Assembly: GCF_026151205.1 (NCBI RefSeq)
Contig: NC_087077.1
Location: 7,679,983-7,743,982 of the forward strand
Length of the DNA: 64,000 bases
Source: Bolinopsis microptera
Taxonomy: Eukaryota > Ctenophora > Tentaculata > Lobata > Bolinopsidae
Reading direction: 5' to 3'
Position numbers and translations under genes: made by a program. The notes beneath the pieces are model-generated. The model ran no database searches and was not told the origin of the DNA. It was given only the letters and a program-made list of their open reading frames with translations. Positions 1-64,000 of this stretch are shown here, piece after piece. Each line of letters opens with the position of its first letter. The first letter of the stretch is position 1.

Positions 1-81
1 ACACTTTGTGACCTAAATCCTACCATACCAAACTCTTTCACCCTAATATAATTCTGTAACCAATTTTAATCCAAACATTAA

Positions 82-2947
<2,866 letters not shown>

Positions 2948-4129
2948 ACCCGCTGTGGCAATCACCCGCTGTCCTTCTAATACACTGGTTGTCTGGACAA
3001 CTAGCCTCAACAAAACTTTGTCGGGTGTTTGATTCCCAGAACGCATTTTATTATGCCCTCCCATTATTGTATATTTAGTTATTTAATTTTTTTCTTTCGT
3101 GCAGCCAAAATTTGCTTGACCATGCACCTGATATGATAAGAAAAATTGATGATGGTATTTGATGGGCTGGTCTCAATCTTTAGATCTGGGGTTCAATAGA
3201 TTGTTGGTTTATTTGTGGTTTAAAATTTATCCTAAGATAACGTTAAATAATATTGATATACAAATTGTACATGGATGGTTATTTGCAAAATGTGAATAGA
3301 CGGGCCAATAATTTTGCCGTTTTGGGCAGGAAAAAGGCTTGCATTTATGTGATTTCATCTCGGTTGTTTTCTAAAGTGAGATTGTATTGTTTTTGCAATC
3401 ACGTTTCGCACAAATAAAAGCATTTTCCTTGTTTTATCTGTTCCGATCAGCTATGAATATTATGTAGCTTCTATCAAAATGAAACAAAAATTTCGGATTA
3501 AATAAATATATCAATATATTAAATTAATTTTCAAACAAGGTCGTACCGAAGGGGATCGTCAATGCTTGGTCTTATACATTTTCTATGTACAATAATAAGG
3601 GTAAAAAAGAACTAACAAAATTAACAGTTACACACAAAGTACAAAATGTATTTTTATATTACATAAAATTCAAGTTATATACTATCTATGTACACTTTTC
3701 TCACTTCTGAATTGACAATCGGCTGTCCGTTATAAAGAACACCAATGCTCCTTGCGTAGGTCCTAAAACTGAAGCTAGCAGTCACTACATTAATATTTTA
3801 ACTAATCGCGTGTTCCTATCGAATTGGATGGTCTAATATCAATTAATTAACTATCAATGCCGAGGTCAGGAGTAAGACCACACCAACATGTAAGATCAGA
3901 GAGCAATGTGGAATTATTAATACTTTCCAATGTAACAAGATGTTTTACTGCTGAATTTCTGACAAATCATAAGTCTGAATAGTACGCGTTTTGTCCAATA
4001 CACGTCACTTCACATAACTACAGTCTCTTATTACTAGACAGTATCTAACGAATCAGTTCGCTTTACGAAAAGCTGTCGTAGAATGTAAGTTTAGGGGGTA
4101 TAAGTCAGTCCCACTTGACTTCAAGGGTT
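2948..4129. other. Intergenic space between convergent VCP and PP1 genes
   Basis: It probably holds both 3' UTRs. Apart from the AATAAA at 3413 it shows only AT-rich unique-looking DNA, with no coding exon or repeat that I can support. Confidence 0.6.
3413..3418 (+). terminator. Candidate polyadenylation signal of VCP
   Basis: AATAAA lies 466 nt after the VCP stop codon, in the AT-rich stretch before the convergent phosphatase gene. It is the canonical hexamer, but no cleavage site can be shown from sequence. Confidence 0.5.
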
Positions 4130-16985
<12,856 letters not shown>

Positions 16986-17727
16986 GGTGTCTTAATCTAA
17001 CGAACATTTCAAGTTAAGATGGATTAATTTGAGTCTGTGTGCAGATTCACTGATTATAAGATATTTATTGAATTGAAAAGTCAGTGTTCATAATGCTATA
17101 ATTACATCCCTCATAAAGAAACTGCCTGATGGAATTCATTCAAGGGAAACGGAATATGAATGAATCAAAAATTGTATTATGCATTCCTTTAATCATATTT
17201 TAAACTTTCCATAAGGGGTTAAACCGCAATTTAGTTTACTTGAAGTAAGATGTAAGGGTGTCAGGGGAAATCAGTAAAAGAGGATCTCACGTGGGCTTTA
17301 TTCCTTTCAATCTCATTCCATCATGTGAATCATATGATTTTTGATTGAAGACTTTAAAAAAATTATCTTCACTATCATTTTCGGCGCTGTGTAGCTACAC
17401 GCTGTATAACATGTGAGTCAAGCGGGTGCCGCGCCTAAGCAGCAAAAGAGGTATAGATAAATTCTTTTAATATACTCTGTTCTGCCAATCAGTTCTGACT
17501 GTTGATATCATTTAAATTTGATAAAATTTATTTTTGTTTCTCAAAAATGATGTAAAGTTTTTAATATGACATAGAATTAAAGCTATTTCCGTATATAATG
17601 CTCGTTTGAAAAACTATGAACATGCTAGCTTTCTTTATTTTGTTAGTCGGCCGACATCTTGGGTTGTACTGGACCTAACAAGTTTATTATCGGATGTCTA
17701 CTTATATTTATTATGATATCATTATTC
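16986..17727. other. Upstream region of PP1
   Basis: It should hold the PP1 5' UTR and promoter, but no TATA box or other site stands out. AT-rich, with no coding exon or repeat that I can support. Confidence 0.5.
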
Positions 17728-18015
17728 ATGTAAGGATAAGAATAAGATTCGCTATGTTAAGAACCACACTTATAGCTCTACGAGGGTACAGAGGGAAAAA
17801 AATGGACAGCAAATATGAGACACCACTATCAGAAGTCTCTTATAACCTCATCCCTGCCCCTATGATGGAGTAGATGTGTATATTATATCTGATTGTTGAT
17901 ATTTCATATTATATAATATTGGTAGCAGTGGACAATTTCCGTTACCTCTGTATTGTGCTCTGCCAATTGCAACACTTGAATTACTTTATTGTATATATAT
18001 ATACTGTCTGACACT
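17728..18015 (+). repeat. Dispersed repeat, copy A, with conserved coding-like C terminus
   Basis: About 285 bp, closely matching 33448-33730. Both copies keep one frame (IRFAMLRTTLIALRGYR, then YETPLS, then NLIPAPMME and a TAG stop), followed by a shared AT-rich 3' region. It probably represents the 3' end of a mobile element whose family I do not recognise. Confidence 0.75.
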
Positions 18016-18248
18016 TTTCCAGGTTATTCATTGTAATGACCTTTAAATTTTGTTTTACTAACATTTTTGTTTAACTTTCAAGGGGATCCAATTTCTCTTT
18101 TTAAACCAAAATTTTACTAATTTAATTTATTCAATTACATTATTATTATTATTAAATCTAAAATAGCTAATAATTTAATAAATTATTAACAGGCCCCTTA
18201 ACGTGGGCAATAATATACGCTTTATAAATTATATAAACAAATTGCAGT

Positions 18249-18338
18249 CTATTTTTCCAATGTTGTTAAGTGTCTCTTTAGATCTGTTTTGGTGTTTTGT
18301 GGGAGTTCCCACATTTGTTGGTTGAGAATGCTCAACAT
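18249..18338 (-). pseudogene. Short LINE ORF2 C-terminal scrap
   Basis: A 29-codon frame reads MWELPQNTKTDLKRHL, which resembles the W-x-LP-x(n)-F/L-K-x-L ending of LINE ORF2 proteins. It lies downstream of the LINE at 18.65-20.2 kb, in the same orientation but in a separate frame. The fragment is small, so the call is weak. Confidence 0.35.
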
Positions 18339-18649
18339 AACATACATGATGCTTGACTGCTTTATTGACCCGGACAGGCACCGGGGGCAGACATCCCAAC
18401 ACCAGTGCGTTGGGACATAGTGTTGGTCTGCTTCAGGACGTGTTAGATCCTAGAGAAGCCGCCATCCCCTCTGGCCTCTACTGCTTTAGCTCAGCGGCAG
18501 CATGAGCCCTGGTTTCCTGCCACATTGGTACCTCTGAAAGTACAGAAAAGTGGTGGATTTCGGGGTCCAGGATCCTCCCTCTTTAATCTTTACGGTGGTG
18601 TTATTTCTCTGAGATGTTTGCAGAGTCTTTATTTTATAATCTTTCTAGT

Positions 18650-20170
18650 TTAGTTGGATAAATCCTGGAGAGCATCATTTTGACCCCAAAGAAATTCGAC
18701 TCTTCTAATGAATGCTTTTTGTGTGCTGCTTTTTGTTAACACTTCATCTAGATAGGAATGTGAGTCAGCCCCACCCAGCTCTTCTTTTAGCTGCAAGTAA
18801 CTGGTGTCTTGCACCTCCAGACACAATAGGAGCTGGTGTACAGGAGAATCATCGAAGCTGTTGCAGAAACGACAGGCCTCACCACTGTCACCACCCATGA
18901 TCTTTTGGATATTCGCAAAGAGTGGTGAGCTGCCGTGAATGTAGTCCATTATTCGGCTGTCCAGATTTTTACTCGTGTTGTGCCCGAATAAGAAGTTGTT
19001 TTTGTCTAGGAGCAGCCCACTGTTTTTGATCTTTGTGATCACACCAAGTATCTTGGTCTCCTTGTTGTTACTGACAGTTCTGCATTGCAGATTTGTTTCG
19101 ATGCTGTCAATCCAGATCTTATTTTTGTAGCTCATTATGTCTGCCTGAGTGTAATAGGCCAGATCCTTGAAATGTTGCTGCGTTAGGTCTATCATTCTGG
19201 TTCCGTGTGACTTATTTTCTTTCCAAAGGAAGTACTTTTTCAGTGACATTGTTAAGATATGAAAGCTTGGTATTCTGCTTTCGTCAACTTGGTAGAGTGT
19301 AGCTGAGAGGTTGTCACCTTGTGTGAGTACTTTGCACATGAATTTAACCGAAAGAGCTTCGAGTTGCACATCCAGTGGTGGGAGGTGGAGAGCAAGTTCG
19401 GTTAATTCCCTTTGTGGATTCAGGACTGATCCAGATATTTTTAGAATGATTTTATTCCAGAAGCTTTTAAATTGATTGAGACACTTGTGAAGCCAATTAG
19501 GTGCTGCATAGAACAGTTTAGTGAGGACCAATGTTTTAAGGAGGAGAGTGAGGCTGTAAACGTTTAGACCGTAGTTGCGGTTAGTTGATTTTGTTATTAA
19601 TCCCCACTTTCTTTTGCATTCTTTAAGTTTTTGAGACGCATGTTTCTTGAAATTGAGGTCTTCATCTACTATTACCCCAAGGACCTTTGTGCTTTGGACG
19701 TAGTTGATGCTTTTCCCATTAATACATAATTCTGCAGGTTTCTGTTCTTCAGTATAAGCTGCAGTTTTCAAGATTATGGCCTCCGTTTTATTCGTATCAC
19801 AGTTCACTACTAGCTTGTTCTTGATGCACCACTTGCTGAGGTGGTCACAAACCATCTGCATTTTTTCATGGCATCCGGAGATGTTCTCGAAGGAAATCAT
19901 AAGTGTACCGTCATCAGCAAATTTGTAGCAGCTTAGATATCTTTTTACTTCTTCCGGGGTGTTGTGTGTCATGTCTGCTATGTATAGGATGAAGAGGAGA
20001 GGTGAGAGTACAGCCCCCTGAAGGTTAGCCAGCATTCTGAAAAGATATCGCGTTGTTGATCTCCCTCCAATGAAACCTTCTTGATCTTCATCAAGAGTTC
20101 CTTCAATGTCCAGGAAGAGTCTCAATCTTTTATCTAGCACTCTTTCACAAATTACAAGGCAAAAACTCAA
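18650..20170 (-). pseudogene. Non-LTR retrotransposon ORF2, internally deleted reverse transcriptase
   Basis: An open frame of about 506 codons from a LINE polymerase. In order it reads a degenerate RT motif 1 (HPLSFCLVICERVLDKRL), RT motif 2 (DEDQEGFIGGRSTT), motif QGAVLSPLLF, catalytic FADD, the thumb region, and a C-terminal CCHC knuckle (CRFC, then H, then C). The block between motif 2 and QGAVLSPLLF is absent. That block should contain catalytic motif A (first Asp), so the enzyme is dead even though the frame is open. The frame continues a few codons upstream, to the edge of the hAT MITE at 20207. No endonuclease domain remains, so it is 5' truncated. A 3' UTR-like stretch runs from 18649 to about 18350. 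Confidence 0.85.
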
Positions 20171-20206
20171 TGGATGGTTACCGTAATGGGTGCCACATGC
20201 CTAGCA

Positions 20207-20542
20207 CAGTGGCGTAACTTTGCCTGTTGGCGCCCCCCGCTCAGTGACGAAAAGTGCCCCCCCCCCCTAAAATTTTTTGTGTCCCTAAAAAAAAAAAAAA
20301 AATAAAGGTCGGGTACTTTTTTTCTCGCCCCCCCCCTCCCCTACAGCTTTTTGCACCCCCCTGAAGCAAAAAAGGGTACCCCAAATAATTTTTCGCGTCC
20401 ACCGAACGCTAAATTGGACAGGAAAATACACAAATAAGGCGTTTTTTTTTAGTGAAAGGGCCAAAAATTCAGGAAAATTGCGCCCCCCTTATACGGCGCC
20501 CCCTGCACAGCGGGGTCTGCGGGGCCCTAAGTTACGCCACTG
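20207..20542. mobile_element. hAT-type MITE, copy 2 (longer subfamily)
   Basis: A 336-bp element with CAGTGGCGTAAC termini and a perfect 8-bp target duplication GCCTAGCA (20199-20206 and 20543-20550). The interior differs from the 290-bp copies and carries an A-run and extra C-runs. It is inserted at the 5' side of the decayed LINE. Confidence 0.92.
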
Positions 20543-21189
20543 GCCTAGCATGAAATATTTACCTACTTACTTGCACTTGTGTAGGTCTGTAGAAGCATTA
20601 GAATCGGGCGTTGCCTGCCACAGGCTATCCCGAATTTAGAAGCTTGCTTTCATCAATTTATTCAATTAATTATATTGTTTAGGTTGGACGTTTACCATTA
20701 CATGTTTGTTCACATTGCTTATTGTGTTCTGCCATGGCCTGATCAGCATAGTTTTCTATGCTGATCAGGCCATGGTGAAATTTAGTTTAAACAAAAGTTT
20801 TCATACTGTGGCCAGTGACTTATTTTAGTAAGACAGGATAAGTTTTCTATATTCTTAGGAATAGGCAATTCTAGGAGGTAGGTATGAGGGATCAAAACGC
20901 TTCTAGGGCTAACAATAGCTGATAGCTGGACAAGAAAAGTGAGTTATGTGACTCCCGTTAGTAAAACAAAGATTTTTGGTGAAGCAAAGATTTTAGTTTA
21001 TATTACTCACTACTTACTACTACATAGTAAGTTCAAATATTCATACTTCAATAACAAATATACTATACCAGAGAAGTCCGATCTAGCAGTTGCCAATCAA
21101 AACACAATTCATTTACAGTGATCTGTTTGAGTAGACACCGATGAACTAATAAGTTTTGGTGTCATCAGTCATAACATAATAACTATTAT
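20543..21189. other. Non-genic stretch with a perfect hairpin
   Basis: It holds the hairpin at 20732-20775. Otherwise AT-rich, with no coding exon seen. Confidence 0.5.
20732..20775. other. Perfect 20-bp inverted repeat with TTTT loop
   Basis: Left arm CCATGGCCTGATCAGCATAG (20732-20751), loop TTTT, right arm the exact reverse complement (20756-20775). No mismatches. Confidence 0.95.
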
Positions 21190-21564
21190 GGATGAAATGA
21201 AATGAAATGAAATGAGGTATTTATATCCCGCTCATATGATTAACCAACAACACAAGGAAGGTGGTTAACCATGTCAGAGCGGCTGACTGTGAGTGATGTG
21301 AGCAAAAGTGTAAAAAGTGAACTAAAGTATAACTCAGCATAAGGCAAAGAAAAAATTAAAACAACTTTTATTGTAAACCACACTAAACTAAATAGAAGCA
21401 GAAACCATACAGTACATGTAGGTATAATAAAGGTTAGTACAGTGACATAATCAATCAAGAAAGAATCAGATCCAAGTAAGTAAGAGATCAAGGCATAAAA
21501 TGGAGTGCGGTAAAAAATAAAAGCCAATGTGTCTTGCAAAGTGAAGACAATGGAAAGAAAAACA

Positions 21565-23604
21565 TCAGAACTGATTATATAAATGATTCTTTAACATTCG
21601 CTTGAAACAGTTGGTATCAGTGATACATCTCAACATCAGGGGAAGAGAGTTCCATGCAATCGGTGCATGGCTTGAGAAACGTCTGTCATCAATTTTGGAT
21701 CTTTTATTCTTTGGTACCTTGAGCATGAGATGGTCATCAGGTCTCTTCGACCTGGTCATGGTCATGGTGTTTGAGAGTTCTTTATCCACTACATCCACAT
21801 CCAGTAGTGCTTTGAGGTAATCAGGTGCAGTACCGTGAACTGATTTGTGGGTTAAAAGACAAACTTTAAAGAAGATTCGTTGGTCTATAGGGAGTATGTG
21901 GGCCTTCTTATAGAAGGGAACCAAGTCCGTGGTCTTCTCTTCTATGTTATAGATGAAACGAACTGCCCCATTAAGGGTTCATCTAAGTTTGTTCAATCTG
22001 GTCTTGGGTAGATTCATGTAAAGAGAATTACAGTAGTCTAATTTAGATATGACCAGTTGTTTCACCAGCATCAATTTAATGCCTTCATCAAGGTAACGAC
22101 CAATGGTTCTTAGATTCATCATTGTCCAGCTGCATTTCCTTTTGACATTATTGATCTGTCTTTCCATATTTAGAGTTTCATCAAATTTGACACCCAGACT
22201 CTTCCAGCTGTCTCCTTTACACTCCGTAGGCAGAATTTCAGTGCTTCCAAATTGCAGTCTGACACTGAGTTCACACTTTTTTAGAACATGGCTCTTTCCT
22301 AACACCAGTAGTTCTGTCTTTGTTTCGTTCAGTTTCATGTAGTTGTTCACCATCCATGCTTTTATCTCTGCAAGACATTTGTTTGTTCTGTCTTGGACAT
22401 CAATGAACTGTACCACACGGTTTGGTTTAAATGAGATGTACAGTTGAGAATCATCTGCATAGAGCTGTATATCAAGACCATATTTGGTCGCAATTTTCTG
22501 GAGAGCTTTGATATAAAGGATGAAAAGAATAGGCCCCAAGAGTGATCCCTGGGGAACTCCAAACAGCAGCTCCAAGAAAGATGAAAGAGTATCATCAATC
22601 TTAACACAGAAGTGTCTTTTCTCAAGGTAGGACTTTATCCATTGCAGTGCACTTCCAGTAATTCCATAGTCCTTCATAAGCTTTTCCAATAAGACTGTGT
22701 GGTCAATGGTATCAAATGCTGCACTTAAGTCGAGAAGTACAACTATAACAACATTCCCAGCTTCAATTTCTTTGTTTAGATCATCACACATTCTAACAAG
22801 TAATGTTTCACAGCTATGATTAGGGCGATATCCAGATTGGACTTTTGAGTAAAGGCTATGGTTCGTTAGATGGACATTAAGCTGGTTTAGTACAATTCTC
22901 TCTAGGATCTTAGAGAAGGCAGAAAGGTTAGACACTGGTCGATAGTTACTGAGAATATCAACATCAGCATTTTCCTTCTTCAAAGTCGGTTTGATGACTG
23001 CTTTCTTCATATCTGAGGGGAAGACTCCAGTCTTCAAGGATGAGTTCAATACATGAAGTAAAAAGGGTGTTAGTTCATCGACACAGTTTTTTAAGAGAAA
23101 TGCTGGGATCGGATCCAAGCAGCAGAACTTGTTGGACATCTTTGATACCAGGTCTTTGAGTTCATCAGCTGTTATCTCAGAGAAATTATCAAAGATGCAG
23201 TCTTTATCAAGAACAGGATCTTTGTCTTTATCTTTGTCTTTGTCTTTGTCTTTGTCTTTGTCTTTGTCTTTGTCTTTGTATTTGTCTTTGTCTTTGTCTT
23301 TGTCTTTGTTTACATCTTTGTCTTTGTCTTTGTTTACATCTTTGTCTTTGTCTTTGCTTTTGTCTTTGCTTTTGTCTTTGTCTTTGTCTTTGTCTTTGTC
23401 TTTGTCTTTGTCTTTGTCTTTGTCTTTGTCTTTGTCTTTGTCTTTGTTTTTGTCTTTGTCTTTTCCTTCCTTCTCAATGGCTTGTCTGATGGTTTTTTTT
23501 TCAGCGAAGAAATCTTTGAAATCTTCTGACAGTTTCACAGGATCCTTGTAGTTTGGAAGGTTTTGGGTGTCATTTCCTAAAAGCCTGTTGACTTTTTTGT
23601 ACAA
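21565..23604 (-). pseudogene. L2/CR1-like LINE reverse transcriptase and C-terminal domain
   Basis: RT blocks in order: NYRPVSNLSAFSKILERIV, SGYRPNHSCET, LLDLSAAFDTIDH (motif A), GVPQGSLLGPILFILY and YADDSQLY (catalytic YADD). The thumb follows, then after a break at 21925-21979 the FKVCLLTHKSVHGTAPDYL domain and an NSLP...FKRMLKNHL ending. The linker between endonuclease and RT is expanded by a (TTTGTC)n repeat encoding alternating Lys and Asp. Catalytic residues are intact, but the frame is broken by at least one stop or frameshift, so it is probably inactive. Confidence 0.85.
23218..23463 (-). repeat. (GACAAA)n hexanucleotide expansion inside LINE ORF
   Basis: About 41 near-perfect hexamers, read TTTGTC on the plus strand. 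In the LINE frame it encodes a long (Lys-Asp)n tract of roughly 80 residues, with occasional Ser, Val, Asn or Tyr interruptions, between the endonuclease and RT domains. Confidence 0.95.
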
Positions 23605-24710
23605 CGCTTTAGTACCCCTGAAGAGGACCTAAGAGAGGTTTTGTGGTGAGCGCATCTTTTGACAAACTCTAGTCGGGAAAACTCATCTCTTAGCTTAACA
23701 TAATCCGATATCAGGTACTCAGATCTTGCACTGTCTATATCATCAACTTTATCTTTTCTCCACGCACGTTCAGCAGTTCTTCTCTTTCGCCTGAGAATAC
23801 GAAGTTCCAGGTCTAACCAAGGCATTGGCTTCTTAGTAATCTTCTTTTTTATGTAAGGACAGTGTTTATCCATTAACTGAGTGAGCACGGTGTTGTAAAG
23901 GACAACAGCATCATTCGGAGACATGTCTTTAGGGAAGTTTGTCAGTTTTGAAATTAAAATATCTTCTTTAAACTGTTCTGTATCAATTAAATTAAAGTTT
24001 CTGTAGTTCATGAATTTTGCGTCTTCTTTGGTCTTTGTCTTGATGTCTGCATCGAAGAGGACAAGGAAGTGGTCAGATTTGGTTCTAGAGGGACAGATTT
24101 CGAATGAAGTCAGTTTTTCCTTGAAGGATCGGTTAGTCACAACAAGATCTAGGGTTCCACCTTGGTCATGGGTTGGTTCAAGGGGAACGTGTTGGTATAG
24201 ATCATACTCCTCCAGGAGTTGGTAGAGCTTCTTTGGGTAGTGTTCTTCAGGCTTTTCCATGTGAAAGTTGAAATCTCCAGCAATGATGGGGAAGCCAGGT
24301 TTGACTGTGAGGTCTTTAAGGTAGTCTTCGAATTCTTCTAAAAAGGCACACTCCGTGTACCGAGCCTTCTTGGTATAAGGAGGCCGATATAAGTTCACAA
24401 GTCTCACAATATCTTGTTGAGATTGTAGCAGTGATTCCATCACTTGGAAGGATTTGTACTTCATGACCTTACTATTACACTTTAACTGGAGCACATTACG
24501 AAATAGCATAGCTATACCTCCTCCTCCTCTGTGTTTTCTTGGATCCGAGAGTATATTCCAACCAAGGTCTTTGATCTCCTTTATCTTAGCTGTGTTTCCA
24601 TCACGAAAGAAGGTTTCTTGTACAAAACAGATGTCACAATCAACTTCTTGAAGATGCTCTAACACTCCGACTGTTTTGTTCACTAGGGATCTAACATTGA
24701 ACGTTCCAAT
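23577..24710 (-). pseudogene. L2/CR1-like LINE apurinic endonuclease domain
   Basis: An APE-type endonuclease: FNVRSLVNKT at the start, FVQETFF (catalytic Glu), VNLYRPP, AGDFNFH (Asp/Asn) and TKSDHFLV (Asp-His). The motif set is complete. The frame ends after the motif shared with the RT frame (YKKVNRLLGN in the neighbouring frame), so a single frameshift near 23620 separates it from the RT. Upstream it is in another frame relative to the CCHC ORF. Confidence 0.85.
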
Positions 24711-24712
24711 CC

Positions 24713-25027
24713 TTAAACTCTTCCTAGGCGTAGTTTGGTCTCCTTTGTCTTCTGTATGTACCAGTTTTTTGCATTCTCACATCCTGCTGTTCTATTCATT
24801 ATTCCAGTCCGTTCTCTTACATACGAGGGACATAGGTTATCAGAGGCTTTATGGGTCTTTGCTGAGTTCTTCTCCGAGTGTTTACTACTTTTGGCGCAGT
24901 TAGAGCACTTTATCTTTTTTACATTATTTTCACTCTTGTTATTACAATCTTTCGACTTGTGGCTTCCTGCACAGAAGAAACATGTTGGGTCTTTATCTTT
25001 GGCTTTACAGTACATGGAATTGGCCAT
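24713..25027 (-). CDS. LINE ORF1-like zinc-knuckle protein (104 aa)
   Basis: Begins at an ATG (MANSMYC). It carries one knuckle CFFCAGSHKSKDC and a second Cys-rich block (CSNCAKSSKHS, later LCPSY), as seen in the C-terminal gag-like part of LINE ORF1 proteins, where it binds RNA. It is short compared with whole ORF1 proteins, so the N-terminal part is missing or degenerate upstream. The frame ends 3 nt before the endonuclease frame. Confidence 0.7.
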   Translation of the reverse strand: MANSMYCKAKDKDPTCFFCAGSHKSKDCNNKSENNVKKIKCSNCAKSSKHSEKNSAKTHKASDNLCPSYVRERTGIMNRTAGCENAKNWYIQKTKETKLRLGRV

Positions 25028-25030
25028 GTG

Positions 25031-25772
25031 ACCAAATTCCTGATAAATAATTTCATTATTTTTTATTTATTCAATTTCAAATTTCAAATTATTACCCAAT
25101 TTGCTGGTCTTTGACTCACTTCTCTTGTTGAGAAACAGAACAAAGAAGTAAAACGAATGAGGGCGGCGCGCGCTACTGCGCAAGCGCTACGGTTTTGAAT
25201 TGTAGTTAAAGCAAAACATAAAACAATGATAATTGTCAACATATGCGATTAAACACCCTCAAAAATGAATAAACCTTACCTAGGGACCCCAGGCTATTAT
25301 GTTCATTAACAAAATAGAAATTAGGTGGAATGACAGGCTGAACGCGGCCCAGTAAAATAAACCAAGAAAATAAATCAAATTTAATAAAAATGGTAAACAA
25401 TTTTAAGAACGAGGGTAGAAAATAAAATCTTTAGCAAATATTTGTCGGCATATAAAACTTTTTAAAAGCTTTCCTACGTAAAAAGCAGCAATCAAAATAC
25501 TTTTAACCATTTACATTTTAAAAATTGTTCGGTTTAAAATCTAAAAAAGTGCTTTAAACATTAAATTAAATGTTTTAACCGGTAATATCTGTAAAACATA
25601 AAATACTTGTTCCAACTCTGTGCGCGTTTTGGTTCGTTTTAAACCTACAAAACAAGTTTTATAATTTTTGGTACTTTAATGTAATGTCATGGGCAATGGG
25701 CGTTTACCGATTGTAATCAAAAAGCTTAATTTAAACATATTTGATGTTTTGATGATCAAAAACATCTTTTAA
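25031..25772. other. Boundary between two divergently oriented LINEs
   Basis: AT-rich, with a CpG-rich patch near 25160-25190. The 5' ends of both the L2-like LINE (-) and the CR1-like LINE (+) should lie here, but neither terminus can be fixed. Confidence 0.5.
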
Positions 25773-25826
25773 GTGAATAAAAAATATTCTGGAGCCACGC
25801 ATATTTTCGTTGATTTACACTATACT

Positions 25827-26453
25827 ATGAAAATCGAGCGCTCAAACAAAATGTGTTTTCGGTGCTACTGTATCATGTTGCGAAACCTTTTACGTGTATA
25901 CAAGTGTTGCTTCCTTCTAGTTTTAAAGATGTTGAAAACACATTGCAGCAGAAGACGATTAGCGCATTTTTTAAAAAGCCTCTACAACCATCTAGTTTCA
26001 AAAATTGCCCAGATACAATCTATTAATCCGGGTGTGCATGTATATGTTTGTCCAACAATTCCTTCTAAACGTGCTGATTTAAATAGAAAGCTTATATACT
26101 TTAACAGTTTGATTCGATGTAGGCTGCTCCCGTCCAATTTTGGTGTCAGTTATGTGGATGGATTTGATGAGTTCTGTGATAGGGATGGTCTCCTTGACCG
26201 CCCTCTCTCTCGCGACCTCAACAAATACCAAAAACCGGACTTCCTTCACCTCAACTGGAGGGGACTAGCAAAGTTAGGTCAATTTATTCGTAACACTGTT
26301 CTTCTCAGGATTAACGGTGGTATCGACAAAAGGAAGAGGAGGTCCACAAGGGTAGACGATAGATCCTACAGGGATGCGACTGCTGGAAGAGAAACTGGTC
26401 CTGTTGTTCCTGCTGCTGCTAGTCAGGGTCACGTGGATGGTTACCAACCATGA
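25827..26453 (+). CDS. CR1-like ORF1, C-terminal half of SGNH esterase domain
   Basis: The first ATG of the open frame is at 25827 (208 aa). The frame is open back to a stop at 25770. From about residue 60 it reads FLKSLYNHLVSKI, then VYVCPTIPSKRADLN, then DFLHLNWRGL, the D-x-x-H block of SGNH/GDSL esterases found in CR1 ORF1 proteins. The N-terminal Gly-Asp-Ser block is not visible, so the enzyme is probably incomplete. The first 50 residues look unrelated and Cys/Arg rich. The stop TGA (26451-26453) overlaps the ORF2 start as ATGA. Confidence 0.7.
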   Translation: MKIERSNKMCFRCYCIMLRNLLRVYKCCFLLVLKMLKTHCSRRRLAHFLKSLYNHLVSKIAQIQSINPGVHVYVCPTIPSKRADLNRKLIYFNSLIRCRLLPSNFGVSYVDGFDEFCDRDGLLDRPLSRDLNKYQKPDFLHLNWRGLAKLGQFIRNTVLLRINGGIDKRKRRSTRVDDRSYRDATAGRETGPVVPAAASQGHVDGYQP

Positions 26454-29400
26454 CTCCCCTCATTAAGGAGGTATGTCCTGTCTGTTCTAAGAACATAGTC
26501 ATCGGCCAAACAATAGTTGAATGTTTTCACTGTGACTGCATAATGCACCATAAATGCTATCGCAAATCAAATCCAAATAGCCAATCTAATGAGTTTTACT
26601 GTACTCGTTGTATCCATTTAGACAAGGTTAAATACAACCCATTTAAACTACTCACTGACAATGACGACGACGACAACAACCTAGACGAATACACAACCAA
26701 AATCTCAAATACTTTAAATGATTGTAACTCATACACTGCATCTGACCTTACAAATATTCTCTGCAACCAAGTAAAGAAACAATCATCTATTCTCTTTCAA
26801 AATATTGATGGAAATAAATCAAATTTTGACAACCTTGCCATTGAAACCTGTAGGTACAAAACAAAATTCTCCGTAATAGCCCTAGCTGAAACCAACACTG
26901 GAAAAGAATTAAGCAATCTATTTCAGCTCGACGGTTATAATAGTTACTATCAGGACACAGCACCTTACAAACAAAAGGGCACTGGAGTAGCCCTTTATGT
27001 TGACGATAAATTAAATGCTACTGTAATTGAGAATATATCACAAGTCACAGAACATCTAGAAATACTTGTCTTATCATTAAGTAACGAAGATCAACCTGTT
27101 AATGTAGGTGTTTTGTATCGTCCACCAAGTGGCTGTATTTCCCAAGCTCTAGTTGAACTTTCTAACCTTCTTGATCACATGCCGAAGTTTAGTTATCTAG
27201 CTGGAGACTTTAATATCGATCTTCATGATAAAGATAACAAAAATGTTCAAAAATATGAAGAAATATTATTCAGTAAAGGATTTTGTCCGTTAATATCTAT
27301 TGTTACCCACGAAAAACCAGGCTGTAAAGCATCCTGCATAGATAACATTATTACTAACGATATTGAGAATGTGATTACTTCAGGCACCCTAAAAGAACGA
27401 ATAACTCATCACTCACCTATTTTTAACACATTTAACTGGAATGTTGAAGTCAACTCTGAAAAAACTTCTTTTAAACAATATTACGACTTCTGTCAATCAA
27501 ATGTTAACGGCTTCCTAGTGGATCTTGAAGATGAGCTTAAAACTAAAACAATCCACAACTTTACTGAATTCCATGACACTTACAAAAACTGCGTCGAAAA
27601 ATCGTTTAAACTAGAGACCCCGAAAACCTCTAAGAGAACTGTTCAGGTTAACCCTTGGATAACTCCCGGTCTCATTTGCTCAATTAATAATCAGCATAAA
27701 CTGTACGAAAATTGGGTTGAGATAAGAAATAGAAAATGTAAACTCGGGGAAACTGATAACAAGGGCGGCATTTGCCAGTGCCCTGAATGCTCACTAAAAC
27801 GTAGTCGCTACCTTATCTACAAAGAATACAGAAAAGTCCTAAAGAAAACACGTCAAACTGTGAAAACAGAATACTTCTCTGGTAAATTTGCTGAAAATAG
27901 CGGTGATAGTAAAAAGACCTGGGAACTAATAAATCGTATAAGAGGTAAACGGCGGCGTGAAATAAAGCCGCTGTTCACCATAGACAACGTTAAGATAACA
28001 AATAGAAGGATCATAGCAAACGAATTCAATAAATATTTTGTATCATTAGCCTCTGACCTAAATACCGCTTACAATGATCTTGGACAAATTAACATAAACA
28101 GTATACCTAGTTTCTATGATTATCTACCGCTTTCAAACACTTCCAGCATTTACATGCATGACTGCACAACAGACGAGGTTAGCAAAATCATATCTGAACT
28201 TAAAAATGGCAAGGCAAGTGACATACCGATTCATGTAATTAAGCAGTCCTCTAAAATAGTTACTCCTTTACTCACTGTACTGTATAACGAATGTATGAAA
28301 GATGGCATATTTCCAGATGACCTTAAAGTTGGAAGGATTAGTCCCATTTACAAGAAAGATAACCAGGAACTCCTTGAAAACTATAGACCTGTATCAACGC
28401 TAGCTGTGTTTGGTAAAATATTTGAAAAGATTATATTCAATAGATTATACAGCTTCTTTCATTCACAGAACTCCTTATATGAAAACCAGTACGGATTCCG
28501 TAAAAATCACTCGACCAGTTATGCCCTAAATTACTCAGTGAACCACGTAGAATCTTGCCTCAAGAAAAAACAACACGTTCTTGGAATATTTATTGATCTT
28601 AGTAAAGCCTTTGATACAATATCACATGAAAAGTTACTGCATAAGTTAGAAAATTATGGAATCCGTGGAAATGCAAATAACCTTATAGCAAGTTACCTGT
28701 CGAACAGATACCAGTATGTCTCGGTATTAGGTGAAGAATCCGAGAAACTTCCAGTAGTCTATGGAGTGCCGCAGGGGAGCTGTCTTGGTCCCTTACTTTT
28801 TATTATTTATATTAATGACATCCGTAACTCATCAATTATAGGAAAGTTTATACTATTTGCCGACGACACTAACATATTTATAGAAGACACATGTGTCAAA
28901 AGACTATACGAAAAAGGAAATGAAGTTCTATCATTTGTGTACAAGTATATGAAACTAAACTTATTACATATTAACATTAAGAAATGTTGTTTTATTCATT
29001 TTAAACCCTCACGGGCCAAAGAGGAAGTAGAAAATGACGAGAACATACTAACTTTAAATAATGTAGTTATTAAAAGAGTTCAAGAAGCTAAATTTCTAGG
29101 CGTTATTATTGACGACCAACTTAACTGGAAATCACATACGCAGTCACTTAACTCAAAACTTAAATGCGAAGTAGGAAAGCTGTGCAGAATACGACACATT
29201 GTCCCAAAGCAGTATTATAAGGATTTATATCATACTCTATTTGAATCACATTTAGGATTTGGAATATCTGTGTGGGGTGGTATTAGTAATAACCGACTTG
29301 AACCTATCTTTAAAACACAGAAAAAGTGTATAAGAATTCTGTTTGGGGAAAGAGAAGCTTACCTAGAGAAGTTTAAAACGTGTGCCCGAACACGACCTGT

Positions 29401-29803
29401 TGATAAGCAAAGACTGGGGGTGGACTTTTACCAAAAAGAACACTCCAAGCCCTTGTTTAAAACCCACAGGTTGTTGACGGTCCACAATCTGTACAAGTAC
29501 ACTTGTCTCTTAGAACTATTCAAAATTAATAAGTTAGAGGAACCATTATCACTGTACTCATCATTTAACAGGTCACCACGACGAGAGGATTATTTCATTA
29601 CATCACAACCATCCTCACAATTCATCTACCAATCATCCTACATGTGGAACAGCTGTCGACAAACATCAAGTAAGATAAGTTTTAATACTCCGACAAACGG
29701 GTTTAAGAATATATTGAAAATTGCCTTACGAGAATTGCAATTCAAGCATGATACACTTGATTGGTGTGAGCTTAATTTTGCCACAAATGAGCTCAAGTTC
29801 TGA
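26450..29803 (+). CDS. CR1-like LINE ORF2: PHD finger, AP endonuclease, reverse transcriptase (1117 aa)
   Basis: An uninterrupted polyprotein for target-primed reverse transcription. The N terminus is a PHD-like C4HC3 finger (CPVC, CFHC, HHKC, CTRC; residues 9-63). The endonuclease follows at about residues 115-330 (LAETNT, VLYRPPSG, AGDFNIDL, ITHHSPIF). RT lies at about 600-900: ENYRPVSTLAVFGKI, NQYGFRKNHST, FIDLSKAFDTI (motif A), GVPQGSCLGPLLF and FADD at 803-806. A C-terminal domain (ILFGEREAYLEKF, HSKPLFKTHRLLTVHNLY) ends the protein. ATG 26450-26452 overlaps the ORF1 stop by 4 nt, suggesting coupled reinitiation. With all RT residues present it may be recently active. Confidence 0.93.
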   Translation: MTPLIKEVCPVCSKNIVIGQTIVECFHCDCIMHHKCYRKSNPNSQSNEFYCTRCIHLDKVKYNPFKLLTDNDDDDNNLDEYTTKISNTLNDCNSYTASDLTNILCNQVKKQSSILFQNIDGNKSNFDNLAIETCRYKTKFSVIALAETNTGKELSNLFQLDGYNSYYQDTAPYKQKGTGVALYVDDKLNATVIENISQVTEHLEILVLSLSNEDQPVNVGVLYRPPSGCISQALVELSNLLDHMPKFSYLAGDFNIDLHDKDNKNVQKYEEILFSKGFCPLISIVTHEKPGCKASCIDNIITNDIENVITSGTLKERITHHSPIFNTFNWNVEVNSEKTSFKQYYDFCQSNVNGFLVDLEDELKTKTIHNFTEFHDTYKNCVEKSFKLETPKTSKRTVQVNPWITPGLICSINNQHKLYENWVEIRNRKCKLGETDNKGGICQCPECSLKRSRYLIYKEYRKVLKKTRQTVKTEYFSGKFAENSGDSKKTWELINRIRGKRRREIKPLFTIDNVKITNRRIIANEFNKYFVSLASDLNTAYNDLGQININSIPSFYDYLPLSNTSSIYMHDCTTDEVSKIISELKNGKASDIPIHVIKQSSKIVTPLLTVLYNECMKDGIFPDDLKVGRISPIYKKDNQELLENYRPVSTLAVFGKIFEKIIFNRLYSFFHSQNSLYENQYGFRKNHSTSYALNYSVNHVESCLKKKQHVLGIFIDLSKAFDTISHEKLLHKLENYGIRGNANNLIASYLSNRYQYVSVLGEESEKLPVVYGVPQGSCLGPLLFIIYINDIRNSSIIGKFILFADDTNIFIEDTCVKRLYEKGNEVLSFVYKYMKLNLLHINIKKCCFIHFKPSRAKEEVENDENILTLNNVVIKRVQEAKFLGVIIDDQLNWKSHTQSLNSKLKCEVGKLCRIRHIVPKQYYKDLYHTLFESHLGFGISVWGGISNNRLEPIFKTQKKCIRILFGEREAYLEKFKTCARTRPVDKQRLGVDFYQKEHSKPLFKTHRLLTVHNLYKYTCLLELFKINKLEEPLSLYSSFNRSPRREDYFITSQPSSQFIYQSSYMWNSCRQTSSKISFNTPTNGFKNILKIALRELQFKHDTLDWCELNFATNELKF

Positions 29804-29918
29804 TTTATGTGAGTTACTAAAATGACCATATATCTTTTCTCATACATATAACCACTGCACTCCAACCAAAAACATTACTTACACCATACTCCACAAATGA
29901 TATATATATATATATACA

Positions 29919-31474
29919 CAAACATACTAGTACCGAGCAATCGCACTGTAAAACATGCTCACGATACACTCAAAATTGGAAATATTCAACGGCTTGTATA
30001 TGAAACTTACACTTACACTCAGTGTACACCCAGTGTTAACTAGTATTACACACTGGTAAACTCTACGTAACGCGCGAAAATAATAATTCTATGGCGTTTT
30101 CATTGTCACATTTCACCTCGACGGGATTAAACGCGCGCGCGCGTAACATCTTATCTTACTGCTATCTCAACGAATAAACACACAACGACTTTGACAATTG
30201 ACCGACGACTTAACGATTGTGAATTATGACGGACTTATCTGTATGGGTCAACTACTAAAACTGCATTGTATACTATCTTAATCATTATACTGGACATGAG
30301 ATGACGAAGTATCTTGAGCAGCACTTTATACCTCCACTTAGAACTTGATTAGTCACGAACAATAGAATCATTATAAATCAATACAATAAAACATCTTGAT
30401 CAATAAATGCCTAGCAGCACCAGACAGCAGCCGTGTACCTTTCTCGACTCCACGGAGTCCCTGATGGACTTTTGTTTACTTTTGTTAATAATTTGACCGC
30501 AACCTTTCTTTCTCGAAACACAAATCCTACTGTACTTCATTACAGTATTAAAATAATATAAAGCAAATCATGTGATTATATGACTACGAAATAGATCTAT
30601 AGACTTGTCCAAAATTTTTAATACCGTATTGATGGTTTTGAATTTTGTATATTGAATTTGAATGTGAAGCGTCTACTCTTCCCCCCCGGCAATTAATTAG
30701 AAAGTTAGATTAATGACAATAATTGCCAAATGACGTAGTAGATATAGATGTTCAATGTTGTAGAGTGATTTCAAGAGAAGTGGTCCACAGGGGTCCGAAA
30801 AAGCCGTACAGGCACTTGGGTCCTTATCCTTGTCACTAGTCCCAATTGGATTCACTTTACACAAAACATGAACGTTTACAATTTAGACGTACACATTGGC
30901 ACGATATTTATTAGAAAGCAAACAGTATAAAATAATACGTGCGTGCGCGGCTTGAGCCGCGCCGCATAACAATTTATGCGTTTATGGTTTAGGGGCTGGA
31001 GTACGCGTGTTTACAGATTAATGAATTGTTGCATTGTAAATATTTAAAGTTGACGATATATTATGATTTAATAGTAAATTTTTCAAAGCTGGCTTTGGAC
31101 TTAGGTAAAATTATAATTTATTTATTTAAAAGAAAAAACCACGGATAGTTTTAAATTTACATAGTCGTATAACTATAATCAAGTTAATCCTGTTTTCAAG
31201 AATGCGCGGCTTTGGCGGCCAGTTATTGACTTGTACATAAAATTGAATTTTAAATAGAAATGTGAATGTATTAAAATTTAAAACTTTCAAAACGGAGGCT
31301 TATAAATATTATTATATTATGATTGTAAAATAAAGGATAAAATTTTAAATTTGTTTCACTAAAATTTGTTTCACTATTAGTTCAAAAGCATTTATATCAT
31401 ATTTTGGGAACCCTCGCTCTTCAGATATATTTACTACCCGTCTAACCAAAGCTGAGTCAACAGACCAAAATATA
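29919..31474. other. Non-genic AT-rich stretch
   Basis: Contains short CpG patches (30125-30140 and 30940-30965) and no coding exon, repeat or known element that I can support. Confidence 0.5.
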
Positions 31475-32235
31475 CAGGGTGGGCCAAAAGTCAGTACCCA
31501 TACGTTGGCCTTTATAGCTCAGTCACTGAGTGCCCAATTTAAATACTTCCTTCTGGTATGACTTAGTACCACCACTGGTTCGAGGAATTTGTCAACTCGA
31601 AAAATATTCGTGTTCATTTTTTTCAAATGGAGGTTCATTTTCACATTTATTTGATAGTTTGGATAGTCTGATCATGCTAAATGTTATTGAATTGTGTTTG
31701 GCCATTCGAATTACGTTTGTCCTGAAAGAATTAGAACTGTAGCTTCTCAGATGACCGAGATATGAAGCATAACGAGTTTATTCATTACGTGTGATCAGGT
31801 GATTGGTTTACCTAATCACGTGATAAGGTGACCCCGTGAACTACCCCGTTAAACATTATGGGAATTGTTAAGGGTGCCCAATTAAGGAATCGTGTCACGG
31901 TGTCACATAATCACCCAGTCAGTATTGTTAACGAGATACAGAAAATGCTTGATAACTTCGTCATTTCTAATCCGTTTTGCCTCATGTTTTCAGATCATAT
32001 GCAACATTTGATAATCTACCGTCTCTGAAAAAATTAGGCGTTCAGCATGTTCAGAGAAAACAATATAGGTGTTTTAATATTGAATGGGTGTGGTCTAAAA
32101 TATTCGAATTTTCAAATTTTGACGACCAGTAACCAGTAAGTACAGTATGCCATCTGCAAAGCAACAGCTCTCAAATATACCACACGGCGGAGCTATTAAG
32201 GCCAACGTATGGGTACTGACTTTTGGCCCACCCTG
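31475..32235. mobile_element. Tc1/mariner-type non-autonomous element, complete copy
   Basis: 761 bp bounded by inverted repeats starting CAGGGTGGGCCAAAAGTCAG and flanked by TA on both sides (31473-31474 and 32236-32237). The TA duplication is characteristic of Tc1/mariner. The inverted repeats extend about 40 bp (to the GTTGGCC-like region). No transposase frame is present. A 327-bp inverted partial copy is at 57419-57745. Confidence 0.9.
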
Positions 32236-33044
32236 TATATATATGTATATTTTGTGAATTTTTTATCACTTGTTGATCCAAATTTAGAAAGAAAATTATT
32301 CAAACAATATACACATAATATAACAATTACCCTATATAAAAATTCAATATAAAAATTCAATATAAATTCAATACCTACTAAATAAAATTTATAAACACCC
32401 TTTAAGTAGTATAAGTAAGCCAGTTTAAAATTTTGGTACTTTAAAGTTTTATTCCTTGGCTAATAACCCAAGACTATAACAGGTGACCAAGCTCGGTTTG
32501 ACGTATCTGCTAGAGGAGTTTGGACTCAATTTGATAAGACCTTTCTTGACATAAGGGTTTCACACCCCAATTGCTTATCAAACAGGACCTAAACTCTTCA
32601 AGAAGTATACGAAGAGAACGAAAAGGAGAAGAAGGATAAGTACTTGGAGAGAGTGTTGAACGTAGAGAAGGATAGTTTTTAATATTGGTAACATTAATGA
32701 ATTGTAATTGATTGATTTTCGTGCACATACAGAATGAATGGTTAATAATTTAATATATATGTAGACCAAGCTCTGTGCACGGGATGCTTCCTGGAAGAAT
32801 CCAGTTCTTTTAGCGGGGCACCCTACCTAAAGCCAAATTGAGATATAATAATCATATTCCTAGGGAAATAATCAGAAATCGAATACCAATCAAATAATAT
32901 GATATGTAATTGATTGATATGTAATATTTAGGCCTGTGGCCAGTTTTCACAACGTAGAGAAGGCCACTTTCACCCCAGCCGTATTTCTCTCAACTGGAGG
33001 CATGTCCAAAGAATGTAAGCGGTTTCTAAATTGAGTGGCAGACC
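32236..33044. other. Non-genic AT-rich stretch
   Basis: No exon or repeat recognised. Confidence 0.5.
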
Positions 33045-33403
33045 TTTTTTTTTTTTATCTAGACACTTATTTTACTTCGATGTATTCCAACAGCCACAAT
33101 GTTACACAAGTGCAACCAGCCAATTACAGGAAGCCGAAGGATCTTTTTTGGCCAGTGACGGTTAAGGTAGTGTGTACCATACTTTCTTCGTCCGAGACTT
33201 TGCTGCAATGTGCAGCTCCTCATTTAACCCTCACACCGGATTTCTCGAGTATTCGGCTGAGTAGACCGGGGGGCTGCATAGACCACTCATGATCCTTAGC
33301 TGAACGTCGACGACGCTCACCCCACGACCAGGCAGTCAGTGGGTTTCGAACTCGCAACCTAACGATTGTAAGACAGGCGTTCTAACCAACTGCGCTACCT
33401 GGC
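33045..33403 (-). mobile_element. tRNA-derived SINE with poly(A) tail
   Basis: On the minus strand the first 77 nt (33403-33327) are tRNA-like. The acceptor stem GCCAGG pairs CCTGGT, box A is TAGCGCAGTTGG (33397-33386), and box B is GAGTTCGAAACCC (33353-33341). The anticodon stem is degenerate, so it is not a functional tRNA gene. A roughly 270-nt body ends in A12 (T-run 33045-33056). I see no clear target duplication. Confidence 0.8.
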
Positions 33404-33447
33404 TGTTGGAAAGGAAAAGAAAAGAGAGGTATTGCGATGTGGTAAGA

Positions 33448-33730
33448 CATGTAAGGACAAGAATAATATTCGCTATGTTAAGAACCGCACTCATAGCTCT
33501 ACGAGGGTACAGAAGAAAAAAAATGGACAGCAAATATGAGACTCCACTATCAGTAGTCTCTTATAACCTCATCCCTGCCCCTATGATGGAGTAGATGTGT
33601 ATATATCTAATTGTTGATATTTCATATTATATAATATTGGTAGCAGTGGACAATTTCCGTTACCTCTGTATTGTGCTCTGCCAATTGCAACACTTGAATT
33701 ACTTTATTGTATATAATACTGTTTGACATT
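33448..33730 (+). repeat. Dispersed repeat, copy B, with conserved coding-like C terminus
   Basis: Counterpart of 17728-18015. The frame reads IIFAMLRTALIALRGYR, then YETPLS, then NLIPAPMME and a TAG stop, with a shared AT-rich 3' part. It starts 44 bp beyond the SINE. Differences between copies include both silent and replacement changes. Confidence 0.75.
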
Positions 33731-33810
33731 TTTTATTCCTTGGCAATTTTTTTATTTCTTTAATACTGGTCAAAAAGCCATAAAAGCATTAAACATGTTT
33801 CAACTGAATA

Positions 33811-34099
33811 CAGTGGCGTAACGTTGCCTGTTGGCGCCCCCCTGCCGAAAAGGCGCCCCCCTGTTGGCGCCCCCTCCCCTTTTGGTGCCCCTCCCTAAAA
33901 TTGAGCAAATTAGGTGATTTTAGAGGATATGCCGGTAAAAATCTCTAAAAAAGTGTGTATCTAGAGCAAAACGCGCAGTTTTGCTAGTACTTTATTTAAG
34001 TTTTCGAAATTGTCCCACATTCAAACGACGATTTGGCACCCCCCCAAGACGGCGCCCCCCTGCACAGCGGGGTCAGCGGGGCCCTTCGTTACGCCACTG
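33811..34099. mobile_element. hAT-type MITE, copy 3
   Basis: 289 bp with CAGTGGCGTAACG / CGTTACGCCACTG termini and a perfect 8-bp duplication ACTGAATA (33803-33810 and 34100-34107). It closely matches copy 1 throughout. Confidence 0.92.
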
Positions 34100-34230
34100 A
34101 CTGAATATCTCTTGCAGTGTTTGTGGAAAGTCCTATTAAAGTTGATGTTGTAGTGTCAGTAAAATGGTTACCGATATGTATATACCCACATATTGATTCT
34201 CATGATATTGTGTATAACATCTGCATCTTT

Positions 34231-34500
34231 CTATAGCTGACGATGTGAGGGTACTTGTGCGATTCCAGCATGTTTAATTATTTGATGGCTTGATATAAAA
34301 ATGGTGTTAATGAATCCTGTAAATTACGTATTATATGCTCTTGTTAGCTTCACCTTGAATCCTTTCTATAGCTGACGATGTGAGGGTACTTGTGCGATTC
34401 CATCATGTTTAATCATTTGATGGCTTGATATAAAAATGGTGTTAATGAATCCTGTAAATTACGTATTATATGCTCTTGTTAGCTTCACCTTGAATCCTTT
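34231..34500. repeat. 135-bp tandem duplication
   Basis: Two nearly identical 135-bp units starting CTATAGCTGACGATG at 34231 and 34366, differing at a few bases. No coding potential is evident. Confidence 0.9.
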
Positions 34501-36907
34501 AACAATCTCAATATTACTTTGTAGGTGGTTCTGATAGGTTGTTTGTTTCGCAAGCTTTCATGTAACTTGTGTCAATCATCTTTTGATGGTATGGTGAATA
34601 TCTTTCGATTAATTGCTGTATCTTTTTTGTTTATTTATGTATTTATTAGAAGGGTGAGAATCCCTGCCACGTTTTTGGTCAGTTTCGCCGGGGCTCATGT
34701 CTTTCCTCGAGAGAGCATTAGTGTCTACAGAAAAACTGACAAATCCTAGCGAAGTCCAATCCGAACCACATCTTCCATTAGAGGTGGTGCTGGGTCAGCT
34801 GGTTACTGAACGGATTGGCCTGGAGAATGGCATAGTCCTGTTACTCTCAAGTTAACCATAGAGGGGAACAGGCGCTGTTCGCTCACGGCTGGTTCTTGGA
34901 GCCAACACCCTCAGCCCCTCAGAAGTGGGAGCACTGTCGTTGGTGGCTCACCCAGATAACAGACAGTGTCTCTCCTTTTTTCTTCTTGGACTTGCATTGT
35001 TGCTGGTGAGTCAGCCAGTAGCAATGCAGCATCTCACTCACTCAATCACCTCAGCAGTTCGGTCCCTTTTCTGTTTGATTACTAGTCTCACCTGGTTCTT
35101 GACCTGTCGCCCTCAGACCTACAGAGGTGGGTGCACTGTCGGTGGCCTGTCACCCAGGTTGTCGGTGGTATCTCTCCCTCTGCCTCCCCTTTGGACATGC
35201 ATTGTTGCTGGTGAGTCAGCTGGCAGCAGTGTACCATACTATTGCGTGTTTACTAATCCCCTCTTAGCTTCCAGGCTAAACTAAAATTATAAACCAACAG
35301 AAGCAGGATAGAAGCAAGAAATCATCAGTAGCCCCTCAACTTAACGAAGACTGATATCAACCGCTCTGGTACAAGCAACTCTGATAAAGTACGACACTGC
35401 TGCTTCTCTGGGAAGTCAGCACCAACAGAAATGGGGACACTCTCTGATATGAGTGCTGGAATTCTCAGCCGTTTTACTCTACAGGCTAAGTTTCTTGTTA
35501 TAATTCTATTGCTCTGTTCTTTCATTTGTATTCTGTCTCACTCTACTGCATATTGTAGATCGTCAGCATTCATAGAACCAGGGTCTCAGTTACAGTCCTT
35601 CAGTTTGTTGACTAGACACACTTTTTGCATCATCTTTCGGTTTTTGACGGCGTTTAGAACACATCTTGTTTTCTCGATCGTTACTTGCCTCCGTATTGGC
35701 TGCTAAACTAAAATTATAAACTAACATTCGTTCCACCCCCTTGTGTGTATACTAACACCCCTAGATTCCCAGGAACAGGCATAAATATCTACAGAAATCA
35801 AAGCCAAACAGACAGACAGCTACTCAGCCACAATGCAGGACAACAGATACTGCTCTGAACCAAGGATAAGTCTGATGGATACAGCTCACGTCTCCCTAGA
35901 CATTCGCACAGATTACAAGAATGCCAACATCAGACATCACGTCTCTTATTAAGACAAAGCTCAACTCTCTATCCAAGTTCCTGAAATCAGAGTTGTCTAA
36001 CTGAGATTCGCAGTCAGACATGCATTATACCCCCCTCGACCAACCCATCTACTAATCCGTGTCTACAGGCAAGAAATTGATCTCGTCATTTGTAATATAA
36101 TATGAAATATTATATACCTATTGAAATTCTCATCCTCCACATCATACAAAAAAGAACGGCCCATGGCCATACACCACATATCAAAGAGAAAGGCCTCCGG
36201 CCAGACATATCAGACCTAACATGATCTATTTTCCTTAAAAGCCCATGTTTATATAAAGTTTTAGCGTGTAAAATTGATTCACTTTACTTACTTGTTTATA
36301 AATTTTACCTCGAACCATGCTTTCACAGAATTAAAATATTACCACACGACAGGGCGACTGTTTTCCAAAACTGGTTACATTCTTCCCTCAAGGCGCAGCT
36401 CCTACACCTGGTAAATTCCACTCTAATAGCACAACCTCTCAAACAGACTCACCGAAGTAATCTTCAGCCATCAAATGCGAAGGGACTATAGCACCGCTGT
36501 CAAACCTGATCATGTTACAAGGCATGACTTTTCTGCCACTACTTCATCATTATAGATTAGTGATTACTTAGTGTGTAGATGAAACGATATGAGTGTAGCA
36601 CACACTGGCTTATCAATGAATGATTGATTCATCCTATCAGCGTTATCTTGATTCGAATTGAGATTGCTATATTAAATTTTTCCTTTATTTTACGTAACGC
36701 GCGAACGCCATTTGAGCACAGTATGTGCTAATAGTCTCGCTGTCAATCCTTTAATACGTTTTGCGCGCTAGCTACTCTGGTAGCGCGCATGGCGGGTAAT
36801 TTTATTATCTATTGTGTCAACTTTTTATTCAGTTTTATTCATTTAAACGATGTTAATCATTTGAAACGACTTTACTAGAATTTGTCAACGAAGAAGAACT
36901 CTAAATT
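34501..36907. other. Non-genic stretch with a diverged internal duplication
   Basis: Segments near 34909-35030 and 35111-35232 share GCACTGTCG and GCATTGTTGCTGGTGAGTC at a spacing of about 200-215 bp. A second pair of ACTAAAATTATAAA boxes is at 35278 and 35706. It may be an old retroelement, but no domain is recognisable. From 35730 to 36907 I see nothing. Confidence 0.5.
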
Positions 36908-37125
36908 GTTACCACAGCAACCATTCAATGTTGCCATAGAAACTACACACTCTTAACATAGCAACCACACACGGTTACCGTAGCAACTCCAAATCACTAC
37001 CTAGCAACTAAACACTGCTACCATAATAACTACATACTGATACTATAGCAACTACACACTGTTACCATAGCAACTACACACTGATACCATAGCAACTACA
37101 CACTGTTACCATGGCTACTACACAC
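36908..37125. repeat. 22-bp tandem array of X-box-like palindromes, left part
   Basis: Units of about 22 bp centred on GTTACCATAGCAAC or variants: 36908, 36930, 36952, 36974, 37061, 37083 and 37105, with degenerate ones between. Each matches or nearly matches the RFX X-box consensus GTNRCC-N(0-3)-RGYAAC. The array is interrupted at 37126 by a LINE and resumes at 39470. Confidence 0.85.
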
Positions 37126-39467
37126 TTTTTTTTTTTTTTTTTTTTTTTTAAGAGAGGCTGGGCCAAGATAGCCCACGAGAGGATAGCATTGAGATGCTCT
37201 GCCTACCTCTGGGTTGTGGCAACCTTGGGGAAGGTTGCCGGTGAAATCAGAGTGATTGGTGGAGGATGGTGTAAGATGATATATGAGTCAAAATGATACG
37301 CTTAAATGCCAGCTGGGTTTGGAAAAGTAAAACGAGACGAGACAGCATATGAGCTAATACTTTAAGTCACCCCGGTCTGATCCAGCTCTTCCGGCACAAT
37401 TAAGCGTTTGGTGCGGTTTGCGAAATTGACAATTGTGGTGATGTGTTGGTTGTCGAATATGTCATTGACAGAGAGGTAGTAGTCCTGGAAATATTGACCT
37501 CTAATTTGGGCAATAGCTGGACACTGTCCAAGGAAGTGTGAGACAGTTTCCTCTCCATCGCCGCACATAGGACAAGCACTGGTGTTTGATTTGCAAATGG
37601 TGTGAAGGTGTTTGTTTAAGCCGCAGTGACCCGTGATGAGGTGAACTGCAGTTCTGTAATCTTGTCTGTTTTTGCTGAGTGTAGTGTTGAGGTTTTTGAT
37701 GATTTTGGCATGCTTGTGGCCGAGTGTCAGTTTGGTGTGTCTGGGACCGTCAGTTAACCAAGTTTCCTGATTCAGTCTGTTGACTTTGTTGTCGATTTGA
37801 CGCTTGATGTAGGATTGTGGAATTGGACACTTCAAAGTGGATTCACTGGTTGTACCAAGCTTGGCCAGCTCATCTGCTTTTTCGTTCCCCCACAATCCGA
37901 TGTGTGCTGCAATCCATCGTATCTCTAGCGTGTTGTTGGATCCGAGTGCATTAAGAGAGTCGTAACAGTCTCTTGTAGTTCTACTTCGCGTTGAAAGCGC
38001 AGAGATAGCTTGTATAGATGAGAGACTGTCAGACCATATGATGATATGTGTGTTGGTATAGGTAGAGAGATATTTGCAAGCTTCAATGATGGCGGTGAGC
38101 TCTGTTTGGTAAACAGTGCAATAATCAGGGAGCTTGAATGATCTTTCTTCAAGGGTGGTGTTATTGTTGTCAGTTGTGATGATATAGCCAGCCCCGCATC
38201 CTGAGTCTGTGAGTGACCCGTCAGTGTAGCAGGTGATCGTTTCACTGGTAATGTTGTCGATGGTGTTTTGAAGTGAATTTCTATATTCAGTGGTATCGGC
38301 TCCAGGAGTTGTGACGGTGAAGTGCCGTCCCAGCATCATGGTTGGTGTTGTTAGGTCTCTCGTTGCTCTAGGTGGGATAATGAGGTCTGCCATGAATTGT
38401 TTGTTGATAGTGGTATGATTTTTGATAGTTCCCTTCCTGAAAGCGATAGTTTCAAGAGTGAGGCTGCCATAAGCTTGTAGCCTGGCCGCACCCTTTGCTG
38501 CTTCGCCTTGCAGGAACAGTATGATGTCAGAAGTGTCGGTGAGGTGATTCAATGCGATAAAAGGTGTGCTTGGCATGGCACCAGACATCATTCTGAGTGC
38601 CAATGCCTGAACACGTTTGAGTTTCTTCGCGTTATAGTCCGTTTGAGTGGCCCTGATCCATATACTACAGCAGTAGGATAGGATTGGACGGATGACAGCC
38701 GTGTACATCCATTTGCATGTTTTGGGGCTCATACCCCATGTGGGGCCGACAGCTCTTCGACATTGCATGAGGGATGCCGTGGCTTTTTTGGTGGTGTTGA
38801 TGATATGTTCATTGAAGTTGAGTTTGCTGTCCAAGGTCACTCCTAGAAATTTAGCAGACTTGGAAAGACCTATAATGTTGTTGCCAACTGTTATAATAGG
38901 TCTTAGAGTCCACTTACTATTCCAGGTAAACATGACTATCTGAGTTTTAAGGGCGCTAATAGATAGCTCTTTGGTTCTGCACCAATTTTCTATCGTTTTA
39001 ATAGTTTTGCATGTTCGGTCCCAGATGATGTCTAAATCATCCCCTTCCGCTAGAGACAACAGATCATCCGCAAAGGCTTGCAGGTAACCCGGGATGTCTT
39101 TTGCGGTAAAGGAAAGGAGATCGTCGACTACCAGGTTCCAGAGAAAAGGAGAGAGAATGCCTCCTTGGGGGCAACCTCGCCTGATCCGTACCCTTCTCGA
39201 CTTATCCTTATGATTTAGTGTGATGAATCGATTGGTTACCATGTTGATGATCCACTGTGCTGTAGCCAAGTCCACTTTCGTAGCCTTGACTGCTTCAGAG
39301 ATAGCCTTGAACGAGACATTATCGAAGGCGCCCTCTATATCTAGAAAGACACCTAGGACATATCCTTTCTTGGCTATTCTGCGCTCAATGGTGTGAGTAA
39401 CTTTATGAAGTGCCGCTTCTGTGGAGCAGCCCTTCTTAAAGCCGAATTGTCGTTTGTTGATATCATT
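37126..39467 (-). mobile_element. 5'-truncated RNase H-bearing LINE inserted in the X-box array
   Basis: Minus-strand insertion with a poly(A) tail (T24 at 37126-37149), a 212-nt 3' UTR and an ORF2 truncated at 39467 within RT motif 2. Array sequence lies on both sides. CTACACAC occurs at both junctions and may be the target duplication, though the tandem context makes that ambiguous. Confidence 0.92.
37362..39467 (-). pseudogene. LINE ORF2 (I/R1-like clade): RT plus RNase H, 5' truncated
   Basis: Open for about 702 codons from the truncation point. RT: RQFGFKKGCSTEAAL, FLDIEGAFDNV (motif A), RRGCPQGGILSPFLWNLV and FADDLLSL. RNase H follows: YTDGS, YQTELTAI, IWSDSLSS, HIGLWGNEKADELA, with the Asp-Glu-Asp-Asp set complete. 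A C-terminal knuckle (CPMCGDGEETVSHFLGQC) is present. Endonuclease and RT motif 1 are lost by truncation, so it cannot move on its own although the remaining frame is undamaged, which implies a young insertion. The RNase H points to the I-related lineages. Confidence 0.9.
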
Positions 39468-39469
39468 AG

Positions 39470-39556
39470 CTACACACTGTTACCATAGCAACTACACACT
39501 GTTACCATAGCAACTACACACTGTTACCATAGTAACCACACACCGTTACCAGGAAC
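39470..39556. repeat. 22-bp X-box-like array, right part
   Basis: Units start at 39479, 39501, 39523 and 39545 (exact 22-bp spacing). The first three contain GTTACCATAGCAAC or GTTACCATAGTAAC, full X-box matches; the last is shortened. This is the continuation of 36908-37125 across the LINE. Confidence 0.9.
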
Positions 39557-39636
39557 GAGAGCGAGGGTCGACAAGGGGCTATTGCGATGCAATCTGGACG
39601 AGAGTCCAGGCTGGCTCCCTAAGTTCCAACCTCTCG
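39556..39636. other. Structured three-way-junction motif, copy 1
   Basis: Outer stem CGAGAG (39556-39561) with CTCTCG (39631-39636). Basal stem GGGGC (39575-39579) with GCTCC (39614-39618). Hairpin A ATTGC-GAT-GCAAT (39581-39593). Hairpin B CTGGAC-GAGA-GTCCAG (39594-39609). No known RNA family recognised. As DNA it is a T-shaped palindrome. Confidence 0.7.
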
Positions 39637-39742
39637 GTACTGCAAACGATACATTTTCTAATCCTGATCACCCATATCCAAGTTACAGTTATACAATAAA
39701 ATTACAATCTCATCGTACTCACATCTCTTGAGTTAAGCGCAA

Positions 39743-39807
39743 AGCGTCACTATAGGACCTTCGCGATGCGAACCAGACACATAGTCTGGACTGGTACCTC
39801 AGACGCT
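39743..39807. other. Structured three-way-junction motif, copy 2
   Basis: Outer stem AGCGTC (39743-39748) with GACGCT (39802-39807). Basal stem AGGACC (39754-39759) with GGTACCT (39793-39799, one bulged A). Hairpin A TTCGC-GAT-GCGAA (39760-39772). Hairpin B CCAGAC-ACATA-GTCTGG (39773-39789). Arms differ from copy 1, but the changes are compensated. Confidence 0.7.
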
Positions 39808-39885
39808 AACGTGAAACTTACAGAGTATATAACAACTTACTCTAACGTGAAACTTACAGAGTATATAGGATATAACAACTTACTC
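39806..39885. repeat. 36-bp tandem duplication
   Basis: CTAACGTGAAACTTACAG starts at 39806 and again at 39842. The second copy has a small GGATATA insertion. It lies between structured motif copies 2 and 3. Confidence 0.85.
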
Positions 39886-39966
39886 GGGCGTAAGGAGTCG
39901 ATACGGAGCTATTGCGATGCAATCCAGGCAAGTGTCTGGACTGGCTCCTAAAACTCCAAACGCTCG
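39885..39966. other. Structured three-way-junction motif, copy 3
   Basis: Outer stem CGGGCG (39885-39890) with CGCTCG (39961-39966). Second outer stem GGAGT (39894-39898) with ACTCC (39953-39957). Basal stem GGAGC (39905-39909) with GCTCC (39944-39948). Hairpin A ATTGC-GAT-GCAAT (39911-39923). Hairpin B CCAGGC-AAGT-GTCTGG (39924-39939). Confidence 0.7.
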
Positions 39967-40005
39967 GGCGAGCGGCATGACAACTCTGATAAAAAAAAAA
40001 AAAAA

Positions 40006-40701
40006 CTTGAACCTCTGTTCAAAGCACAGAAAATGTGTGCCCGCATAATGTTTGGAGATAAAGAAGCATACTTGGATAAATTTAAAACTAGTGCACGATG
40101 CAGACCCTACGGGGAGCAAATCCTGGGCAAGGAATTCTACAGAAAGGAGCATACAAAACCCCTCTTCAACACTCATGAAATCATGAATGTGCATAATCTG
40201 TACTTCTACCATTGTATTAATGACATCTTCAAGGTCTTGAAATATAGAACCCCTATATCACTATACTCCCTCTTTGAAACATCTGGCAGACTTGGCAAAG
40301 AGACACTAATTCTCACACCTAAACCATCAGACAGCTACATATACAGAGCAGGGACAATATGGAATACAGTACGACAAAATCTCATGCTAACTACATTCAC
40401 CTGTTATAAGCCCAATCACCTCAAATCATCCATAAGAATCACCATCACTCACACTCAAAAGGAAGGAGAACCAAATGACTGGAACTTAGCTTTAAACAGC
40501 GTTCGACAAAATTCAAAAACTTTAAAATTGACCTTGCCTAGATTACTTAAGCTTGAAAAAGCGGTAATATCTCAGCAAAATATAACTTGCAGCAGCCCCA
40601 TACCTTGTCATGAACATAATATCGAAACTACCTCTGTGATCACATCTTTCTCTGGGTGCAAAATGAATATTATATATATAATAGGTTTATTAGTTTTATA
40701 G
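40006..40701 (+). pseudogene. 5'-truncated CR1-like ORF2 C-terminal fragment
   Basis: Follows an A15 run and begins in frame at about 40009 (EPLFKAQKM). It is homologous to the last 200 or so residues of the ORF2 at 26450-29803: FGDKEAYLDKFK, YRKEHTKPLFNTHEIMNVHNLY, SLYSLFE, WNTVRQN. It diverges in most positions and has a longer C terminus. It contains no RT motifs, so it is a dead-on-arrival copy of a related subfamily. Confidence 0.85.
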
Positions 40702-41253
40702 AAATTTAAAAGTTCTATAGAAATTTATTATATAAGGATTATAAACATTTTATTTGTGTGTTTTGTGTTATGCATTTTTATACCGATTTTAGAAGAGATT
40801 TTTATAGAATGTTAGAAGTGCAGTAGGGTCAGTTTCAGACGAATTAAGCATAAATGACATCACTGCCATGTCTGAAGTGGTTTGTAAATGGGCCATTATA
40901 AGCCCCAAGCGTTTTGGTCCCTCATTCCTGCCACTCAGCATTGCCTACTGTAAATTAGAAATTTTTCTAAGATAATAGAGAAACTGACCTTGTCTCACTA
41001 AATTCAACCACTTACCATAATAAAAATACTAACAACCAAATAAAGTTTTTAAATAATTATATACAATCACCAAAAATATTTCCTCAAGTTTACTTCTAGC
41101 TAACTAGTTCGTGGTTTAAGCTCTTATTTTATTTATGATTAAAGGAATGTAAAATAAAACTTTTCGTTTCATTGGTCATTGATTCTTTACAAATAATTAT
41201 CTTACCAAACATACAGTACGCAAAACGAACGTAGATTTCAATTCTTATATAGC
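40702..41253. other. Non-genic AT-rich stretch
   Basis: Probably starts with the 3' UTR of the CR1-like fragment. Nothing else recognised. Confidence 0.5.
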
Positions 41254-41580
41254 GAAATAGCCGAAGTGCGTGGAGGCCGGGGAGAGGGGCTAGCTCCGGC
41301 GCGGCGCGCGCGCCGGGATAGCACCCCAACACGTCAACGCGCAGCAGAGTAGTGGGGTCGGCCACACTACCGAATACACGAGAAGCCAACCCGGGATTTA
41401 TTACCCGCACGGCTATATTATCATGCGCAGTTGAAACCTGGGGGCTCGCCGACCAGGTTCACCGGGTGGAAACTGGAGGCATATATGACTCCCATATCTG
41501 AAAGCAGGTTGGGGGCACTACGGAAAGCTTAGAAGCTCCCGTCACCTACTAACTAACTACTAACTATGTATTTATTATAA
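41254..41580. other. GC-rich island of unknown nature ending in (ACTA)n
   Basis: About 325 bp, much richer in GC than its surroundings, including a GCGGCGCGCGCGCC stretch. It ends in ACTAACTAACTACTAAC. The sharp composition change and simple tail suggest an inserted element such as a SINE or LINE end, but no box A/B or frame was identified. Confidence 0.45.
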
Positions 41581-41896
41581 TCATGTGTCTGCTGAAAATC
41601 TTTAAACTTGTGATTAATAGATTTTACAAATGTTTTACATACATTTTTCTCACTTTTTATTATTTGAAAATTCAATTAATTATTATATATATAAATCAAG
41701 CGTTACATTTCAGCCATGCAAAATTACAATGACATATTTTGATATACTAATTGATAAATGGTACTGCAATATAAGTTGCTTAATGTTTGGCCGGATGGCA
41801 ACTAACTAAAAAATAAAAATAAACTTGATTACATAATAATTAATTCGGCTGAACCAACACATAGCTAGAGCCACATTAATGTGGGGCCCTCTAGCT
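41581..41896. other. Non-genic AT-rich stretch
   Basis: Nothing recognised. Confidence 0.4.
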
Positions 41897-42170
41897 CAGT
41901 GGCGTAATGTTGCATGTTGGTGCCTCCCCCCGCCGAATAAGCACCCCCTTATTGGCGCCCCCTCCCCTTTTAGCGCCCCTCCCTAAAATTAGACAAATAA
42001 GGTGATCCTAGAGGATACGCTGGAAAAATCTCTAAACAAATGTGTTTCTAGATCAAAACGCGCAGTTTTGCTAGTACTGCTGTTAAGTTTTTCAAAATTG
42101 TCCTGCATTCAAATAATGATTTGGTGCAATGTTGCCCACCCCCTGGCCCTCCCGCTCAGTGGGGTCAGCT
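41897..42170. mobile_element. hAT-type MITE, copy 4, 3' truncated
   Basis: Starts CAGTGGCGTAATG and follows copies 1 and 3 to GGGGTCAGC near 42168, then loses the family sequence before the expected CGTTACGCCACTG end. More diverged than the others, so older. Confidence 0.8.
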
Positions 42171-42439
42171 GCAGTCTGGCAGTGTTGAGTATCATAAGTA
42201 TTTCCCTAACCTTCTTAAATCTTGTTGTTCAGGTATGACATATTTGGAGCTCCGATGGAATGCATATGTGGTTGGAACTTGATGTGATATTCAGTCATAA
42301 CTTGAGGATACTAAGTAACAAGTTATAATATCTGATATCAACAGAATGGGAGAACTGCTCTGTCATGTTGAGTTACTGTCAGACTGTAAACTATGTAGTT
42401 CTTTTGACTACTGAATCCTCAAGAAATAGCATACTTCTT

Positions 42440-42757
42440 TACTAAGCATACTTCTTTACTAAGCAGCAATTGGTTAGAAACCATTCAAATGTAGTGGGGA
42501 TGAAAATTGAAGCAGCAATTGGAGACTGGACTGAATGTTATAAATTTCAAGAAATTTATTTCTTTACTGAGCAGCAAGTGGTTAGAAACCATTCAAATGT
42601 AGTGGGGATGAAAATTGAAGCAGCAATTGGAGACTGGACTGAATGTTATAAATTTCAAGAAATTTATTTCTTTACTGAGCAGCAATTGGTTAGAAACCAT
42701 TCAAATGTAGTGGGGATGGAAATTGAAGCAGCAATTGGAGACTGGACTGAATTCATC
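42440..42757 (+). repeat. 108-bp tandem repeat, about 2.8 copies, frame-preserving
   Basis: GGTTAGAAACCATTCAAATG recurs at 42472, 42580 and 42688 (exact 108-bp period, 36 codons). One frame stays open through all copies (units read VRNHSNVVGMKIEAAIGDW). A diverged half unit is at 42806. The period being a multiple of three explains the open frame. No start context or homology supports a gene. Confidence 0.85.
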
Positions 42758-43345
42758 TCATGCTAGCTATCAGTAGTATTTCAGTGTAACTATGTTCTAC
42801 ACTGTTAGAAACCATACAAATGCAGTGGGGATGAAAAGTGATGTGATTTGATTTTCAGAGACTATCCCCATTATCTTCTTGGAATTTTCATTCTTTGTTA
42901 AGCAGCAACATCTTAAGACAATGAAAAGTTTCACTCTAAAGATGATTACTATGTTTATGTACTCTATTTTCAATTTCAACTATTCATTGTTATTTTCATT
43001 GCTGTGTTGAAAATGTGTTATATTAAAATTGTCATTGATTTCAAATTTTAATGCATTCTTTGCTTTGGAAAACTTTGCGGACTACTGATGACTAAGGTTA
43101 TGCTAAATTAAACATCACATAATTTGGTGACAAAGCGCCGCTAACTTTACCAATCTTTAAACTGACTTTAATCTTAACCAAATTTGTGTCATAACTCCCT
43201 CCTGCTCTGCTATTACTAATCCCACACATATTGCAATTTATGAACCTAAATTTATATGAGCGAGTCTATTTAAATCGCTATTCTGTAACTTTATATCCAC
43301 TAACACATACTGTTAAATTATAGCTTGCTTGTACCCCTACGTGTT
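42758..43345. other. Region upstream of eIF3b
   Basis: AT-rich. It should contain the eIF3b promoter and 5' UTR, but no core element is convincing. Confidence 0.45.
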
Positions 43346-46300
43346 ATGGTGGCTTTATGCCTCGATGAAGAGGAAGTCCCCAACTATCATGAGGATGACC
43401 AGTATGAAGCACAAAAACTTGTCGATGAAATGGACGATGACAGTAAGTTTAATGAATTGTATCAAATGACTTGTACTATATCTGTACATAGATAATTTCA
43501 ACTTTTAGCCAAGAATATGAAATACCGAAATAAGAATTTGTGATAAATGTCGAAGGATTTATTTAGTTCAACTTAGATTTACGTTTATTAGGCAAAGTGC
43601 TTGCGCTCATTAAAACATTTCTTTCAGCTTTGATCAGTGATATTCTAGATAACCGACCTCACTCCAGTGAAACGGTAAAGATTTTTATCATATTTTTATC
43701 GTATTTTTATCTCCTGATGAAAAGGGGTTTAGTCGAAATTATTGATTTTTTATTTGAAATGGTTCCTTTTCACTGATAAAAATTGCAAAAAATTTATAAT
43801 TTCAGATAGAAAATGTTATTATAGTAGATAACATTCCTGTGACGGATTCCTCGAAACTGGTGAAACTCACGAATGTCCTTCTGAAGATCTTTAGTAAATG
43901 TGGCAAAGTGGAAACTCATCACATACCCCTGGATGAGAACTCGAAAACTAAAGGGTATGTTCTCCTCATCACTTATTTATTGCTATTGTTAATCTTGATA
44001 TTAATAATAGTTGAGCATAAACATTTGTTGGAAAAAGTGATATTTCGGATAAAGGTATGTGCAGTGGAATCTGTGAGACTGTTAACTAGTATTGTTCCAA
44101 GGCAGTTAGGCAGAGTTATTACAACACAATAATATACTAGAGCTTAACAATAAGATTGATTTGTACTTTATTCAAAACAATTTGGAAAGAAATTTTGGCC
44201 ATTTAATTTCGTATTGCAAATTATTGGGGGGGGGGGGGGGGGGGGGCATCCAGCATCAACCTCATAAATACCTATTATTCGGTATTCCCTCCGATTTCAA
44301 AATAGGTATAGGTATTTATGTATATTTATGGTTCTTTAAAGGTTTTGTTGTTTTTCAGTATTTTTCCCACTTTTAACATAATATAAGGGGGGGGGGGGGG
44401 GGGGGGGGGGGCCAACCATATTAAAGTATATTAAAGTATATCCCCGGGTCAAAATCGGAAAAAATCCTACATTTTAATATACTTTAATATACCTACAATT
44501 AGAAGATTTATATTCTTCGTTAAGATTTACATGATGAACTATATTTTTCACTCAGATTCGCAAGATAAGCCTGTTTTAGGACTAATACATGAATTTCCAT
44601 CCAGATTGGTCAAAAATTGGCTGAGCTATGAGCTTTAAAAAATATGCCCATATTTGGGCATACGCTTTTGTCCAAATTCGCTTTTGCCCAAATTCGATAA
44701 AATTTCAATACTTTTTAATGAGACTAACTCTATGTGAAAGATATAACTCAGTGTTTGTTGGATATAGTGGATACTAAGTAAAAAGACCTCCATGAACAAA
44801 ATTGGGAAAATTGCACATAATATCTCGGTTCAGAATACTAGCCAAAATTACTTCATTAAAATTGAATTAACTCCATCAGTTTTCAATATTTTTTCAAGAA
44901 CTTTTTGGAATCGATTAAGGATTGCATTTCAAGCTTATTTTGGGCAACAATTTTTGATGTAGGCCTCCAAGGAGATAGGGATATATTAAAGTATATTAAA
45001 GTATATTAAAGTATATTAAAGTATATCCCCGGGTCAAAATCGGGAAAAATCCTACATTTTAATATACTTTAATATGGTTGGCCCCCCCCCCCCCCCCCCA
45101 ATATAATATTCAATTCTATTCATAGTGTTAGCTGTTTTAAAGTGTTTTTACTGCACGAGGGGGTTGATATCAAGTTTTAAAACCAATTTATTGGGGTTGG
45201 GAAAAATTGGATTTTTTGCCTTTGTGTACCTTAAACTTGAGTTGTATAGGGTTTTTAATTTGATGCAAAGAACCTCGGATTTCGTCTCGACTCTCAACTA
45301 AACTTTGGTGAGCAAATCAAGCAACTTAAAACATCGTGTTTTCTGAAACTAAGAGACCTTGCTAAGATGAAAACATTCCTCACAACCAAACAGATGGGAA
45401 CACTGACTCAAGCAATTGTAATCTCATCGCTTGACTACTGCAATGCGCTTTACTATGGTTGTAGTCAAGCCTCAATTACGCAGCTGCAGAACATTCAGAA
45501 CCGAGCATGCCGTCTGGTTTTTGGATTAAAGAAGAGAGACTCAGTCGAAGAGAAGCTCAAATCCCTTCATTGGCTCAAGGTGAAGGAAAGGATTGAGTTT
45601 AAGTTATGTTTACTGATTTTCAAAGCAGTCAATGGTGTTGCTCCTGCATATCTGTGTGATCTAGTAACATTTGTTAGTTCGAGTAGCAGAAGAACTTCCT
45701 CCTTACACCTACCTGTCGGATCTACAAGATCGCACCCAAGAGCGTTTCAGACTGTTGCTCCGAAAATCTGGAACCAACTACCAATTGAAATTAAGACTTG
45801 TTCTGATGTTGATCTGTTCAAAACATTATTAAAAACTCACCTGTTTAAGAAAAGTTATGGCATGAGCGATTAATTGACAATATAACTTTATGTTATTTGC
45901 TTAAACTGTTTAGGATGCAACCTAATGTCATGATCTTTTTGAACTTATTAGCAATTAGACTGTTAGCTCGCTTCATAAGCATGTCATCTTCGTTCCAAAA
46001 CTTTTTATGTCCTATTCATACACTCCTTGATAGTTATCTTGATCTAGTATCTTTGTTTCACACAATAGAGCATAAGTTTTGTGGTTTATCCACTGGGCTT
46101 AGAGTTTGTGTTTAAGCTACCAAATTTTATTATTATTATTATTATATGAACAGTTCAAACTATCAAAAGGTTGCTTATATAGAAGTTTCTGAACATTTTG
46201 AACAACAATTAAAAATATTTCCAAAATAAATTCAATGTAATCGAAAATTTTAAAGGTAAAATCTTGTCATGAGATTTTCACCTAAAACTTAAAAAAATCA

Positions 46301-49300
46301 ATTTTGCTCACAATATTCTGAAACGTAAAATACCTATAAATAGGGTTAGGCCGTTAGGGTTAGGCCGTTAGGGTTAGGCCGTCAGGGTTAGGCCGTTAGG
46401 GTTAGGCCGTTAGGGTTAGGCCGTTGTCGGGGGGTCCTTAGCCAAGCCATCTTGTCCGGACATATTTATTTCGACCATATTCTATACGTTCATGTGAATT
46501 TAAGAAGTACTGGGTACATGTTTCTACCGTAATGGGTATTGCCAAGGGGCAACATTTTCACAGCAAATATACAGCGTAATTTCTTTCCGAATATTTGTGC
46601 AAACTTGTGCAAACCCTGTCCAATGGAAATGTGTTCTCAAATAATAACAAGAATTGCGCCATTACACTCTCTGCTTATCTCATGCTGATTGCTGCCACTA
46701 GGTAGTCCTGCAATTAGTCTATGGTCCCTATTATTACCGGTTAAGCCACTCATTAATAAGTTCTACCAAAACTGATTAATAAAAAAATCCATTTTTCAGG
46801 TTTATGTTTATCGTGTACAGAAATGGCCAGGAAGCAACGAATGCTATCTCGTCTTGTAACGGTTACAAACTGGACAAAAACCATTGCTTTGCCGTCAACA
46901 GACTCTCCGACTTTGAACAGTGAGTGAAAACGATTCTTATTTTATCAAAATACTGTAAATTTTTATTAGATTATTCTTGTTGTTGTCGTGATCAAAATCT
47001 CTTAAATATTATCTAGTTTAAACTCAACGTTTTCATGTAACTGAAAAATAAAAGGTCATAATATTAATATTCATATTCTAGGTTTTCAATCAAAAATTCA
47101 ACCGTATATAATATGTAGTACCCTGGTGCAAAGTTAGTGTACAAATTATTAAATTGAAAACTGCATTGAAACCGCAAAAAAGATTAGTATTTTATCAAAA
47201 GAATGAAACTAGACTGCAAACAAAGGAATGCATACAATATAATTTATATGCGAAACTAAGATATACTATGTAGCAGGAATGCATACAATGAATTTAAAGA
47301 AATGCACGGTGAAACGGTAAGCAGGCACTGCAATGTGTGTTGGTGTGTTTGTTGAGTGAAGCGTAAAAATGGCAGGAATTTACCAATGAGTGTGAAATTT
47401 ACCAATGAGTGTGAAATTTACCAATGAACGTGAAATTTCTATAGATAAGAGCTGGAATTTGAAGCCAATTTGAAGCCATGACCCTTCTCGCCTATGATAT
47501 CTCTTAAAAGTATGCTGGTATCTATAACGAACTAATCTTATTTCCAGCTGCATGAGTATTCCTGACAAGTGGGAAGATCCAAAACCAGAACCATACAAAC
47601 CACAAGCTAACCTGAAATCCTGGATGACTGATGCCGAGTGTTTTGATCAGTTTGCCATTGTTCATGGCAAGAACAGGAACACTGCTGTACACAGTTGTGG
47701 GCCCAGCCAGTCCTTCACTGTTCAACAGCGAGAGGTAGGTTCACATTCCAACCAGTTCTACTCCCTGATCCTCGTAATTCCGCCACGTTCTGTTGTGTCT
47801 GGGAGACAAAACTGCGCAATGTTTTATTATTTGTTTATTTTATGTTGTTGTGATCATACTGTAGCTAATTCAATAATCCTCCACTTTCAGGGTTGGACCG
47901 AATCACACGTGAAGTTTTCTCCAAAAGGATCGTATCTTGCAACATGTCACAAACAAGGTATTGCCTTGTGGGGAGGTCCAGAGTTCAGCAAAGTTGGACG
48001 ATTCAACCACCCAAATGTTACATACTTCCAATTCTCTCCATGTGAAAGGTATGTTTGGTGAACTATTTTACCGCTCTAGTTCTGTTTATGACATCTTGAC
48101 CTTGATAATTTACGCACAAATTTTTTCTGTTTTAAGATTAAAATCAAATTATTTCTCAATGAAATCTAGACAAGCAAACAACCGAATTTGCGTGCAGGTA
48201 TTTTGTGACGTACAGTAAGACCTCACTGTCTCCTGAGGATCCGCAGAACCTTATCATCTGGGAGACGAGATCCTGTCTTAACAAACGAGCTTTCTCTCTT
48301 CCCGTTCTGAACTACTGGCCCTATTTCAAGTTAGTGCATATTTTATCAATATAATATGACCGTCAAAAAGTAGTAATTAATTAATTGACGATATTGATAA
48401 GAGACGTACTGAAAGTCGGTTAAAATAGTGGTCACAACGTGTTTGTTTGTTTGCGTCACGCGCTTATACTTTGAATCATAAAGATGACCCTCAAACTTCG
48501 CGCTTTGAACAAATTTTACCGCGCGCGGCACGACTTATTGCTTCATTATACAACGCTTCGTTGCGAAATTGTACAAAGATGTATGAAAAACAATCATTAT
48601 TTAAAACTCGGGCACTAACCGTCACTCTTTCCTTATCCTATTCGTAAACGCACGCGGCAGAGTTGTGTATCTTGTCTGGACAGTATGTGGTTTACGCCAT
48701 ATGGATACTTTGACCTCTTTAACCCATTTAGTGCTACCGCGAACCAGTTCAGGGGTGAGGGGCGCAGATTAACCTATCTCGAAATGAGGCCTTTTCGGTT
48801 TAAACTCTTGGTATTTTTTTAGAGTGAGACTACCTCTGCAAAAGTTTTGTAATTAATAACTTTTAACAAAGAAGTTCGTCAAGCATGGAACCAATGGTTC
48901 CTGAGTGTTCTTGTGTTGGACGAAATAATGTAATCTGTATTCAATACTGTGCAACCTATGATCGCAGTAATCCACCATTCCTCCTTACAAAGCTTTTTTG
49001 CAGGTGGAGTCACGATGGACAGTACTTTGCTACCATCACGGGGGATAATCTGTCGATCTATTCAACACCCTCAATGAAACTGTTGGATAACAAGAAGATA
49101 TCTGTACAAAATATCAGGTATTTAAAATATCTTGTTAATGTATCTAACATTGCTTTTCTTCTCTAAATTCGGGTACAAGTGTAGTTAGCTGCATGACTTC
49201 GTAAGTTTTTTTTTTATAATTTTCTTATTTCCATCCACTTCTCAGAGATTTCAGCTGGTGCCCATGTGAGAACTGGATAGCCTACTGGCAGAGTGAGAAT

Positions 49301-51434
49301 AAAAACATTCCTGCTCGGGTCACCATCATGGATGTGCCCAGCTGCGAGCCTTTGTCGGCCAAGAATCTCTTCAACGTCAGCAACATCGAAATATTCTGGC
49401 AAAATTCAGGAAATTATTTGGCTGTGAAAGTGGACAGAACGATTAAAAACAAAAAGGTACGTTCAGTTTAAATTCCTTGCTTTGAATAGTGTCGTGATTA
49501 AAAGGCTGAATCCTCCTTCTAACCAGACCTCTTTATTACTTTTTGGTTATTAATTTCTCGTTGAATGTGCCCTTTCATTAATTTTTTATTACAGGAAGGA
49601 ACGGAAAATGTGTTTGAAATATTCAGACTTCGTGAAAAGGATATTCCAGTCGAGAACTTCGAAATCAAAAGTAAGTGTCAGCGAATATTTCATAGCTAGA
49701 TTCGTATGAATTTCGAAGGACATATTGTGACTTCTAAAAATAATCTTAAAGCGGTTCGGAATAAGATTTCCATGATTTTAACAGACTGCTACTTCAGGTA
49801 AAGTGATGTCTTTGTCGTGGGATCCAAAAGGGCCCCGTTTTGCTGTAATTCAAGGAGAACAAGGTCGAACAGATGTGTCCTTCTTTAAAATCGGAGAGAA
49901 GATCCTTCCAATCGGCAAAACTCTCCAAAACAAGAAATGTAATTGCATCAAGTGGAGTCCTCTAGGTAAGCAATCAACCCAATCAATCACATTCAATTTA
50001 TGAAACTATAAGATTTCTCCCTATAAAAGTATAAGTTCTCAACTCATCGTAATTGTAACTTGCATACTTATATATACAGAATTTATTTTCTCATGACTCA
50101 TGAGTTATGAAAGTACTGCATTCTGTATTGACCCCTTTTCCACAGGACAATATTGTGTGTTAGCCGGTCTAAACAACATTTCGTTTGACGGAGTTCTAGA
50201 ATTCTGGGATATCGGTGGAGACGCACCTACTCTCATGAACGAAGCTAGTCACTTTATGGTAACGAACATTACATGGGACCCAACTGGGCGGTACGTGTGC
50301 AGTTCCAACACTTACGGTGGACACTCCGTTGAGAATGGGTACAACATGTGGAACTTCCAGGGTCAGTATCTCATATATGCTCATAATTTACATTTTACAC
50401 CCACTTTTCCAAATTGTACACCTTACTTTTTAGGTATACTCAAAATTGTCCTTGAAAATACCCTTGATGTTTTATTTTACAGTTCATTGCAGCCCATTTA
50501 AGTGTTTTTTTAATCAGTAGATCCTGATGGATATTAACTAATTTTGTGGAGGTAATTATAAAAAGACAACTCCAGGTTCTAAAGTATTCGAGGCCAGTTT
50601 GGAAGGTTTTATTCAGTTCCAGTGGCGACCGAGACCACCTTCTCTTCTCAAAGAAATCCACACCAAAGAAATCAAGAAGAACATGAAATCCTATACTCGA
50701 GACTTCGAGATCAAGGATAAATTGTCACAATCGAAGGCTTCTAAGGTACAGTTCATCTTACGTGTATTCAGAGACATGGAGTTGTCACCATTTCTTTGCT
50801 CAAATTTGCGGCAAAAGCAAAAGTGCTCGAAAAATACCATATAATACTCTTGCTGTGGTCTTCTTAGATCTAGACATCTCGTTTTAAATTTGTCATCGAT
50901 CAACATAATAAGAAAAGAGTACAAACATATCTCTTATAATAGGGGGGATTATTTACATATTACGTAAGCCAGATTTTGGCCATTTCCGCATCCCACCTCC
51001 CCATCTGGCTTTCAAAACCCCTATTATAGTATTTTATTGACTTTTACCCTAAAACTTAATCTCTTTCTACAGGAACTGATCGAGAAGAGGAGAGCAGTGT
51101 ATGACGAGTTCATGACCTACAGACGAAAGAAGGAGAAGGATTTAGAGGTCCTTAAACTGCAATACAGCGAACTACGCACAGGTAAATTAAACCTTTATTG
51201 CTATTCTAGATTCTTTAACATTTTACAACAAGTTTTATCAGACACCCGAGACAAAAATAGGCGCTGAGTGCCTGATTAGGTATACCCAGATTCCACTTAT
51301 AGATTTTATCTCAGAATTGCCCTGAAATCGGACCCTATCTTTATCTTTTTACAGAAGTTGTCGATGAGGAATATGTTGAAGAGACTGTTGAATTCTTTAT
51401 GAAAGAAGAAGTTGAACCAGCCTCGAAAGAGTAG
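43346..51434 (+). CDS. EIF3B: Translation initiation factor 3 subunit B
   Basis: Scaffold of eIF3, which binds the 40S subunit and mRNA in the cytoplasm. Coding exons: 43346-43442, 43628-43674, 43806-43954, 46800-46919, 47548-47734, 47891-48048, 48198-48329, 49004-49117, 49246-49456, 49595-49670, 49798-49965, 50146-50361, 50576-50745, 51073-51181, 51355-51434. The sum is 2034 nt (677 aa) with every phase closing. An acidic N terminus (DEEEVPNYHEDDQYE) precedes an RRM (about 49-135, RNP1 KGFMFIVY). Then comes a WD-type beta-propeller (FSPKGSYLATCHKQGIALWGG, WSHDGQYFATI, NIPARVTIMDVP, WDPTGRYV), the WRPRPPSLL motif near 575, a basic helical segment, and a C-terminal ETVEFFMKEE peptide matching the region that contacts eIF3i/g. 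It is shorter than vertebrate eIF3b mainly at the N terminus. Intron 3 is 2.8 kb and full of repeats. Confidence 0.96.
44226..44246. repeat. Poly-G tract (21 G) in eIF3b intron 3
   Basis: G homopolymer on the sense strand, 140 bp before the G-bounded inverted-repeat element. Confidence 0.95.
44387..45099. mobile_element. G/C-tract-bounded inverted-repeat element in eIF3b intron 3
   Basis: Starts with G25 (44387-44411) then CCAACCATATTAAAGTAT. Ends with the inverted ATACTTTAATATGGTTGG then C18 (45082-45099). Inside each end is the same-orientation block with TATCCCCGGGTCAAAATCGG, about 75-95 bp long and itself bounded by TTAAAGTATA repeats. AATATAA borders both sides and may be a target duplication. 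No transposase. The family is unknown to me. Confidence 0.7.
45262..45873 (+). pseudogene. L2/CR1-like ORF2 C-terminal fragment
   Basis: In frame from DAKNLGFRLDSQLNF, through SSLDYCNALYYGC and LQNIQNRACRLV, to the typical LHWLKVKERIEFKLCLL, VAPAYLCDL and WNQLPIEIKTCS ending, with stop at 45873. The catalytic RT motifs lie upstream of the truncation and are absent. It belongs to the same broad clade as the LINE at 21.2-25.0 kb but is a different subfamily. Confidence 0.87.
45262..46146 (+). mobile_element. 5'-truncated L2/CR1-like LINE fragment in eIF3b intron 3
   Basis: Begins inside ORF2, includes the fragment to 45873 and a 3' UTR, and ends in a (TTA)n tail (about 46127-46145). Same orientation as eIF3b. 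Confidence 0.85.
46341..46424. repeat. 14-bp telomere-like tandem repeat, six units
   Basis: Units TAGGGTTAGGCCGT start at 46341, 46355, 46369, 46383, 46397 and 46411. Each contains the animal telomere core TTAGGG or GGGTTAGG. The array lies within an eIF3b intron, so it is interstitial, not a chromosome end. Confidence 0.92.
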
Positions 51435-54400
51435 TTCCCAAGCCGCGCCACAACTCTCGCTCCCCCCGAACTGATGTGCGTTCGGGGTCAGCAGTCGCCA
51501 GGACAACCTCCCGCGTTGTCTGGCCACGTGACGTCCTCACGTCACACGTGTTGTCACGTGCTACTCTTAACTGGTTTTCATCCTTGCTCGGTGTCAAACG
51601 GGACTGGCAAGCTCAACATTAATATTATTTACAGTAAGTGTCACAAATGCAAGGTTGAGACGGGCTTAGCTGTAGTTTTAATTTATGATTTACGGGGTAA
51701 ACTTTTGAATTTTCGTTTATGGAAAGTTATCTTAGCACTTTGTGCAAGTTTCGGTTTATTTCTTAATGAAATGCTGGGTGTATGGTTTCAGAATTGTGCA
51801 ACAATTAACTATTCCCAATTTAGTAATAGCGTAACAAGCGTAATACAGAAAATAATTTGCTACAAAACCTAAACGTAGTTTAACATTGTTTTAATTTAAG
51901 TATCGTTTTAATATGGATTTAAATCTGATTTTTGTAAGTACATAATTACACAATGAAGTAGAAGGTTTTTATTTTAATCAGATTAATATGATTTTTCTGA
52001 TTTTCGCCCTTCACAACGGGAGTTTTACCTTAGATGTCTAGATGGGATCTCTTTTACTTAGTTCCAGAATATTTAATAGCATCGATGATTTTATAGCTCT
52101 GGTTTCGTAACAATTTATTTTCTGTACTACTTTTGCTACGTTATCAAAAGATTGGGCGGACGTTTTTCTACACATTTCTGGATCTTTTGACATGCTCAAT
52201 GGATGCTTTAGTAACGAAACATTTGACGGTTATATCTCTCAAGTATCTTGTTTTATTTTTAAGGTTGTTTCTGGGAAATGGGTAAATCTTATCCGCTCCA
52301 AAAATCCAGATAAATTGCGAGACTATATTTAGCCTTCACGTAGCGTATACAGCTAGAGTAAGTAATTTAAACAAGAGCGCGCGGCGTTCAAATACGCTGG
52401 CACTTAAAATGCTCACAATAAACTTTTCCTACAATTTTATCGATGCCCCCTGCGTATAAATAACCATCTCATACACCCATTGTACGTGGAGGGGTGTGAC
52501 TTCAACGTCATATCCTAATTATGATTAAATGGCCTGGAGACAGCATTCATTTGCTCATGACGACTAATAACTGCCGGCGAATGTCATGTTTGACTGTAAT
52601 CAACCTATTCAAGCATGTTGCTGTTGTTTTTAATTTTAGACGTAATACTTGTTTAATATAGATGAAGCTCCTGTTAACTGTTTAGAGTTTCCCAATAAAT
52701 ATTGGTGTAAACAAGCCTGCCACCTCTATTAAGTGTATGTTATACCATTGTTTTATAAGTGCTGCTAAACCTTGCAATTACAATTACGAAGGGTGTGGCT
52801 AAGTATAACGATGAATTGCATATGTTAACGGGTGGGGCTTAGGAGCTTAAACTTTCCTGTCACAGTTTTAAATTCTCCTATGAACATCTATTGGATAAAT
52901 TAGCATGTCCCCACAGGAAATATTGTAAAAAATCTACAATAATAATATTGAAGTCTTACGAATTGGTCTCCACGCGAAGAGAAACTTTGTTACACTGATT
53001 GTATTTGACAAAATGTTAGCCAACTATGTTTGCTTCGTTTCTGGGTTATTTATTCACATGAGTGTGAGGATTTTTTGTATACAAGGAATTCTCATTAATT
53101 TATTATAAAAATACTTGATGCCAAACTCATTCCGAATCAATTGATGATAAATTTAAATATGCCCAAAATTTTATGTATGAACTAAAACTTACAAGCATGT
53201 AGCTTGACAAGCATTACAGCACATGACTTTTTATTCCGAGTACATATGAAAAGGTGCTAAAAGGAAATCCCGCATGGCTTAACACGTTTCATTCTGCAAA
53301 GAAAATTTGATTTTATGATTCTCAACGGAGACAGAATCAGCTTGGTAACTTGGTAAGATGAGAAATAAGACACCGTCTCTTACAATCGCTTTTGGATTCT
53401 TTAATAAAAATCCAATCGAATTAGAATTCATCTCTTATTTTTTATATTGATAAAATCAATACATAACATTATACACCCTGCAATTTACATCAGTGAAATT
53501 CAAATATCAATCTACACAAATTTCTACAGTTAACCAAGCGCACACAGAAAACTTAATCATGTGCTGACTTACATAATTAACAGGAGCGGATGTTTTTAAT
53601 GTTAATCGCTCAATTAATTAAGTGTGGTTTTACCAGAAATGTTAGCATCCTTTGAACTAAACATTAAAATTGATAAAATGAATGAAACATCTACTTTCCT
53701 AAAAAGAACGACTTAGCATGAACGCGAAGAGCCACCTCTTTCTGCTGTTAATTAAATTAAACAACCCAATCTTAAGTTAAAATAAACATGAGCGATTAAA
53801 ACAGGACGATAACCCTTGTCTCAGTTCACTACTCGCCAGCTAGTCTAATGGCTTAAATGAAATTCAAAATCTTTAAAATCTATTCTAGTTCAAATAGATT
53901 TTTAAAAGATTTGATAGTCAAATATGAAAAATTGCTACCTTTTCTATGAATTGAAAGGAGGAATGAACTTTTGGACTGTTGTTTTTCGAAACAAGCAGTA
54001 TTTCCTTCCTTCCTGCCTACTTAATAACAGTAGCTGATAAATTATTTTATGGAAACAGAACATAATATACAAAGTATTCAGCCGTCCCCTACGGATCACA
54101 ATTCACAATATTAAATTATTTGTGAAATTACAAAAATTCCATCTCCACATCTGTAAACCATTATACATTCATGTTACAATAAGTTAAAAACTCTAAAATA
54201 TGTTAAAACCTAACAACGGAAATTAGTATTCAGGGACAGACAAAAACTTAATTTCGGCAAATTTTGAGTAATTTGTTTCGCCAGTGTGAACTGTAAATTA
54301 AATAATGAGGTGACATTGTGATTAAAACTCGATTACTGAATTGTGCAATCAGCTTCACATGAGCAGAAATTATTTTATGTCTGAAATATCCTAAACAAGC

Positions 54401-54596
54401 CCAAGCATGAACATGGAACATTGTCCCTGACAGTTGAAATATGATAAAAACCGACAATGTCATACTCAAATATACTAATATAATTTACAATTCCCCAAAA
54501 AACCGTGTTAATATAAGTTACAACTCTCAATAATATGATGTAACTAATAAATTAAATTCGAAGTAGTGGTGTTTACTTGAGCATGAGAGCATGAGG

Positions 54597-54747
54597 TCGT
54601 TCACGTATTACGAAATCGCTTTTTGAAAAAATTTTACCTCCCCCTGGCCCTCCGTAATCGTTGATCAGTTTTACACATAGCTATTGTGTCCAAATTACAC
54701 TAGCGAAACCCCCCTCCCCCTCGGCTGATTGCGTAATATGTGAACGA
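54597..54747. mobile_element. Small inverted-repeat (MITE-like) element
   Basis: About 151 bp with imperfect terminal inverted repeats TCGTTCACGTATTACG and CGTAATATGTGAACGA and a C-rich interior. A similar TACATATTACGTAA end is at 50952, in an eIF3b intron. No clear target duplication. Confidence 0.5.
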
Positions 54748-54760
54748 ATAGTGTTCAGTA

Positions 54761-54809
54761 CAGTAGGGAGCAGCACTTTGTCTGTCGAGAGCCGTGATGC
54801 TCCCTACTG
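54761..54809. other. Hairpin with 12-bp perfect stem
   Basis: CAGTAGGGAGCA (54761-54772) pairs perfectly with TGCTCCCTACTG (54798-54809) around a 25-nt loop. It lies between the small MITE and the 3' end of the SLC35E1-like gene. Confidence 0.85.
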
Positions 54810-54948
54810 AACACAACAAAGAAGCGAATAACAAATAAACCAGGAAAATACGTTCATGCTCGCACTTTGCACAGCCCAAAAGTCATGCCCAATGCCCATG
54901 CATCCGTGCATCGCCACCCCCACGCTAATATTTAAACCAGCACAATAT

Positions 54949-57900
54949 TCAAGCTATAAAACTACCATTAAAATCAGAATCCCGACGATTCAAAGTATTT
55001 AAGTTATTATTGTTAATAAACGAACTGGTATGAGTTTTAGTTTCAAAAACTGGCACTTTGAGTTTGGGGTGGATACCATTAGAAGGGTGTATCTGACCAT
55101 TTGACGGAGAATGAGGGTAGGTCTGCTTAACTGATATTGGTAGCTTGAGTTTCTCCATCTTGTTTTCATCGTATTTTATCTGAAATGAGAGCTTAGATTA
55201 ACTAACTTTATATTTAATGAATTTATTTTGACAGTATATCGAACACAACATAAACAAATCACTAATATATTTTGACTTTATCAATGAGGACGAACTTAAA
55301 AACAACTGAATGATTTTTAACTAGGCTCATAGTAAAGAACATGACGTATAATGTATATATTGTGTATGTTTTAATAAATGATAACTAGCCTTGTAGCTAG
55401 CCTTGTTATAAAGAACACCTAGATAACAACTAACCTTGTTATAAAGAGCGACTCCTCCGATGGAGGCCCCCATTCCAAGCATGTTTGTTGACGTTACTGG
55501 ATTCCTCAGTATTGCCAGAGACATGGCTATAGTGAATACCCTCTTCATACAATTAGCAACCGAGTAACTGCAGGAGTCAACTTATTAGTATCAGTTAATA
55601 AGCCATTACTAATGTAATGTAATTATGACATTAGATACTGTTTTAGATAATTTCACGTTAAACACTATAAATACGTTGCAGTTCACCTCAGTATTACATG
55701 ACTCGCCAAGACCGTACAATTTATTACCATGGCCGTTTGAATCATTCCGTTGCTAATTGGAGAACTAAATTACGTTATCCAAAAATACACACTAATTTTC
55801 TTTTCGTCTAATTAATTAAATAGCTGTCTCGAAAGTAAAAGTTATGTATTATAAAATGTATAGTTTATATTACACTATACATGAGGTTCGCTTTTTGCAG
55901 TTAAACTAACGGCTAATTATGAGAATAATTAAGATTCCTGCCAGAAAATATTCATATCATCTCACGTCATAGTAATGTGACCTTTGAACTGTACTCAACA
56001 AATCGGCTGGTATCATTTATTGTGCAAATCCCATGGCCGTTCAGTTGAGGGTGCTCGATTCTAGAGCGTGTGGAAGATTTCATAATTATAAGGCCAAGGA
56101 TCATTCTTTAATAAATTGATCACGATTGGCTAACTCTTGAAACTTTTTTGTCAAATGAGTCTAGACCTTCAGAATAACCAAATATGGTCAAATCTTGGGC
56201 TCTATTCAGAAGCTTTCAATGCCAAGGACCGTGATTTTGGGATAATAACTTTCTGAAAACCTGAATTCTGAGTTCTGAGTAATGTCGAGATTTTCGGGGG
56301 AAATATCTTATAATGCAATTTCACAAAAACCAAAATATATTGAAGCCTTTACGGTCAGCTTGTGGTTGGTTTACGATCAGTGTTGTACCAATGCATTAAT
56401 TTCACGGAGGACGTCAGGATATAATATAGTATATACATTTAGCCATATTCTTACAGAAAATACTCCTTTCTAGTCTAGACACTGCGATCCAAAATCGTGT
56501 TTTCTAATGTGGCAGTGGTCAAGATGACCTGATCTGCCTTCAGTAAGATATCAAGAGTAACAGGCGTAATAAGGCGTATGTAATTTATATTTGTCATTTA
56601 TATTTATAATTGATTAACTGAATACTGATTTGATCAGTCGATTGAAATTGCATTACTGTGGAGCGTGCCTCGTGAACTGCCGAGTCTGCAAATAGATCTC
56701 TCGTTGTATCTGAGGCAAGCTAGTGATCGACCGGTGGCAAAATTATCAATCGTTTTAACTAGATCTTATCATGAATTCTTAATCAAAAATTCCCAGCTAA
56801 ATAACCAAGATTTTAGGCGGGGATCATGACCATGTTTAGCTGGGTGCCAAGTTCAGCTGGGCCCCGGTCGATCACTGAGCAAATCACAGATCTATATTGT
56901 GGAGTACAAATCACTCCATTATCTGATGCTTTATAATAGATTCGAAGTGACTACAGATTAAAGATTTTGGTCACAAAATTTTCAATTAGCGTGCATTAGC
57001 AGATCTTTTATATGATCTGCTACACGTATTTATTTACCTAGAAACCTAGATAATGTATTATTGATTATGGAAGCAATAGTTCTATCAGAATTTGAATAAA
57101 TAGACTCCGGAAAGTACTTTCAAGGCTCGAGTCAATGCTTAAAAACCCAAAACCAAAACTCTGATCTTTAAAAATGAGAATTCTAATACCAAAACTAAGA
57201 AAAACTAATGCAATAACTAAATGTATAACACAAATACTAAAACTGACCTGACAGGATTTACAAGGCTGAGGAAGCTGAAAGCGGCCACGTTTTGTGACCA
57301 ATTAAATATGGAAACTGCGAGCATGTAGGGGAATATCTCCGATACTGGGTCCTTTAGTGCACTCTGGGGAGTGGGGGAATGTTAACTGTTATATTACATG
57401 AATATATATAATATTAGTTCACCTGATCACACGTAATGAATAAACTCGTTATGCTTCATATCTCGGTCATCTGAGAAGCTACAGTTCTAATTCTTTTAGG
57501 ACAAACGTAATTCGAATGGCCAAACACAATTCAATAACATTTAGCTTGATCCGACTATCCAAACTATCAAATAAATGTGAAAATGAACCTCCATTTGAAA
57601 AAATGAACGCGAATATTTTTCGAGTTGACAAATTCCTCGAACCAGTGGTGGTACTAAGTCATACCAGAAAGAAGTATTTAAATTGGGCACTCAGTGACTG
57701 AGCTATAAAGGCCAACGTATGGGTACTGACTTTTGGCCCACCCTGTATATTTAGTGTTGGCATAAAAATGTATATATATATATTATGTTATATCGATAAG
57801 AATATTTAATATGAAATTAAATGATGTACTCTCGAAAATTTTATCTCCTAATGATAATTTATTCGCTGGAAATTGGAAGAACGCAGATAAAAAGTCTGGT

Positions 57901-58056
57901 CTAAATAAATAAAAAATAAAAAACCGGACTCACATAATCAAAATTAAGAAGTCTGGAAGCATCGTGAAACAGCCAGAGCGGTAGACACAGGAACAGACTG
58001 GACAGAGAAACGAAGTATAACATCTTCAAGTGATGGAGGTTGTTATCTACCATCGC
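54949..58056 (-). CDS. SLC35E1: SLC35E1-like nucleotide-sugar/triose-phosphate family transporter, last four exons
   Basis: Multi-pass membrane transporter of the drug/metabolite superfamily, expected in Golgi/ER membranes; substrate unknown. Exons in transcript order are 58056-57934, 57363-57248, 55567-55435 and 55179-54949. Phases close, giving 200 residues and TGA at 54951-54949. The first begins AMVDNNLHHLKMLYF, matching the conserved R-I-H-H-L-R-L-L site of SLC35E1, followed by a hydrophobic helix. Next comes NWSQNVAAFSFLSLVNPVSYSVAN, then LRNPVTSTNMLGMGASIGGVALYNK, the family signature. The tail IKYDENK leads into a polar cytoplasmic C terminus. About half of a full-length protein (N-terminal helices) is missing. 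Its exons were not found between 58057 and 64000, so they probably lie beyond the window. One intron holds a mariner-like fragment. Confidence 0.9.
57419..57745. mobile_element. Tc1/mariner-type element, partial inverted copy
   Basis: 327 bp matching the first part of the element at 31475-32235 in reverse orientation. It keeps one terminal repeat (ending CCACCCTG at 57745, then TA) and is cut inside the element near TCACCTGATCAC. It lies in the first visible intron of the SLC35E1-like gene. Confidence 0.9.
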
Positions 58057-58563
58057 CTGCGAAAGGGGCTATTAATTAATTGACTGTTCAAAGTGCTTAA
58101 ATTATCAATTATTTAGTCGGCATTGAACAAATTCTTTGCTTTTAACGGCTCGACTCACGTCCGAATCTATATCCTAATTTTATCATGGGAAATATCTGAG
58201 TATGCTTGTGTAAGAGCCGGCACGATCTAGTGACAGAATATCTAGATACCGTAGCACTGGTTTAGATATTGTAATTACCATCACTGGCCACACCCATATT
58301 GACGCCATCAGGCATGTAACTTTGAACTTATTACAACACTACAAATCTATTATATCTATTGAGGGAGGGACCTTCGACATTGTCCATCAAACAATAAGGA
58401 TCACTTGGTAAGCTCTGTAATGGAGGCTGATATAAAAGATATATAACGTGGCAAAATAATAACTGAGTTACAAATTAAATTAAATTAGGCAATTGATTGA
58501 TAAAGGTTTTGAGTTCTTTTCACATCTTCTGCTCAGCTGTTTATATAACGTCCTATGTCTGAA

Positions 58564-60453
58564 GTGAGGGTAGTAATGTGAGGGTACTGAAGTGAGGGTA
58601 GCAATGTGAGGGTAGCAATGTGAGGGTAGCAATGTGAGGGTACTGAAGTGAGGGTAACAATGTGAGGGTACTGAAGTGAGGGTAGCAATGTGAGGGTAGC
58701 AATGTGAGGGTAGCAATGTGAGGGTACTGAAGTGAGGGTAACAATGTGAGGGTACTGAAGTGAGGGTAGCAATGTGAGGGTAGCAATGTGAGGGTACTGA
58801 AGTGAGGGTACTGAAGTGAGGGTACTGAAGTGAGGGTAACAATGTGAGGGTACTGAAGTGAGGGTAGCAATGTGAGGGTACTGAAGTGAGGGTACTGAAG
58901 TGAGGGTAACAATGTGAGGGTACTGAAGTGAGGGTACTGAAGTGAGGGTACTGAATTGAGGGTAACAATGTGAGGGTACTGAAGTGAGGGTAGCAATGTG
59001 AGGGTACTGAAGTGAGGGTACTGAAGTGAGGGTAACAATGTGAGGGTACTGAAGTGAGGGTACTGAAGTGAGGGTACTGAAGTGAGGGTAACAATGTGAG
59101 GGTACTGAAGTGAGGGTACTGAAGTGAGGGTACTGAAGTGAGGGTAACAATGTGAGGGTAGCAATGTGAGGGTAGCAATGTGAGGGTACTGAAGTGAGGG
59201 TAACAATGTGAGGGTACTGAAGTGAGGGTAGCAATGTGAGGGTAGCAATGTGAGGGTAGCAATGTGAGGGTACTGAAGTGAGGGTAACAATGTGAGGGTA
59301 CTGAAGTGAGGGTAGCAATGTGAGGGTAGCAATGTGAGGGTAGCAATGTGAGGGTACTGAAGTGAGGGTAACAATGTGAGGGTACTGAAGTGAGGGTAGC
59401 AATGTGAGGGTAGCAATGTGAGGGTAGCAATGTGAGGGTACTGAAGTGAGGGTAACAATGTGAGGGTACTGAAGTGAGGGTAGCAATGTGAGGGTAGCAA
59501 TGTGAGGGTACTGAAGTGAGGGTACTGAAGTGAGGGTACTGAAGTGAGGGTAACAATGTGAGGGTACTGAAGTGAGGGTAGCAATGTGAGGGTACTGAAG
59601 TGAGGGTACTGAAGTGAGGGTAACAATGTGAGGGTACTGAAGTGAGGGTACTGAAGTGAGGGTACTGAAGTGAGGGTAACAATGTGAGGGTACTGAAGTG
59701 AGGATAGCAATGTGAGGGTACTGAAGTGAGGGTACTGAAGTGAGGGTAACAATGTGAGGGTACTGAAGTGAGGGTACTGAAGTGAGGGTACTGAAGTGAG
59801 GGTAACAATGTGAGGGTACTGAAGTGAGGGTACTGAAGTGAGGGTACTGAAGTGAGGGTAACAATGTGAGGGTACTGAAGTGAGGGTAGCAATGTGAGGG
59901 TACTGAAGTGAGGGTACTGAAGTGAGGGTAACAATGTGAGGGTACTGAAGTGAGGGTAGCAATGTGAGGGTACTGAAGTGAGGGTACTGAAGTGAGGGTA
60001 ACAATGTGAGGGTACTGAAGTGAGGGTACTGAAGTGAGGGTACTGAAGTGAGGGTAACAATGTGAGGGTACTGAAGTGAGGGTACTGAAGTGAGGGTACT
60101 GAAGTGAGGGTAACAATGTGAAGGTACTGAAGTGAGGATAGCAATGTGAGGGTACTGAAGTGAGGGTACTGAAGTGAGGGTAGCAATGTGAGGGTACTGA
60201 AGTGAGGGTACTGAAGTGAGGGTACTGAAGTGAGGGTAACAATGTGAGGGTACTGAAGTGAGGGTACTGAAGTGAGGGTACTGAAGTGAGGGTACTGAAG
60301 TGAGGGTAACAATGTGAGGGTACTGAAGTGAGGGTAGCAATGTGAGGGTACTGAAGTGAGGGTAGCAATGTGAGGGTACTGAAGTGAGGGTACTGAAGTG
60401 AGGGTAGCAATGTGAGGGTACTGAAGTGAGGGTACTGAAGTGAGGGTAACAAT
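58564..60453. repeat. 14-bp minisatellite, exactly 135 units (1.89 kb)
   Basis: Units are GTGAGGGTA plus a 5-base variable part: CTGAA, GCAAT or ACAAT (one terminal GTAAT). Only a few point variants occur. ACAAT units recur every 4-6 units, giving a loose higher-order pattern. On the minus strand all three frames are stop-free for about 600 codons, which follows from the unit sequence and is not coding. Confidence 0.97.
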
Positions 60454-60972
<519 letters not shown>

Positions 60973-61189
60973 TATGTGACTTATTTGTAGCGTGAAGTTT
61001 AAAAAAGTGCACTACATCCAGAAACCAAGTGTCCAATAGCCTTCACTGCCAGTAACACTCTCTAGCGCTTTGGCTGCTAAAATTCAAATTCCTGTACTCA
61101 ACTCTCTTACTGATGACAACCGGATGGCAAGTGGCCAAAAACTAAGGAGCTATACGTATTAAAGTTCATGAGTTTGAGGCTTATCCCAT

Positions 61190-64000
61190 GCACAGTGTTT
61201 TTAGGCCCCAAAGGTTTTACTCTATTACGGGTAAACCTAGGATGCTGCAGATTCAACTCTGTACATTCAGACCGTCTGTGCGTGGTGAAGAGCCACATCC
61301 TGCTCGAGGTGGGGCTGCATGCAACTTCAGTGATGGAGTTGTAACTGAACACAGCGGATCTAGGGGTGCACCCCCGAAAAACAAGCCGGGCATCCTCAGA
61401 ACAAGCCCGTGATGATGGTGATGTGGGTTAATCTAGATGTAACAGATTCCGGAACTATGGGAGCACCATCTGTCATCTTACCGTTTTATTTACTGTACGT
61501 GGGAACATCTACTGATGAAGTAGCTATCAAGGGAGCCATTCCAGTGGCGCAGGTGGCTCACGTGTCACATAGCCAACAGAAAAGAAACATGATGAATAGT
61601 TCTTACAGCACTAGGGTATCAGCCCCTACTTTTGTTTCTGGACGAGAAGGTGGTAATGATTTCACCAACTTAAATCCGAATGGAAGGTTGGTGAATGATG
61701 AGCCTAATCAACCTGAAACACCCAACAGCATAAACGAAAACAACAAAAAAAGTTTATTTTCATGTACCGACATTACCTGGGTAGGCACTCTTAACACTAG
61801 AACGATAAGAACTACCCAGAGGAAACTGGAGATGGTACATCTTTTCGAGAAGAGTGGCGCAGAGATTGTAGGTATCCAAGAGCACAGGATAGTTCATGAA
61901 GAGCCTGTCAGAGTAGAGAGAGTTGGCAAAAGCAGCTATCTAATTACTTCATCAGCTACTAGGAATAGGGCCCAGGCATCAGTGGGCGGAGTGGGATTCA
62001 TCCTAACAAGCAAGGCATTTGACGCAACTACGGAGATAACACCAGTGACGGAGAGAATCCTTAAGATATCTCTCAATTGGAATCCTAAACCAACCTTCGT
62101 CTGTGTCTATGGACCTACGGAGGCAGATAGTGTAGAAGCAGCAGAAAAGTTTCATAACGATCTAAGGTGTGCAGTCTCGCAGATCCCTGCTCACAACTTC
62201 TTGGAGGTGATTGGGGATTTTAACGCTCACCTATCAAAGAGGGACGAGAATGACTGTGGTTGGTATTTCCATGAGAGAACCAACAGAAATGGGGAGCTGC
62301 TTCGGGATACTGCCCTGGAATGTAATCTGGAGATTACAAACACCAGGTTCAGAAAGAAGCGGGGTAAGATGTGGACTCACCTATCGGATGGAACCCTGAA
62401 TAAGTCTCAGATAGACTTTATTCTAGTGAGGAAGAAGTGGAGGAACAGTATCAAAGACACTGAAGTCTACAGTTTCTTTAGTACATTGGGTACTGATCAT
62501 AGATTTGTTTTGTCTAAGATCAAGCTATCTCTTCGACGAGCAAAAAAGCAACCCAAGAAAACCTGGTATAATTGGGGAGCACTAAAATCGGATGAAGACC
62601 TACAGAAGAGATATGCAGTAGAAGTCAAGAATCGGTACTCTGCTTTATGCGAGCAAACCGATGAAAGTGAGGTTACGGAACTGTATGGGCATTTTGTTGA
62701 TGCGATTGCTGATACCAACAAAGCCATACTGCCTAAGAGAGAAAAGAAGAGACGTGACGATTTCGCGGGTGATCAGCGAGTTCAAAACGTGCGTACAGCG
62801 TTGCAGCAAGCAGAGACTGTCTATCACCGGGATCCTAGTAAAGACAGTCGACTGTCTGTTAACGTACTTAAAACTGAACTGGATCAGGTGTACCAGGACA
62901 TCTTTGAAGAAGATCTAGTTGCCAAGGTTAAAAGGGTCGAAATGGCTGCAGACAGATGCAAAAATAAAGAAAGTTGGAATGTCATAAATGAGATTACTGG
63001 TAGGAAGGCCAAGGGGGCAACTCAAATAAGGGGCAACGGAGCCGAAGAGAGGAAGGAAAATTGGCTTAGGCATTTCACGAATCTGTTAGGGAGTACACCT
63101 GATGTGGAAAACGAACATCCTAGGATCGAGACTCAATTTGAAGGACTCAACATCAGTACAGAACCTTTTACTCTAGAGGAGCTCAAAGCTGCTAAACTCA
63201 GGATTAAAGAAGGTAAAGCACCAGGTGATGACGGTATACCACCTGAAGTCCTCAAAAGATGCGACCTGGATGAAATCGTGTTGTCCTTCTGCAACAAAGC
63301 CCTGACAGATGGTATTGCGCCAGATCAGTGGAGGATAAGCAACATCATTCCGGTCCCCAAAAAGGGAGACTTGACAAACCCTGGAAACTGGAGGGGGATA
63401 TCTTTGACTTCACTTGTAGCAAAGACTCTTAATAGAATGGTGCTTAATAGGATCCAGCTGGCTATAGAAGGGGTACTTAGGGACACTCAGAATGGTTTTC
63501 GGGAAGGACGGTCCACTACTAGTCATATCTTGGCACTCAGAAGGATACTAGAGGGGGCTAGACAGAGAAATCTACCGGCAGCTATGGTGTTTGTTGATTT
63601 TAAGAAGGCCTTTGATTCACTTCACCGGGGAATTTTGATGCAAATACTAAAGGCCTATGGGATACCAGACAGTATTGTGGATATCATTAATCTACTCTAT
63701 GTAAACACAAAGGGCAAAGTTATTACACCTGATGGGGATACTGAGCTATTTGATATCCTGGCAGGAGTTCTTCAAGGGGATACTTTAGCACCATACTTGT
63801 TTATTATAGCCCTTGACTATTGCATGAGACAAGCCTTAAGCAAGCACCCTGAAATAGGATTTACCATTAAGCCTTATAGGAGTAGGAGAGTTAAGGCGGA
63901 GAAGATATCAGACACTGGTTTTGCAGATGACATTGCTCTGATAGCAGATACTGTAAAGGAGGCAGAGACGCTGATGCTAGAGGTAGAAAGGGTTGCTGCT
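61190..64000 (+). mobile_element. Non-LTR retrotransposon running off the right edge
   Basis: The 5' UTR-like region from about 61190 leads into the long ORF at 61412. The 5' boundary is approximate, and the 3' end is outside the window. Confidence 0.75.
61412..64000 (+). CDS. LINE ORF2-like polyprotein (endonuclease plus RT), 3' incomplete
   Basis: The first ATG at 61412 follows an in-frame TAG at 61361. The frame stays open for 863 codons to the window edge. A polar N-terminal segment of about 120 residues precedes an APE endonuclease: WVGTLNTRTIR, GIQEHR (catalytic Glu), VYGPTEA, GDFNAH, SQIDFILV and GTDHRFV. RT follows: GKAPGDDGIPPEVLK, NWRGISLTSLVAKTLNRM, NGFREGRSTTSHI, FVDFKKAFDSL (motif A), GVLQGDTLAPYLFIIALDY and FADDIALIAD. 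All catalytic residues seen so far are intact, and no frameshift is visible. It is a different clade from the four LINE lineages to the left. The exact family is uncertain (RTE-related is one guess). Confidence 0.9.
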   Translation, partial: MMVMWVNLDVTDSGTMGAPSVILPFYLLYVGTSTDEVAIKGAIPVAQVAHVSHSQQKRNMMNSSYSTRVSAPTFVSGREGGNDFTNLNPNGRLVNDEPNQPETPNSINENNKKSLFSCTDITWVGTLNTRTIRTTQRKLEMVHLFEKSGAEIVGIQEHRIVHEEPVRVERVGKSSYLITSSATRNRAQASVGGVGFILTSKAFDATTEITPVTERILKISLNWNPKPTFVCVYGPTEADSVEAAEKFHNDLRCAVSQIPAHNFLEVIGDFNAHLSKRDENDCGWYFHERTNRNGELLRDTALECNLEITNTRFRKKRGKMWTHLSDGTLNKSQIDFILVRKKWRNSIKDTEVYSFFSTLGTDHRFVLSKIKLSLRRAKKQPKKTWYNWGALKSDEDLQKRYAVEVKNRYSALCEQTDESEVTELYGHFVDAIADTNKAILPKREKKRRDDFAGDQRVQNVRTALQQAETVYHRDPSKDSRLSVNVLKTELDQVYQDIFEEDLVAKVKRVEMAADRCKNKESWNVINEITGRKAKGATQIRGNGAEERKENWLRHFTNLLGSTPDVENEHPRIETQFEGLNISTEPFTLEELKAAKLRIKEGKAPGDDGIPPEVLKRCDLDEIVLSFCNKALTDGIAPDQWRISNIIPVPKKGDLTNPGNWRGISLTSLVAKTLNRMVLNRIQLAIEGVLRDTQNGFREGRSTTSHILALRRILEGARQRNLPAAMVFVDFKKAFDSLHRGILMQILKAYGIPDSIVDIINLLYVNTKGKVITPDGDTELFDILAGVLQGDTLAPYLFIIALDYCMRQALSKHPEIGFTIKPYRSRRVKAEKISDTGFADDIALIADTVKEAETLMLEVERVAA

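Follow-up and report, generated by a model that had tools for sequence, protein, structure and literature searches.

A non-coding retroelement in the genome of the ctenophore Bolinopsis microptera carries on its sense strand three copies of a motif whose stems stay paired while both partners change. We consider this motif a cis-acting structured RNA module of the sense transcript, probably a protein-docking site present in three copies, and give this reading about even chances. The window analyzed comprised 64,000 nucleotides (NC_087077.1, forward strand, positions 7,679,983 to 7,743,982); coordinates refer to this window unless preceded by the number of another locus (L009 and so on).

Fold and position of the motif

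The motif folds as a rod of stacked stems (P0, P1 and P2, with small internal loops between them) that carries two neighboring hairpins, A and B, as its cap. Folding and a covariance model placed its copies as follows:

39555-39636, plus strand: motif copy 1; P0 39556-39561/39631-39636, P1 39565-39568/39624-39627 (weak), P2 39575-39579/39614-39618, A 39581-39593, B 39594-39609
39729-39816, plus strand: motif copy 2; P0 39738-39740/39811-39813 (weak), P1 39744-39748/39802-39806, P2 39755-39759/39793-39798 with one bulged base, A 39760-39772, B 39773-39789
39884-39968, plus strand: motif copy 3; P0 39884-39891/39960-39967, P1 39894-39898/39953-39957, P2 39905-39909/39944-39948, A 39911-39923, B 39924-39939

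Hairpin A has a stem of 5 bp with a GAT loop (ATTGC/GCAAT in copies 1 and 3, TTCGC/GCGAA in copy 2), and hairpin B a stem of 6 bp (CTGGAC/GTCCAG, CCAGAC/GTCTGG and CCAGGC/GTCTGG in copies 1 to 3). Inspection of the sequence found these stems and the GAT loops exactly as a preliminary description had claimed, and its three copies in the same orientation, each with an outer stem, a basal stem and two adjacent hairpins, were confirmed, all on the plus strand. Hairpin A begins at 39581, 39760 and 39911; the spacing of 151 bp given earlier was therefore correct, and that of 170 bp has to be replaced by 179 bp. The outer stems are indeed unlike in sequence among the copies and each of them pairs, with the reservation that their strands were picked for pairing.

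Folding of single copies yielded, relative to dinucleotide shuffles, z = -2.1, -2.8 and -4.4 for copies 1 to 3 on the plus strand and z = -2.1, -2.5 and -5.9 on the minus strand. When the entire 439-nt region was folded, the structure of minimum energy had z = -3.1; copies 2 and 3 folded therein as described, and copy 1 retained hairpins A and B with a different outer pairing (GGAAC with GUUCC).

A search of the window with the covariance model, whose training set included these three copies, returned the three motif places as sole matches up to E = 10. A structural descriptor, drawn up after the motif was known (GAT loop, A ≥5 bp, B ≥6, P2 and P1 ≥4), gave 33 matches in the window and loci L009-L043, of which 32 lay in element copies, as compared to 0-2 per resample in ten first-order resamples; in the window it caught copies 1 and 3 and missed copy 2, which has the bulge in P2. 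The remaining match (L043:2447) lies outside the element, is AT-rich and looks like chance. With a looser descriptor allowing any three-base loop, many unrelated matches on both strands appeared among the matches listed. The tip GCGATGC was identical in 10 of 12 aligned rows drawn from all slots and subfamilies; loop B was not conserved among the aligned rows.

The carrier element was copied through RNA

Borders of the carrier element were determined by comparing window positions 33001-44000 with 20 further loci of this genome by BLAST. The element consists of three pieces summing to 3391 bp, and BLAST across the loci identified the stretches between them as later inserts, namely two LINE fragments:

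34647-37129, plus strand: 5' piece of the non-coding retroelement, which takes in the first portion of the 22-bp array; common to other genome copies
36907-37129, plus strand: 22-bp tandem array, part before the first insert (repeat detected at 36907-37126)
37130-39469, minus strand: foreign insert, LINE fragment with reverse transcriptase and RNase H, which splits the array (locus comparison and Pfam domains)
39470-39551, plus strand: 22-bp tandem array, part after the insert (repeat detection)
39470-39990, plus strand: middle piece of the retroelement, bearing the three motifs (locus comparison)
39991-41179, plus strand: foreign insert, 3' part of a LINE (locus comparison; second copy at L015:2689-3861)
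41180-41566, plus strand: 3' piece of the retroelement, terminating in ACTA/CTA-type repeats (locus comparison)
41501-41521, plus strand: 3'-end block AAAGCAGGTTGGGGGCACTAC, common to a sister family (pattern search)

The 22-bp array, with units GTTACCATAGCAAC that we take to resemble RFX X-box sites, is a single array inside the element, split by the first LINE insert. An ORF of the insert at 39991-41179 showed 43% identity over 160 amino acids to the C-terminus of the reverse transcriptase-bearing ORF at 26450-29803; taken alone, this insert gave no Pfam match. Pfam matches were likewise absent from the four ORFs of at least 80 amino acids that overlap element pieces (119, 91, 110 and 93 amino acids, searched as unspliced frames), of which those of 110 and 93 amino acids extend across insert borders.

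Direct repeats combined with a simple-repeat tail are the mark of target-primed reverse transcription. The window copy is flanked by the direct repeat TATGTATTTATTA, and target-site duplications measured 10-15 bp in six of the seven copies tested and 7 bp in the seventh. The element was thus copied through RNA and is classified as a LINE-mobilized, non-autonomous, non-coding retroelement; tail and target-site duplications together indicate that the plus strand, which holds all three motifs, is the sense strand of this RNA. The 3'-end block is presumably the end recognized by the reverse transcriptase. Its pattern had 50 matches in the genome and none in the control, and the partner bearing the reverse transcriptase was not among the loci fetched. 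A search for the autonomous partner LINE via the 5' head (40 of 120 candidates scored), via the 3' end and in L040, with the ORFs of L043 left out, did not find it either.

Near the 5' end of the element, locus cross-matches showed a stretch of about 150 bp repeated directly (34882-35032 and 35087-35237, roughly 73% identical). Elsewhere, the window contains a perfect (CA)340 tract (9980-10659), a 28-bp tandem array of 67.5 copies (58559-60448) and two ORFs which presumably resemble exons of a VCP-type AAA ATPase (1770-2330) and of eIF3B (47552-48061).

The 5' head of 410-437 nt (34647-35083; L029:101-539; L030:101-511) is common to at least three types of non-coding element with different bodies and tails, and at least 43 stretches matched it (40 of 120 candidates scored). 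L029, the one member read of a sister element, has in common with the carrier the first 437 nt at 96% identity and the 3' block; the covariance model found no motif in it at E ≤ 5, and its ends showed no direct repeat. L030, likewise the one member read, agrees with the carrier in the first 410 bases only, ends in a poly(A) run and has an 11-bp direct repeat. Since L029 has like 5' and 3' ends and lacks the motif, the motif is not needed for mobilization as such.

The motif acts more probably as RNA than as DNA

A G-U combination is a pair in RNA of the strand in question and a mismatch in DNA or in RNA of the opposite strand. Among 808 cells read on the plus strand, 56 were G-U and 16 were A-C, and eight of the latter belonged to a single column, with a shift in copy 2. 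This excess points to RNA of the sense strand; folding energies do not separate the two strands. The preliminary description had proposed selection on either an RNA or a T-shaped DNA palindrome, for example a replication or transposon terminus. Judged from the G-U excess and from the location of the motif inside a retrotransposed element, RNA is favored over the DNA palindrome, and a DNA terminus is disfavored. A DNA-level palindrome serving as replication origin or transposon terminus could draw on the ability of the stems to pair in DNA too, and on the adjoining X-box-like array. It is nevertheless barely credible, because the motifs are internal to an element with a tail and target-site duplications and because G-U is kept more often than A-C.

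Pairing is kept while the sequence changes

Covariation was analyzed in 61 model matches, corresponding to 42 distinct rows. In this set, the alignment of which was fitted to the structure and leans its way, and whose related rows are not independent, 92.8% of the cells were paired as compared to 22-45% with partners slid, and 93 cells were changed on both sides as compared to 30.5 ± 3.9 in shuffles. Twelve hand-chosen rows, restricted to the two hairpins and aligned without reference to structure, showed both-side change in 7 of 11 pairs as compared to 3.1 in shuffles, and none of 500 shuffles reached 7. Weaker measures gave smaller differences: pairs changed on both sides numbered 10 versus 8.0 in the 42-row set (20 of 500 shuffles reached 10) and 8 versus 5.9 in a separate count (34 of 500 reached 8), and the number of pair types was not above shuffles in any of three counts. 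In a swap test with five types, for which strands had been picked for pairing and the bulged base of copy 2 omitted, 133 of 134 cells were paired in their own combination; when 3' strands were exchanged, the paired fraction was 0.44 for P0, 0.52 for P1, 0.79 for P2, 0.82 for A and 0.88 for B.

The best single case is slot 1 of L024, at the place of motif 1, in which all five helices are changed and the folding is retained (A = ACCGC/GCGGT, B = CCAAGC/GCTTGG, P0 = TTCTGA/TCAGAA). Identity of L024 to the window was 35/79 in motif 1, 68/97 in the spacer and 67/72 in motif 2. The 3' part of this slot-1 variant is also retained in L025. Compensatory changes, most strikingly those in L024, support the predicted stems, and the selection on structure proposed earlier is supported by the both-side changes among the 42 distinct and the 12 hand-chosen rows.

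Mismatch among nine young copies was 0.009, 0.040 and 0.020 in motifs 1 to 3 and 0.051 and 0.004 in the two spacers; thus, motif sites are not uniformly slower-evolving than spacers in these copies. This finding, together with the youth and likeness of most copies, would agree with a motif devoid of present function, that is, with old tandem duplications that agree by inheritance. This reading is opposed by the both-side changes seen across slots and in L024, and we regard it as unlikely.

The same changes are consistent with a further interpretation, which we put forward tentatively as possible and no more: the motif may represent a new structural family of RNAs, namely a T-shaped module that is exchangeable, has a conserved GCGATGC tip and occupies three slots of the long non-coding retroelement. 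What is selected would be the fold itself, as a packaging or RNP signal by which an RNA lacking coding capacity captures a protein of a LINE or of the host. One slot would then be taken, in one subfamily, by a module sharing the fold but largely unlike in sequence.

Copies of the motif are confined to one element family as found

A DNA search with positions 39540-39980 matched at least 28 stretches, which we grouped into the window and 22 other loci. Three near-full-length motif matches were found in 13 of the 21 copies read (window and 20 loci); among these 13 is L023, in which an insert separates motif 1 from motif 2. Three motif matches, one of them partial, were also found in each of L019 and L021, and an insert splits the first motif of L020. 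A pattern for the cap matched the genome 48 times and its reversed control 0 times; 46 of these matches lay in element copies, and the covariance model gave the two outside no more than 4.7 bits. All 37 genome matches of a second sequence pattern (control 0) lay in element copies. Both patterns were derived from known copies and are blind to strongly diverged ones. Further copies of the motif, to be sought according to the preliminary description, thus exist, and all those found sit in a single element family.

If the motif were a duplicated copy of a structured host RNA, kept as a mimic, the sameness of the GCGATGC tip across slots and subfamilies would be readily understood. We think this improbable, as both patterns, within their reach toward diverged copies, placed the motif in the element family and Rfam offered no match.

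The spacer between motifs 2 and 3 (39816-39886) contains extra sequence common to L009 and L010 and absent in the other 12 aligned copies, which looks like a local duplication. L022 differs from other copies by many small insertions and deletions.

Known RNA families

Families of exoribonuclease-resistant RNAs (xrRNAs) are contained in Rfam. A search of the whole window against Rfam at gathering score gave 0 matches, and none was obtained in the motif region at E ≤ 10, the ribozyme/hammerhead-core and xrRNA families included, in agreement with the earlier failure to match the motif to a known family. Weak matches were obtained at 41175-41580 (one), at L024:4800-5200 (one, E 2.7, antisense to motif 2) and at L032 (five, best E 0.098, outside the motif); two more at 34600-37130 were taken as chance.

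A phage search gave no match. Three exact matches of a 20-base pattern in viral contigs were rejected, each reaching only 9.2 bits (E 0.88) with the model. A single match in prokaryote genomes (L047) corresponded to a partial model match of 19.6 bits (E 0.00048, positions 27-66 of 86); it was taken as chance, because the locus had been fetched by that same word and holds the hairpin-A word alone, followed by a small palindrome. The literature searched contained no description of motif or element, as far as its listings and passages show. The motif is filed as an unassigned RNA structure and its carrier as a non-autonomous LINE-type element.

The spacing of 151-179 bp and the stem-rich core bring to mind a new self-cleaving ribozyme which would yield unit-length or circular RNA as in retrozymes, and hammerhead retrozymes occur in animals according to PMC7229834. 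Such an activity nonetheless finds no support here and is very unlikely: no ribozyme family matched in Rfam, and the 13 copies that carry all three motifs, being products of RNA, imply uncut templates. Moreover, four copies have their start in or next to a motif, and the starting points vary: they lie within hairpin A of slot 1 in L025, at the 5' margin of motif 2 in L026, and on the 3' side of motif 3 in L033 and L041.

Proposed role of the motif

According to the protein-docking reading, each copy would fold in vivo into the P0-P1-P2 rod capped by hairpins A and B, and the GCGATGC tip or the junction may constitute a docking site for a protein that could be encoded by the host or by a LINE. 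The docked protein would aid RNP assembly, export or stabilization of the element RNA, and three copies would raise avidity. Several observations count against this reading: the sister element L029 has no motif, motif sites are not uniformly slowed relative to spacers, some covariation measures are weak, copy 1 has an alternative outer pairing and the minus strand folds about as well.

Its nearest rival is a structural block, in which the motif would protect or move the RNA (exonuclease block, nuclear export, stability) and act like a viral xrRNA, a CTE or an ENE without being one. Three-way junctions do follow one another in the 3' portion of a long non-coding RNA, and in two of ten loci fetched for the 3' end alone (L033 and L041) the match starts on the 3' side of motif 3, at positions corresponding to 39951 and 39965, as though a firm structure had halted reverse transcription. 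The match starts further 3' in the remaining eight loci, and all ten are starts of BLAST matches rather than proven 5' ends. Also, the motifs of the window have no Rfam match up to E = 10, loop B varies, and no U-rich loop of the ENE type was seen by eye. We regard this alternative as doubtful.

Non-autonomous retroelements are usually understood via the 3' end that the LINE enzyme recognizes. If a module under selection for its structure recurs in another part of such an RNA, this would point to a second signal by which the parasitic RNA acquires its partners. The module also provides a ready covariance model with which other genomes can be searched.

Comparison with known systems

Viral xrRNAs form three-way junctions in tandem in the 3' region. 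The motif resembles them in this arrangement, but differs by the missing Rfam match and by its unconserved loop B. SINE/LINE pairs, in which non-autonomous elements are mobilized by LINEs, are described in PMC3747384. The carrier is like such elements in having no recognized ORF, target-site duplications, a simple-repeat tail and a 3'-end block common to families; it is distinguished by its size of about 3.4 kb, its 5' head, three structured modules and a partner LINE not found in the loci fetched. With the metazoan non-LTR retrozymes, which carry type I hammerheads, the element shares (PMC7229834) the non-autonomous nature and the recurrence of a structured motif at intervals on the order of 150-450 bp, whereas here there is no hammerhead and the three copies lie in one long interspersed element instead of tandem monomers.
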